Assembly (NCBI RefSeq): GCF_002735305.1
Contig: NZ_PDYG01000010.1
Coordinates: 1 to 44,955 of the forward strand
Direction of reading: 5' to 3'
Length of the DNA: 44,955 nt
DNA from: Agathobacter ruminis
GTDB taxonomy: Bacteria > Bacillota > Clostridia > Lachnospirales > Lachnospiraceae
Shown here: positions 1 through 44,955 of the stretch, one piece after another
How positions within the stretch are numbered: the first letter of the stretch is position 1
How the letters are laid out: the number at the start of each line of letters is the position of its first letter
The notes under the pieces: model-generated
What the model saw: only the letters and a program-made list of their open reading frames with translations
Told to the model about the DNA's origin: nothing
Databases searched by the model: none
Program-made: the position numbers and the translations under genes

Positions 1-415
1 TCGCAATCCTCGCTAGGGTGCGAGAGATTTTAATGGGACGCCTTTTTATTAGGCGCTTACCTAAATAGTATAATGTAATTGCGTGGGTTATACCCAAAAC
101 ATCGCTCTTGGTAATTGCCATTTTTTCATAAACAGAATTAGGAATAGCATCTAACACAACACGTAATAAAATCAAGCGAAAGCCCGTAGACTTTGGTTGT
201 ATAGTATTGCTATCAAAAAACAATTGCTCCTTTCCCTTTTCTACGTCCCAAAATGGTTTTTCAAGAATCTTTATATATTGTTCAATATCAATCTTTTTTC
301 CAGAATAATCTCTATATATTTTTGCCATAGTAGCTGATTTCATAATTGGCGAATAACTATAATATTTACCAAACTGATTAAAGCGTTCATATAGATTTTT
401 TAATGAAATAAGCAT
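1..415 (-). CDS. Unrecognised protein, 3' end outside the window
   Basis: An open frame runs leftward from an ATG at 415 to the window edge without a stop, giving at least 138 residues (MLISLKNLYERFNQFGKYY...). A run of G residues (GAGGGGGG, about 424-431 read on the minus strand) sits at good ribosome-binding distance, so the start is well supported. The protein is rich in Lys, Ile and Tyr and has no signal peptide. I recognise no domain. The last visible codons (ISRTLARIA) lie inside a GC-richer hairpin at 1-23, so the C-terminus may be encoded by a repeat, as seen in two other genes here. It diverges from the RNase III-like gene at 812. Confidence 0.6.
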   Translation of the reverse strand, partial: MLISLKNLYERFNQFGKYYSYSPIMKSATMAKIYRDYSGKKIDIEQYIKILEKPFWDVEKGKEQLFFDSNTIQPKSTGFRLILLRVVLDAIPNSVYEKMAITKSDVLGITHAITLYYLGKRLIKRRPIKISRTLARIA

Positions 416-460
416 TATTATGTCCCCCCTCAATTTTCTATATTTTATGCAAATATATTC

Positions 461-583
461 TACCATTTTAAACATATATATTTCATCCCTTTTACATGTA
501 CGCCCATAGCAAGTGCATCTTGAAGTTTTTCCCAATATGGATTCGAAACAAGGCCTTGAATTTTAGGACTGTATTGACATTGT
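461..583 (-). pseudogene. C-terminal tail of a lost gene (unidentified)
   Basis: The minus-strand frame ending at 461 reads as 40 sensible residues (SPKIQGLVSNPYWEKLQDALAMG...) with no start codon near its upstream limit and no ribosome binding site. It looks like the 3' remnant of a deleted gene. I cannot name the family. Chance open frame is the alternative. Confidence 0.25.
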
Positions 584-602
584 CATTTTGCGATAGTACT
601 AT
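574..602 (+). promoter_or_regulatory. Sigma-A-type promoter of the RNase III-like gene
   Basis: TTGACA at 574-579, a 17-nt spacer, then TACTAT at 597-602. The nearest downstream gene on this strand starts at 812. Confidence 0.5.
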
Positions 603-811
603 ATTGTTGTCATATAGTTGTGAGGCATAACAGTATAAATGGAAGACAATATCTCTTTTAATTTATCATTTTCTATGCAAGTGGGGAATGGTAAATGCTG
701 AGAAATATAGAGTTTTATTTATTCTTTTATGGTCTGACGATTTAATAGATGTACCCATCTATAGACTATCAGGCTATAATTATGCCTTCTTTTTGTAAAG
801 GAGGTATCTTT

Positions 812-1906
812 ATGGATTCAAAAGATTTATCTGTAATCCAAAGCACCATTGCGTACAAATTTAGAAATGTTGATTTACTACAGCAGGCATTTATTCGTCG
901 CTCCTATTCAAAGGAGAATGGAGGGGAAAATAATGAAGTCCTCGAATTTATCGGCGATAAGGTTCTTGATTTTATTGTGGTAAAGATTCTCTCAGAACGA
1001 TTCGGTGTTATTACGAATTCTGAGTTTAGAGAATATCAATCGGAATATCAGGAGCATGAACTGACCGAACTCAAAAAACATTTGGTGGAGAAAAGAACAC
1101 TAGCGGAACGAATTGATCAGCTTGATTTGGCACAGTATCTGATTATGGGACGAGGTGATTGGAAGAATCATATTGATGAATCACCGTCGGTGAAAGAGGA
1201 TTTATTTGAGGCGATTCTTGGGGCGATTGCAATTGACTCAAACTACAATATCAAAGAGATGCAAGATGCTGTTGAAGAAATGCTAAATCCGGATTTATAT
1301 ATTTTCGAAGATGATATCAACTACATTGATGAAATTCAGCAATGGTCACTTCGAAAATGTGGAGAATTGCCAAAGCGAGAGTTTCGGGAGTGTGCGGGAG
1401 GACTTTGGGGGTGGGCTCCGGGGGTGTTGACGCAGGCACCGCCACCGCACGCAAAGTATGAGTGTTTTTTACAACTAAGCGATTTTGAAATGCCGGCGAG
1501 AGCATATGGCACCTCAAAAAAAGAAGCACATGAGACCGCTGCAAAATTACTATATGATGAATTAGAAAAAAGAGGAATTCTATTTACAATTCGAGATGAG
1601 ATTGAGGAACCGACATTATCAATGGCTATCAATCAGTTAGAAACACTTGCACGTCGTGGATATTTTTCTTTGCCGGAGTACAAATTTGAGCAGCAATATG
1701 ATGAAAATGGGAATCCGGTTTGGCGTGCAGAATGTTACATAGATGAAGTGGAATACTACTATTCGGCTACGGCAAATTCAAAGAAACAGGCCAAAAAAGA
1801 GGCTGCATATGACATGCTCCTATATGTTTTAGATTATTATGAAGCGAAAGCAAATGGGATGAAGGAAAATGAAGGAATGAGAGGATTTGATTTATGGGGA
1901 AACTAA
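812..1906 (+). CDS. RNase III-like endonuclease with two dsRNA-binding domains
   Basis: Predicted 364-residue double-strand-specific ribonuclease. The RNase III domain (about 5-160) has the signature NEVLEFIGD at 41-49 and the second metal-binding segment KEDLFEAILG at 128-137; E45, D49, D130 and E133 match the family's four acidic catalytic positions, so it should be active. Two dsRBD-like domains follow, at about 170-253 and 268-342, each ending in the basic helix pattern (TSKKEAHETAAK, NSKKQAKKEAA). Housekeeping bacterial RNase III has one dsRBD and about 230 residues, so this is a long accessory form. The first dsRBD carries an extra GC-rich stretch at about 194-210. I chose ATG 812 because AAAGGAGG lies just upstream; an in-frame ATG at 749 lacks one. 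It lies among defence-type genes and is followed by a structured RNA candidate. A chromosomal rnc is presumably elsewhere. Confidence 0.85.
   Translation: MDSKDLSVIQSTIAYKFRNVDLLQQAFIRRSYSKENGGENNEVLEFIGDKVLDFIVVKILSERFGVITNSEFREYQSEYQEHELTELKKHLVEKRTLAERIDQLDLAQYLIMGRGDWKNHIDESPSVKEDLFEAILGAIAIDSNYNIKEMQDAVEEMLNPDLYIFEDDINYIDEIQQWSLRKCGELPKREFRECAGGLWGWAPGVLTQAPPPHAKYECFLQLSDFEMPARAYGTSKKEAHETAAKLLYDELEKRGILFTIRDEIEEPTLSMAINQLETLARRGYFSLPEYKFEQQYDENGNPVWRAECYIDEVEYYYSATANSKKQAKKEAAYDMLLYVLDYYEAKANGMKENEGMRGFDLWGN
1392..1450 (+). repeat. GC-rich in-frame insertion in the first dsRBD
   Basis: This stretch is far richer in G and C than the rest of the gene and is bounded by inverted hexamers GTGCGG (1392-1397) and CCGCAC (1445-1450). 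It encodes about 17 residues (around CAGGLWGWAPG) between strands where dsRBDs normally have a short loop. Part of it (CTTTGGGGGTGGG) resembles the start of the palindromic repeat found elsewhere in the window (CTTTGGGGACGGG), but the right arm is absent, so kinship is uncertain. Confidence 0.4.
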
Positions 1907-1965
1907 AACTCACAATCGACGAACAGAATCATAATCCAAAGCATAAGGGATTTCTAAAAATATAA
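1894..1965 (+). CDS. 23-residue open frame overlapping the RNase III-like 3' end
   Basis: ATG at 1894, 13 nt before the upstream stop, preceded by GAGAGGATTTG as a passable ribosome binding site. It encodes MGKLKLTIDEQNHNPKHKG plus four residues. It may be a translationally coupled small protein or the stub of a deleted downstream gene. No family recognised. Confidence 0.25.
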   Translation: MGKLKLTIDEQNHNPKHKGFLKI

Positions 1966-1972
1966 TAAATGA

Positions 1973-2001
1973 TTGACACCACATATATTTTTCTGTATTC
2001 T
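1973..2001 (+). promoter_or_regulatory. Promoter of small-RNA candidate 1
   Basis: TTGACA at 1973-1978, 17-nt spacer, TATTCT at 1996-2001 with TG directly before it. Predicted start is near 2008, immediately upstream of three consecutive hairpins. Confidence 0.5.
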
Positions 2002-2007
2002 ATTATT

Positions 2008-2117
2008 AGAACAAAAACCTGCGAGGTTTTTATCAGAAGTGGTGCTTGCACCAAGTCTGAATTTGTGAAAATCCATTACAATGTATAGATGTTTCTATAT
2101 GTTGTAATGGATTTTTT
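2008..2117 (+). ncRNA. Structured small RNA candidate 1 (three hairpins)
   Basis: About 110 nt between a consensus-like promoter and a T-run with no credible open frame. Hairpin A pairs AAAAACCT (2013-2020) with AGGTTTTT (2024-2031). Hairpin B is two-part: TCAGA (2033-2037) with TCTGA (2056-2060), enclosing GGTG/CACC. Hairpin C pairs 2068-2081 with 2102-2115 (14 bp) and has an inner TATAGA/TCTATA stem, followed by TTTTTT; it is a strong intrinsic terminator. The RNA follows the RNase III-like gene, a natural dsRNA-cutting partner, but that link is inference. No tandem repeats are present, unlike type III antitoxin RNAs. A simple terminator plus leader debris is the alternative. Confidence 0.5.
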
Positions 2118-2139
2118 AATTTGCAAGGGAGGTGTCTGA

Positions 2140-2262
2140 ATGATCAAGCGTAGGAGTACCTTAAAGTATTATTTCAGTGTGGAAGGAGAGGGGGGGCATC
2201 TTTACTTTTTAGAGCTCAAAGCTCTAAAATCTGTACATTTGTCGACCTCTATGATAAAATAA
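2140..2262 (+). pseudogene. N-terminal fragment, RloB-like (uncertain)
   Basis: ATG at 2140 behind GGGAGGTGTCTGA, encoding 40 residues that begin MIKRRSTLKYYFSVEGEG. The opening resembles RloB-type (Toprim-like) proteins, in which YFSVEGE is followed by TE.WY; here the frame departs right after EGE at a run of six G residues, suggesting a frameshift plus deletion. RloB-type genes are common in defence islands. The assignment is from memory of the family and is weak because so little remains. Confidence 0.35.
2207..2229. repeat. Perfect inverted repeat
   Basis: TTTTAGAGCT (2207-2216), CAA, AGCTCTAAAA (2220-2229): 10-bp perfect arms with T and A tails, so it could stop transcription on either strand. 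It lies inside the fragment at 2140-2262, upstream of the Fic gene. Confidence 0.5.
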
Positions 2263-2288
2263 GTAAAGATTAAAGGAGAGGCGAGCCA

Positions 2289-3209
2289 ATGATTTCATAC
2301 GAGGGTCTGGAAAGATCACTTAAAGATAAGGGTATCGGGAAGACAGAGTTGTCAACACAACTTGGTCTGTCTACCAGAACCGTAGCGAAGATAGGGAAAT
2401 GCGAAAAGCTTTCCAAGCGCAGTATACAGAAGATAGCGGATTTTCTTGGTGTTGCTCCGGAACTTCTTATGAAGGAAGTATCCGACAATAAGATTCTTCA
2501 GGTGCTTCGGGAAGAAAAAGAGATGAAGCTTTCCGGGGGGCTGTATCATGAGCTGCAAGTAAGAATGACATATAATTCCAATCATATCGAGGGAAGTGTG
2601 CTTTCTGAGAATCAGACAAGACTGATTTTTGAGACCAACACTCTTGATGTAGGTGACGGGATTCCCGTAGATGATGTCCTGGAGACGGTTCATCACTTTC
2701 GGGCGATTGATTATGTAATCGATACCGCAGAAGAAGAACTAACAGAGGATATCATCAAGCATCTGCATTATATACTGAAGCATGATACAAAGGATTCGAC
2801 GCTTAGCTGGTTTGCAGTAGGTGATTATAAAAAGCGTGCGAATGTTGTCGGTGGACGGGAGACATCAAAGCCATCGGATGTGCATAAACACATGAAGTCT
2901 CTTTTGGAAAAATACAATGCAAAGGAGAACGCTACAGTAGAAGATATCATAGAGCTGCACGCTGAGTTTGAGTATATCCATCCATTTCAGGATGGCAATG
3001 GCAGGGTAGGCAGACTTGTGGCTTTGAAGGAGTGTCTGCGGCATAATGTGATACCTTTTATCATTGAGGATGCAAAAAAGAATTACTACTACAGAGGTCT
3101 TTCAGAGTGGAGAAATGAAAAAGGGTGGCTTACAGATACTTGTCTGGACGGACAGGATACATTTGAAAGGCTGCTGGATATGTTGGAAATACCATATGAG
3201 CGTGATTAA
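2289..3209 (+). CDS. HTH-Fic family AMP-transferase-type protein
   Basis: 306 residues. An N-terminal Xre-like helix-turn-helix (about 1-60, KTELSTQLGLSTRTVAKI) precedes a Fic domain. The core motif HPFQDGNGRVGR starts at H231 and is fully canonical (catalytic His, GNGR). An inhibitory-helix motif SNHIEG at 97-102 fits [S/T]xxxE[G/N], placing it among Fic proteins held inactive by their own N-terminal helix. Such enzymes transfer AMP or a similar group to target proteins; the target is unknown. Start ATG 2289 has AAAGGAGAGG upstream. The HTH suggests autoregulation. It stands alone, with no separate antitoxin beside it. Confidence 0.88.
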   Translation: MISYEGLERSLKDKGIGKTELSTQLGLSTRTVAKIGKCEKLSKRSIQKIADFLGVAPELLMKEVSDNKILQVLREEKEMKLSGGLYHELQVRMTYNSNHIEGSVLSENQTRLIFETNTLDVGDGIPVDDVLETVHHFRAIDYVIDTAEEELTEDIIKHLHYILKHDTKDSTLSWFAVGDYKKRANVVGGRETSKPSDVHKHMKSLLEKYNAKENATVEDIIELHAEFEYIHPFQDGNGRVGRLVALKECLRHNVIPFIIEDAKKNYYYRGLSEWRNEKGWLTDTCLDGQDTFERLLDMLEIPYERD

Positions 3210-3252
3210 CGCTCGGTAACAAACGATAAGCGATAAAAATAGTAGACCTATC

Positions 3253-3281
3253 TTGAATTGTAACGCAAATTGCGTTACAAT
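3253..3281 (+). promoter_or_regulatory. Promoter and palindromic operator of the RelB-type locus
   Basis: TTGAAT (3253-3258), 17-nt spacer, TACAAT (3276-3281). The spacer is filled by a perfect palindrome at 3258-3280: TTGTAACGCAA, one central A, TTGCGTTACAA. This is the expected arrangement for autorepression by a RelB/DinJ-type antitoxin, alone or with toxin. Confidence 0.7.
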
Positions 3282-3303
3282 AAACAAAAAGGAGTTGATA
3301 CGT

Positions 3304-3609
3304 ATGGAGAAAACAGCAACACTCAATTTACGAGTTAATCCTGCAACGAAAAAATCAGCTGAAGATGTGCTTTCACGTCTTGGAATTCCTATGTCTACAG
3401 CTATTGATATGTATTTAAGACAGATTACTCTTACAGGAGGAATTCCTTTTAGAGTTTCATTACCTCAGGTACCGGAGGCTATTAATGCGGATCTTATGAC
3501 GACTGCAGAGATTCATACAAAATTACAGGAAGGATTTGAGGATATTGAAGCTGGACGAGTACAGGATGCAAAGGCCGCATTTGCAGCTTTTAGAGAGAGT
3601 CACAGATGA
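3304..3609 (+). CDS. RelB/DinJ family antitoxin
   Basis: 101 residues with the ribbon-helix-helix N-terminus typical of the family (TLNLRVNPATKKSAEDVL, then GIPMSTAIDMYLRQI and GGIPFRV). It should bind DNA as a dimer and neutralise a RelE/ParE-type toxin with its C-terminal half. ATG 3304 follows AAAGGAGTTGATACGT. The stop overlaps the start of the next gene by 4 nt, the usual coupling of antitoxin and toxin. The palindrome at 3258-3280 is the probable operator. The toxin it would neutralise is truncated. Confidence 0.85.
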   Translation: MEKTATLNLRVNPATKKSAEDVLSRLGIPMSTAIDMYLRQITLTGGIPFRVSLPQVPEAINADLMTTAEIHTKLQEGFEDIEAGRVQDAKAAFAAFRESHR

Positions 3610-3845
3610 GAGAATATCCTGTAAAAATTACTGAAAAAGCATTGGGTGATATGAATGGGATATATGAGTATATCGCAGTTAATTTGCAATCACCGGAAAA
3701 TGCTATGGGGCAGTATAACAGAATAGCTGATCGTGTACTTGAACTTGGCTTCTTTCCAGAGAAATTTAGACTGGTAGATTTTGAGCCGGAACGCTCACAA
3801 GGACTTAGGCGAATGCTAGTAGATACACTGAAAGAAGACTATTAA
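3606..3845 (+). CDS. RelE/ParE family toxin, C-terminally truncated
   Basis: 79 residues, against about 95-105 for the family. The N-terminal part is normal: YPVKITEKALGDMNGIYEYI, the helical hairpin, then PERSQGLRRMLVD. It then ends with TLKEDY, losing the last beta strands (the NY.VFY..... segment and the basic or catalytic tail). The ATG overlaps the antitoxin stop. The toxin is probably inactive, leaving an orphan antitoxin that could still repress or cross-neutralise. Chance truncation rather than a functional short form is the simpler reading. Confidence 0.7.
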   Translation: MREYPVKITEKALGDMNGIYEYIAVNLQSPENAMGQYNRIADRVLELGFFPEKFRLVDFEPERSQGLRRMLVDTLKEDY

Positions 3846-4053
3846 CTTCCGGTTGCACTTTGGTTGCAAAAACTTTGCATTCACTCTTTTTAAGAATCTT
3901 AAGCCGGATAGTATGACCGGCATCAATCACTCATTCGAGTAATTTTCGCATAAAACATTCTACAAATAGTAGGCCATTGAATGCATTGAAGAATATTGTC
4001 ATTCATGATATCGTAAAGATGATAAAATTCTGATAAGCAAGGAGGCGGTATAT

Positions 4054-4293
4054 ATGATGCACATTAGACCAGTTTCTGATTTGAGAAATAAATTTACTGA
4101 GATTGAGAAGGTTGTTCAAAGTGGAGATCCTGTATATTTAACTAAAAATGGATATGGTGCAATGGTAGTACTTAGCCTTGACGCATATTCAAGAATGACT
4201 GAACCGGAAGAGTATATTATGGATGTTGCTGATGCATCAGCAGCTTCGACTGATTTGAGATTTACCCATGATGAAGTATTTGGTTCTATCTAA
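4054..4293 (+). CDS. Phd/YefM family antitoxin
   Basis: 79 residues. The N-terminus MHIRPVSDLRNKFTEIEK followed by DPVYLTKNGYGAMVVLS is the Phd/YefM DNA-binding fold. Two adjacent ATG codons (4054, 4057) follow AAGGAGGCGGTATAT; either may be used. The C-terminal toxin-binding part is present. Immediately downstream only the tail of a toxin remains. About 208 nt separate it from the previous toxin-antitoxin locus; that spacer holds a GCCGG/CCGGC stem near 3904-3922 and no clear promoter. Confidence 0.82.
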   Translation: MMHIRPVSDLRNKFTEIEKVVQSGDPVYLTKNGYGAMVVLSLDAYSRMTEPEEYIMDVADASAASTDLRFTHDEVFGSI

Positions 4294-4417
4294 AAAGCAA
4301 CGTGATTATCCGTATTATCGTATCTATGTAGGAAACTATATTATCTATTATGTAGTGATTCCTGAAGGAAAAGAACGAATTATGGAAGTGAGACGTTTTA
4401 CGCATATGCTACATTAA
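4271..4417 (+). pseudogene. C-terminal remnant of a RelE/ParE-type toxin
   Basis: An ATG at 4271, overlapping the antitoxin end in another frame, opens 48 residues that read as the last strands of a RelE/ParE toxin: YYRIYVGNYIIYYVVI, then ERIMEVRRFTHMLH. The N-terminal half is missing. It is the mirror image of the damage in the locus at 3606-3845, which lost its toxin C-terminus. Probably non-toxic. Confidence 0.55.
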
Positions 4418-4422
4418 AACCA

Positions 4423-4460
4423 TTGGGGACGGGGGTTAGCGGTCAGTTGCCTGTCCCTTT
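4423..4460 (+). repeat. Partial copy of the palindromic GC-rich repeat
   Basis: Begins TTGGGGACGGGGGTTAGCGG like the full copies at 18020 and 32691, then diverges and ends with CTGTCCCTTTTGG. The far right arm (CCCCGTCCC...) is missing. Confidence 0.6.
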
Positions 4461-4606
4461 TGGCTCGATGTAAGAGGTCCTATGGATTTTGTAAATAAAA
4501 TTGCAAAAGTCATAGGACTTTTGCAATAATTATTGCGAAACAGACAGGAGTTTAAATTGCTTTATGTATAGAGTATAATCGTCAACTCCAATGTGAGCCA
4601 CGGAGG

Positions 4607-4765
4607 GTGCGGACTTTTTCTTGGACTAAGCAGGTGCTGGAGAAGCTGATGGCGAATGTCTGGCTGGATATTGTGTTTACTAAAGTTACTATGAAACGTT
4701 TGTCTAGGTATCACCGATTATCGAAGGATTACCGGAGACAATCTAAAAACTGTGACACAGCATGA
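4607..4765 (+). pseudogene. Transposase C-terminal fragment, IS5-like (uncertain)
   Basis: The frame opening near GTG 4607 contains RTFSW and RYHRLSKDY, which echo the RTFAW...RRLSKDYE hallmark at the C-terminus of IS5-group transposases, here separated by extra residues. No start, no inverted ends and no N-terminal part remain. It ends at 4765, just before the promoter of the HTH gene. Confidence 0.4.
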
Positions 4766-4775
4766 CAAAACAGAA

Positions 4776-4804
4776 TTGACATGGTGACCGTATTCCGTTA
4801 TAAT
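4776..4804 (+). promoter_or_regulatory. Perfect-consensus promoter
   Basis: TTGACA (4776-4781), 17-nt spacer, TATAAT (4799-4804): both hexamers and the spacing match the sigma-A consensus exactly. It drives the small HTH gene at 4842 and possibly the Abi_2 gene behind it. Confidence 0.75.
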
Positions 4805-4841
4805 TTTGACATAATAGGAATGGCATGGAGGTAATTCTTTT

Positions 4842-5150
4842 ATGAAGAAGATAAAAACACTCGAAGAGGCCTTGAAACGAATCGAGGAATTGGAAAAAGA
4901 AAATGCAGAGCTTAAGGAAGCAAATGAAGATCTGAAAGAGGAACTTGAATACTTCAAAAAAAGAAAAGCCTGTGGCAGACAAAGACACAATGCTAAATGG
5001 ATGGCCATCTACAATGATTTTGTTGTTTGTCACGAACAGGGCATGACCATGGTGGAGATTGCAAAACGCAACGGAATCAGTGAGCGGAGTATCTATCGGT
5101 ATAAGGCTTATTATGATGAGATGCAGAAAAAGAAGAAGGGGAAATCTTGA
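4842..5150 (+). CDS. Small coiled-coil plus helix-turn-helix protein
   Basis: 102 residues. Residues about 5-42 are a strong heptad coiled coil (LEEALKRIEELEKENAELKE), then a basic linker and a resolvase/transposase-type helix-turn-helix (GMTMVEIAKRNGISERSIYRY, about 68-88). No catalytic domain. The layout suggests a dimeric DNA-binding protein; it may be a domesticated piece of a transposon or a regulator of the Abi_2 gene 67 nt downstream. GGAGG lies 10 nt before the ATG and the promoter is perfect consensus, so it is probably well expressed. Function unknown. Confidence 0.7.
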   Translation: MKKIKTLEEALKRIEELEKENAELKEANEDLKEELEYFKKRKACGRQRHNAKWMAIYNDFVVCHEQGMTMVEIAKRNGISERSIYRYKAYYDEMQKKKKGKS

Positions 5151-5217
5151 CAATGTCATTAAGTATTTTAGTTGTGAATTAAATGGTAATATTACTAAAT
5201 ATAGGAGAAACCAAAAC

Positions 5218-6228
5218 ATGGAAAAGGAATTTTTATCCTACAATCAGCAGATGAAAAGATTGCGGGATAAATCTATTTTTTGCAAGGACACACATGATAA
5301 AACCTTACTCGTAAGAGCAGGGTATTTTAATTTAATTAATGGATACAAAGATCCTTTTATTTGCAAAATTGATTCTGATGGAAAACATATTTATTTGGAC
5401 AATTGTGATATAGAACACTTTCAGAAATTAAAGTCTTTTGATGACGAACTTAGATGCATCTTACTCAAGTATATAACTAAAGTTGAAGAAGAAGTACGTG
5501 CATTAACGGGATATAAAATTGATCAATGCAACGGAAATGGAAAAATTCCTTGGTACGATGCAAAGGCTTTTTCAGATAAGAAAAAATTGCAAGACAAAAT
5601 GAAGGCTATATCATCAGCTTATAAAGAATTAAGCGAAAGCAAATTAGATTATGTGGGATTTTACATGAATAATCATACTTCTATTCCTACATGGATTATG
5701 GTGAAAGTTGTTAATTTTGCGACTTTTATAGATATTTTGCGTGTGAGCAAAATACCAGTTTTGCACAGTTTATGCCACTTGTATGGAATATATGATAAAA
5801 ATGGTTATTGCAACGTAAAGCTATTAATTGGAAGTTTGCATTGGCTTAGGAAAGTTCGCAATTCTTGTGCGCATAATGAACGAATATATAATTTGAAAGA
5901 AACTTTTTCAAAAGGAAAATATAATAACACCGGAAGAATCAAAGAAACATATTTATTACAATTAAATTCTTTATATGCAAAGTCTGATTCTGGAAAAAGA
6001 ATTATTGATTTACTTGTGTATTTGAAATACTATCTTCCAACCAGAGAATACAAACATCTTATCAATACGATTACTCATTTAATGAATGATTTAAAGGAAG
6101 CTGTTCCACCTATTGCATTTGACAATATATGTAGAAGCATGGGAATATATGATTTTACAGATGTAGAAAAATTGAAAGCATTGCCAAAAGATGAAATTAA
6201 ATATAACAGGTTTGATATTTTAACGTAA
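5218..6228 (+). CDS. Abi_2 (AbiD/AbiF-type) HEPN abortive-infection protein
   Basis: 336 residues. The N-terminus (LSYNQQMKRLRDK, then LLVRAGYFNLINGYKDPF) is the typical opening of Abi_2 proteins, and R214-NSCA-H219 is an R-x4-H HEPN ribonuclease motif within LHWLRKVRNSCAHNERIY. Family members block phage growth and are predicted RNases. ATG 5218 follows TAGGAGAAACCAAAAC; the frame is open further upstream but overlaps the HTH gene without a binding site. A promoter-hairpin-terminator RNA follows at once (6341-6400). Structured RNAs next to abiF genes have been reported by comparative genomics, and AbiF with its RNA has been proposed as a relative of Cas13 ancestors; the link here is by position and family. 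Confidence 0.85.
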   Translation: MEKEFLSYNQQMKRLRDKSIFCKDTHDKTLLVRAGYFNLINGYKDPFICKIDSDGKHIYLDNCDIEHFQKLKSFDDELRCILLKYITKVEEEVRALTGYKIDQCNGNGKIPWYDAKAFSDKKKLQDKMKAISSAYKELSESKLDYVGFYMNNHTSIPTWIMVKVVNFATFIDILRVSKIPVLHSLCHLYGIYDKNGYCNVKLLIGSLHWLRKVRNSCAHNERIYNLKETFSKGKYNNTGRIKETYLLQLNSLYAKSDSGKRIIDLLVYLKYYLPTREYKHLINTITHLMNDLKEAVPPIAFDNICRSMGIYDFTDVEKLKALPKDEIKYNRFDILT

Positions 6229-6306
6229 TAGGCTTTATGATTTAGACTGAATTATTTACTGTATTCGGTATTTATATTTTTGTGTGTATTTTTCTTAAGT
6301 TCTTAC

Positions 6307-6334
6307 TTGTATAATTGTCTTATTGTGTTATAAT
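6307..6334 (+). promoter_or_regulatory. Promoter of small-RNA candidate 2
   Basis: TTGTAT (6307-6312), 16-nt spacer, TATAAT (6329-6334). Predicted start is near 6341, ten nt before the first hairpin. Confidence 0.55.
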
Positions 6335-6340
6335 ACATAC

Positions 6341-6400
6341 ATAGAGAGAGCCGAATTGATTTCGGTTGGAAGACATTAGCCATAAGGCTAATGTCTTCTT
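6341..6400 (+). ncRNA. Structured small RNA candidate 2, beside Abi_2 (abiF-RNA-like)
   Basis: About 60 nt. Hairpin 1 pairs CCGAA (6351-6355) with TTCGG (6361-6365). Hairpin 2 pairs GAAGACATTAGCC (6369-6381) with GGCTAATGTCTTC (6386-6398) around ATAA, a perfect 13-bp stem followed by a short T-rich stretch. It has its own promoter and encodes no open frame, so it is more than the Abi_2 terminator. The position after an Abi_2/HEPN gene suggests an RNA partner or antitoxin; whether it matches the published abiF RNA consensus was not tested. Confidence 0.55.
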
Positions 6401-6567
6401 TGTATTTAAATAAATATATTTTGCGGCATGTACTTCTTCTAAAGAATTTTATAATCTTTGCACATTTATTTATAGAGTCACATCATGCAAAAAACCTATA
6501 ATAGTTGCATGCAGAAACCACAATATATTTTGTGGCTGTCTGTAATTTATATCAGGGAGGTTTTTTC
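6401..6567 (+). other. Leader region of the carboxylesterase gene
   Basis: AT-rich. TATAAT at 6497-6502 has no good -35 partner. A palindrome CCACAA/TTGTGG (6518-6535, 6-nt centre) lies where a leader hairpin or operator would be, about 30 nt before the start codon. Confidence 0.35.
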
Positions 6568-8148
6568 ATGAGTGACTTTTTTTGTGGATTGGACAATCCA
6601 ATCGTAGAGACAACCAAAGGAAAATTGCGCGGATTCTTATTTGATGGAGTTTACCATTTTCAGGGAATCCGTTATGCAAAGGCGAAACGCTTCGAGATGC
6701 CACAGCCGGTGGAGGCATGGGAAGGTGTCAGGGATGCGATGAGCTATGGCATGATTTGTCCGGTGCTGTCGGAGCCGATGCCGACGGGCGAGGTGATGAC
6801 ACCGCACCGTTTCTGGCCTTCTTCAGAGCACTGCCAATACTTAAATGTATGGAGCAGTTCACTGGATGAGACGGCGAAGAAGCCGGTCATGTTCTGGATC
6901 CATGGTGGCGGATATGCAGCAGGTTCATCGATTGAGCAGGAGTGTTATGACGGGTTCAATCTGGCAAAGCTTGATGATGTTGTTTTTGTATCGGTCAATC
7001 ATAGACTGAATGCGTTTGGATATCTGGATGTTTCTGACTTTGGTGAGGAATATGCGAATTCTTATAATGTTGGTATGGCGGATCTGGTCGAGGCACTTCG
7101 CTGGGTGCGAGACAATATCGCGAAGTTTGGTGGTGACCCGGAGAATGTGACCATCCTGGGACAATCCGGTGGTGGCGGAAAGGTGACCGTATTGGGGCAG
7201 ATTCCGGAAGCGGACGGATTGTTTGCAAAGGCGATTGTGATGTCCGGTGTGATTCCGGAGGGAGATTTCGGAACGGATGTAGTGCCGAAAGAACTGGTGG
7301 AAAAGGTTATGGATGAATTGCACATCGAAGACCATGACATCAAGAAACTGGCAAAGACACCGGTGCCGCAATACATTTGGGCGATGAACAGAGCGATTGC
7401 ATTCTTTGGTAAGCAAGGCAAGCGTGTCAACTGGTCTCCGAAGCCGAACGATTATTACAAGTGCGATCCGGTGACAGAAGATTTCACTGCACATTCTTTG
7501 ACGGTTCCAACTATGGTGGGCACCGTGATTGCAGAATTTGGTTTCCCGATGCAGGTGGGGGACAGAAAGAAACTTTCCGTGCAGGAGCGCGAAAAGTATG
7601 TCAAAGAATATTATGGAGAAGAAGGCGGACAGGCCATTCTTGATGCATTCAGAAAAGTTTATCCCGGCAAAAATGAAATCTATGCGACAGATCTCGAGTG
7701 CATGTTCCTGCCGGATACCGTGAAATATGTCAAGAAAAAGGCGGCAGAGGCAAGCGCACCGGTTTACAATTATATATTTGCTAAGGTGTTTGATTATGAC
7801 ATGGGCAGAGCTGCATGGCATTGCTCTGATATTCCATTTTTCCTGCACAATGCAGAGCGCATTCCGATTTGCCATCAGAGCAATTACCGGATGCTTGATC
7901 GTGTGATGTCCGGTGCATTTGTCAATTTTGCACGCACGGGCAATCCGAATGTGGAAGGATTGCCGGAGTGGAAACCTTGCGAAAAGGACAAGACATTTAC
8001 CATGGTATTTGATGATACCTGCTATGTAAATGTCAATATGCAAGACGAACTTTTGCCATTGATTCAAAAGCACAAACCACCGTTTGAGTTTGATTTTGGA
8101 GCACCGGCAGATGACGAAGAGGAGTCAGGAAATGCCTGGGTATTTTGA
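6568..8148 (+). CDS. Type-B carboxylesterase family hydrolase
   Basis: 526 residues of the carboxylesterase/cholinesterase alpha/beta-hydrolase family. Visible landmarks are the oxyanion-hole motif WIHGGGYAAGS, the nucleophile elbow GQSGG with Ser200, a probable acid at Glu323 (VIAEFG) and His418 in AWHCSDIPFFLHN, so the triad is complete. No signal peptide, hence cytoplasmic. ATG 6568 follows CAGGGAGG; an upstream in-frame ATG at 6505 has no binding site. The gene converges on the YesN-type regulator with one base between stops, so no terminator fits. It may deacylate imported oligosaccharides handled by the neighbouring locus, but substrate is not readable from sequence. Confidence 0.88.
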   Translation: MSDFFCGLDNPIVETTKGKLRGFLFDGVYHFQGIRYAKAKRFEMPQPVEAWEGVRDAMSYGMICPVLSEPMPTGEVMTPHRFWPSSEHCQYLNVWSSSLDETAKKPVMFWIHGGGYAAGSSIEQECYDGFNLAKLDDVVFVSVNHRLNAFGYLDVSDFGEEYANSYNVGMADLVEALRWVRDNIAKFGGDPENVTILGQSGGGGKVTVLGQIPEADGLFAKAIVMSGVIPEGDFGTDVVPKELVEKVMDELHIEDHDIKKLAKTPVPQYIWAMNRAIAFFGKQGKRVNWSPKPNDYYKCDPVTEDFTAHSLTVPTMVGTVIAEFGFPMQVGDRKKLSVQEREKYVKEYYGEEGGQAILDAFRKVYPGKNEIYATDLECMFLPDTVKYVKKKAAEASAPVYNYIFAKVFDYDMGRAAWHCSDIPFFLHNAERIPICHQSNYRMLDRVMSGAFVNFARTGNPNVEGLPEWKPCEKDKTFTMVFDDTCYVNVNMQDELLPLIQKHKPPFEFDFGAPADDEEESGNAWVF

Positions 8149-8149
8149 T

Positions 8150-9418
8150 TTATGATCGTTCCTGACTTGGTGTAATACCGTAGGTTTCACGATAGACTTT
8201 GCTGAAATAGGCAAAGCTATCGTAACCGCATTTGAAAGCAATCTCACTAATTTGATATTTTGTATTTTGGAGCAGGCCTTTGGCGTGCTCCATTTTTATT
8301 TTGGTCACGAGCTCTTTCACGGAGCAACACTCGGTGCGCTTAATGATATAGCTTACATGATCCGGCGGAATCATGAGATAATCGGCCAGATCAGTACGCG
8401 TAATTGCGTCACTGATATGATTCTCGATATATTCATGAATCAGTTTATTGTAATGCTGATAATTATCGGAACCGAGCGCCTCGCTGTACAAATCATCATT
8501 GTTGACCTCGATCATGCGGCAATCATCCTTGTGCGTGAGTGCATCTTTTTTTTCGATACCGATGATACCTTCCATGGTATTTTTGATGAAGCGTACTTCA
8601 GTTTTGGCAAAGAAGAGTCGCGTCGCGGCACCGATGTCGGACGGAATGCGCTTATGCAGTGCCTCGATTCCGCGGATGATTTCGTCTGTTCCCTCGGTAA
8701 AGAATACCGTGATGAAATATTTGTCATCCAGATAATATGAGATGGTAGTCGTATCAGTAGGAAAGAGTTCATGGAGCAAATGATTGTAATGCTTCAGAAA
8801 ATCGGCAGCAGTCAGCGGAAGCTTCTTCCATTTGCGAATGTTGATCAGTGTGACGATGCATGGATTTTCCGCTTCGACATTGATCCCGAATTGCTTTAAC
8901 TGCGTGATGCGTTTTTCAAGCTTGGCCGGATTGATAATCGATGCTTCAATAACTGGCCATTCCTCAAACAAAGTCTTGATGACAATATTTTGCGCAGCAT
9001 AATTAAACTGGTCTGCGGCAAGCGGCACCGGAGATGTTTCACCGTTTGCTTTGATTTTTTGAATGGCATGTTCGATGGCATGGATGATATCTTCCTGCTT
9101 TGCCGGCTGGATGACATATTCGAGAACACCCAGCGAGATGGCTTTTTGCGCAAAGGTAAAATCGGCATGGGCAGTCAGAAGGATGCATTCATAATCATAG
9201 CCCTGTTCGCGTGCCCACTGCAAAAGCGAGATGCCATCTTCCCCCGGCATTTCGATGTCGGAGACGACGATATCGACTTTGTTGTCACTTAGAATCTCTC
9301 GCGCAGCATTGGCACTTTGTGCAGTAAAGATAGAAGAAAAACCCATCTCCAGCCAGGGAATGCCGGCCATCAGGGAGGAAAGAATATTTGGTTGGTCATC
9401 AATTAATAAAACATTCAT
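8150..9418 (-). CDS. YesN-type response regulator (receiver + AraC HTH)
   Basis: 422 residues. The N-terminal receiver has the acidic pocket DD at 7-8, phospho-acceptor Asp54 in VVSDIEMPGEDG and the conserved Thr in LLTAHAD. A middle linker of about 180 residues is followed by a C-terminal AraC double helix-turn-helix ending YDSFAYFSKVYRETYGITPSQ. It is transcribed away from the ABC operon and is downstream of the sensor kinase with a 14-nt gap. By family, it activates the facing sugar transporter genes. Confidence 0.92.
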   Translation of the reverse strand: MNVLLIDDQPNILSSLMAGIPWLEMGFSSIFTAQSANAAREILSDNKVDIVVSDIEMPGEDGISLLQWAREQGYDYECILLTAHADFTFAQKAISLGVLEYVIQPAKQEDIIHAIEHAIQKIKANGETSPVPLAADQFNYAAQNIVIKTLFEEWPVIEASIINPAKLEKRITQLKQFGINVEAENPCIVTLINIRKWKKLPLTAADFLKHYNHLLHELFPTDTTTISYYLDDKYFITVFFTEGTDEIIRGIEALHKRIPSDIGAATRLFFAKTEVRFIKNTMEGIIGIEKKDALTHKDDCRMIEVNNDDLYSEALGSDNYQHYNKLIHEYIENHISDAITRTDLADYLMIPPDHVSYIIKRTECCSVKELVTKIKMEHAKGLLQNTKYQISEIAFKCGYDSFAYFSKVYRETYGITPSQERS

Positions 9419-9432
9419 AATATACCTCGGTA

Positions 9433-11070
9433 TTATTTTTGCATCGAATCGATATGAATCGGGAAGCGCAGCCTTGATATGACAAAGCCGTCCCGATTCT
9501 CAAATTGCAACTGATAATGGTCACCGTAAATCAGCCACATGCGATATCGGACATTGGCAATTCCGACGCCGTTTTTGCGATAAATCGGATGATTTTCGCT
9601 CGGATCATTGAGCAGCGCCAGTGTCTCTTCATCAATGGTTCCGGTATTGGCAACTTCGGATACGACATAGACATCGCCATCTGTGTCCACCTCGAGCCGG
9701 GTCGTGACCTTGATAATCAGATCTTTTAATTCCGCGCCATGTTTAATGGCATTTTCCGTGAAGGTGAGAATCGAAAGCGGCAGGCACTTGGCATTTAAAA
9801 CTTCCGATTCGATATCAAATTCCAATTCAATCTCATTATACAGGCAGCGACACAAATCGACATAACTTTGCACCGCTTCCAGTTCTTCGCGCACAGTGAC
9901 AAAATTTTTGACATCTTGAAAATTATAGCGGAAGTAATCGGAGAGTGAGATGACGAGTGTCTGTATTTTTTTATAATCCTGCAGCTCTGCCAGCGAATTG
10001 ATATTCTTCAGGCAGTTCAGATAAAAGTGCGGGCGAATCTGTAATTGCAGATATTGCAATTTGGCCTGTGCTGCATCCATTTGCTGCCTGTGACTTTCGT
10101 TTTCGGCATCGCGGATATCGTCGAGCATCTGATTGAAACCGGTATAGAACTGGTCGATTTCATAGATGTCGCTCTTGCGCGTAATCCGATAATGGTAGTC
10201 GCCGGCAGAAATCTGTCCAAAAGATTTTGACAGATAATTCAGCGGTGAAATCAGCAGATGCTGCAAATACAAAAACATGACAATCGAAAAAACAAACAGC
10301 CCGATGATCAGGACAAAAATAATAATCTGAAACAAATCAAAGTGGACCATGTCAAACAGATTCGGAGACTGATACACCAGATAAATCGGAAAATCATTTA
10401 CTTTCGTGACAATCGGATGATTCGATATATTGCTGACATCATCGGCAGAATAGGTCGCTGTGAATTTGTCTTTTTCGACATTGGCAAATGATTGAAATAT
10501 TTCATTTTGTGTCGGCGAAATCAAAATCGCCAGAGAACCATAGCGCTGCGTGACAATGAGCGCCAGATAGCTGGTGTCATCGAGCTGCACAATCTCGTAT
10601 CGTTTCTGCAACCCGTTTGTGGTCGGGGTAAGCTGCTGCAGCAGTTTTTGGTTGTCCAGCTCGCTGCTTTTTTTGGCACCGGGATTGATGTCCGACTTGT
10701 AGAGATAATATCGTTCAATCTTGTAATTGTAGAGAAGAATTCCACGAAACATCGCATGATTTGTCAGATCGCGAAACAGATTCGAAGAGAATCCGATGCC
10801 GTAATGTGACGCCTTGTGCAAATCACTGCTGTTGGAAAAATACAAAAAATCACTTTGATGAACATGATGCATGGTCTGCGATTCGATATGATTGATTTGC
10901 TGGGCAATCGAGTCTGAGACGGATTTTTCTTTTTCCTGAATCGTTACGACATTGTGTTCGTAATTCCTGTAAATGGTATATCCAAACAGCCCGATACTCA
11001 AGAAAATCAGTGGCAGAATAATACTGAGCAAAAGCCTTTTGGTATAGGGCTCAAGGCGCTTTTGGTTCAT
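9433..11070 (-). CDS. YesM-type sensor histidine kinase
   Basis: 545 residues. One membrane segment near 14-36, an extracytoplasmic sensing domain, a second segment near 235-265, a HAMP-like region, then the His-kinase domain with QIRPHFYLNCLKNIN (phospho-His near 350) and the ATP-binding N-box TFTENAIKHGAE. ATG 11070 follows AAGGAGATTATT; a longer in-frame start exists at 11091 without one. It pairs with the regulator at 8150-9418. Such kinases sense extracellular saccharides, often via the associated binding lipoprotein. Confidence 0.92.
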   Translation of the reverse strand: MNQKRLEPYTKRLLLSIILPLIFLSIGLFGYTIYRNYEHNVVTIQEKEKSVSDSIAQQINHIESQTMHHVHQSDFLYFSNSSDLHKASHYGIGFSSNLFRDLTNHAMFRGILLYNYKIERYYLYKSDINPGAKKSSELDNQKLLQQLTPTTNGLQKRYEIVQLDDTSYLALIVTQRYGSLAILISPTQNEIFQSFANVEKDKFTATYSADDVSNISNHPIVTKVNDFPIYLVYQSPNLFDMVHFDLFQIIIFVLIIGLFVFSIVMFLYLQHLLISPLNYLSKSFGQISAGDYHYRITRKSDIYEIDQFYTGFNQMLDDIRDAENESHRQQMDAAQAKLQYLQLQIRPHFYLNCLKNINSLAELQDYKKIQTLVISLSDYFRYNFQDVKNFVTVREELEAVQSYVDLCRCLYNEIELEFDIESEVLNAKCLPLSILTFTENAIKHGAELKDLIIKVTTRLEVDTDGDVYVVSEVANTGTIDEETLALLNDPSENHPIYRKNGVGIANVRYRMWLIYGDHYQLQFENRDGFVISRLRFPIHIDSMQK

Positions 11071-11298
11071 AATAATCTCCTTATCATACATGTATATGAA
11101 ACATATATAAGAAAATTATAAAAGGAACGATTCGAAGATTCAACCTTGCCGAAAAAAAATGATAATGTCTACCGAAAAATTTATAATCGCCCGAAACAGG
11201 ACATAAAAAATCATAGAACTGCAAATCTAATTTATAGAGTGAGCCCGGGAAGATGACTACAATAGAATTATCGAATGAATCACACGAGGAGCAGTAAA
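11071..11298. promoter_or_regulatory. Divergent control region of the YesMN and Lpl operons
   Basis: Three direct CCGAAA boxes occur at 11149-11154, 11172-11177 and 11191-11196 (23 and 19 nt apart). AraC-type regulators often bind spaced direct repeats, so these are candidate YesN sites. TATAAT at 11182-11187 and TACAAT at 11258-11263 both lack a good -35, which fits activator-dependent transcription. Confidence 0.4.
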
Positions 11299-12285
11299 AT
11301 GAAAAAGAAACAAAAAACCAAAAAGACGCAATTTACCTCCGGTGGAGGTTACATTGAAAATGCAGGAATCAAAGGTTATCTGCATAACCAGCGCCTCGAT
11401 ATTAAGAGAAACAAACTGGTCTATGCGATGCTGGTCGTGATTCTGGCCTATTTCATTATCTTTAATTATCTGCCGATGGGCGGACTGGTGATGGCATTTG
11501 AAAAATATTCACCGGCGCGCGGCATCTTTGGCAGCAAATGGGTCGGCATGAAAAATTTCTATGCGTTTTTCCATGGAAAATATATTGGCAGACTGATTCG
11601 CAATACCATTTGTATCGGAGGCCTTGACCTGCTGGTCAACTTCCCGGCGCCAATCATTTTCGCATTGATTTTAAATGAATTTACGCGCAAGCATTTCAAG
11701 AAATTTGTCCAGACTGTCAGCTATATGCCATATTTCATTTCGGCGGTCATTGCCTGTGGCCTGGTAGTCAGCTTTGTGCAGGCCGGAGGTCCGATTTCGA
11801 CCATCGTCGCAAATATTACACATACCGACCCGCAGAACTTGTTGATGAACAAAAAAGCATTCTGGCTCATCTATATTCTGATGAATATGTGGCAGGGCCT
11901 GGGGTATGGCTCCATCATCTATCTTTCTGCACTCAGCTCCATCGATCAGGAGATGTATGAAGCGGCGGATATGGATGGGGCAGGAAAATGGAAGCAGTGT
12001 CTGCATATTACGATTCCGAGTATCATGCCTATGATTATCATGATGCTGATTCTGCGAATGGGTGCAGTCTTCTCTGTTGGAGCGGACAAGATTTTGCTTC
12101 TGTATTCGCCGTCCACATACGAATACTCAGATGTCATCAACACCTATGTTTATCGTATGGGACTGGTCAATATGGACTTCGGTCTGTCGACCGCAGTCGG
12201 TTTATTCAATTCGATTATCGGAACGATTATGCTGGTGACCACAAACAAGATCGCCAAAAAAGTGTCCGGTACATCCATGTTCTAG
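11299..12285 (+). CDS. Carbohydrate ABC transporter permease (LplB-type)
   Basis: 328 residues with six predicted membrane segments and the cytoplasmic EAA loop (EMYEAADMDGAGKWKQCLHI) that docks the ATPase. The N-terminal extension and FNYLPMGGLVMAFEKYSP are typical of LplB/YtcP-group permeases for oligosaccharides. ATG 11299 follows GAGGAGCAGTAAA; an in-frame ATG at 11275 has no binding site. First gene of the transporter operon. No ATPase gene is nearby, so a shared MsmX/UgpC-type ATPase is assumed. Confidence 0.9.
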   Translation: MKKKQKTKKTQFTSGGGYIENAGIKGYLHNQRLDIKRNKLVYAMLVVILAYFIIFNYLPMGGLVMAFEKYSPARGIFGSKWVGMKNFYAFFHGKYIGRLIRNTICIGGLDLLVNFPAPIIFALILNEFTRKHFKKFVQTVSYMPYFISAVIACGLVVSFVQAGGPISTIVANITHTDPQNLLMNKKAFWLIYILMNMWQGLGYGSIIYLSALSSIDQEMYEAADMDGAGKWKQCLHITIPSIMPMIIMMLILRMGAVFSVGADKILLLYSPSTYEYSDVINTYVYRMGLVNMDFGLSTAVGLFNSIIGTIMLVTTNKIAKKVSGTSMF

Positions 12286-12294
12286 GGGGATATT

Positions 12295-13179
12295 ATGAAG
12301 TACAAAGTAAAAGCACCGCGCGTGATATTTATGATTTTTGCAGTGATACTGATGCTGGCAATCACTGTGGTATCGGTGATTCCATTATGGCATGTTCTGA
12401 TGCTGTCGCTCAGCAATCCGACTGCGGTTACGACCAACAGAGGATTGGCGCTTGGAATTCTCGGCAATCTGGATTTGAATGCATATAAAATGCTTTTGGG
12501 ATACAAGAAACTTTGGGCCGGTTACGGATATACGATTCTGTATATTGTTTTGTCCTGCGCCTTTACCGGCGTGTTGACGGTGATGGCCGGCTATATTTTT
12601 TCACGAAGAAGATTTCGCTATCGCAATTCATTTATGATGCTGATATCATTTACCATGCTGTTTAACGGTGGTATGATTCCGACATTCATGGTGATTCAAA
12701 AGCTTGGAATGATCGATACCATTTGGGCGATGGTAATTCCGGGATCGCTGAATGTATTCAACATTATTTTGATGCGTACTTCGATGGAAGGCATCTCGGA
12801 TGCGCTCGAAGATGCAGCGCGCATCGACGGAGCGAATGACTTTACCATTATGTTTCGCATCATACTGCCGCTGTGCAAGGCAACTTTTGCAGTCATTATG
12901 CTCTTTACGGCAGTTTATAAGTGGAATGATTTCATGTCGGCATTGATTTATCTGCCGCGCAGAACGGATTTGTATCCGCTGCAGATGGCATTAAAGGAAA
13001 TCTTATTCCGCACGACCAAGGACATTTCTACGGCGGCGGATGCGACATCCAACAGCGTATATGCGCAGAATATCAAGAATGCAGCGATTATTGTTTCGAC
13101 GGTTCCGATTCTGTGTGTATATCCATTCGTACAGAAATACTTCGTCACCGGTATGACGGTCGGCGCAGTCAAGAGTTAA
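12295..13179 (+). CDS. Carbohydrate ABC transporter permease (LplC-type)
   Basis: 294 residues, six predicted membrane segments, EAA-loop EDAARIDGANDFTIMFRIILP. It begins 10 nt after the first permease and pairs with it. C-terminus ...VQKYFVTGMTVGAVKS is typical of the LplC group. Start ATG 12295 follows AGGGGGATATT. Confidence 0.92.
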   Translation: MKYKVKAPRVIFMIFAVILMLAITVVSVIPLWHVLMLSLSNPTAVTTNRGLALGILGNLDLNAYKMLLGYKKLWAGYGYTILYIVLSCAFTGVLTVMAGYIFSRRRFRYRNSFMMLISFTMLFNGGMIPTFMVIQKLGMIDTIWAMVIPGSLNVFNIILMRTSMEGISDALEDAARIDGANDFTIMFRIILPLCKATFAVIMLFTAVYKWNDFMSALIYLPRRTDLYPLQMALKEILFRTTKDISTAADATSNSVYAQNIKNAAIIVSTVPILCVYPFVQKYFVTGMTVGAVKS

Positions 13180-13180
13180 G

Positions 13181-13196
13181 TTAGCAATATGGCTAA
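13181..13196 (+). promoter_or_regulatory. Intercistronic stem before the binding-lipoprotein gene
   Basis: TTAGC (13181-13185) and GCTAA (13192-13196) flank AATATG in the short gap before the lipoprotein gene. No T-run follows. Such stems often stabilise the downstream message so that binding protein outnumbers permease. Confidence 0.3.
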
Positions 13197-13214
13197 GCCA
13201 AAGGAGGAAATATA

Positions 13215-14846
13215 ATGAAAAGAAGAATGACACGAGTTGCAGCAGTGCTGATGTCTGTTGCAATGACAGCATCCTTATTCGGATGCGGGGGCAAAGAGGC
13301 AGGCACACAGTCTGCAGAAGGAAAGTATGGAGAGCCAATCAAAGAATTGACTTTGCCATTGACCGATGAAAAGGCAGAACTGACTGTCTGGGTTCAGTAC
13401 AACGGAACCAATGTCAAGGATTTGAATGAAGTTGAGAGTGTCAAGAAGATGGAAGAGTTGACCGGCGTTCATATCAATTGGATCCCTGTCAATCAGGATG
13501 ACATGCAGCAGAAATATGGCACACTGGTGGCTTCCGGTGATTTGCCTGACATCATTTATGCAGGTTCCATCGAATATCCGGGCGGTTTTGAAACCGGTGT
13601 GGAAGATGGCGTCATCCATCCGGATATGGATGCATTGATCAGAACCTATATGCCAAACTATATGGCGCTTTTGGAGTCTTCCGATGAGGCAATGCGCGAG
13701 GCCAAATCCGACAGCGGTAAATTTGTGGTAGCAAAAAATATTGTAGGAACCTTTGATACTGTTCAGTCCGAAGGTACCTATAATGGACTGGCTTATCGTC
13801 AGGATCTCCTCGAAAAACTCGGTATGGATGTACCGACCACCATCGATGGCTGGCATGATGTGCTGGTTGCAGCAAAGAAGGCCGGAATCAAGAATCCGTT
13901 TGTACTTGATCAGAATGGTGGATCGTCTATCGCTCTTTCATGGGGTGTTGGAACCGAGTCTCAGAACTATATGCAGTTGGACGGCGACAAGGTTGTATTG
14001 TCCCAGTCACTGGATGGATACGAAGGATACCTGAAGACCATGAGACAGTGGTACTCAGAAGGATTGATCAATCCAAACTTTACAACCTTCCATTTCTATC
14101 TGGATACCCCGGCCTCAGTTAACAACAACGAAGGCATGCTTTACAGTATGGTTCTTTCCGGATTATCCGGCAACAACTATGCACGCTTCCATATGATCGA
14201 GAATCAGGATGCATTTTTACAGCCAATCGTGGCACCGGCATTAAAAGAAGGCGATGAGCCAATCCAGGCATTTGCACGCCAGATTGCAAAGGATCCTGTT
14301 TATATCACGGCATCCTGCAAGAATCCGGAACTTGCAGCCAAATGGCTTGACTTCCAGTATTCCGAGCAGGGCATCCTGTTGAACTGGTATGGCATCGAGG
14401 GCAAGACCTACGACATGGTCGATGGCAAGCCGGTATTCAAGGAGGAAATCTACAATCAGGGAATGTCTGCCGCAGATTATCTCGCTTCTTATGCATTAAA
14501 CGAAGGACAGTGCTGGCTCGGCAAGCATGACATCTCTGCAAACTGGCAGATGACCGCAGCCCAGGCCGGCGGTGAGAATCAGGAGCTGGCAGCAGTGGAG
14601 ATCTGGAGCGCACCAAAGACAAATGTGTTCCTGCCAATGCAGATCACATTGACCGATGACGAATCTTCTGCAGTTACCAATACATTAACCGCACTTAAGA
14701 CCATGATCGATGAATATACTATCGGCTATATCACCGGTCAGACAGATAAGGATTTCGAAACATTCCGGCAGGAACTCGAAGATGCGGGCATGCAGGAAGT
14801 CGTTGATACCTATCAGGCTGCGTATGACAGATTCCTCGAGAGATAA
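13215..14846 (+). CDS. Extracellular solute-binding lipoprotein (LplA-type)
   Basis: 543 residues. Signal peptide MKRRMTRVAAVLMSVAMTAS ends in lipobox LFGC, so it is anchored outside the membrane. The body (AELTVWVQYNG..., TGVHINW, YGTLVASGDLPDI) is the large extracellular solute-binding family of LplA/YtcQ proteins. It delivers an oligosaccharide to the two permeases upstream. AAAGGAGG precedes ATG 13215. Confidence 0.92.
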   Translation: MKRRMTRVAAVLMSVAMTASLFGCGGKEAGTQSAEGKYGEPIKELTLPLTDEKAELTVWVQYNGTNVKDLNEVESVKKMEELTGVHINWIPVNQDDMQQKYGTLVASGDLPDIIYAGSIEYPGGFETGVEDGVIHPDMDALIRTYMPNYMALLESSDEAMREAKSDSGKFVVAKNIVGTFDTVQSEGTYNGLAYRQDLLEKLGMDVPTTIDGWHDVLVAAKKAGIKNPFVLDQNGGSSIALSWGVGTESQNYMQLDGDKVVLSQSLDGYEGYLKTMRQWYSEGLINPNFTTFHFYLDTPASVNNNEGMLYSMVLSGLSGNNYARFHMIENQDAFLQPIVAPALKEGDEPIQAFARQIAKDPVYITASCKNPELAAKWLDFQYSEQGILLNWYGIEGKTYDMVDGKPVFKEEIYNQGMSAADYLASYALNEGQCWLGKHDISANWQMTAAQAGGENQELAAVEIWSAPKTNVFLPMQITLTDDESSAVTNTLTALKTMIDEYTIGYITGQTDKDFETFRQELEDAGMQEVVDTYQAAYDRFLER

Positions 14847-14867
14847 AGTGTCAAATAATCTGAGAAT

Positions 14868-14894
14868 GGGCCGCGTTTTGTGGCCCTCTCTTTT
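14868..14894 (+). terminator. Intrinsic terminator after the ABC operon
   Basis: GGGCCGC (14868-14874), 5-nt loop, GTGGCCC (14880-14886), then TCTCTTTTT. It may only partly separate the GH5 gene from the transporter. Confidence 0.7.
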
Positions 14895-14951
14895 TGAAAA
14901 ATGGATAGCATGCTATCTATCATCCCAAAAATGGGACGGAAAGGAAATGAT

Positions 14952-16658
14952 ATGAGTAAGTTTAATAATGAATATGTAAAAGGTGTTCTTCGCACTGAGG
15001 GAACACGATTTGTAAATGAAGACGGACAGGAAATTATCCTGCACGGATATGGCACGGCCAACTGGATGAATGTGGAAGGATTTATGATCGGTGAACCACC
15101 GGTGGCTCGCGATATGTTCAAATATATTCTTTTCCCGGGAGAAGGGAAAGATCACAATCCGACCAGATGGTCGACAAGGCGCACGGTAGATCTGACCATT
15201 CGGGAACTTTGCGGACCGAAGTACCTTGAGACCTTCTGGGACCGCTGGGAAGAGAATCATTTGCAGGAGGCAGATATCGCATTGATGGCGGAACTCGGCT
15301 ACAACTGTGTCCGCCTGGTATTGAATGCCAATGCCTTATTATATGAAGAGGAAGGTATCACTTTTAACGAAAAGTGTTTTAAGCGATTATCCAATGCGCT
15401 TGACTGGTGCGAAAAGCATAAAATTTATGCCATTCTCGATATGCATGGAGTAGTAGGTGGCAACAACGGAGCAACCGGTGATTCACTGTTTTGCGAATTC
15501 CCGAGTGTCTTCCTTGATGACGAATCGACCGAACGACAGATCATCCTCTGGGAAGAGATCGTGCGCAGATTTCATGATCGTTGGATTATTGCAGGTTACG
15601 ATTTGATTAATGAGCCGGTATCTTCACCTATTCAGCACAAGTACATTCCACTGTTGGATCAGTACTATGCTGAGTGTATCGAGCGATTAAGAAAAATCGA
15701 TCCGGTTCACATCATGTTTATTGAGCCATCTAAGTTTGCAAGAGATCCTGGATTCTTAACACATCCATTTGATCCGGACTACAACAACTGGGCGATTTCC
15801 ATCCACCTGTACGGTGCTTCTCCGGAAATCAAGGATCTGTATCCATGGCTCTTGAAACGCGAAGAGTTCAATGTCCCACTCTGGCTGGGTGAATGCGGAA
15901 ACAATCCGGATGCAAACGGAATATTCTACGAAATCTGTGCGCATTATGGCATTGCATACACACCATGGGCATGGAAAACAGCAGACAATGGCAAATTCCC
16001 GGTGGGTTCTGTCGGAGCTCCACTTCCGAAGGACTGGGATAAGATTTGTAACTTCCTGACAACCGGTGCGCGTCCGAGCTACAAGGAATCGCAACGCATC
16101 ATGGACGAATATATCGAGAATCTCAAGCTTGAGCATTGTACCGTAAATCGCGACAATGCACGCATCAGCGCAAAGCATCCGAGCTGTACGATTTCAGGTG
16201 TCGGCTATGATATGTGGGATGAGGATGGCAGCAGACATTATGGCACCTGGGAACTTTCGAACTATCTGGATTTCCGTCTCGAGGATCATACCAAGCTGGT
16301 TTGGGCAACCGACAAGCGTTTGCCTTATCCGAAGTTTGCATGGTATGATGATCCAAATGAGTTGCGCTATGATCCGCTGACCGATTTGGCTTTGGAACTT
16401 GCTGAGAATGAGTTTGCCAATTATACGGTTCGTGAGGTTACAAAGGATTGCGCATTGACCATCGAAGGCATCGGTGAAGGCGAGGCCGAGGTGCTTTGCA
16501 ACGGTGCAACAATCGGTACCATCAAATGGGAAAAGGGCGACATCTTAAATCCGGCAAAATCCTCCGTGATGACCATCGCGCCTACGGAAGAAGCCGTTGT
16601 AAAAATCCGTGTCATTCGCGGAACAATTACAGTAAAGAAATTAATTTTCGAAATGTAG
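14952..16658 (+). CDS. Glycoside hydrolase family 5 enzyme, cytoplasmic
   Basis: 568 residues. A GH5 (clan A) barrel with acid/base Glu221 in DLINEP and nucleophile Glu314 in WLGECGNN; both are intact. Other barrel motifs are YNCVRLVLN and AILDMHGVVGGNNG. From about residue 400 a beta-rich C-terminal domain follows. No signal peptide, so it should cleave short beta-glycans after import by the transporter encoded upstream. ATG 14952 follows ACGGAAAGGAAATGAT; the frame extends to 14901 but lacks a binding site there. The exact linkage cut cannot be told. Confidence 0.88.
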   Translation: MSKFNNEYVKGVLRTEGTRFVNEDGQEIILHGYGTANWMNVEGFMIGEPPVARDMFKYILFPGEGKDHNPTRWSTRRTVDLTIRELCGPKYLETFWDRWEENHLQEADIALMAELGYNCVRLVLNANALLYEEEGITFNEKCFKRLSNALDWCEKHKIYAILDMHGVVGGNNGATGDSLFCEFPSVFLDDESTERQIILWEEIVRRFHDRWIIAGYDLINEPVSSPIQHKYIPLLDQYYAECIERLRKIDPVHIMFIEPSKFARDPGFLTHPFDPDYNNWAISIHLYGASPEIKDLYPWLLKREEFNVPLWLGECGNNPDANGIFYEICAHYGIAYTPWAWKTADNGKFPVGSVGAPLPKDWDKICNFLTTGARPSYKESQRIMDEYIENLKLEHCTVNRDNARISAKHPSCTISGVGYDMWDEDGSRHYGTWELSNYLDFRLEDHTKLVWATDKRLPYPKFAWYDDPNELRYDPLTDLALELAENEFANYTVREVTKDCALTIEGIGEGEAEVLCNGATIGTIKWEKGDILNPAKSSVMTIAPTEEAVVKIRVIRGTITVKKLIFEM

Positions 16659-16673
16659 AATGGAGTGCTTTGC

Positions 16674-18047
16674 ATGCAATTATTGGTAAGGGATAAGCAA
16701 TTCTATAAGACTTTGGCAGCGTTTGCGCTGCCAATTTCTCTGCAGTCGCTGATTACGGTTGGTGTCAACATGGCAGACAATGTCATGCTTGGTCAGCTCG
16801 GCGAGAACGAGATGAGTGCCGCAACGCTGGCAAATAATTTTATCAATATTTATCAGATTATGTGTATGGGACTTGGCATGGGAGCCTCTGTCCTTGTCAG
16901 TCGCTTCTTTGGAATGAAGCATCACGAGAATATGAAAAAAGCAGTCAATATCATGTACCGCATGGAGCTTGCATTTGCGCTGCTGTTTTCATTTGCCACG
17001 GCATTGTTCACACCGCAGATTATGTCATTATTTACAAAGGAGACGGATGTTATTTCTGCCGGTGTGGGTTATTTGCTCATCTCAATCCCGTGCTATTTCC
17101 TAAACGGATTCGCGCTTACGACCAGCCTGGTTTTGCGAAGCGTTGGGAAAGCAAATGTGCCGCTGATTTCCACGATTTGCTCCTTCTTTGTCAATATCTT
17201 TTTTAACTGGCTGTTCATCTTCGGTCATCTGGGAGCCCCGCGGATGGGCGTTAACGGCGCCGCCCTTGGAACGGTCATTGCGCGCGTGGTGGAATTTTCC
17301 ATCACAATGGGATTCCTGTTTTTGCGCGACCAAAATATTGGTCTGAGACTTCCGGATTTGACGATGCATGTGCGTGATTTGCTTGGCGAATATGTCCGCA
17401 TTTCCATCCCGGTCCTGATTTCCGATACCCTTTTGGGACTGGGAAACAGTGCAGTCGCTGTAATCATGGGACACATTGGAAGCAGCTTTGTAGCCGCAAA
17501 TGCAATTACCACCATCACCATGCAGCTGGCTACCGTCATCATCCAGGGCATCAGCCAGGCGAGCTGCGCCATCACCGGAATTACCCTCGGCGAGGGCAAC
17601 ATCGAGAAGGCGCAGCGACAGGGAGTTACCTTTGCTACGCTGGGATTCCTCATTGGTGGATTGGGCTGCTTACTGATTACTGCACTAAAAGGAACCATCA
17701 TCGGTTTCTATAAAATAGAACCTGAAACCAGAGACCTGGCGTATCAATTAATGGAAGCAGTCGCAATTGTCATCTGGTTTCAGGCCGCCAATAGCATCCT
17801 CACGAAAGGGACATTACGAGGCGGCGGAGACACCAAATTCCTGATGCTTTTTGATATCATCTTTTTGTGGGTGGCAAGTATTCCGCTTGGTGCATTGGCC
17901 GGCTTGGTCTGGCACTGGAGCGGGTTCTGGATCTTTATCATCCTCAAAATAGACCAGTTTCTGAAGTGCATTGTCTGCATTATCCGGCTCAGGAGCGGGA
18001 AGTGGATTAAAAAAATTTCACCTTTGGGGACGGGGGTTAGCGGATAG
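16674..18047 (+). CDS. MATE family efflux transporter with repeat-encoded tail
   Basis: 457 residues, twelve predicted membrane segments in two halves; the family opening FALPISLQSLITVGVNMADNVMLGQLGE is clear. Such proteins export drugs or metabolites using Na+ or H+. ATG 16674 follows GGAG; a GTG at 16665 is also in frame. The gene follows GH5 by 15 nt, so it may share its transcript. The last residues (ISPLGTGVSG) and the stop come from the palindromic repeat at 18012-18095, so the original C-terminus has been replaced. Confidence 0.88.
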   Translation: MQLLVRDKQFYKTLAAFALPISLQSLITVGVNMADNVMLGQLGENEMSAATLANNFINIYQIMCMGLGMGASVLVSRFFGMKHHENMKKAVNIMYRMELAFALLFSFATALFTPQIMSLFTKETDVISAGVGYLLISIPCYFLNGFALTTSLVLRSVGKANVPLISTICSFFVNIFFNWLFIFGHLGAPRMGVNGAALGTVIARVVEFSITMGFLFLRDQNIGLRLPDLTMHVRDLLGEYVRISIPVLISDTLLGLGNSAVAVIMGHIGSSFVAANAITTITMQLATVIIQGISQASCAITGITLGEGNIEKAQRQGVTFATLGFLIGGLGCLLITALKGTIIGFYKIEPETRDLAYQLMEAVAIVIWFQAANSILTKGTLRGGGDTKFLMLFDIIFLWVASIPLGALAGLVWHWSGFWIFIILKIDQFLKCIVCIIRLRSGKWIKKISPLGTGVSG

Positions 18048-18095
18048 TCCTGTGTCCCCAAAGTTGTAGTACCCCGTCCCTAAAGGTGAAATTTT
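18012..18095. repeat. Palindromic GC-rich repeat, copy A (gene-overlapping)
   Basis: The 68-bp core (18020-18087) starts ACCTTTGGGGACGGGG and ends CCCCGTCCCTAAAGGT, with GTTAGCGGATAGTCC and an inner GTGTCCCCAAAG. The arms extend outward by AAAATTTC on the left and GAAATTTT on the right, giving 24-nt arms with a single G-T mismatch. It encodes the tail and stop of the MATE gene and could act as a bidirectional terminator. Confidence 0.85.
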
Positions 18096-18096
18096 A

Positions 18097-18158
18097 TCAA
18101 TCAGGATGTTACAATTTTGTAACATCCTGATTGACATTTCTCATATACGTGATAGAAT
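18097..18158 (+). promoter_or_regulatory. Promoter with 38-bp perfect palindrome upstream of the Xre operon
   Basis: TTGACA (18131-18136), 16-nt spacer, TAGAAT (18153-18158). A perfect inverted repeat with 18-nt arms (18097-18114 and 18117-18134; core AGGATGTTACAA) overlaps the -35. It is a likely autoregulatory operator for the Xre protein; termination of leftover upstream transcription is a second possibility. Confidence 0.65.
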
Positions 18159-18185
18159 GTTAGTACAAGGAAATGGAGGGATACC

Positions 18186-18518
18186 ATGAATGAATCATTG
18201 GGACGCCGAATCAAGGCATTAAGAAATGCAAACAATCTCACTCAAGAACAGGTTGCTGATCAAATTGGTATCAGCAGACAGAAGTATGCAAGAATTGAGA
18301 GTGGAGTTAATAGTATTACATTGGATATCCTATCTAAGGTTGCAGCAGTTTTTGGCGTGACGGTAGGAGATATCACAAGAGTACTTGATGAAAAAACTGT
18401 AGTACAGTACAGAATGGGGGAGGAGAACGGATCCTCTAAAAAAATCTTTGATATGCTTAATTTATTCTATGCAAATAAGCATATGTATACAAAGATTCAG
18501 CAGAAGGATACATTTTAG
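18186..18518 (+). CDS. Xre-family HTH regulator
   Basis: 110 residues. The N-terminal 60 are a classic Xre/Cro helix-turn-helix (LGRRIKALRNANNLTQEQVA, then ISRQKYARIESGVNSITLDIL). The C-terminal part is short. AAATGGAGGG precedes ATG 18186. It ends 10 nt before the ImmA-type gene. Together with a large palindrome over its promoter this looks like an autorepressor whose partner protease could inactivate it. Confidence 0.88.
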   Translation: MNESLGRRIKALRNANNLTQEQVADQIGISRQKYARIESGVNSITLDILSKVAAVFGVTVGDITRVLDEKTVVQYRMGEENGSSKKIFDMLNLFYANKHMYTKIQQKDTF

Positions 18519-18528
18519 GGAGATATCA

Positions 18529-19347
18529 ATGCAGGAGACAAGGAAACGTGAAATTCGCGTAAAAGCAGATGCCTTCAGAGCAAATTGTAAGCTCGGCAGG
18601 TACGGGATTATTGATTTGTTTAAAGAATGTGAAAGAAATGGTTATAAGTTATTAAGATATCCTATTAGAGAACATTCTGATCTTGGATTTGTGGTTCAGA
18701 AGGATAGAGACATCGTTATTTTTACAAATAGCTGTAGCAGATTATCGCGAGAATTATTTACACTTGCGCATGAGATAGGTCATGTGCTTTTACATTTGAA
18801 CGATGCAGATTCATTTATTGATAATAGCGTAACCATTAATGGAAAAAGCACGGACGAAAGGGAGCAGGAAGCAAATTATTTTGCAGCTAGTTTATTAATG
18901 CCTGAGGATGACACCCGCAGATTTATCGATTTAGAAATTCCGGGTTTTCAGGAAAATGGCCTTTCGGCAATGGATATTGCTAGAATTATGTCTGAGTTTA
19001 ATGTAAGTTTTGATATGGTGTTGAATCGTTTAGAAAGTATTGGTGTAATTGACACAAATCAAAAAATAAAACTTGATAATGAGAAAACTGAGATGAAGGT
19101 TGGTAATTTACTTCGTGGTGTTGGTGGAAATAGCAAACTAAATGTTGCGAGTGAAGTAATTGATATTCCATATGAGTATATTGAGTATACTATCTATAAT
19201 TACAATCATAATGCGATTCCAAAGGAAACATTGGAGCGTGTACTCGCTTGTTACGGACTTAGCATAGATGATGTTAGTGATAAAATTGTTACTCATTTAG
19301 AGGCTGAAGACGATTTAGATGATTTGATTGGAGGGTTGGACGATTGA
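18529..19347 (+). CDS. ImmA/IrrE-family metallopeptidase
   Basis: 272 residues. Zinc-protease motif HEIGH in ELFTLAHEIGHVLLHL, with the third ligand region EREQEANYFAASLLMP downstream, as in ImmA/IrrE (COG2856) proteins that cleave Xre-type repressors. About 90 C-terminal residues beyond the protease domain have an acidic end (EAEDDLDDLIGGLDD). ATG 18529 follows AGGGAGATATCA. Its stop overlaps the TTG start of the PIN gene. Likely target is the Xre protein encoded upstream. Confidence 0.85.
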   Translation: MQETRKREIRVKADAFRANCKLGRYGIIDLFKECERNGYKLLRYPIREHSDLGFVVQKDRDIVIFTNSCSRLSRELFTLAHEIGHVLLHLNDADSFIDNSVTINGKSTDEREQEANYFAASLLMPEDDTRRFIDLEIPGFQENGLSAMDIARIMSEFNVSFDMVLNRLESIGVIDTNQKIKLDNEKTEMKVGNLLRGVGGNSKLNVASEVIDIPYEYIEYTIYNYNHNAIPKETLERVLACYGLSIDDVSDKIVTHLEAEDDLDDLIGGLDD

Positions 19348-20000
19348 GAGCCTCTTTAGATACGAATGTAATTATACATTGTTATAAAGCTGGACTTCAA
19401 GAGGTTTTATTTGATTTCTTTGATGAAGGGGTATTTATATACGAGCAAATCCGCAATATTGAACTAGAAAATCATGGTCAGGGACTATTGGATAAAATTG
19501 ATTTGGATATTGCGACAGGAAAGATTGAATTATATACAGATCAGATGTTAAAAGAATTACAGGTTTACAAGATTTTTGAGCATAATGTTTTGGAAAATAG
19601 AGATTTGTATGGTAGTGGTGATTTGGGGGAGGTATATGCAATATCATTGGCTCAAACTATAGGGGCTTATTCACTGGTGACAGATGATATAAAGCAAGGC
19701 GGCCCTTATATGTCATTGTTACAATTTGATGATGATATCATGCCCTTTACGTTTGTAGATGTTTTGATATTGAGGTATTTGGTAGGTGACGCGGATGAGC
19801 ATACGACCGTTAGGGATTTTAATTTGATTAATAATTCGTCAAACTTAAATTGGTCGTTTAAAAGTCAGTTGAGTAAGTTTATTAAAAGATTTTTGAAAGA
19901 CCCTTATAGGAGCGGAGATACAGAGTGGATAAAAAAATTAGCTGTTACTAATGGATTTAGTATGAAAGAAAAATTGACAGCATTAAGTAAATTACTGTGA
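19344..20000 (+). CDS. PIN-domain-type protein, probable ribonuclease
   Basis: 218 residues. N-terminal SLDTNVIIHCYKAG carries the first PIN acidic residue (Asp5 counting the TTG as Met1); GDLGEVYAISLAQ and SLVTDDIKQGG supply the later acidic positions. PIN proteins are commonly toxin RNases; the C-terminal 80 residues are an extension of unknown role. Start is TTG 19344, behind GGAGGGTTGGACGA and overlapping the protease stop by 4 nt (TTGA), so translation is coupled. No small VapB-type antitoxin is present; the Xre-protease pair may take that role. Confidence 0.75.
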   Translation: MRASLDTNVIIHCYKAGLQEVLFDFFDEGVFIYEQIRNIELENHGQGLLDKIDLDIATGKIELYTDQMLKELQVYKIFEHNVLENRDLYGSGDLGEVYAISLAQTIGAYSLVTDDIKQGGPYMSLLQFDDDIMPFTFVDVLILRYLVGDADEHTTVRDFNLINNSSNLNWSFKSQLSKFIKRFLKDPYRSGDTEWIKKLAVTNGFSMKEKLTALSKLL

Positions 20001-20004
20001 GCCA

Positions 20005-20127
20005 TTGAAAAAGGGAGTCGTTGATGTATTCGTCAACCGAAAAATCGGTCAAGGAGTATATAGAAGAATTAACGAGGCACAAGGAAATATAAATAGGGTA
20101 ATTAAGAATTTACTTGACAGTGAATAG
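20005..20127 (+). other. Short open frame, 40 residues, unidentified
   Basis: Opens at TTG 20005, just past the PIN stop, and encodes KKGVVDVFVNRKIGQGVYRR and about 20 more residues. It could be the tail of a lost gene. No family recognised and no ribosome binding site. Confidence 0.25.
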
Positions 20128-20142
20128 AATATCTTGTATTTT
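20114..20142 (+). promoter_or_regulatory. Promoter candidate before the PucR-type gene
   Basis: TTGACA (20114-20119), 17-nt spacer, TATTTT (20137-20142). A strong terminator follows within 20 nt, so the product would be a short RNA unless read-through occurs. Confidence 0.4.
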
Positions 20143-20157
20143 TATCACGTGAAACAA

Positions 20158-20198
20158 AGGCGTTTTTGCACAGAATGTGCGAAAACGCCTCTTTTTTT
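20158..20198 (+). terminator. Strong intrinsic terminator
   Basis: AGGCGTTTTTGCACA, loop GAA, then TGTGCGAAAACGCCT and CTTTTTTT. It ends the Xre-ImmA-PIN operon or attenuates the PucR-type gene 30 nt downstream. Confidence 0.8.
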
Positions 20199-20227
20199 AT
20201 AAAAGCACTCCGTGAGAGGAATATATT

Positions 20228-21391
20228 ATGGCAATTGAATTATCCAGATTAATAGAAAAAGTTGCTCATATGGACATTACATTAGTAGCAGGAGAAAAGG
20301 GGCTTTCTAATTGTGTAACGTGGGTTCATATGGCAGAGACAGTTGAAGCTTCAGATTTTTTGGATGGAGGGCAGCTGGCTTTTACAACAGGAATAGGAAT
20401 CGGATCGGAAGAAGAACTGTTAAGTTTGGTTAAATCTTTTTATGCAAAGAAAGTAGCCGGGATAATTATCAATATAGGACCTTTTATAGAAGCGATTCCG
20501 GAGGAAGTAAAAAATTTTTGTAATATGTATGATTTTCCTTTATTTGTGGTCCCTTGGAAGGTTCATTTGGCAGAAATTATGCGAATCTGTTGTTTTGCAA
20601 TTACAAAGGATGAACAACGGATGATGGAGACATCAGCTGCATTTAAAAATGCAATTTTCTTTCCAAAACAAGAGGAATTATATGTGGTTCCGTTGTCACA
20701 ACGTTCTTTTCGTGTGAATTGGAAATATAGTGTGACAGTACTGAAATTGAATACGACCGAACCAAATAAGGAAGCACGGTTGGAATCCTTATGTATGTCG
20801 ATGGAGAATATGATTCGTCATAAGAACAAAAATTTTGCAATTTTTGTAAATGAAACAGAATTGATACTGGTGCTGGCAAATATAAAGGAGGAAGCTTTAC
20901 TTGCTGAAGTGAAAGAAATTCAAAGGGATATCAACCGATTTTTGATGGAGGGTGAAAGTGTTTCAATGGGAGTTGGACGCTTGACGAAAAGTGTCAGATG
21001 CCTTTATAAAAGCTATAATCAGGCAAAGGCGATTCAAAGGCTGCAGGCCCGTGGCAAGATCGGAGCTGATAAAGTGTTTTATACCAAGCTTGGAATATAT
21101 CGATTGCTAATGGGCATTGAAGATAAGGAAATTATCAAAGACTATTATCATCATATGCTACAGCCGTTAATAGACTATGATCGGGTAAATCAAACGGACC
21201 TATGCCAAACATTGCAATGCTATCTTAATAATGATGGGAGTGTAAAGGATACGGCAGAAGAATTGTTTGTTCATCGTAATACCGTGAATTATAAATTGAA
21301 TAAGGTGGAAGAAATATTAGAAATAGAAATGTCGTCTCTGGCAGCGAGGACTGAGTTGATTATCGCATTTAAGCTGATGGATATTATGTAG
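20228..21391 (+). CDS. PucR-family transcriptional regulator
   Basis: 387 residues. N-terminal PucR sensory domain (about 1-125; VTWVHMAETVEASDFLDGGQL is characteristic), a middle GGDEF-like/unknown part, and the C-terminal PucR HTH (DTAEELFVHRNTVNYKLNKVEEIL). Family members control purine, allantoin and amine catabolism. Position at the head of the pyrimidine-type cluster makes it the probable local regulator. ATG 20228 follows GAGAGGAATATATT. Confidence 0.9.
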   Translation: MAIELSRLIEKVAHMDITLVAGEKGLSNCVTWVHMAETVEASDFLDGGQLAFTTGIGIGSEEELLSLVKSFYAKKVAGIIINIGPFIEAIPEEVKNFCNMYDFPLFVVPWKVHLAEIMRICCFAITKDEQRMMETSAAFKNAIFFPKQEELYVVPLSQRSFRVNWKYSVTVLKLNTTEPNKEARLESLCMSMENMIRHKNKNFAIFVNETELILVLANIKEEALLAEVKEIQRDINRFLMEGESVSMGVGRLTKSVRCLYKSYNQAKAIQRLQARGKIGADKVFYTKLGIYRLLMGIEDKEIIKDYYHHMLQPLIDYDRVNQTDLCQTLQCYLNNDGSVKDTAEELFVHRNTVNYKLNKVEEILEIEMSSLAARTELIIAFKLMDIM

Positions 21392-21402
21392 AGAAATATT
21401 AG

Positions 21403-21433
21403 GAGGTATCAAGGAATTTGATATCTCTTTTTT
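21403..21433 (+). terminator. Intrinsic terminator after the PucR-type gene
   Basis: A 10-bp stem (21403-21412 with 21418-21427) around a 5-nt loop, then TTTTTT. It separates the regulator from the catabolic genes. Confidence 0.65.
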
Positions 21434-21499
21434 ATTGTGCCGACGCACAATATGATTTGTGTTTGGACTTATTGTCTTTGCCTTTGGAAAAAATATAAT
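21433..21499 (+). promoter_or_regulatory. Operator palindrome and promoter of the catabolic genes
   Basis: TATTGTGC, CGAC, GCACAATA at 21433-21452 is a perfect 8-bp-arm palindrome. It lies 19 nt before a promoter: TTGTCT (21472-21477), 16-nt spacer, TATAAT (21494-21499). The half-site TTGTGCCGA recurs at 24068-24076. Upstream position fits an activator site, most simply for the PucR-type protein. Confidence 0.55.
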
Positions 21500-21548
21500 G
21501 ACAATTATCAAAAGGATGAAAATTTTTAGAAAGGGTGAGGATATAAGT

Positions 21549-22871
21549 ATGACAGGAAAAGAAATTAAAGAAATGCAAAAAAAATATGTACTTCAATCAT
21601 GGAGCAAACAAGGAGCACTTAATCCGATACCGGTGGAGAGAGCGGAGGGTATCTATTATTATGATTTTGATGGAAATCGCTATACAGATATGGCTTCTCA
21701 GTTGGTTAATCTGAATCTTGGATATGGAAATGAGGATATTGCTCTGGCAATTAAGGAACAGGTCGATAAATATTGTTATATTGGTCCAAGTATTGCATCG
21801 GAACCGCGTGCAAAGCTGGCGAAGATGATTATTGATTTACTTCCGGAATCCTTTGGAAAAGTATTCTTTACAAATGCCGGAGCGGATGCAAACGAAAATG
21901 CCATTAAGATTGCTCGTATGTTCACCGGAAGAAAAAAGGTATTCAGCAGATACAGAAGTTATCACGGTTCATCTTTTGGCGCAGGAAATTTAACCGGCGA
22001 ACCAAGACGATATCCATTGGAGCCGGGAATCCCGGGATTTGTAAAATTCTTTGACCCTTATATTTACAGAGAGCCAATTGAATTTGAATCAGAAGAGGCG
22101 GCAACCGGGTATTATCTTGCAAAACTGAGAGAGCAAATTATATATGAAGGTCCGGACAATGTGGCAGCAATTGTGATGGAAACCATTACGGGCTCTAATG
22201 GTGTGATTATTCCACCAAAGGGATATTTACCGGGAGTTCGAAAGATTTGTGACGAATTTGGAATTGTTATGATCTGTGACGAAGTAATGGCCGGATGGTG
22301 CAGAACAGGAAAAATGTTTGCGTTCGAAAACTTTGATGTAGTACCGGATATTGTAACCTTTGCAAAGGGAGTTACCTGCGGCTATGTACAGCTTGGAGGC
22401 GTAGCGATATCAAAAGAAATTGCAGCATATTTTGATGATCATGTCCTTTCATGTGGTCTGACTTATAGCGGACATCCGCTGGCATGCGCAGCAGGTGTTG
22501 CTTGCGTCAATTATTATACAAAAGCCGGGATTCCGGAGCACGTTGTAGAAGTTGGAGCGGTGTTGGCAGAACAACTCGATTCATTCAAGGAGTCACACCC
22601 ATGTGTAGGAGATGTGCGTCATATTGGATTGTTCTCATGTGTGGAACTTGTAAAAGATAAGAAGACAAAGGAACCGTTAGTATCCTATGGTAGAGATCCT
22701 GAGGGAATTATGGGAAAGGTGATTGGCCTTTTGAAAGAACGAAAATTTATGACTTATTCGCATGAAAATATGGTATTCATTTGCCCTCCGTTGATTATTA
22801 CGGAAGAGCAATTAAAGGAAGAACTGATGAAATTAGATGAGGTATTATCGATTGTGGATGAAACATTTTAA
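21549..22871 (+). CDS. Class III PLP aminotransferase, probable beta-alanine transaminase
   Basis: 440 residues. Class III signature ICDEVMAGWCRTGKMFAFENF and the PLP lysine in FAKGVTCGY; the PLP-phosphate region FFTNAGADANENAIKIAR is intact. By context it would move the amino group of beta-alanine to a keto acid, giving malonate semialdehyde, which the next gene could reduce. Equivalent aminotransferases in extended reductive pyrimidine pathways are called PydD. ATG 21549 follows GGGTGAGGATATAAGT; an earlier in-frame start at 21459 would lie within the promoter and is rejected. Omega-amino acids other than beta-alanine cannot be excluded. Confidence 0.85.
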   Translation: MTGKEIKEMQKKYVLQSWSKQGALNPIPVERAEGIYYYDFDGNRYTDMASQLVNLNLGYGNEDIALAIKEQVDKYCYIGPSIASEPRAKLAKMIIDLLPESFGKVFFTNAGADANENAIKIARMFTGRKKVFSRYRSYHGSSFGAGNLTGEPRRYPLEPGIPGFVKFFDPYIYREPIEFESEEAATGYYLAKLREQIIYEGPDNVAAIVMETITGSNGVIIPPKGYLPGVRKICDEFGIVMICDEVMAGWCRTGKMFAFENFDVVPDIVTFAKGVTCGYVQLGGVAISKEIAAYFDDHVLSCGLTYSGHPLACAAGVACVNYYTKAGIPEHVVEVGAVLAEQLDSFKESHPCVGDVRHIGLFSCVELVKDKKTKEPLVSYGRDPEGIMGKVIGLLKERKFMTYSHENMVFICPPLIITEEQLKEELMKLDEVLSIVDETF

Positions 22872-22885
22872 AAAAGAGGTATGAT

Positions 22886-24046
22886 ATGGCACATTTTGCA
22901 ATTCCAACACATGTGGTGATAGGAAGTGAAGCATTGAAAGAAGCTTCGACATATTTGAAAGAATATGGAAACAAGGCGTTGATTGTAACCGGACCACATG
23001 TGTCAAAATCACCTATGATGCAGGAACTGAAGAAATGCTTGGAAAGCATAGAAATCGGTTATTTTGTTTTTGATGAAATCACAGGAGAACCGACAGATAA
23101 GATGATAGAAAAGGGTGTTGAGGCCTATCGTAAGAGCAACAGCCGATTTGTAATTGGAATCGGCGGCGGAAGTCCTCTTGATTCTGCGAAGGCCATTGCG
23201 GTGATGTCGGTGCAAAAGGACGGCTGCAGGATTTCTGATTATATGGGCGTTGAGATTACAGGTCCGATTCCAAAAATTGTAGCAATTCCAACGACATCAG
23301 GAACCGGATCTGAAGCAACAAAGTTTACTGTAATTACTGATACCGAAAGGAACATCAAAATGTTACTGAAAGGGAATTGCCTGATTCCTGATTTAGCAAT
23401 CTTAAATTACGAGTACACAATGGATATGCCAAAGAGCGTGACTGCATCTACAGGATTGGATGCTTTGACTCATGCAATTGAGGCTTATACCTCGAAATTA
23501 GCAAATCCTTTGACTGATGTTTTTGGATTGTCTGCAGTAAAGCGTATTATGAAATATCTTCCGATTGCGTATAAAAACGGACATGATAGTGTGGCAAGGG
23601 AGCAGATGTCGATCGCTGCATTCGAAGCAGGTGTTTGCATAAATAATTCCAGTGTAACATTGGTTCATGGGATGAGTCGGCCAATTGGTGCACTGTTTCA
23701 TGTTCCGCACGGGAAAAGTAATGCCATGCTTTTGGAATGTTGCCTCAGATTTGCGTTAGATGGAACATATTCAAGATTTTCGGATTTGGGCAGAGTATGT
23801 GGTTGCGCAACAGGGGATGATTCAGATCAGGTTGCAGCAGAAAAATTTATCGAGGCAGTTCGGCAAGTTTTGATAGCTTGTGAAATCCCTACACTGAGAG
23901 AGTATGGGATTCATCGGGACGATTTTATTGCCGCGATTCCGAAGATGGCAGAAGATGCGATTGCTTCGAAAAGTCCTTCAAACACCCGAAAGGAAGTAAC
24001 AGAAAAAGATTGTGAAATGCTATATCATCAGCTGATCCGGATGTAA
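22886..24046 (+). CDS. Iron-containing alcohol dehydrogenase, probable malonate semialdehyde reductase
   Basis: 386 residues of the Fe-ADH family. NAD-binding GGGSPLDSAKAIAV and TTSGTGSEAT, metal ligands in GLDALTHAIEAYTS (Asp, His) and HGMSRPIGALFHVPHG (two His) are all present. Fourteen nt after the aminotransferase. By context it reduces malonate semialdehyde to 3-hydroxypropionate, regenerating NAD(P)+; a comparable reductase in the literature is PydE. The substrate is inferred from position. Confidence 0.85.
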   Translation: MAHFAIPTHVVIGSEALKEASTYLKEYGNKALIVTGPHVSKSPMMQELKKCLESIEIGYFVFDEITGEPTDKMIEKGVEAYRKSNSRFVIGIGGGSPLDSAKAIAVMSVQKDGCRISDYMGVEITGPIPKIVAIPTTSGTGSEATKFTVITDTERNIKMLLKGNCLIPDLAILNYEYTMDMPKSVTASTGLDALTHAIEAYTSKLANPLTDVFGLSAVKRIMKYLPIAYKNGHDSVAREQMSIAAFEAGVCINNSSVTLVHGMSRPIGALFHVPHGKSNAMLLECCLRFALDGTYSRFSDLGRVCGCATGDDSDQVAAEKFIEAVRQVLIACEIPTLREYGIHRDDFIAAIPKMAEDAIASKSPSNTRKEVTEKDCEMLYHQLIRM

Positions 24047-24082
24047 TGTGCCAAAGCACAATGACTTTTGTGCCGAGGCAAA
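24047..24082 (+). promoter_or_regulatory. TGTGC-type inverted repeats
   Basis: TGTGC, CAAA, GCACA at 24047-24060 directly after the dehydrogenase stop, then TTTGTGCCGAGGCAAA at 24067-24082. Both relate to the palindrome at 21433-21452, so they may be further binding sites of the same regulator, here ahead of the transporter genes. Confidence 0.4.
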
Positions 24083-24120
24083 TTGCATCGCAAAATCACA
24101 ATCCGTATACTTGCATTATC

Positions 24121-24166
24121 AAAACACAGCAACGGCGCTGAAGAAGTAGCCATGCTGTGTTTTTTT
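24121..24166 (+). terminator. Terminator or attenuator before the ABC transporter genes
   Basis: AAAACACAGCA (24121-24131) pairs with TGCTGTGTTTT (24153-24163), with an inner GGC/GCC stem, and ends in a run of T. It lies 31 nt before the ATPase gene. It either ends the two-gene unit or attenuates the downstream eight genes. Confidence 0.65.
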
Positions 24167-24196
24167 ATTAAATGAGAAAGAAAAGAGGAACCGGTT

Positions 24197-24985
24197 ATGA
24201 GTGAAGCAAGAGAAGTAGAAATCAAAACAAGAAACCTGGGCGTGACATTTCAGGACAATGAAGGAAATGATGTTGCCGCATTGACCGGTGTAAATCTGGA
24301 AATTATGAAGGGTGAGTTTATTGCATTACTCGGACCTTCCGGTTGCGGAAAGACCACCCTGTTGCGTAGCATAGCTGATTTGCAAAAACCGACAGAGGGA
24401 GATGTTCATATCCAAGGAATGACACCAAAGGAAGTAAGGTTGCAAAAGAAGTTTGGATTCGTATTTCAACAGCCGGTATTGTTTGATTGGAGAACAGTAA
24501 AGAAAAATGTGGAACTCCCAATGGAAATCATGGGTTATTCAAAGGGAGAACGCTCTGATAGAGCGGATGAGATGTTAGAAATGGTTGGCTTAAAGGATTT
24601 TGCAAAGCATTATCCAAAGCAGTTGTCCGGAGGAATGCAGCAGAGAGCGAATATTGCAAGGGCTTTTGGATTAGATCCGGATATCTTGTTGATGGATGAG
24701 CCATTCTCGGCGTTGGACGAATTTACAAAAGAGAAATTGCATGAGGATCTCCTTCGAATCTGGAGAGCAACAAATAAGACCATTCTTTTCGTAACACATA
24801 ATATTCAGGAAGGTGTTTTTCTCTCTGACCGAGTTTGTGTCTTATCTCCGCATCCGGGCCGATTGTCAGCAATCGTAGACATTGACTTGCAGCGTCCTCG
24901 TTCTTTGGAAGTGAAAGAGACCGCACATTTTAATGAGTTGGTGGCAAAGGTGCGGGGCAGTTTTGAAGGAGGCAGTGTCTCATGA
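24197..24985 (+). CDS. ABC transporter ATPase (SsuB/TauB/ThiZ type)
   Basis: 262 residues. Walker A GPSGCGKTT, signature LSGGMQQRANIARAF, Walker B ILLMDEPFSALD and the switch His in FVTHNIQE. The group serves small-molecule importers for sulfonates, taurine and thiamine-precursor pyrimidines. Its stop overlaps the next gene by 4 nt. Likely energises pyrimidine uptake for this cluster. Confidence 0.92.
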   Translation: MSEAREVEIKTRNLGVTFQDNEGNDVAALTGVNLEIMKGEFIALLGPSGCGKTTLLRSIADLQKPTEGDVHIQGMTPKEVRLQKKFGFVFQQPVLFDWRTVKKNVELPMEIMGYSKGERSDRADEMLEMVGLKDFAKHYPKQLSGGMQQRANIARAFGLDPDILLMDEPFSALDEFTKEKLHEDLLRIWRATNKTILFVTHNIQEGVFLSDRVCVLSPHPGRLSAIVDIDLQRPRSLEVKETAHFNELVAKVRGSFEGGSVS

Positions 24986-25794
24986 AAAGAAAAATCAAAA
25001 GAATTGTCGAAAAACCATGGTTCTCCTCTATCATTTGGATTTTGATATTAATCGCATTATGGGAAGTAGGAGCTGTGGTGGTATCTAATACGAAGAGAGT
25101 TCCGGAAAACATTTTACCGCATTTGCATCAGATTTTAGGGGCCGCACTTTCAGGTAAAACCGTTACAGCGGACATGACAGCGACGCAGGCTGTGTTGTCC
25201 AGTGCCGGACTTACTTTATTTCGAGCCTTGTTAGGTTTCTTTCTTGGAGCAGTCATCGGTTTTTTGTTTGCTTTGTTGATGAAACTATCCGGTGTGATCG
25301 AAAAGATGCTTTTCCCGTATTTGATGTTGATTCAGTTGATTCCGGTTTTGGGATTGGCGCCGATTGTTTTGGCAATTACAGGTGATATTAATGTGAGTCG
25401 TGTGGTGATTGCATCGATTTTAAGCTTTTATCCGGTGGCAACCAATACTTTAGCCGGTTTTAAATCAGTTGAAAAAGAAAAATATGATTTGATGTTTATT
25501 TACGCAGCAAAACCATATTACATCTATACAAAAGTTTTAATTCCTGCTGCTTTACCGTACTTCTTCACAGGATTAAAGATCGCAGCTCCGATGGCGGTTA
25601 CCGCATCTATTTTGGTGGATACGCTTCAGGGTGACGGCGGATTGGGTTGTCTGTTATCGCAATCATTAAAGCATGCAATGAGTATTTATGTATTTTGGTT
25701 AATCGTATTCTTCAGTGCTTTCGTCGGTATCATTATCAGCAAAATAATTGGTTGGATTGAATATGGAGTATCTCCATGGAAACGGAGGGCTTAA
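24982..25794 (+). CDS. ABC transporter permease 1 (SsuC/ThiX type)
   Basis: 270 residues, about six membrane segments, BPD_transp_1 fold; docking loop KYDLMFIYAAKPYYIYTKVLIPAALPYFFTGL is evident. Overlaps the ATPase gene (ATGA). Unlike SsuBC systems with one permease, two different permease genes follow each other here, suggesting a heterodimer. Confidence 0.88.
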   Translation: MKRKIKRIVEKPWFSSIIWILILIALWEVGAVVVSNTKRVPENILPHLHQILGAALSGKTVTADMTATQAVLSSAGLTLFRALLGFFLGAVIGFLFALLMKLSGVIEKMLFPYLMLIQLIPVLGLAPIVLAITGDINVSRVVIASILSFYPVATNTLAGFKSVEKEKYDLMFIYAAKPYYIYTKVLIPAALPYFFTGLKIAAPMAVTASILVDTLQGDGGLGCLLSQSLKHAMSIYVFWLIVFFSAFVGIIISKIIGWIEYGVSPWKRRA

Positions 25795-25796
25795 GT

Positions 25797-26651
25797 ATGG
25801 AATATGAAGTAAAACTTAAGAAGGTTGGACGAAAAAAGACGCTGCGGCAACGAATAAAGGAAAATAAAAGTTGGCAAAACCTATCTACCTTTATTTGGCC
25901 ATTGGTATTTGGATTGATCATGATAGGACTCTGGCAAAAAGAAGTATTGCACAGTTGGTTTCATACAGACACTTTTACACTGCCGCTGCTTAATAAAATT
26001 GGTGGAATCATGGGAGATATTCACGAAAAGCTTTTGGAGAATACCATTTCAACGGTACAGGTTGCTTTTTGGGGGCTTCTGATTGGAAGCTTATTGGGAT
26101 ATTTGATTGCGGTTTTCGTAGCAATATTTCCGAAAGTCGGGAAGGGCGGATTATCGGTGATAGGAGCTTTTGCTTCGGTTCCGGTGGTCGCTATGGCGCC
26201 GGTGTTTAATAACTGGACTAAGGATGTATCTACAGATGCAGGGTTCCGAAGTATGGTTTCAAAAATCATAGTGGTTACATTAATTTGTGCAGCGGATATG
26301 GGATTGAACGCATACAGAGGTCTTACAGAAATCAAACCCTATTCTGAAGATTTGATGGCAATCTATGCAGCGCCGAAGCGGGTTACGTTATGGAAGCTTC
26401 GTTTACCGAATTCAGTGCCATATGTGTTTACTGCTTTAAAGGTTTCGGTGCCGGCAAGCATTATGACAGCAATTGTTAGCGAATATTTCGCCGAATATAT
26501 CACAGGTGTCGGAAGACAAATTAGAGAGAATATTGTGTTGGCGCAGTATTCTACAGCCTGGGCCTATATCGCAACCGCATGTTTGATCGGTGTGGTGGCT
26601 TATATCATCTTAATGGTGTTACAAAGCATTTGCTTAAAAAGATATCACTAG
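25797..26651 (+). CDS. ABC transporter permease 2
   Basis: 284 residues, same family; docking loop YSEDLMAIYAAPKRVTLWKLRLPNSVPYVF. ATG 25797 lies 2 nt after the first permease's stop and has GGAGGG at good distance, so I prefer it to the in-frame ATG at 25776. It has a basic N-terminal tail and about six membrane segments. Confidence 0.87.
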   Translation: MEYEVKLKKVGRKKTLRQRIKENKSWQNLSTFIWPLVFGLIMIGLWQKEVLHSWFHTDTFTLPLLNKIGGIMGDIHEKLLENTISTVQVAFWGLLIGSLLGYLIAVFVAIFPKVGKGGLSVIGAFASVPVVAMAPVFNNWTKDVSTDAGFRSMVSKIIVVTLICAADMGLNAYRGLTEIKPYSEDLMAIYAAPKRVTLWKLRLPNSVPYVFTALKVSVPASIMTAIVSEYFAEYITGVGRQIRENIVLAQYSTAWAYIATACLIGVVAYIILMVLQSICLKRYH

Positions 26652-26676
26652 ATGTACTTTGAAAGGAGAAAAAATT

Positions 26677-27795
26677 ATGAAGGAAAGAACAAGACGACTG
26701 GTAACTACAACAGCAATTGCATCTGTGGCAATTGGATTGCTTTCAGGATGCGGCGGAAAGCAGGAAACGGGAAATTCAGAATCTGCCGGCGGAACCTCAA
26801 CATCTGAATTGTCTGCAGCGGATATCATTAAGAAGGCAGCAGAGAGCGGACAGGTGGGAAACTGGGGACTTGGAAATGAATATGAGGTATTGGCGCTTCT
26901 ATCAAAGTATGAACTTCCAACTTCGTATTTGAGCCAGGATTTTACAATGGATGGCTTTGATGATAATTCGATTTTGCTTGCATCTGCAATGACATATAAC
27001 GAATTAGGTTTGGTAAAGAACAGTTATGATGGTGGATATGGTTATGGCGATAGCGTCGCATACATCGATATGAATGATGAAGGGGTAGCAATGCTTGAGG
27101 ATAACATTTTCTGTACCAAGTCATTTGCAAAGGAAAATCCGGAAACGGTAGCAGCATTTTTGTATGCCTCATTAAAGGGATGGGAATATGCAGTGGAGCA
27201 TCCGGAAGAAGCCGCTGAAATTTGCTATGAATATGGATCATCTGTTTCACCTGAGCATCAGGCATATATGGCAGAGGAGGTAGCGAAACTTGTTTCGACA
27301 GATATGAGTGGAGCTACAGTCACTGAAATTGGATTCATGGATGATTCGGCAATGGAGCAGACGCTTAATATTGCAAAGCAGTATGTCACATTAGACGATG
27401 CTACTGCAAATAAAGCATTTCAGTCATTGACACTCGATGATATCAGAGATGCAAGCTATTATGAGGCAGCAAAGGCTTCTGATGGAAAGTTTGATATCGA
27501 AAAGAAGTCCGTATCCATTCAGTTGAAGTGGTTACCTGATGCACAGTTTATGGGCTATTATGTGGCTCTTGATAAGGGCTATTATAAAGAAGTCGGATTT
27601 GAAAAAGTGGATATTGTATCCGGTGGTGGAGATATTGCAGAAACAACTGCGGTGAACAATGGAACAGTTGATTTCGGTGTGACATGGGAAACAAATCTTG
27701 CCTCTGCTGACGCAAGTGGTATGGATTTGGTAGAAATCGCACAGATTTTCCAGAGATCAGGATTGGTACTTGTGTATAAGCCGGAAAATTTCTAA
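26677..27795 (+). CDS. NMT1/ThiY-like substrate-binding lipoprotein, circularly permuted
   Basis: 372 residues. Signal peptide with lipobox LLSGC (Cys25). In ordinary NMT1/ThiY binding proteins the mature chain starts with a segment like VSIQLKWLPDAQFMGYYVAL, runs through a cross-over strand IAQIFQRSG..LV, and continues with GNWGLGNEYE...LSQDFTMD...SAMTYNELG. Here that order is swapped: the second part occupies residues 60-265 directly after the lipoprotein linker, and the normal first part is at 278-372, ending the protein at LVYKPENF. All blocks are present once, so the fold should close with new termini at the hinge. It follows the permeases by 25 nt and should bind a pyrimidine or related compound. 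ATG 26677 follows GAAAGGAG. Confidence 0.85.
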   Translation: MKERTRRLVTTTAIASVAIGLLSGCGGKQETGNSESAGGTSTSELSAADIIKKAAESGQVGNWGLGNEYEVLALLSKYELPTSYLSQDFTMDGFDDNSILLASAMTYNELGLVKNSYDGGYGYGDSVAYIDMNDEGVAMLEDNIFCTKSFAKENPETVAAFLYASLKGWEYAVEHPEEAAEICYEYGSSVSPEHQAYMAEEVAKLVSTDMSGATVTEIGFMDDSAMEQTLNIAKQYVTLDDATANKAFQSLTLDDIRDASYYEAAKASDGKFDIEKKSVSIQLKWLPDAQFMGYYVALDKGYYKEVGFEKVDIVSGGGDIAETTAVNNGTVDFGVTWETNLASADASGMDLVEIAQIFQRSGLVLVYKPENF

Positions 27796-27825
27796 GCGAA
27801 CCTGTTTTAAGGAGAGGTGATCGAT

Positions 27826-29193
27826 ATGGATTTATTGATAAAAAATGGAACAATCGTAACATCCACCGGAAGTTTTCCGGCGGATGTCGCAGTCGAAGAC
27901 GGGAAGATTGTCTCTATTGGTAAGGATTTAGGGACAGAAGCAAAGAAGGTTGTGGATGCAACCGGAAAGCTAGTTCTGCCGGGAGCTTTGGATGCACATA
28001 CGCATTTGGCGATGCCATTTGGCGGAACCATTTCTGCAGACAGTTATTTATCCGGTACAAGAGCAGCTGTTTGCGGTGGTGTGACAACGATATTTGATTA
28101 TCCGGTGCAGCATAAGGGTGAGACGATCTTAGGCCTTATCAATTCCAAGAAGGCAGTGTTGGAGGAAGAGGCATGCTGTGATTATGCATTTCATTGTTGT
28201 ATTACCAATTTTAACGATGGCGAAATCTTAGACGAGATGGAGCAGGCGGTTGCAGATGGTATTACAAGTTTCAAATGCTTCCTGGTTTATAAGAAAGAAG
28301 GAATGATGGTTGATGATGGTATGCTGGCCACACTTCTGCTTCGAGCAAAGGAACTGGGCGCAATGATCAATGTGCATGCTGAAAATCCGGACCTGATTGA
28401 TTTAAGAGTTGAACAATATTTAAAAGAAGGGAAGACGGATGCCTGGTATCACTACATGAGTCGGCCGGAATTTGTAGAGGCTGAAGCGGATAAGCGTGTA
28501 GTACATTGGGCGACACATCTGAATGCACCGGTGTATATCGTACATATGGCAGACAAAGAAGGCCTCGAAGCCTGCATTAAGGCTAAGGAGGAAGGACATG
28601 AATTATATGTAGAAACCTGCCCGCAGTATCTGGAATTCACTTGTGATGTGTACAAACGAGAGGATGGACGAAACTTTGTATGTTCGCCGCCAATGAAAGG
28701 ACAGGAAAGTCAGGATGCTCTATGGCTGGCATTAAAGAGTGGATTTATTGACACCGTCGCAACGGATCATTGTCCGTTCCAAAGTTATGAAAAAGATTGG
28801 GGAAAAGATGATTTTACCAAGATTCCGAATGGCTGTGCAGGAGTGGAAAATCTTTATCCGTATATGCTTGATGCAGCCAATTCCGGAAAGATTCCATTTG
28901 AAAAAGTTGTGGAAGTCTGTGCAACAAATGTGGCAAAAATTTTCGGATGTGAGAATAAGGGCGAGATTGCTGTTGGTAAGGATGCAGATATTGTGATCTA
29001 TGATAAGGATAAAGATTTTACAATCAGCGTCGACAATATGCATTCCGATTACGATCACACAATTTGGGAAGGAAAGAAACTTCACGGTTATCCGGTTCAG
29101 ACTTATTTGCGCGGAGAACTTGTATATGACAATGGTGCATATGTTGGAAAACCAGGAACAGGAAAATATGTAAAGAGAATTCCCAAGAAGTAA
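27826..29193 (+). CDS. Dihydropyrimidinase / D-hydantoinase family
   Basis: 455 residues. Amidohydrolase metal site complete: HTH in DAHTHLAMPFGG, carboxylated Lys in SFKCFLVYK, His in INVHAENP and VYIVHMADK, Asp in VATDHCPF. It opens dihydrouracil to N-carbamoyl-beta-alanine. ATG 27826 follows AAGGAGAGGTGATCGAT; a GTG nine nt upstream lies inside the binding site. Called PydB or HydA in related pathways. Confidence 0.9.
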   Translation: MDLLIKNGTIVTSTGSFPADVAVEDGKIVSIGKDLGTEAKKVVDATGKLVLPGALDAHTHLAMPFGGTISADSYLSGTRAAVCGGVTTIFDYPVQHKGETILGLINSKKAVLEEEACCDYAFHCCITNFNDGEILDEMEQAVADGITSFKCFLVYKKEGMMVDDGMLATLLLRAKELGAMINVHAENPDLIDLRVEQYLKEGKTDAWYHYMSRPEFVEAEADKRVVHWATHLNAPVYIVHMADKEGLEACIKAKEEGHELYVETCPQYLEFTCDVYKREDGRNFVCSPPMKGQESQDALWLALKSGFIDTVATDHCPFQSYEKDWGKDDFTKIPNGCAGVENLYPYMLDAANSGKIPFEKVVEVCATNVAKIFGCENKGEIAVGKDADIVIYDKDKDFTISVDNMHSDYDHTIWEGKKLHGYPVQTYLRGELVYDNGAYVGKPGTGKYVKRIPKK

Positions 29194-29244
29194 AAATAAA
29201 TGTGCAATTTGCAAGAATAAAGAGAAGTAAAGGAGGAGAGAAAA

Positions 29245-30741
29245 ATGGCATGTGAAGCGAATAAATGTCTGTTATGTCATGATGCTCCCTGTTCAAAAGC
29301 TTGCGATAAGGGATTAGAGGTGGCAAGTATCATACGCTCCATTCGATTTGAGAACAAAACCGGAGCGATGAGAAAATTAGGAGAAACAGATGTATGTAAA
29401 GACTGTAGCGCACCATGTATGGATGCCTGCAGGAAAAGCGATATCGATGAAGCAATTAAGATTCCAACAATGTTTGCGCAGTTAAGAAATGAAAAGATTC
29501 TGGTGCCGGAGCAGAGTGTGGACTTGTCGATAGATTCTTGTGGTGTACATTTTGAAAATCCTTTTTTACTTTCTTCTTCTGTTGTAGGTAGCAATTACGA
29601 AATGGTTGCAAAAGCCTTTGAATTAGGTTGGGCAGGAGTGGCATTCAAGACGATAGGTTTATTTCAACCGAATGAAGTTTCGCCGAGATTTGGAGCTTTA
29701 GAGAAAGAAGATAATCCTTTTATTGGTTTTAAAAATATTGAGCAGATTTCGGATCATAGTTTGGAGGAAAATTTAGGTTTCCTAAAGCGGCTGAAAAAAG
29801 AATATCCGACCAAAGTGATTATCGCCTCGATTATGGGACAAAATGAAGAGGAATGGACAAAACTTGCGGGACTTATGGAAGCGGCCGGCGCTGATATGAT
29901 TGAGTGTAATTTCTCTTGTCCGCAGATGGTGGGAGAAGGACTAGGAAGCGATGTGGGAACAAATCTGGAGTTGGTGGAGAAGTATACTGCGGCCACAAGG
30001 CGTGGTACAACGCTCCCGATATTGGCAAAGATGACCCCAAATATTACAAAGATGGAAGAACCGGCTGCAGTGGCGCTAAAAGCCGGGGCAGATGGACTTG
30101 CTGCCATTAATACGATTAAGAGCATTATGAATGTGGATTTGAAACATTTTGGATCAACGCCAAATGTGCAGGGAAAGTGTTCCGTAGGAGGATATTCAGG
30201 AAAAGCAGTTAAGCCAATTGCCCTTCGATTTATCAATGATATGAAAAAGGATGAGAGGACAAAGAATGCTCCAATTTCCGGAATGGGAGGAATAGAAAAC
30301 TGGAAAGATGGTGCGGAATTCATTGCGATGGGGTGTGAAACCTTGCAGGTAACAACAGCAGTTATGCAATATGGTTATCGCATCATTGAGGATATGAAGG
30401 AGGGATTATCGGATTATTTAGTTCAGGCGAATATGTCAAGCGTGAAAGAGCTGGTTGGAGTTGCGCTTGGACATGTGGTTGATGCAGGGGATTTGGATCG
30501 GGATACAATCGAATATCCGCGCTTTGTGCACAAAAATTGTGTGGGTTGCGGAAGATGTTATATTTCCTGTTTCGATGGTGGCCATCAGGCAATTGTGATG
30601 GATGAGAAAACACATAAGCCTATGATGAATCCGAAAAAATGTGTAGGCTGTCACTTGTGTATGCTGGTATGTCCGACGGAATCTATTACACCATCAGGAA
30701 TTCGAATTCCGAAGAAAAAGCAAGAAGAAATGGCATCATAA
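29245..30741 (+). CDS. PreA-type dihydropyrimidine dehydrogenase with extra N-terminal Fe-S domain
   Basis: 498 residues. The N-terminal part (1-75) has two four-cysteine groups (CLLCHDAPCSKAC and CKDCSAPCMDAC), like the N-terminal domain of PreT or mammalian DPD. A dihydroorotate-dehydrogenase-like FMN barrel follows (about 90-410) with the catalytic Cys in NFSCPQM. The C-terminus is a two-[4Fe-4S] ferredoxin (CVGCGRCYISC, CVGCHLCMLVC). It would reduce uracil or thymine to the dihydro form. The FAD/NAD(P)H-binding PreT module is absent here and nearby, so the electron donor is open; ferredoxin is plausible. ATG 29245 follows AAAGGAGGAG. Confidence 0.88.
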   Translation: MACEANKCLLCHDAPCSKACDKGLEVASIIRSIRFENKTGAMRKLGETDVCKDCSAPCMDACRKSDIDEAIKIPTMFAQLRNEKILVPEQSVDLSIDSCGVHFENPFLLSSSVVGSNYEMVAKAFELGWAGVAFKTIGLFQPNEVSPRFGALEKEDNPFIGFKNIEQISDHSLEENLGFLKRLKKEYPTKVIIASIMGQNEEEWTKLAGLMEAAGADMIECNFSCPQMVGEGLGSDVGTNLELVEKYTAATRRGTTLPILAKMTPNITKMEEPAAVALKAGADGLAAINTIKSIMNVDLKHFGSTPNVQGKCSVGGYSGKAVKPIALRFINDMKKDERTKNAPISGMGGIENWKDGAEFIAMGCETLQVTTAVMQYGYRIIEDMKEGLSDYLVQANMSSVKELVGVALGHVVDAGDLDRDTIEYPRFVHKNCVGCGRCYISCFDGGHQAIVMDEKTHKPMMNPKKCVGCHLCMLVCPTESITPSGIRIPKKKQEEMAS

Positions 30742-30776
30742 ATGAATGAGAAACTAAGGAAAGAAGGTAATTAGAT

Positions 30777-32039
30777 ATGTACAAATGCAGTTTAGAGAGA
30801 ATGACAGATAAAATCAAAACCTTTTCTACATACGGAGACGCAGGACATGGAGGAATCACCAGATATTCTCTGTCACCGGAAGCAATTCAGGCGAGAAATG
30901 AATTCATCAAGAGAATGGAGTCAATAGGAGCAATCATCGAGGTGGATGATGTGGCAAATATCTATGCAACTCTTCCGGGAACAGACCCGGACGCAAAGAG
31001 AATTGTAATGGCTTCCCACTGCGATTCGGTGAAAAATGGCGGAAATTACGATGGAATTCTAGGTGTTATGTCTGCTATGGAAGTTTTAGAAACAGTTGCG
31101 GAACAGGATATTCCGCATAAACATCCTTTGACAGCGATGATATGGACCAACGAAGAAGGCTCCTTATATCCACCTGCAATGATGTGTTCCGGAATTGTTT
31201 GTTATGATTATTTGCCGGAAGATATTCGTGTGAAATTTAAATATGAGGATATGATGAATTCCAAGAGTATTCTCGATCAGACCAGTACATTTGGTGATGC
31301 ATTAAAGGCTTCCGGATTTATGGGGGACAAAAAATATCGTCTATCTCCGGACAACTATTTGTATATGTTTGAAACACATATTGAGCAGGGACCGATTTTA
31401 GAGGATGCCGGAAATGATGTGGGTGTTGTAGATTGTGTACTGGGTATGTTTAATTACAGATTACGGTTCTATGGTCAGACTACACATGCGGGAACTTTCC
31501 CTATGCCAAAGAGAAAAGATGCTTTTTTGGCAGCGTCTATGGCTCTGACTTATCTTCATGAGAAAATCGACAAGCTTGGGTATTCTGATTTGGTATATAC
31601 AACCGGCGAGGTGGTTTGTCATCCGTGTGTTCATACTTGTGTACCGGATTTCTTTGATTTTTCATTTGATGCACGTCATGAGGATCCAAAGGTGCTTGAA
31701 CAGGTGCTGGCAATTGTGAAAGGTTGTGCAGATAAGGTATGGGCAGGATGTACTTGCGAGGTGGAAAAGGCATGGAATCGTGATACGGTATACTGGGATA
31801 AGAAGTTGGTTTCTTATGTGAAAGAAGCAGCAGAAGAGTGTGGCGTATCGCATCAATATATCCATTCCGGAGCAGGACATGATGCACAGTTTGCATCATA
31901 TATGCTTCCTACTACTATGATTTTTGTGCAGTCAAAAGATGGATTAAGCCATTGCGAGCCGGAGTATTCTTCTCCGGAACATTGTACGGAAGGCGCAACC
32001 GTAATGTTGAATGCAGTTTTAAAAGCAGATGCTGAGTAA
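30777..32039 (+). CDS. M20-family amidohydrolase, probable beta-ureidopropionase
   Basis: 420 residues of the hydantoinase/carbamoylase (HyuC/AllC-like) group. Metal-site motifs ASHCDSVKNGGNYDGILG, WTNEEGS and HIEQGP, with late His in GAGHDAQF. By cluster context it hydrolyses N-carbamoyl-beta-alanine to beta-alanine, CO2 and ammonia (PydC role). Allantoate amidohydrolase is the main alternative from sequence alone. Thirty-five nt after the dehydrogenase; ribosome site AAGAAGG. Confidence 0.85.
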   Translation: MYKCSLERMTDKIKTFSTYGDAGHGGITRYSLSPEAIQARNEFIKRMESIGAIIEVDDVANIYATLPGTDPDAKRIVMASHCDSVKNGGNYDGILGVMSAMEVLETVAEQDIPHKHPLTAMIWTNEEGSLYPPAMMCSGIVCYDYLPEDIRVKFKYEDMMNSKSILDQTSTFGDALKASGFMGDKKYRLSPDNYLYMFETHIEQGPILEDAGNDVGVVDCVLGMFNYRLRFYGQTTHAGTFPMPKRKDAFLAASMALTYLHEKIDKLGYSDLVYTTGEVVCHPCVHTCVPDFFDFSFDARHEDPKVLEQVLAIVKGCADKVWAGCTCEVEKAWNRDTVYWDKKLVSYVKEAAEECGVSHQYIHSGAGHDAQFASYMLPTTMIFVQSKDGLSHCEPEYSSPEHCTEGATVMLNAVLKADAE

Positions 32040-32056
32040 CGCAAAAAGGAGTGCCT

Positions 32057-32683
32057 ATGAACTATATCATTACCATCGCCAGAGGATTCGGAAGTGGCGG
32101 AAAAGATATCGGAATGCGTTTGTCAAAAGAACTGGGCATTCCCTGTTACGATCGCCAGATTTTGACAATGGCGTCAGATCAAAGTGGAATTGATGAGAGC
32201 ATCTTTGTAGAGAACGATGAAAAGTTACGAGGAAAATATATTGCGAACTTCCTTAGAAAAGTTCCGGTTACCGGTGTTGTTGAACCATGGGACAGAGCGT
32301 TCGTATCTGATGTTAATGTATTTAATGTGCAAGCGGATATTATTCGAACATTGGCATCTACAGAGAGCTGTATCATCATTGGAAAATGTGCAGATGATAT
32401 TTTGCGCGATAGAAAAAATGTAATCAGTATTTATGTGGAAGCCCCGCGACATGCATGTGTGAAATCAATCACCGAGAAAATGCGCGTGTCGCCGGAGCGG
32501 GCAGCAAAACTCATTGTAAGCACAGATAAATATCGGGCAAATTATTACAGCTATTATACCGGAGGGAAGAAGTGGACAAACCCTACGAATTATGATTTGG
32601 TTCTCAATAGTGACCGAATTGGAAGAGAAAAATGCGTTCAAATCATAAAAGAATATATCAAAATTAAGTTCTCTCAAACTTAA
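32057..32683 (+). CDS. Cytidylate-kinase-like protein
   Basis: 208 residues. N-terminal NYIITIARGFGSGGKDIG is the P-loop region of the cytidylate-kinase-like family, and PCYDRQIL follows as in that family. About 10 residues shorter than typical Cmk. Last gene of the cluster, 17 nt after the amidohydrolase, so it may phosphorylate a pyrimidine nucleotide or another substrate. It is probably not the housekeeping Cmk. ATG 32057 follows AAAAAGGAGTGCCT; GTG 32051 overlaps the binding site. Confidence 0.75.
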   Translation: MNYIITIARGFGSGGKDIGMRLSKELGIPCYDRQILTMASDQSGIDESIFVENDEKLRGKYIANFLRKVPVTGVVEPWDRAFVSDVNVFNVQADIIRTLASTESCIIIGKCADDILRDRKNVISIYVEAPRHACVKSITEKMRVSPERAAKLIVSTDKYRANYYSYYTGGKKWTNPTNYDLVLNSDRIGREKCVQIIKEYIKIKFSQT

Positions 32684-32690
32684 CTTTTTT
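32664..32690 (+). terminator. Terminator overlapping the last stop codon of the cluster
   Basis: TTAAGTT (32664-32670), 6-nt loop, AACTTAA (32677-32683, containing the stop), then CTTTTTT. It is AT-rich and weak by itself, but the palindromic repeat that follows would add to it. Confidence 0.5.
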
Positions 32691-32758
32691 ACCTTTGGGG
32701 ACGGGGGTTAGCGGATAGTCCTGTGTCCCCAAAGGTGTAGTACCCCGTCCCTAAAGGT
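32691..32758. repeat. Palindromic GC-rich repeat, copy B
   Basis: 68 bp, nearly identical to the core at 18020-18087: arms ACCTTTGGGGACGGGG and CCCCGTCCCTAAAGGT with GTTAGCGGATAGTCC inside. It sits between the catabolic cluster and a secreted-protein gene and encodes nothing. Confidence 0.85.
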
Positions 32759-32893
32759 ATAACCCAAATAAGTATTTCCTATAATCAAAAAAATGGTTAT
32801 AATGGTGATTGTCTTTAAACCCTTTTCGGAGTATTAATCGTCTTTATAGTATAAGGCAAGACTCAGATTTATGATTATAGGAGGAACCAGAAA

Positions 32894-34033
32894 TTGAAAA
32901 TGAACAAAATGATGAAACGGATAGTGACAGCATTCCTGGCATTGGCTATGATGATCACAATCATTCCGGCACAAAAAGTAGAGGCTGTTACGAACACAAG
33001 AATTAATGTAAACACGATGCAAAGTGTATCATTAAACCCAGAAGAAGAAGCGATGTACAGTTTTAAGGCACCGCAAGATGGATATTTTAGGATTGAAGCG
33101 ACTTTGATTGAAAAACGATCAATGTGGAGCGCAGATTTTACGGTATTTGATGCTACCGGAAGACAAATCACGGAAACGCTTAGTGCCAAAGAACCGGGGC
33201 GGTCTTGTTCTACTGCTTTGTTTGCTTCAAAGGGCGGACAGGTTTTTAATATCAAGGTTGATTCACCGTTTGATCAAGTTGTCGTAGATTTTAAAGTAGT
33301 ATACAATACTTCAGCTAACTGGGAAAATGAATTTAATAACTCAGCAAAAACTGCCTGCATCTTAAAAAATAATCAATACAAATATGGAAGCATTACATAT
33401 GATGATGAATATGACTATTTCAAATTTGCAGTAGCAAAGACTTCTAAAGTAAAGATTACATTTGGACCAAATGAGGTTACCGGAAATGATAACAACTGGG
33501 ATGTTGATATCATTAATACGAATAATGAAACCGTCAGTCTGTTTCATGGAACTAAGACCATCAAAGCCAAGACAGTTTATTTAAAGAAGGGCACCTATTA
33601 TTTACGGGTTCATAGTAATTTTTTTAATGCCAAAAATGTGGAATATAAAATTAAATACCAGGCATCTGCATATACTGTAAAAGCACCTTCATTATCGAAA
33701 GTAACCGTAAAGGTATCAAATTCGATTTTTTCCAAGGGAAAAAGATATTTAAACAAAATTTCTTTGAAAACAAGTGGTTATGTCGATGGTTATACTGTTC
33801 AGGTTGCAAAGAAGAAGTCAATGGCCGGAAAGTATATCAGTACCAATGTATTCCGCAGTCCATACAATAATTATGTCACATCAAAGACAATCAGATTTTC
33901 GGATTATACGTACAAAAACGGATTAAAGAGCAAGAAGGCAACATACTATGTCCGTGTACGAGGAATTGTAAAAGATCCGTTTGGACATTTCATTTACGGA
34001 AAATACAGTAAAATCAAAAAAGTCACAAAATAA
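32894..34033 (+). CDS. Secreted beta-rich surface protein, function unknown
   Basis: 379 residues. Signal peptide ending near KVEA (about 33). Two similar beta-sandwich stretches (about 40-135 and 140-255, with YDDEYDYFKFAV and GTYYLRVHS typical of pre-peptidase C-terminal-like domains), then a basic FnIII-like module ending YGKYSKIKKVTK. No enzyme motif and no anchor. TTG 32894 is 9 nt from GGAGG; ATG 32900 is a slightly distant alternative. Likely a secreted cell-surface binding protein. The C-terminal module resembles those in the GH25 protein at 40730. Confidence 0.7.
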   Translation: MKMNKMMKRIVTAFLALAMMITIIPAQKVEAVTNTRINVNTMQSVSLNPEEEAMYSFKAPQDGYFRIEATLIEKRSMWSADFTVFDATGRQITETLSAKEPGRSCSTALFASKGGQVFNIKVDSPFDQVVVDFKVVYNTSANWENEFNNSAKTACILKNNQYKYGSITYDDEYDYFKFAVAKTSKVKITFGPNEVTGNDNNWDVDIINTNNETVSLFHGTKTIKAKTVYLKKGTYYLRVHSNFFNAKNVEYKIKYQASAYTVKAPSLSKVTVKVSNSIFSKGKRYLNKISLKTSGYVDGYTVQVAKKKSMAGKYISTNVFRSPYNNYVTSKTIRFSDYTYKNGLKSKKATYYVRVRGIVKDPFGHFIYGKYSKIKKVTK

Positions 34034-34040
34034 ATTTCCT

Positions 34041-34371
34041 ATGCAAAAAGTACTTACATTTTTAAAGGATGCAGGAACTTATTACCTTGCAACCGTGGAT
34101 GGCGACCGGCCTGTCCAAAGATGTGGCCAAACAGATTTTCGCAAATCCGAAGGTTGAACTTTGTGCATTCAAGGATGGACAATGGATCCGCGTAGCGGGT
34201 GAACTGGTTGAGGACAATCGCCGTGAAGCGAAGCAGTCCATGCTGGATGACTATCCATCGCTACAGCAGATGTATTCTGCCGATGATGAGAACACATTAG
34301 TATTCTACTTCAAGAATGCGAAGGCGACTTTCTGCTCATTTACAGGTGCGCCTGAAACCGTTGAATTTTAG
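34041..34371 (+). pseudogene. PNPOx-like flavin-binding protein, frame broken
   Basis: ATG 34041 opens the normal N-terminus (MQKVLTFLKDAGTYYLATVDGDRP), and the rest (SKDVAKQIFANPKVELCAF ... FCSFTGAPETVEF) continues in another frame from about 34107. Intact relatives have roughly 20 more residues between these parts, so a deletion that is not a multiple of three joined them. No ribosome binding site is visible and the start lies 7 nt after the previous stop. A separate short protein from an internal start is unlikely to fold. Confidence 0.7.
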
Positions 34372-34394
34372 AAAAATTATAATTATGATGCATG

Positions 34395-34437
34395 AAATCC
34401 ATTATGACAGTATAATTATTGTTGTAATGGATTTTTT
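34395..34437 (+). terminator. Terminator after the PNPOx-like remnant
   Basis: AAATCCATTA (34395-34404) pairs with TAATGGATTT (34425-34434), 20-nt loop, then T-run. The arm sequence matches that of the terminator at 2068-2115, so the two may share origin. Confidence 0.55.
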
Positions 34438-34480
34438 GCATCTACATTGATTGTATAGCATAGTCAAAGGAGGAGGCACT

Positions 34481-35101
34481 ATGGACAAAAAGGCAATGTA
34501 TCAATTGAGCTATGGTTTGTTTGTGATTACTGCCAATCGCGATGGCAAAGACAATGGGTGCATCACAAACACAGCAATCCAGGTGACATCGGAACCAAAT
34601 CGGATTTCGGTCGCCATCAACAAAGCAAATTATACGCATGACATGGTGCGCGATACCGGCGTGTTTACAGTCTCTGTCATCAGCGAAGATGCTGATTTTG
34701 CACTGTTTGAACATTTCGGATTTCAATCCGGCCGTGACGTGGACAAATTTGAAGACTTCGCGGATTGCAAGCGCGCGCAAAATGGCACGATGATCATTAC
34801 AAAAGGTACAAATGCATTTATCTCTGCAAAAGTAGAGCAGATGGTTGATTTGGGCAGTCATACCTTGTTTATCGCAGAAGTAACTGACATGGAGATGCTT
34901 TCTGACGCAGCATCTGCCACTTATACCTATTATCAGCAAAATATCAAGCCAAAGCCACAGGAAGCACCAAAGGCACCGGAAGGCCAGCATGTTTGGCGCT
35001 GCAAAATCTGTGGATACGAGTATGTCGGAGAAACATTGCCGGATGACTATATTTGTCCGATTTGTAAGCACCCGGCATCAGATTTTGAACAAATCAGTTA
35101 A
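34481..35101 (+). CDS. Flavin reductase-rubredoxin fusion
   Basis: 206 residues. A flavin-reductase-like FMN domain (about 1-155; GLFVITANRDGKDNGCITNTAIQVT) is joined by a Pro/Lys-rich linker to a rubredoxin domain (WRCKICGYEYVG ... CPICKHPASDF) with all four iron-binding cysteines. Such high-molecular-weight rubredoxins pass electrons from NAD(P)H to oxygen- or peroxide-reducing enzymes in anaerobes. GGAGGAGG precedes ATG 34481. Confidence 0.92.
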   Translation: MDKKAMYQLSYGLFVITANRDGKDNGCITNTAIQVTSEPNRISVAINKANYTHDMVRDTGVFTVSVISEDADFALFEHFGFQSGRDVDKFEDFADCKRAQNGTMIITKGTNAFISAKVEQMVDLGSHTLFIAEVTDMEMLSDAASATYTYYQQNIKPKPQEAPKAPEGQHVWRCKICGYEYVGETLPDDYICPICKHPASDFEQIS

Positions 35102-35115
35102 TTTAAGATGACATG

Positions 35116-35155
35116 ATCCCCCTTGAGCAGAGACCTGTTTGAGGGGGATTTTTTT
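35116..35155 (+). terminator. Terminator after the rubredoxin fusion
   Basis: ATCCCCCT (35116-35123) pairs with AGGGGGAT (35142-35149), followed by a run of T to 35155. Confidence 0.75.
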
Positions 35156-35262
35156 GAATTCGCTATGCAAATTACAGATCAGGATGACTATGAAAAACGG
35201 GAAACGCAATTGCCCGCGTGACACGAGCGAACACAAAAAAAGGAGCAATCAAAAAACTCTTC

Positions 35263-35348
35263 TTGACAATAAAGTGGTGCTACATTATACTGTTTTTTGG
35301 TTAGAACACAAAGATGGGACCAATGTATCTTATACAGGTGTGTACCTG
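35263..35348 (+). promoter_or_regulatory. Promoter and small palindrome of the ABC exporter operon
   Basis: TTGACA (35263-35268), 17-nt spacer, TATACT (35286-35291). CAGGT, GTGT, ACCTG at 35335-35348 lies in the leader, 22 nt before the start codon, as a possible operator or leader stem. Confidence 0.6.
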
Positions 35349-35370
35349 AATCGTTAGTTAGGAGTGTACC

Positions 35371-36141
35371 ATGGAGCTTGAGATAGAAAAGACGAGAAGG
35401 GATTGGAAGAAAGTCCTGATCCTACTTGTTTTGATTCTGATTCCGTTGTTGGATGCGGGGATTCTGTATTTTGATGTATACAGTGATTACTGGTTTTATC
35501 CGGAGGATTATCCGAATGGACCGTCACATATGCATCGATTCATACCGACAGTGGCAGCTTTTTTGTCCGGTAACAGCCATGGACATTTGATGCAAATGAT
35601 TTTCATTTTTTTGATGCCAATTTATATCATGATTATGAATGCGGACAGTTATTTGCAGGAAAAGAGCTGTGGCTATCTATCAACTTGTTACACGCGTATT
35701 TCCCGAAAAACATATTTAATGAATAAATGGAAGAGTGCATTTTCGATTTCCACCGGTGTTACACTGGTGGCGATTTTACTTAATCTGGTGGTTTGTTATG
35801 TGTTGTTTTGGGGTGGCACGTGGACCGGTGGTGGAAACGAAGAGGATGCACTTTATATTTATTTGATTTATGTGATTTCATTTTGTTTGATTGTTGGTCT
35901 GTATGGGGTTTATTGCTCATGCTTGTGCATGATTACAGGAAACAGAATGATTGCTTATGCACTGGCGGTTTTGCCATGGTTGGGAATGATTCATAGTCCT
36001 TGGAGCATTGTAAATGCGATGCAACCATATACTGAATATGGATATGAATATTTTGTCATTGCATGGTTGCAGATCCTAATACTGTGTGGACTGACCATCC
36101 TATTTACAAAACTGGTATGGGAGAAACGGGATGAGTTATAG
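35371..36141 (+). CDS. Membrane subunit 1 of an ABC exporter
   Basis: 256 residues with about six hydrophobic segments and an aromatic-rich outer loop (DYWFYPEDYPNGPSH). No motif beyond a general ABC-2-like layout (the segment EKSCGYLSTCYTRISRKTYLMNKW resembles the amphipathic entry of ABC-2 permeases). First of four overlapping or closely spaced genes ending with an ATPase. Confidence 0.7.
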   Translation: MELEIEKTRRDWKKVLILLVLILIPLLDAGILYFDVYSDYWFYPEDYPNGPSHMHRFIPTVAAFLSGNSHGHLMQMIFIFLMPIYIMIMNADSYLQEKSCGYLSTCYTRISRKTYLMNKWKSAFSISTGVTLVAILLNLVVCYVLFWGGTWTGGGNEEDALYIYLIYVISFCLIVGLYGVYCSCLCMITGNRMIAYALAVLPWLGMIHSPWSIVNAMQPYTEYGYEYFVIAWLQILILCGLTILFTKLVWEKRDEL

Positions 36142-36850
36142 AAAAATTGCCATGTGGGGCATGTATGTAGTCTTTTTGTTGATGTTTTGGGTGGTAATCA
36201 ATTGGAATTGTTTTCCGATGTTTTTGCCGGGGGACATTGATGGACTGCAACAGATGACTTTTTCCGATCGCGGATATAATGCAACCGGGACGCATGCGAT
36301 TACAATGATGATCTGGTATGTTCTGTTGCTTTATCTGGCAATTCCAAAAGTAGAATCGCAACAGTTGATTCGTATGTCCAGAAATCGATATCTCTTTCGT
36401 CAGGTTTATGGGAAGGCGCTTGGGATGACATTTCTTTTTACTTTGATCATGGAAAGTGTATTGTTGATTCCTGTGGTTGTGGTAAACGGTTGGGAACGCT
36501 TGAGCAAGATTTCGTTTTTTGAAGTAGCATTGCTGCAAGGTCTGTATGACTTGCTCTTCTATGCGCTGTTCGGATGTCTCTATGCCTGGCTTTTTACCCT
36601 CTTTGGAGTTGCGACAAAAGCAATTGCACTTACGGTATCCGCTTCTATATTGATGCGTTTTCTGGCAGACACGTTGCCGGTATGGATGCCAATTCACATT
36701 CGGGATGTGTTCATAAGATGGAACGAGCCAGGGCTTTCGGCCGGGAGCGAAATACAGCATGTGCTGCGCATCGTGATTTTGATTTTGGTATTGATTTGCT
36801 GTAATCTGGTCTGGTTCAAAAGAATGGATGTGCTGAATGACAAGAAATAA
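36131..36850 (+). CDS. Membrane subunit 2 of an ABC exporter
   Basis: 239 residues, about six hydrophobic segments, overlapping the preceding gene by 11 nt and the next by 14 nt. No recognised motif. The overlaps imply coupled translation and a shared complex. Confidence 0.65.
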   Translation: MSYRKIAMWGMYVVFLLMFWVVINWNCFPMFLPGDIDGLQQMTFSDRGYNATGTHAITMMIWYVLLLYLAIPKVESQQLIRMSRNRYLFRQVYGKALGMTFLFTLIMESVLLIPVVVVNGWERLSKISFFEVALLQGLYDLLFYALFGCLYAWLFTLFGVATKAIALTVSASILMRFLADTLPVWMPIHIRDVFIRWNEPGLSAGSEIQHVLRIVILILVLICCNLVWFKRMDVLNDKK

Positions 36851-37529
36851 ATATTGGCTGATTGCAGCCGCAATCCTGTTTCTCACTTGGAAAATGGCAT
36901 CCGGATATGAGAGTGGATTGTTTTCAAATCTCTATCGAGGATTAGATTTTAACAGTCTAATCATATATTATGCCGAGCAAATTGCATTATATTTTTGCTA
37001 CAGTCTGATTATTTTTGACTGTTTTAAAGAATATCTGGAACAGTACGCCATCTTCCTTGTGATACGAAGCAAAAAGCGTGTGCACCTGCTCTATCATTGT
37101 TGTGGAGTATTGCTGCTGCATCTACTTTTGGTGGAAGCGATGAAAATCGTCTTTTTCGTAGGAATCAATTGGATGAAATATCATCGTTTTGCCTTTGATT
37201 TCGTATTGCCGATGGCAGAATATATGCTTGGAATGTCAGTGTTTTTGATGTTTCAGATGTTGATGGAAATGATGATGGCTTCGGCGGTTGCGTTACTCAT
37301 TTCGGCGGGCCTGTTTATTGTGAATCTGGCGATGGCAGATATGTTTTTTTCAAATGGTCAGCTTGAAATGGCGAAATGGATGCCGACAACAGGCATGTTT
37401 TTGGAAAGAAAAATACATTTTCAAAACCCGGGGTTTTCGCATATGCAATATTGCCTTTTAATGCTGTTACTATTGGTTGTGATGTGGGTGATTGCATATT
37501 TTTATTTGCGAAAAAAGGATTTTTGTTAG
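36837..37529 (+). CDS. Membrane subunit 3 of an ABC exporter
   Basis: 230 residues, about six hydrophobic segments, many Met and Tyr residues. Not clearly similar to subunits 1 and 2 by eye. It ends 10 nt before the ATPase gene. Confidence 0.65.
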   Translation: MTRNKYWLIAAAILFLTWKMASGYESGLFSNLYRGLDFNSLIIYYAEQIALYFCYSLIIFDCFKEYLEQYAIFLVIRSKKRVHLLYHCCGVLLLHLLLVEAMKIVFFVGINWMKYHRFAFDFVLPMAEYMLGMSVFLMFQMLMEMMMASAVALLISAGLFIVNLAMADMFFSNGQLEMAKWMPTTGMFLERKIHFQNPGFSHMQYCLLMLLLLVVMWVIAYFYLRKKDFC

Positions 37530-37539
37530 GAGAAAAAGC

Positions 37540-38169
37540 ATGATTGCATTGAATAATATCAGCAAAAGAATCAAAAATAAAGACATCCTGGTTCAGGTGG
37601 CGTACGAGTTCGAACCGGGAAAAATATATGGTTTGTATGGTCGCAACGGATCCGGGAAGACGATGTTGTTGCGTGCCATCGCGGGTTTGATTTCGTTGGA
37701 CGATGGTGAAATCACAATTGACGACAAGACTTTGCATAAAGATATGGATTTTCCGGAGAGCGTTGGCGTCATTATCGAGCATACCAACCTGTTGCCGCAA
37801 TATGATGCATTTACCAATTTGAAATTGTTATCAAAAATCAAGAAGGTGGCGACCGAGGAAGATATCAGAAATGCCATTTTGGCAGTGGGGCTGGATCCTG
37901 ACTGCAAGGATCGCGTCCGGACATATTCGCTTGGAATGAAGCAGCGCTTGGCAATTGCACAGGCCATTTTTGAAGATCCTGATATCCTGTTACTGGATGA
38001 GCCAACGAATGCGTTGGACGAGAAGAGCATAGACATGGTGCGCGGGATTCTACTGCAAAAGAAGGCGGAGGGAAAAACCATAATTCTGGCCAGCCATAAC
38101 AAGGAGGACCTTGACATCCTTTCTGATGTGACAATCAAGATGGATGCGGGACAACTTGTTGTTGCGTAG
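37540..38169 (+). CDS. ABC transporter ATPase of the exporter
   Basis: 209 residues. Walker A GLYGRNGSGKTML, signature YSLGMKQRLAIAQAI, Walker B DILLLDEPTNALD and switch His in LASHNKED. It belongs to the short BcrA/CcmA-type group, used for peptide, lipid or drug export. ATG 37540 follows TTAGGAGAAAAAGC; the longer frame overlaps subunit 3. Substrate unknown; no bacteriocin or regulator gene lies beside it. Confidence 0.9.
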   Translation: MIALNNISKRIKNKDILVQVAYEFEPGKIYGLYGRNGSGKTMLLRAIAGLISLDDGEITIDDKTLHKDMDFPESVGVIIEHTNLLPQYDAFTNLKLLSKIKKVATEEDIRNAILAVGLDPDCKDRVRTYSLGMKQRLAIAQAIFEDPDILLLDEPTNALDEKSIDMVRGILLQKKAEGKTIILASHNKEDLDILSDVTIKMDAGQLVVA

Positions 38170-38193
38170 CCTTGAGAACCGGGCAGATAGGTG

Positions 38194-38283
38194 TTGAAAA
38201 AATTTGTATTTTCGGTAAAATAAATATTGTTGGTATAGAAAAATATTCGAGGAAGCGTGCTTGCATGGATCCTCGATTTTTTT
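38194..38283 (+). terminator. Short promoter-terminator unit
   Basis: TTGAAA (38194-38199), 16-nt spacer, TAAAAT (38216-38221), then a stem TCGAGGA (38247-38253) with TCCTCGA (38270-38276) and seven T. Either the exporter terminator with a chance promoter or a very short RNA. Confidence 0.5.
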
Positions 38284-38340
38284 ATTCATATCGAAACATA
38301 TAAAAGCATAGAAAAATTATTTGATATAGATGGAGTGTTT

Positions 38341-39603
38341 ATGAAAAACTGGTTTACAAAAAAAACAACACGATTCAGCGAATTCCTATGGAATATTCTG
38401 GGGTCCGGATTCTTTGCGGTGCAGGCGGCATTGATTCTGACGGTCATTTCCAGGAAATATGATATCGAAACTGCCGGAATGGTCACATTTGCGTATGCGT
38501 TTGCAGTATTGATTTATGCGGTTTCCCGTTGGGGCATGAGAAATTATCAGGCTTCCGACCTGGACGAAAAATTTTCTTTCCGCAATTATCTTGGTGCACG
38601 CGTGATTTCCTGCCTGATCGCAATCCTGATTACATTTGTTTTTCTTGCGATACAATTTGCAAGCGGCAATTATGCAATTGACAAATTACATATTATTTTG
38701 GGAATCGCAATTTTGAAAGTGATTGATGCATTTGAAGATGTGATTTTGGGCAGACTGCAGCAAAAGGATATTTTTATCGCTGCCGCTAAAATGATGGCAA
38801 TCCACCAGATTGCGGTAACAGCGATGATTATGCTGCTGGCGTGGTTTGCAATTCCAATTCAATTTTTGTTTTATTTTGCAGATGCATTTGCAGTTTTGTT
38901 GATGCTGGGATTGATCTGGCTGACTCGCCCATTGCTCAGTGATACGCATGAAGCGATTTCCCGGCGCACGGTATTTACATTGTTAAAAGAGTGCATGCCG
39001 CTGAACATCGGCATCGCGCTTTCTGTTTATGTCAGCAACATTCCGAAATATGCGATTGATATGTATATGAGTGAGGAAGTGCAGGCAATTCTGGGATATA
39101 TTATGCTTCCGGTGTTTGTCGTGACACTGGTCAGCCAGTTCCTGTACCAGCCGTTTATCCGTGAACTGGCTTATTTCTGGGAATCCGGACAACTGAGACG
39201 ATTATACAAAAAGATGTTGACGCAAATCGCCTGGATCCTTGGCTGTACTGTGCTGGTTTTGGTCGGCTGCTGGGTGATTGGCCTGCAAATCCTGTCATGG
39301 ATGTATCATGTCAATCTGCTGGACTATAAGATGATTTTTACCATCTTTCTTGGTGGGGGAGCGTTGTATGCACTGGCATTTTATTTGAATGTTTTGCTTA
39401 CGATCACGCGTTGTCAACACAGCATCGCAATTGGCTATTTACTGGCCACTGCCGTAGCGTTGCTGTCGCAAAAGACGATGGCGGATCGATTTGGGGTATC
39501 CGGAATCGCCTGGCTGTACCTGGTGGTGAATGCGGTTATGTTTCTGGTATTTATTGTCACATTGTTGTGGACATTCCGGAAACGGTCGAAGCAGGTACAA
39601 TAA
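38341..39603 (+). CDS. Wzx-type polysaccharide flippase family protein
   Basis: 420 residues with about twelve membrane segments. FLWNILGSGFFAVQAALILTVISRKYDIE is the usual start of oligosaccharide flippases that carry lipid-linked saccharides over the membrane. ATG 38341 follows TGGAGTGTTT. No glycosyltransferase genes lie nearby, so it is an isolated flippase; teichoic acid or another envelope glycan could be its cargo. Confidence 0.82.
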   Translation: MKNWFTKKTTRFSEFLWNILGSGFFAVQAALILTVISRKYDIETAGMVTFAYAFAVLIYAVSRWGMRNYQASDLDEKFSFRNYLGARVISCLIAILITFVFLAIQFASGNYAIDKLHIILGIAILKVIDAFEDVILGRLQQKDIFIAAAKMMAIHQIAVTAMIMLLAWFAIPIQFLFYFADAFAVLLMLGLIWLTRPLLSDTHEAISRRTVFTLLKECMPLNIGIALSVYVSNIPKYAIDMYMSEEVQAILGYIMLPVFVVTLVSQFLYQPFIRELAYFWESGQLRRLYKKMLTQIAWILGCTVLVLVGCWVIGLQILSWMYHVNLLDYKMIFTIFLGGGALYALAFYLNVLLTITRCQHSIAIGYLLATAVALLSQKTMADRFGVSGIAWLYLVVNAVMFLVFIVTLLWTFRKRSKQVQ

Positions 39604-39627
39604 TTTTAGAGTAAAGAGGACAAAACG

Positions 39628-40713
39628 ATGGATAGTGCAAAAATATTTGCAAACCATTTTATCATGCTTGCGGAGCTTGTTGGTTTGTGGAGCATGCTGG
39701 ATATGGGCGTGCACATTAAACGCAAGACAGTGCGGACGATGAAGAGCATCATCCTGCTGATCGGGCTGGAGGCGATTCTTTGGTCGGTGGAAAAATGGAC
39801 GCAAAGCTTTGAAACATTAAGCATTGCGCGTCCTATTTTGACATCAACCATTTATTTACTGTATCCGATTATTATGCTGGTAGTGATTCATTTGACAAAA
39901 ATCGCAGATCGCTATGTGCGATGGCTTTCCATTCCCGTCATCATCAGCGCTCCGATTCTGTATACGTCGCAGTGGACGCACTTGATTTTCTGGATGACGG
40001 AGGATAATCTTTACCATAGCGTGGGGAATCCGTTAAAATATTATTCGTATTATCTGGTTGCAATCTATCTGCTGATTTTTCTGTTTTTGCTTTTGAAATA
40101 TAATCAAAAAATCAGCCGGCGCGACCGAATGAGCATCTTGTGGTGTATCGCAATCGCGGTTCTGGGCGTGATGATTATGGTGATAGCGGATATGGATGTG
40201 GATTACAGTACGCTTTTTGCATCGGTATTGGTCTTGTATTATCTGTTCATTTACACAAAAACCGCAAAAGCGGATACGCTGACCGGCTTACTGAATCGAC
40301 AGTGCTATTATGCGGATGAACAAAGAGAGCGCGACCGTATCACCTGCGTTGTCTCTGTGGACATGAATGATTTGAAAAAAATCAATGACAGTCAGGGACA
40401 TGAGGCGGGAGACCTTGCATTAATGACGGTTTCAACGTGTCTGAGCAAGGGAATGGGACGCAAAAAGCATGTCTATCGCATTGGCGGAGATGAATTCGCA
40501 ATTTTTTATCTGTACTGGGATGAAGATGATGTGAGAACGGACATTGCAACCATGCAGAAACTGCTGTCCAAAACCGACTATGTATGCGCATTTGGATACC
40601 AGATGGTGGAGGACGGTATGGAGTTGCGCGAGGCAATGCGGGAAGCGGATCGCAAAATGTATTTGAACAAATCGGAACTAAAGGGCACCACAGCCCCGAA
40701 ACCTGAACAATAG
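39628..40713 (+). CDS. Membrane-bound diguanylate cyclase
   Basis: 361 residues. About seven N-terminal membrane segments, then a GGDEF domain (about 215-355) beginning DTLTGLLNR, with the active-site motif GGDEF at about 286-290. It should make c-di-GMP. An RxxD inhibitory site before GGDEF is not seen. It lies 24 nt after the flippase and 16 nt before the GH25 gene, which hints at c-di-GMP control of the envelope. Confidence 0.9.
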   Translation: MDSAKIFANHFIMLAELVGLWSMLDMGVHIKRKTVRTMKSIILLIGLEAILWSVEKWTQSFETLSIARPILTSTIYLLYPIIMLVVIHLTKIADRYVRWLSIPVIISAPILYTSQWTHLIFWMTEDNLYHSVGNPLKYYSYYLVAIYLLIFLFLLLKYNQKISRRDRMSILWCIAIAVLGVMIMVIADMDVDYSTLFASVLVLYYLFIYTKTAKADTLTGLLNRQCYYADEQRERDRITCVVSVDMNDLKKINDSQGHEAGDLALMTVSTCLSKGMGRKKHVYRIGGDEFAIFYLYWDEDDVRTDIATMQKLLSKTDYVCAFGYQMVEDGMELREAMREADRKMYLNKSELKGTTAPKPEQ

Positions 40714-40729
40714 ACCGGAGGTTATCAGT

Positions 40730-43363
40730 TTGAAGAGATCGATTTTATCAAATCAATATAAAAAGGCGCTGGCGCTGCTTTTGTTACTTTCACTTTTGAT
40801 ATCCGGGTTGCTGCCGGATGCACAAGTGGCGGCTACAGATGCATTTGGCGAGAATCCTAAAACTGATCGTCCAACGACGATGGGCTTGGCACCGGCAGAT
40901 AGTATGGATCATCGTTCAACAGTGACGGACCTGGCTTATGCGGATCGTTTGAATGCGTCGAACGAGATGACTGTCACAGACGAGATGACTGCCGCAGACG
41001 AGTTGACTGTCGCAGACGAGCTGACTGCCGCAGACGAGATGACTGCCGCAGACGAGATGACTGTCGAGGACGAGTTGACTGACACGGATCAGTCGGAAGA
41101 CGTGGTTTCGCCTGAAGATTATGCGCGATATGAAGAGGAGGACCGCAAGGATTATCTTGCTGTCAAAAAGATTCGTGCTGCACGAGCAAAAGCCAACAAA
41201 ACAGGCAATACTGCGGCATCATCGCTGCAGTCTGTGGAATGGGCCGACAAAAAGCTTGTGAATTCCATTGATGGAAAAGGCCTCACACATGAGAGCCAGC
41301 ATTCTGCCAGCGCAAAGATTTTTGGCATCGATGTGTCCAAATGGAATGGGGATATCGATTGGAAAAAAGTAAAAAATGCGGGCGTTTCATTTGTAATCAT
41401 TCGCGTGGGCAATCGCTTTTCTGCAAGCGGTAAACTGGCGGTGGACCCGTATTTTGAATCCTATATCAAGGGTGCTCATTCGGTTGGTTTGCCGGTCGGA
41501 ATCTATTATTTTTCACAGGATATCAGCACTGCAGAGGCCAAGGCATCTGCCCAATTCGTTTTGAAGCAGATCAAAAAATATGCTTCCTATATCAGCTATC
41601 CGATTTTTTATGATATGGAAATGATAGACGGCGGCCGCCTGGACAAGGCGAATCTGTCCAAAAAGAAACGGACCGACATCTGGTGTACATTTTGCGACGC
41701 GGTCAAGGCTGCCGGATATATTCCGGGTGTCTATGCATCTTATTACAGTTATTATGATTACAATGATAATGCGGTAGATTCGGCCCATGTTTCGACCAGC
41801 CTGTTTGAGAAAAAGGGTTATTACATTTGGCTTGCGCGTTACAATACACGGACTTACAGCAGCAGACCATACAGCATGTGGCAATACAGTTCCACCGGCA
41901 AAGTGGATGGAATCAATAGCTATGTGGATTTGAATGTGGCATATGTTCGTGCTGAGCAAACGAAGGCGACGGCATCGTCTTTTAGCGTGAAGTGGGACAA
42001 ACTGGATAAGGCAAAAGGCTATTATTATGCAGTTTTTGACAAAAAAGGAAACAAATTATATGGCGCGCATACGACAGGGCGTACCGCTACGATTACGAAG
42101 TTTAGCGACAAGAGTGCGCCAAAGACCGGACAGAAATATATTTTTAAAGTAAGAAAATATACATTGGATGCAAGCGGCAAGAAAGTTTATGGCAAGTATG
42201 TCATTTCCGCGCCGGTCTATACGACTCCGTGCGATATCAAAACCATTGCCTGCAAGGCCAAAAGTCAGACCGGAAATGGCGCAACCATTACCTGGAGTGC
42301 GGCAAAGGGGGCAACCGGATATGAGATTTATTGCAAAGAAGAAGGTCGGGCTGCGTACCGGAAACTGGCAATGACAGACCGCACATCCTATGTGATTCAC
42401 GAACTGTCACCACAGAAAAAATATACTGTTAAAGTCATACCATTTGTGAATGTGACCGGCAATGATTTTTACGGAAATGAATCGGATACGGTTACCTTCT
42501 GTACATCGGTGGCAACGGTTACTCCGCTCAAGCAAGTGTCAACCTCAAAGAATCGCATTTGCATCGGTTGGACCTGGCCGAAGAACGTCCTCGGATTACA
42601 GGTGTTCCTGTATGATGCGGATGGAAAGCAGGTCACCGAGCCGGTGACCATCGAAGATCAGACCACTCAATCCTATGCCTATAGCGGATTGACGCCGGGC
42701 GCAAAGTACATTTGCAAAGTGCGCGCCTACGGCATGAATGCGGAAGGTACATTGGTTTATGGCCGGCCGGGCAGAATCGAAGTCAAAACACGACCGGAAC
42801 AGACAACCGGACTGAAGCGCAAGACAAGCACTGCCAATTCCACCACAATTGTTTGGAAACCGGTGGCCGGCGCGGATGGATATCGCGTATATCAATGGAA
42901 TGCGTCCAAGAAGTCATGGAAATATGTCAAGACGACAACGCAACCGAGCTATAGTGCAAAGAAACTGAAAATTGCCACAAAATATAAATATCGTGTCCGT
43001 GCGTTCGTGAAGTCCAATGGCATTTATGGCTTCGGCACTTATTCCGATGCCTACGAGACTGCAACCAAAGCACCGAAACCAAAGTCTCTCAAAATAAAAT
43101 TCAAATCGGCCACTTCAGCCACCCTCAAATGGTCTAAAGTGACCGGAGCAACCGGCTATCGCATATTAATCTACGATCGCGCCGGCAAGCTCGTCGATAC
43201 CCGCCTGACGAAAAAGACAAGCTGCAAAGTAACCGGGCTCAAGCGCGGCAAAACTTATCGGTTCCGCGTGCAGGCATATATTACTACCGGCTCGACCACT
43301 GTTTTTGGTTCTTCCCTTTGGGGACGGGGGTCAGCGGATAGTCGGGTGTCCCAAAAGGTATAG
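40730..43363 (+). CDS. Secreted GH25 muramidase with FnIII-like repeats and repeat-encoded tail
   Basis: 877 residues. Signal peptide (about 1-35), an acidic 18-bp-repeat-encoded stretch (about 78-119), a GH25 lysozyme domain (about 200-410; FGIDVSKWNGDIDW and the catalytic DME in YPIFYDMEMI), then about five FnIII-like modules to the end. It should cut peptidoglycan at the cell surface. Start is TTG 40730 behind ACCGGAGGTTATCAG. The last residues (SLWGRGSADSRVSQKV) and stop are encoded by the palindromic repeat at 43309-43386, which cuts into the last module. Confidence 0.88.
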   Translation: MKRSILSNQYKKALALLLLLSLLISGLLPDAQVAATDAFGENPKTDRPTTMGLAPADSMDHRSTVTDLAYADRLNASNEMTVTDEMTAADELTVADELTAADEMTAADEMTVEDELTDTDQSEDVVSPEDYARYEEEDRKDYLAVKKIRAARAKANKTGNTAASSLQSVEWADKKLVNSIDGKGLTHESQHSASAKIFGIDVSKWNGDIDWKKVKNAGVSFVIIRVGNRFSASGKLAVDPYFESYIKGAHSVGLPVGIYYFSQDISTAEAKASAQFVLKQIKKYASYISYPIFYDMEMIDGGRLDKANLSKKKRTDIWCTFCDAVKAAGYIPGVYASYYSYYDYNDNAVDSAHVSTSLFEKKGYYIWLARYNTRTYSSRPYSMWQYSSTGKVDGINSYVDLNVAYVRAEQTKATASSFSVKWDKLDKAKGYYYAVFDKKGNKLYGAHTTGRTATITKFSDKSAPKTGQKYIFKVRKYTLDASGKKVYGKYVISAPVYTTPCDIKTIACKAKSQTGNGATITWSAAKGATGYEIYCKEEGRAAYRKLAMTDRTSYVIHELSPQKKYTVKVIPFVNVTGNDFYGNESDTVTFCTSVATVTPLKQVSTSKNRICIGWTWPKNVLGLQVFLYDADGKQVTEPVTIEDQTTQSYAYSGLTPGAKYICKVRAYGMNAEGTLVYGRPGRIEVKTRPEQTTGLKRKTSTANSTTIVWKPVAGADGYRVYQWNASKKSWKYVKTTTQPSYSAKKLKIATKYKYRVRAFVKSNGIYGFGTYSDAYETATKAPKPKSLKIKFKSATSATLKWSKVTGATGYRILIYDRAGKLVDTRLTKKTSCKVTGLKRGKTYRFRVQAYITTGSTTVFGSSLWGRGSADSRVSQKV
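40961..41086 (+). repeat. 18-bp tandem repeat, seven units
   Basis: Seven 18-bp units, each starting with GACGAG (first one AACGAG), encode six-residue repeats such as DEMTAA and DELTVA. The acidic linker lies between the signal peptide and the GH25 domain. Slippage could change its length. Confidence 0.85.
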
Positions 43364-43386
43364 TACCCCGTCCCCAAAGGGAAGAA
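43309..43386. repeat. Palindromic GC-rich repeat, copy C (gene-overlapping)
   Basis: Arms of 21 nt match perfectly: 43309-43329 and 43366-43386. Core as in other copies but with GTCAGCGGATAGTCGGG. The arms extend with TTCTTCC on the left and GGAAGAA on the right, unlike the extensions of copy A. A loose extra GTGTCCCCAAAG follows at 43390-43401. Confidence 0.85.
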
Positions 43387-43580
43387 GGGTGTCCCCAAAG
43401 AATAAAAAATCACTCAAAAATGGCGCTTTTACGCGTTTCCCAAAATAATAATCATTATGGGCTTGCGAGAAAATATCCGATTGGGAAATTGAATTATTCA
43501 ATAATGATCTGAAAGAAGCTGCAAACATACCTGTTTGCAGCTTTTTTGACGTGTTTTTTACACCTTAGGGACAGGTTACT
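43387..43580. other. Spacer between two inverted repeat copies
   Basis: AT-rich stretch of about 190 nt with the GH25 terminator at 43518-43547 and nothing that looks coding. Confidence 0.4.
43518..43547 (+). terminator. Terminator after the GH25 gene
   Basis: GCTGCAAACA (43518-43527), loop TACC, TGTTTGCAGC (43532-43541), six T. Perfect 10-bp stem. Confidence 0.85.
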
Positions 43581-43650
43581 CACCTTTGGGGACGGGGTAC
43601 TATTACTTTGGGGACACCCGACTATCCGCTGACCCCCGTCCCCAAAGGTG
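43581..43650. repeat. Palindromic GC-rich repeat, copy D (inverted orientation)
   Basis: Reads on the minus strand like copy C (GTCAGCGGATAGTCGGG), with outer arms CACCTTTGGGGACGGGG and CCCCGTCCCCAAAGGTG. It faces copy C about 195 nt away, so the pair could itself form a large hairpin. Confidence 0.85.
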
Positions 43651-43679
43651 AAAAAAATTTGTGAAGCCCTCGATTAATA

Positions 43680-43708
43680 TGGAAACGGAAAATCTGCCAT
43701 GTTATAAT
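43680..43708 (+). promoter_or_regulatory. Promoter of the aldo/keto reductase gene
   Basis: TGGAAA (43680-43685), 17-nt spacer, TATAAT (43703-43708), 34 nt before the start codon. Confidence 0.55.
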
Positions 43709-43741
43709 TAGCCAAGAGAGAGCATTTAGGAGGACTAAAAT

Positions 43742-44851
43742 ATGGAAAAAAAATTGTATAAAGATGGCATTGCATTGTCCCGTCTTGGTATGGGAAATAT
43801 GCGTTTGCCAATTGGAGCGGGCGGAGACAGCGATATTGACTATGAAAAGGCGCAGGAAATCATTGACTATGGAATGAGCCACGGAATCAATTATTATGAC
43901 ACTGCTTATGTGTATCATCGTGGCGAATCAGAGCGCTTTGTCGGAAAAGCACTTGCGAAATATGATCGTTCCAGCTATTGTATTGCAACCAAATTTAGCT
44001 CATTCGCAAGCCGTGACTACAAGAAAATGTTTGAGGAGCAGTTGCAGAAACTGGACAAAGATTACATTGATTTTTATTTGCTTCATGCAGTGGAAAATGC
44101 CAATGTAGATTTTTATTTGACCAGCGGTTGCATCGAGTATTTCCTTGAGCAGCAGCAGAAAGGTAGAATCAAATATTTTGGTTTTTCTTCTCACGCAGAT
44201 CCGGATCAGCTTGAGCGTATTGCAAACCATCATAAGTGGGATTTTGCACAGTTACAGATCAATTATTATGACTGGAAATATGGCACGGCAAAAGAAGAAT
44301 ATCAGATTTTAAAAGACAGAGAGATTCCGATTGTTGTTATGGAACCGGTGCGTGGCGGCAAACTTGCGGAATTAAGCCCTGAAGCAACCGCAATTCTGAA
44401 GGAGGCGCATCCGGATTGGAGCATCGCAGCATGGGCATTGCGCTTTGTACGCAGCCTTGATCAGGTACAGGTAATCCTTTCGGGCATGAGCAATATGGAA
44501 CAAATTCAGGATAATGTAAATACATTTGATGATGAAACTCCATTGTCGGAAGCAGACAAAGAAGTACTGTTCCGCGCATTGGAAGTATTCCATGATCGCC
44601 TTGTGGTTCCTTGCACCGCGTGCCGTTATTGTACGCCGGATTGTCCAATGAATATCAACATTCCGGAATGGCTGACATTGTATAACACATACAAATGCGA
44701 TGGGGCATGGGAAATTAAGGAAAAGGCAGCCGCAATCGAATCAGAGGGCAAACCTTCTGACTGTATTGCATGTGGCAGCTGCGTAGGACATTGCCCGCAG
44801 AATATTCAGACACCTGAGATTATGCAGGAGCTTGCAAGCGTGTTGGCGTAA
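43742..44851 (+). CDS. Aldo/keto reductase with C-terminal Fe-S domain
   Basis: 369 residues. AKR barrel (about 1-265): LGMGNMRLP, YDTAYVYHRGESERFVGKAL with the catalytic Tyr, DYIDFYLLHAV. The C-terminal domain has two cysteine clusters, CTACRYCTPDCP and CIACGSCVGHCP, as in ferredoxin-linked AKRs of anaerobes. Substrate unknown. AGGAGGACTAAAAT precedes ATG 43742. Confidence 0.9.
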   Translation: MEKKLYKDGIALSRLGMGNMRLPIGAGGDSDIDYEKAQEIIDYGMSHGINYYDTAYVYHRGESERFVGKALAKYDRSSYCIATKFSSFASRDYKKMFEEQLQKLDKDYIDFYLLHAVENANVDFYLTSGCIEYFLEQQQKGRIKYFGFSSHADPDQLERIANHHKWDFAQLQINYYDWKYGTAKEEYQILKDREIPIVVMEPVRGGKLAELSPEATAILKEAHPDWSIAAWALRFVRSLDQVQVILSGMSNMEQIQDNVNTFDDETPLSEADKEVLFRALEVFHDRLVVPCTACRYCTPDCPMNINIPEWLTLYNTYKCDGAWEIKEKAAAIESEGKPSDCIACGSCVGHCPQNIQTPEIMQELASVLA

Positions 44852-44898
44852 GAAGCCTATGCATTGACAGAAATATATAGAGTGCTTAATCATATGAT

Positions 44899-44937
44899 TT
44901 TATCTCAGTCGGGGTTACAATCTCCGACTGAGATAAA
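44899..44937. repeat. Inverted repeat after the aldo/keto reductase gene
   Basis: TTTATCTCAGTCGG (44899-44912) and CCGACTGAGATAAA (44924-44937), perfect 14-bp arms, 11-nt loop. No T-run follows on either strand, so it is not a standard terminator, though it may end the transcript. Confidence 0.55.
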
Positions 44938-44955
44938 CGCTCCGCGAGGATGCGC

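Follow-up and report, generated by a model that had tools for sequence, protein, structure and literature searches.

The stretch of DNA analysed here (the window, 44,955 nucleotides of a contig of Agathobacter ruminis, a member of the Lachnospiraceae) carries a forward-strand cluster in which a regulator, an aminotransferase and an alcohol dehydrogenase are followed by the ATPase and the two permeases of an ABC transporter, the gene of a substrate-binding lipoprotein (SBP), and three enzymes of pyrimidine breakdown (Table 1). The amidase probably acts as an N-carbamoyl-beta-alanine hydrolase. The cluster as a whole (20228-32683) resembles a complete reductive pyrimidine route and also holds a cytidylate-kinase-like gene. 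This gene has homologues at 22 of the 40 related loci, including one weak match that lies on the opposite strand. At its N-terminus the PreA-like enzyme is extended by some 90 residues that contain two cysteine-rich motifs; over residues 3-64, PF14691, the Fe-S domain of dihydropyrimidine dehydrogenase, gives a weak match of 23.4 bits, short of its cut-off of 25.8. The scan of the cluster genes turned up no gene of the PreT type, and PreA may therefore take its electrons from a donor other than NADPH. A promoter scan gave 22 hits against a shuffle mean of 24.6 and a terminator scan gave 7 against 6.8; neither is an excess. Elsewhere in the window, positions 7001-18000 have a higher G+C content (0.42-0.50) than the flanks and a mostly lower GC skew. 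They hold a two-component system, an ABC permease, a binding-protein gene and a GH5 cellulase-family gene, and are perhaps an acquired glycan-utilisation cluster.

Table 1. Genes of the cluster and parts of the binding protein, in window coordinates
Feature	Position	Strand	Basis or remark
PucR-family regulator	20228..21391	+	PF07905, PF13556
Class-III aminotransferase	21459..22871	+	PF00202
Iron-containing alcohol dehydrogenase	22886..24046	+	PF00465
ABC transporter ATPase	24197..24985	+	PF00005
ABC permease 1	24982..25794	+	PF00528
ABC permease 2	25776..26651	+	PF00528
Circularly permuted NMT1-type substrate-binding lipoprotein (P0001), 372 aa (very probable)	26677..27795	+	Uninterrupted ORF; profile and rotation evidence
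Signal peptide with lipobox LSGC, lipid-anchor Cys25	26677..26751	+	Sequence
Linker and new N-terminal helix, residues 26-57	26752..26847	+	Replaces the SPADLKGKK-like segment of unpermuted orthologues
Block B, residues 58-243 (GNWGLGNEYE ... SAMTYNE ... IDMNDEGVAMLEDN)	26848..27405	+	Second part of the ordinary chain, now first
Junction linking the former C- and N-termini, residues 244-275	27406..27501	+	
Block A, residues 276-368 (VSIQLKWLPDAQFMGYY ... SGLVLVYK)	27502..27780	+	First part of the ordinary chain, now last
New C-terminal tail PENF	27781..27792	+	
Dihydropyrimidinase (D-hydantoinase type)	27817..29193	+	TIGR02033, 489.8 bits (cut-off 393.25)
Dihydropyrimidine dehydrogenase PreA subunit	29245..30741	+	NF006183, 563 bits (cut-off 335), residues 92-482
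Hydantoinase/carbamoylase-family amidase	30777..32039	+	TIGR01879, 320.6 bits (cut-off 204)

The binding protein belongs to the NMT1 family (PF09084, 98.8 bits against a cut-off of 20.5). Instead of one co-linear profile match, it gives two stretches in swapped order, the better of which places residues 289-370 on profile positions 2-82. The same swap is visible when the organism's own genome is scanned, where profile positions 159-216 lie upstream of positions 2-82 in one reading frame; the only other NMT1 match in this genome, on a different contig, is co-linear (profile 5-216). Against a solved structure of the family, PDB 4nmy, a phmmer search aligns residues 276-359 with chain positions 5-88 and residues 134-247 with positions 186-295, and a profile built from 33 permuted sequences shows an identical swap. 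A hidden Markov model made from seven unpermuted orthologues matches the mature protein first with profile positions 131-316 (147 bits) and then with positions 10-117 (108 bits), each block occurring once. The blocks are thus single, their order is swapped, and the new ends are neighbours in the parent chain, as is expected of a natural circular permutant. A first-pass annotation had proposed exactly this arrangement, and its account of the sequence holds: the swapped order is borne out by Pfam, 4nmy, the orthologue model and the rotation scan described below, the limits and motifs that it gave for the blocks are correct, and KPENF and the segment before GNWGLG, which it named as the new ends, do adjoin in the normal chain. 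It had also suggested that two swapped matches to a single template would support the idea, and such matches were obtained with both the NMT1 profile and 4nmy. Its description of a proper signal peptide and an intact transporter operon is likewise confirmed, since the protein has a lipobox at Cys25 and is preceded by genes for an ATPase and two permeases, the features of a lipoprotein receptor.

Relatives with the ordinary order (block A before block B) exist and make a direct comparison possible. The census found 14 distinct normal-order loci, and one more, L125, was found afterwards. The spacer between A and B has 14-15 residues in 12 of the 14 (e.g., GINSPADLKGKK), and the NMT1 match is single and co-linear in the three unpermuted orthologues tested. 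In the seven unpermuted relatives that were examined closely, identity to the permuted chain is 31-44% for block B and 39-55% for block A. The motifs SAMTYNE and DMN-x(3)-VAMLED recur in the four nearest of them (L046-L049); three of these also have GNW-x-GGNE, and L047 has GSW in its place. The more distant L050-L052 have looser versions of the SAMTYNE and DMN motifs rather than the motifs proper. A lipobox is found by a loose pattern in 13 of the 14 unpermuted loci (L066 is doubtful and L085 fails), including all 12 orthologues that were kept in the tree described below.

HMMER splits the match into two domains at any rotation, and therefore the effect of rotating the chain was scored by end-gap-free global alignment (BLOSUM62) over all rotations of the mature protein. 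Rotation raised the alignment score by 165-238 against the seven unpermuted relatives, and the best rotation started at residue 247-278 for all seven. In the control, 20 shuffled sequences scored against L047 alone showed a mean gain of 15 and a maximum of 21. Taken with the profile evidence, this indicates that the window protein is very probably a circularly permuted orthologue of a type II binding protein of the NMT1/THI5 family.

The swapped order is a conserved family trait and not a singleton. A scan of public-genome contigs yielded 40 loci, of which 39 have block B before block A; the fortieth is a contig-end fragment with block A alone. Thirty-eight aligned permuted relatives are 62-98% identical to the window protein, and L034, the thirty-ninth, which is cut by a contig end, is 78% identical over its length. 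The alignment of 39 sequences has more than 100 invariant columns. Across 39 permuted relatives the junction between the blocks has 32-38 residues and block A is followed by 1-10 residues, and a loose lipobox pattern is found in 38, the exception being cut by a contig end. The loci come from Lachnospiraceae, Eubacterium, Sporobacter, Defluviitalea, Ruminococcus, other Clostridia and several spirochaetes. The spirochaete loci are metagenome-assembled. Cultured isolates with the permuted order are Acetitomaculum ruminis DSM 5522, Eubacterium oxidoreducens DSM 3217, Sporobacter termitidis DSM 10068, [Eubacterium] cellulosolvens LD2006 and Defluviitalea phaphyphila Alg1.

The trait was also surveyed in genomes of the same family, class and phylum. 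Of 397 genomes from the window's own family, 15 have a match at 1e-20; these represent 15 genera, and all matches are near-full-length and permuted. One of them (G738:C1:2508261-2509403) contains an in-frame TAA and may be a broken copy or a sequence error. In a class sample, 7 of 291 genomes match at 1e-20, of which five are near-full-length and permuted, one (G1014) appears to be permuted and is split across two contigs, and one (G1020) has the normal order. In a phylum sample, 82 of 398 genomes match at 1e-10, with a full permuted match in the window's genome and G246 only; the remaining matches are partial or split.

This distribution bears on the objection that the order is an artefact of assembly or of a local rearrangement. 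The window's genome is indeed a draft of 134 contigs, but the same order recurs at 39 loci on separate public contigs, those of cultured isolates among them, and no direct or inverted repeat of at least 14 bases lies within 26400-28000. The probability of an artefact is therefore practically nil, and the explanation was rejected on the strength of the isolate genomes. The same search of 26400-28000 left no repeats of this length as scars of the permutation event. The annotation had named normal-order closest homologues combined with an assembly rearrangement as the finding that would count against it; this case is excluded, and the homologues of like order that it proposed to look for are those just described.

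Gene order around the SBP is also conserved. At 37 of the 40 loci the SBP gene is immediately preceded by the genes of the ATPase and the two permeases, and at the other three the contig starts at or within the SBP gene. Wherever the contig extends, the SBP gene thus sits directly behind the permeases (37 of 37). At one locus, that of Defluviitalea phaphyphila (L025, 4950-5755), permease 2 is split into two open reading frames, possibly by a frameshift or a sequencing error. A dihydropyrimidinase gene follows directly downstream at 38 of the 40 loci; of the two without it, one contig ends after the SBP gene and one locus has PreA next. A homologue of the aminotransferase is found at 30 of the 40 loci. 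The regions around 12 unpermuted genes were fetched, and all 12 have the order ATPase-permease-permease-SBP with homologues of dihydropyrimidinase and PreA within about 8 kb. In L075 and L119-L123 the pyrimidine genes are near at hand and about 60-75% identical, while in L074, L076-L079 and L124 they lie some kilobases off and are about 38-44% identical. Given that permuted and unpermuted proteins share one operon type, they appear to be orthologues that belong to a single type of transporter. To judge from the operon, they would also share a role, and the permutation most likely happened in place within the operon.

It could be argued that the permuted protein has taken on another role, such as that of a regulator or sensor, or that it is decaying and no longer binds the substrate of the transporter. 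One of the 15 family matches (G738) reads through a stop codon, as might be expected of a gene in decay. Set against this are the many invariant columns of the alignment, the unbroken association of the gene with the permeases, and the fact that the sole other NMT1 match in the genome is encoded on a different contig. Loss or change of function is thus quite unlikely. In all likelihood the protein serves an ABC importer as its functional lipoprotein receptor, and the importer feeds reductive pyrimidine degradation.

The relationship between the two chain orders was examined in trees for which the permuted sequences had been turned back to the ordinary order. In a careful tree of 58 rows, 38 permuted proteins form one clade (98/96), and the normal-order orthologues form a weak clade (85/61). 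A quick first tree of 60 rows had the permuted clade nested among normal orthologues; L066 and L085, which had very long branches in that tree, were dropped before the careful one. As their removal turned the normal orthologues into a weak clade, we do not claim nesting within any particular normal group. Sequences with a masked stretch (L024) or contig-end cuts (L034 and L040) and duplicate loci were excluded from the SBP trees, and 8 of 20 more distant NMT1 proteins served as the outgroup. A quick tree of the concatenated ATPase and permeases, from which L010, L015, L016 and L018 were additionally excluded, shows the same split, with 33 and 12 rows. Long-branch warnings were issued for both SBP trees and for the transporter tree. 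All 8 outgroup proteins match the normal-order profile co-linearly, and for this reason the ordinary order is taken as ancestral. The permuted clade covers Bacillota and Spirochaetota, and horizontal transfer is likely.

A different origin for the swapped chain would be the fusion of a truncated binding protein with the N-terminal part of another NMT1 gene, which would give the two blocks different ancestors. The block scores favour a common one. Among the non-permuted proteins compared, which come from a whole-profile search only, both blocks score best on the same nine (L046-L049 and L080-L084), block A at 105-114 bits and block B at 148-159 bits, and these nine proteins sit in the same operon type. 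A fusion that followed duplication of a paralogue would nevertheless look alike. Fusion of unlike blocks is very unlikely, and the permutation of a single ancestral protein is the reading followed below.

Predicted structures were compared for the window protein, modelled from 33 permuted sequences only, and for the unpermuted L047, modelled from 22 sequences. The best of five AlphaFold models of the permuted protein has a pLDDT of 87.6 and a pTM of 0.87 (pLDDT spans 87.6 to 69.2 over the five), and the model of L047 has values of 88.5 and 0.86. The moved block consists of the same nine elements, E-H-H-E-H-E-H-E-E, in both models (residues 254-343 in the permuted and 20-110 in the unpermuted protein), and in the permuted model block B is preceded by a new helix. 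Despite the reordering, the shape is apparently kept, with a predicted two-lobed fold; the closed fold that the annotation had set as a further test is likewise a prediction. Foldseek aligns structures by chain order. With the unpermuted model, the first 21 matches are NMT1/THI5 structures (4nmy at E 7.7e-23, TM 0.77 and rmsd 3.1), whereas with the permuted model no NMT1/THI5 entry occurs in the best 50 of 761 matches, and the best match is Bacillus subtilis OpuAC (E 2.7e-6, TM 0.41/0.51, rmsd 12.9). This contrast between the two models is the behaviour expected of a permuted chain. Weighing against the reading are the range of pLDDT over the five models and the low TM and high rmsd of the OpuAC match.

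How the order may have changed can be outlined as follows. The ancestor would have had the ordinary order A-B, which survives in the orthologues. Most likely, tandem duplication and trimming inside the operon then broke the chain between the GLVLVYK strand and the segment that precedes GNWGLG, while the former ends became linked by the junction of 32-38 residues. The signal peptide and lipobox would have been retained at the new N-terminus or acquired there anew. No A-B-A or B-A-B intermediates occur among the census loci, so this route is one that we infer. Going by type II topology, the first strand to follow the passage of the chain from lobe 1 into lobe 2 is presumably GLVLVYK. The cut would accordingly fall within lobe 2, just past the first lobe crossing, which would leave both hinge crossings in place and shift the lipid anchor from lobe 1 to lobe 2. 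Ligand-induced closure would proceed as in ordinary binding proteins, and the receptor would hand the ligand over to the ATPase/permease complex encoded upstream.

The cluster on balance favours a pyrimidine base, uracil or thymine, as the ligand. Judging by the gene families, PreA would reduce the pyrimidine, the dihydropyrimidinase would open its ring and the amidase would remove the carbamoyl group, and the aminotransferase and alcohol dehydrogenase could take beta-alanine to 3-hydroxypropionate. We found no report of a pyrimidine ABC receptor in such clusters in the open-licence literature; the passages of PMC11036815 on preT, preA and hydA of a gut butyrate producer describe no adjoining ABC importer.

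In some anaerobic gut and rumen bacteria, a probable nutrient receptor has thus been reordered while relatives of the original order persist in the same type of cluster. This amounts to a clean natural experiment in protein rearrangement: it suggests that evolution can reorder the chain of a probably working transporter part, and the recognisable unpermuted orthologues in the same operon type provide matched pairs for testing the effects of chain order. Since co-linear profile searches see permuted proteins as two separate pieces, more of them may have been overlooked.

Circular permutation in ABC binding proteins had been called rarely described by the first-pass annotation. Rare it is, but precedents have been published (PMC4990184, PMC2395249). 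No report of a permuted NMT1 protein was found in the open-licence literature, and given that other permuted binding proteins were already known, the window protein is a new, independent case rather than the first of its kind. PMC4990184 describes Tp0684 (MglB-2) of Treponema pallidum as a circularly permuted type I glucose-binding lipoprotein, classed as 'Type Ic / Cluster Bc'. Like the window protein, it is a lipoprotein ABC receptor with a natural circular permutation; further points of likeness are that the first three strands of its N-lobe have moved to the C-terminus and that its relatives occur in treponemes and Gram-positive bacteria, many of them gut-dwelling (PMC4990184). It differs in having a type I fold, in belonging to a glucose/galactose family, and in that the permutation adds a fourth crossing. 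Its moved part is 13% identical to the unpermuted protein (PMC4990184), whereas in the window protein both parts are plainly related to theirs. The window family gives NMT1-family Pfam matches only, which sets it apart from the type I sugar-binding proteins to which TpMglB-2 belongs. The authors of that work considered a fusion origin for their protein and suggested that the permuted order may adapt it to membrane anchoring (PMC4990184). In the present case the unpermuted orthologues are anchored too (12 of 12 in the tree), so anchoring alone is not the reason for the permutation.

A closer parallel in fold is offered by the OpuAC family, which, like the NMT1 family, is of type II (for background on type II binding proteins, see PMC9732360). 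CPSARST, in the results given in PMC2395249, detected circular permutation among glycine-betaine-binding proteins (2b4l, 1r9l and 1sw1) and also between glycine-betaine- and molybdate-binding proteins; entry 2b4l corresponds to OpuAC of B. subtilis (PMC2861598). Among 61 genomes of the same phylum surveyed for PF04069, at least 7 proteins, in 4 genomes, have the later part of the profile first and a split at about profile positions 108-120. We take B. subtilis OpuAC to be the permuted member among the three structures. Six permuted OpuAC-family proteins (L112-L117) end soon after a GLVVP strand (GVVVP in L116) and a DSIEDL-like segment and begin just before a GID or GIE strand, while the unpermuted L118 is continuous through GLVVPKYVDIDSIEELKANADKFDGKIIGIEPGAG. 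One genome, G005, has four permuted OpuAC-family copies beside several unpermuted ones and would be a good set for the study of repeated permutation or duplication. The order is swapped alike in the two families. Judged by motifs and by the order of elements, the cut in the window protein, which lies between SGLVLVYK and GNWGLG, falls in the matching stretch, roughly one helix ahead of the OpuAC cut. In OpuAC proteins the cut follows the SIEDL-type segment and lies between the GLVVP strand and the GID/GIE strand, whereas in the window protein it precedes the corresponding segment; family and ligand differ as well.

This resemblance might mean that the window protein inherited its order from permuted glycine-betaine-binding proteins of the OpuAC type, with no independent event. 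In favour of inheritance are the nearly identical cut site and the OpuAC structures that lead the Foldseek matches of the model (best 50 of 761). At E 0.001, however, PF09084 matches 33 of 33 aligned permuted-family sequences and PF04069 matches none of them, nor does PF04069 match anything in the window's genome; among the relatives found, those closest in sequence are unpermuted orthologues of the NMT1 family from the same operon type, and the OpuAC family has unpermuted members of its own (L118). Inheritance from OpuAC proteins is highly improbable, and membership in that family was rejected on the absence of PF04069 matches. Because the window family matches NMT1 and not OpuAC, the likeness between the two looks like convergence. 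It is tempting to speculate that lipid-anchored binding proteins of type II have repeatedly been permuted at the edge of lobe 2 as an adaptation, with the OpuAC and NMT1 families each arriving independently at almost the same cut. Such a step might move the tether from lobe 1 to lobe 2, spare the hinge and the ligand site, and alter how the receptor is presented to the transporter; this proposal is tentative and rather doubtful. As permuted and unpermuted orthologues serve the same type of transporter, an effect of the tether is directly testable.

Within the NMT1 family, both blocks of the window protein match 4nmy, a thiamin-binding protein of Clostridium difficile, and 3ix1, a FAMP-binding protein of Bacillus halodurans, and yeast THI5 is a further NMT1/THI5 relative matched by sequence. 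Unlike the window protein, all three are unpermuted and, according to their titles, concern compounds of the thiamin pathway; the names of those solved members of the family that were found refer to thiamin or its pyrimidine precursors. The unpermuted orthologues (L047 of G367, L046, L048, L049 and L080-L084) resemble the window protein in lipobox, NMT1 family and motifs, in the order ATPase-permease-permease-SBP and in the dihydropyrimidinase and PreA genes nearby, and differ from it in the A-B order of the chain.
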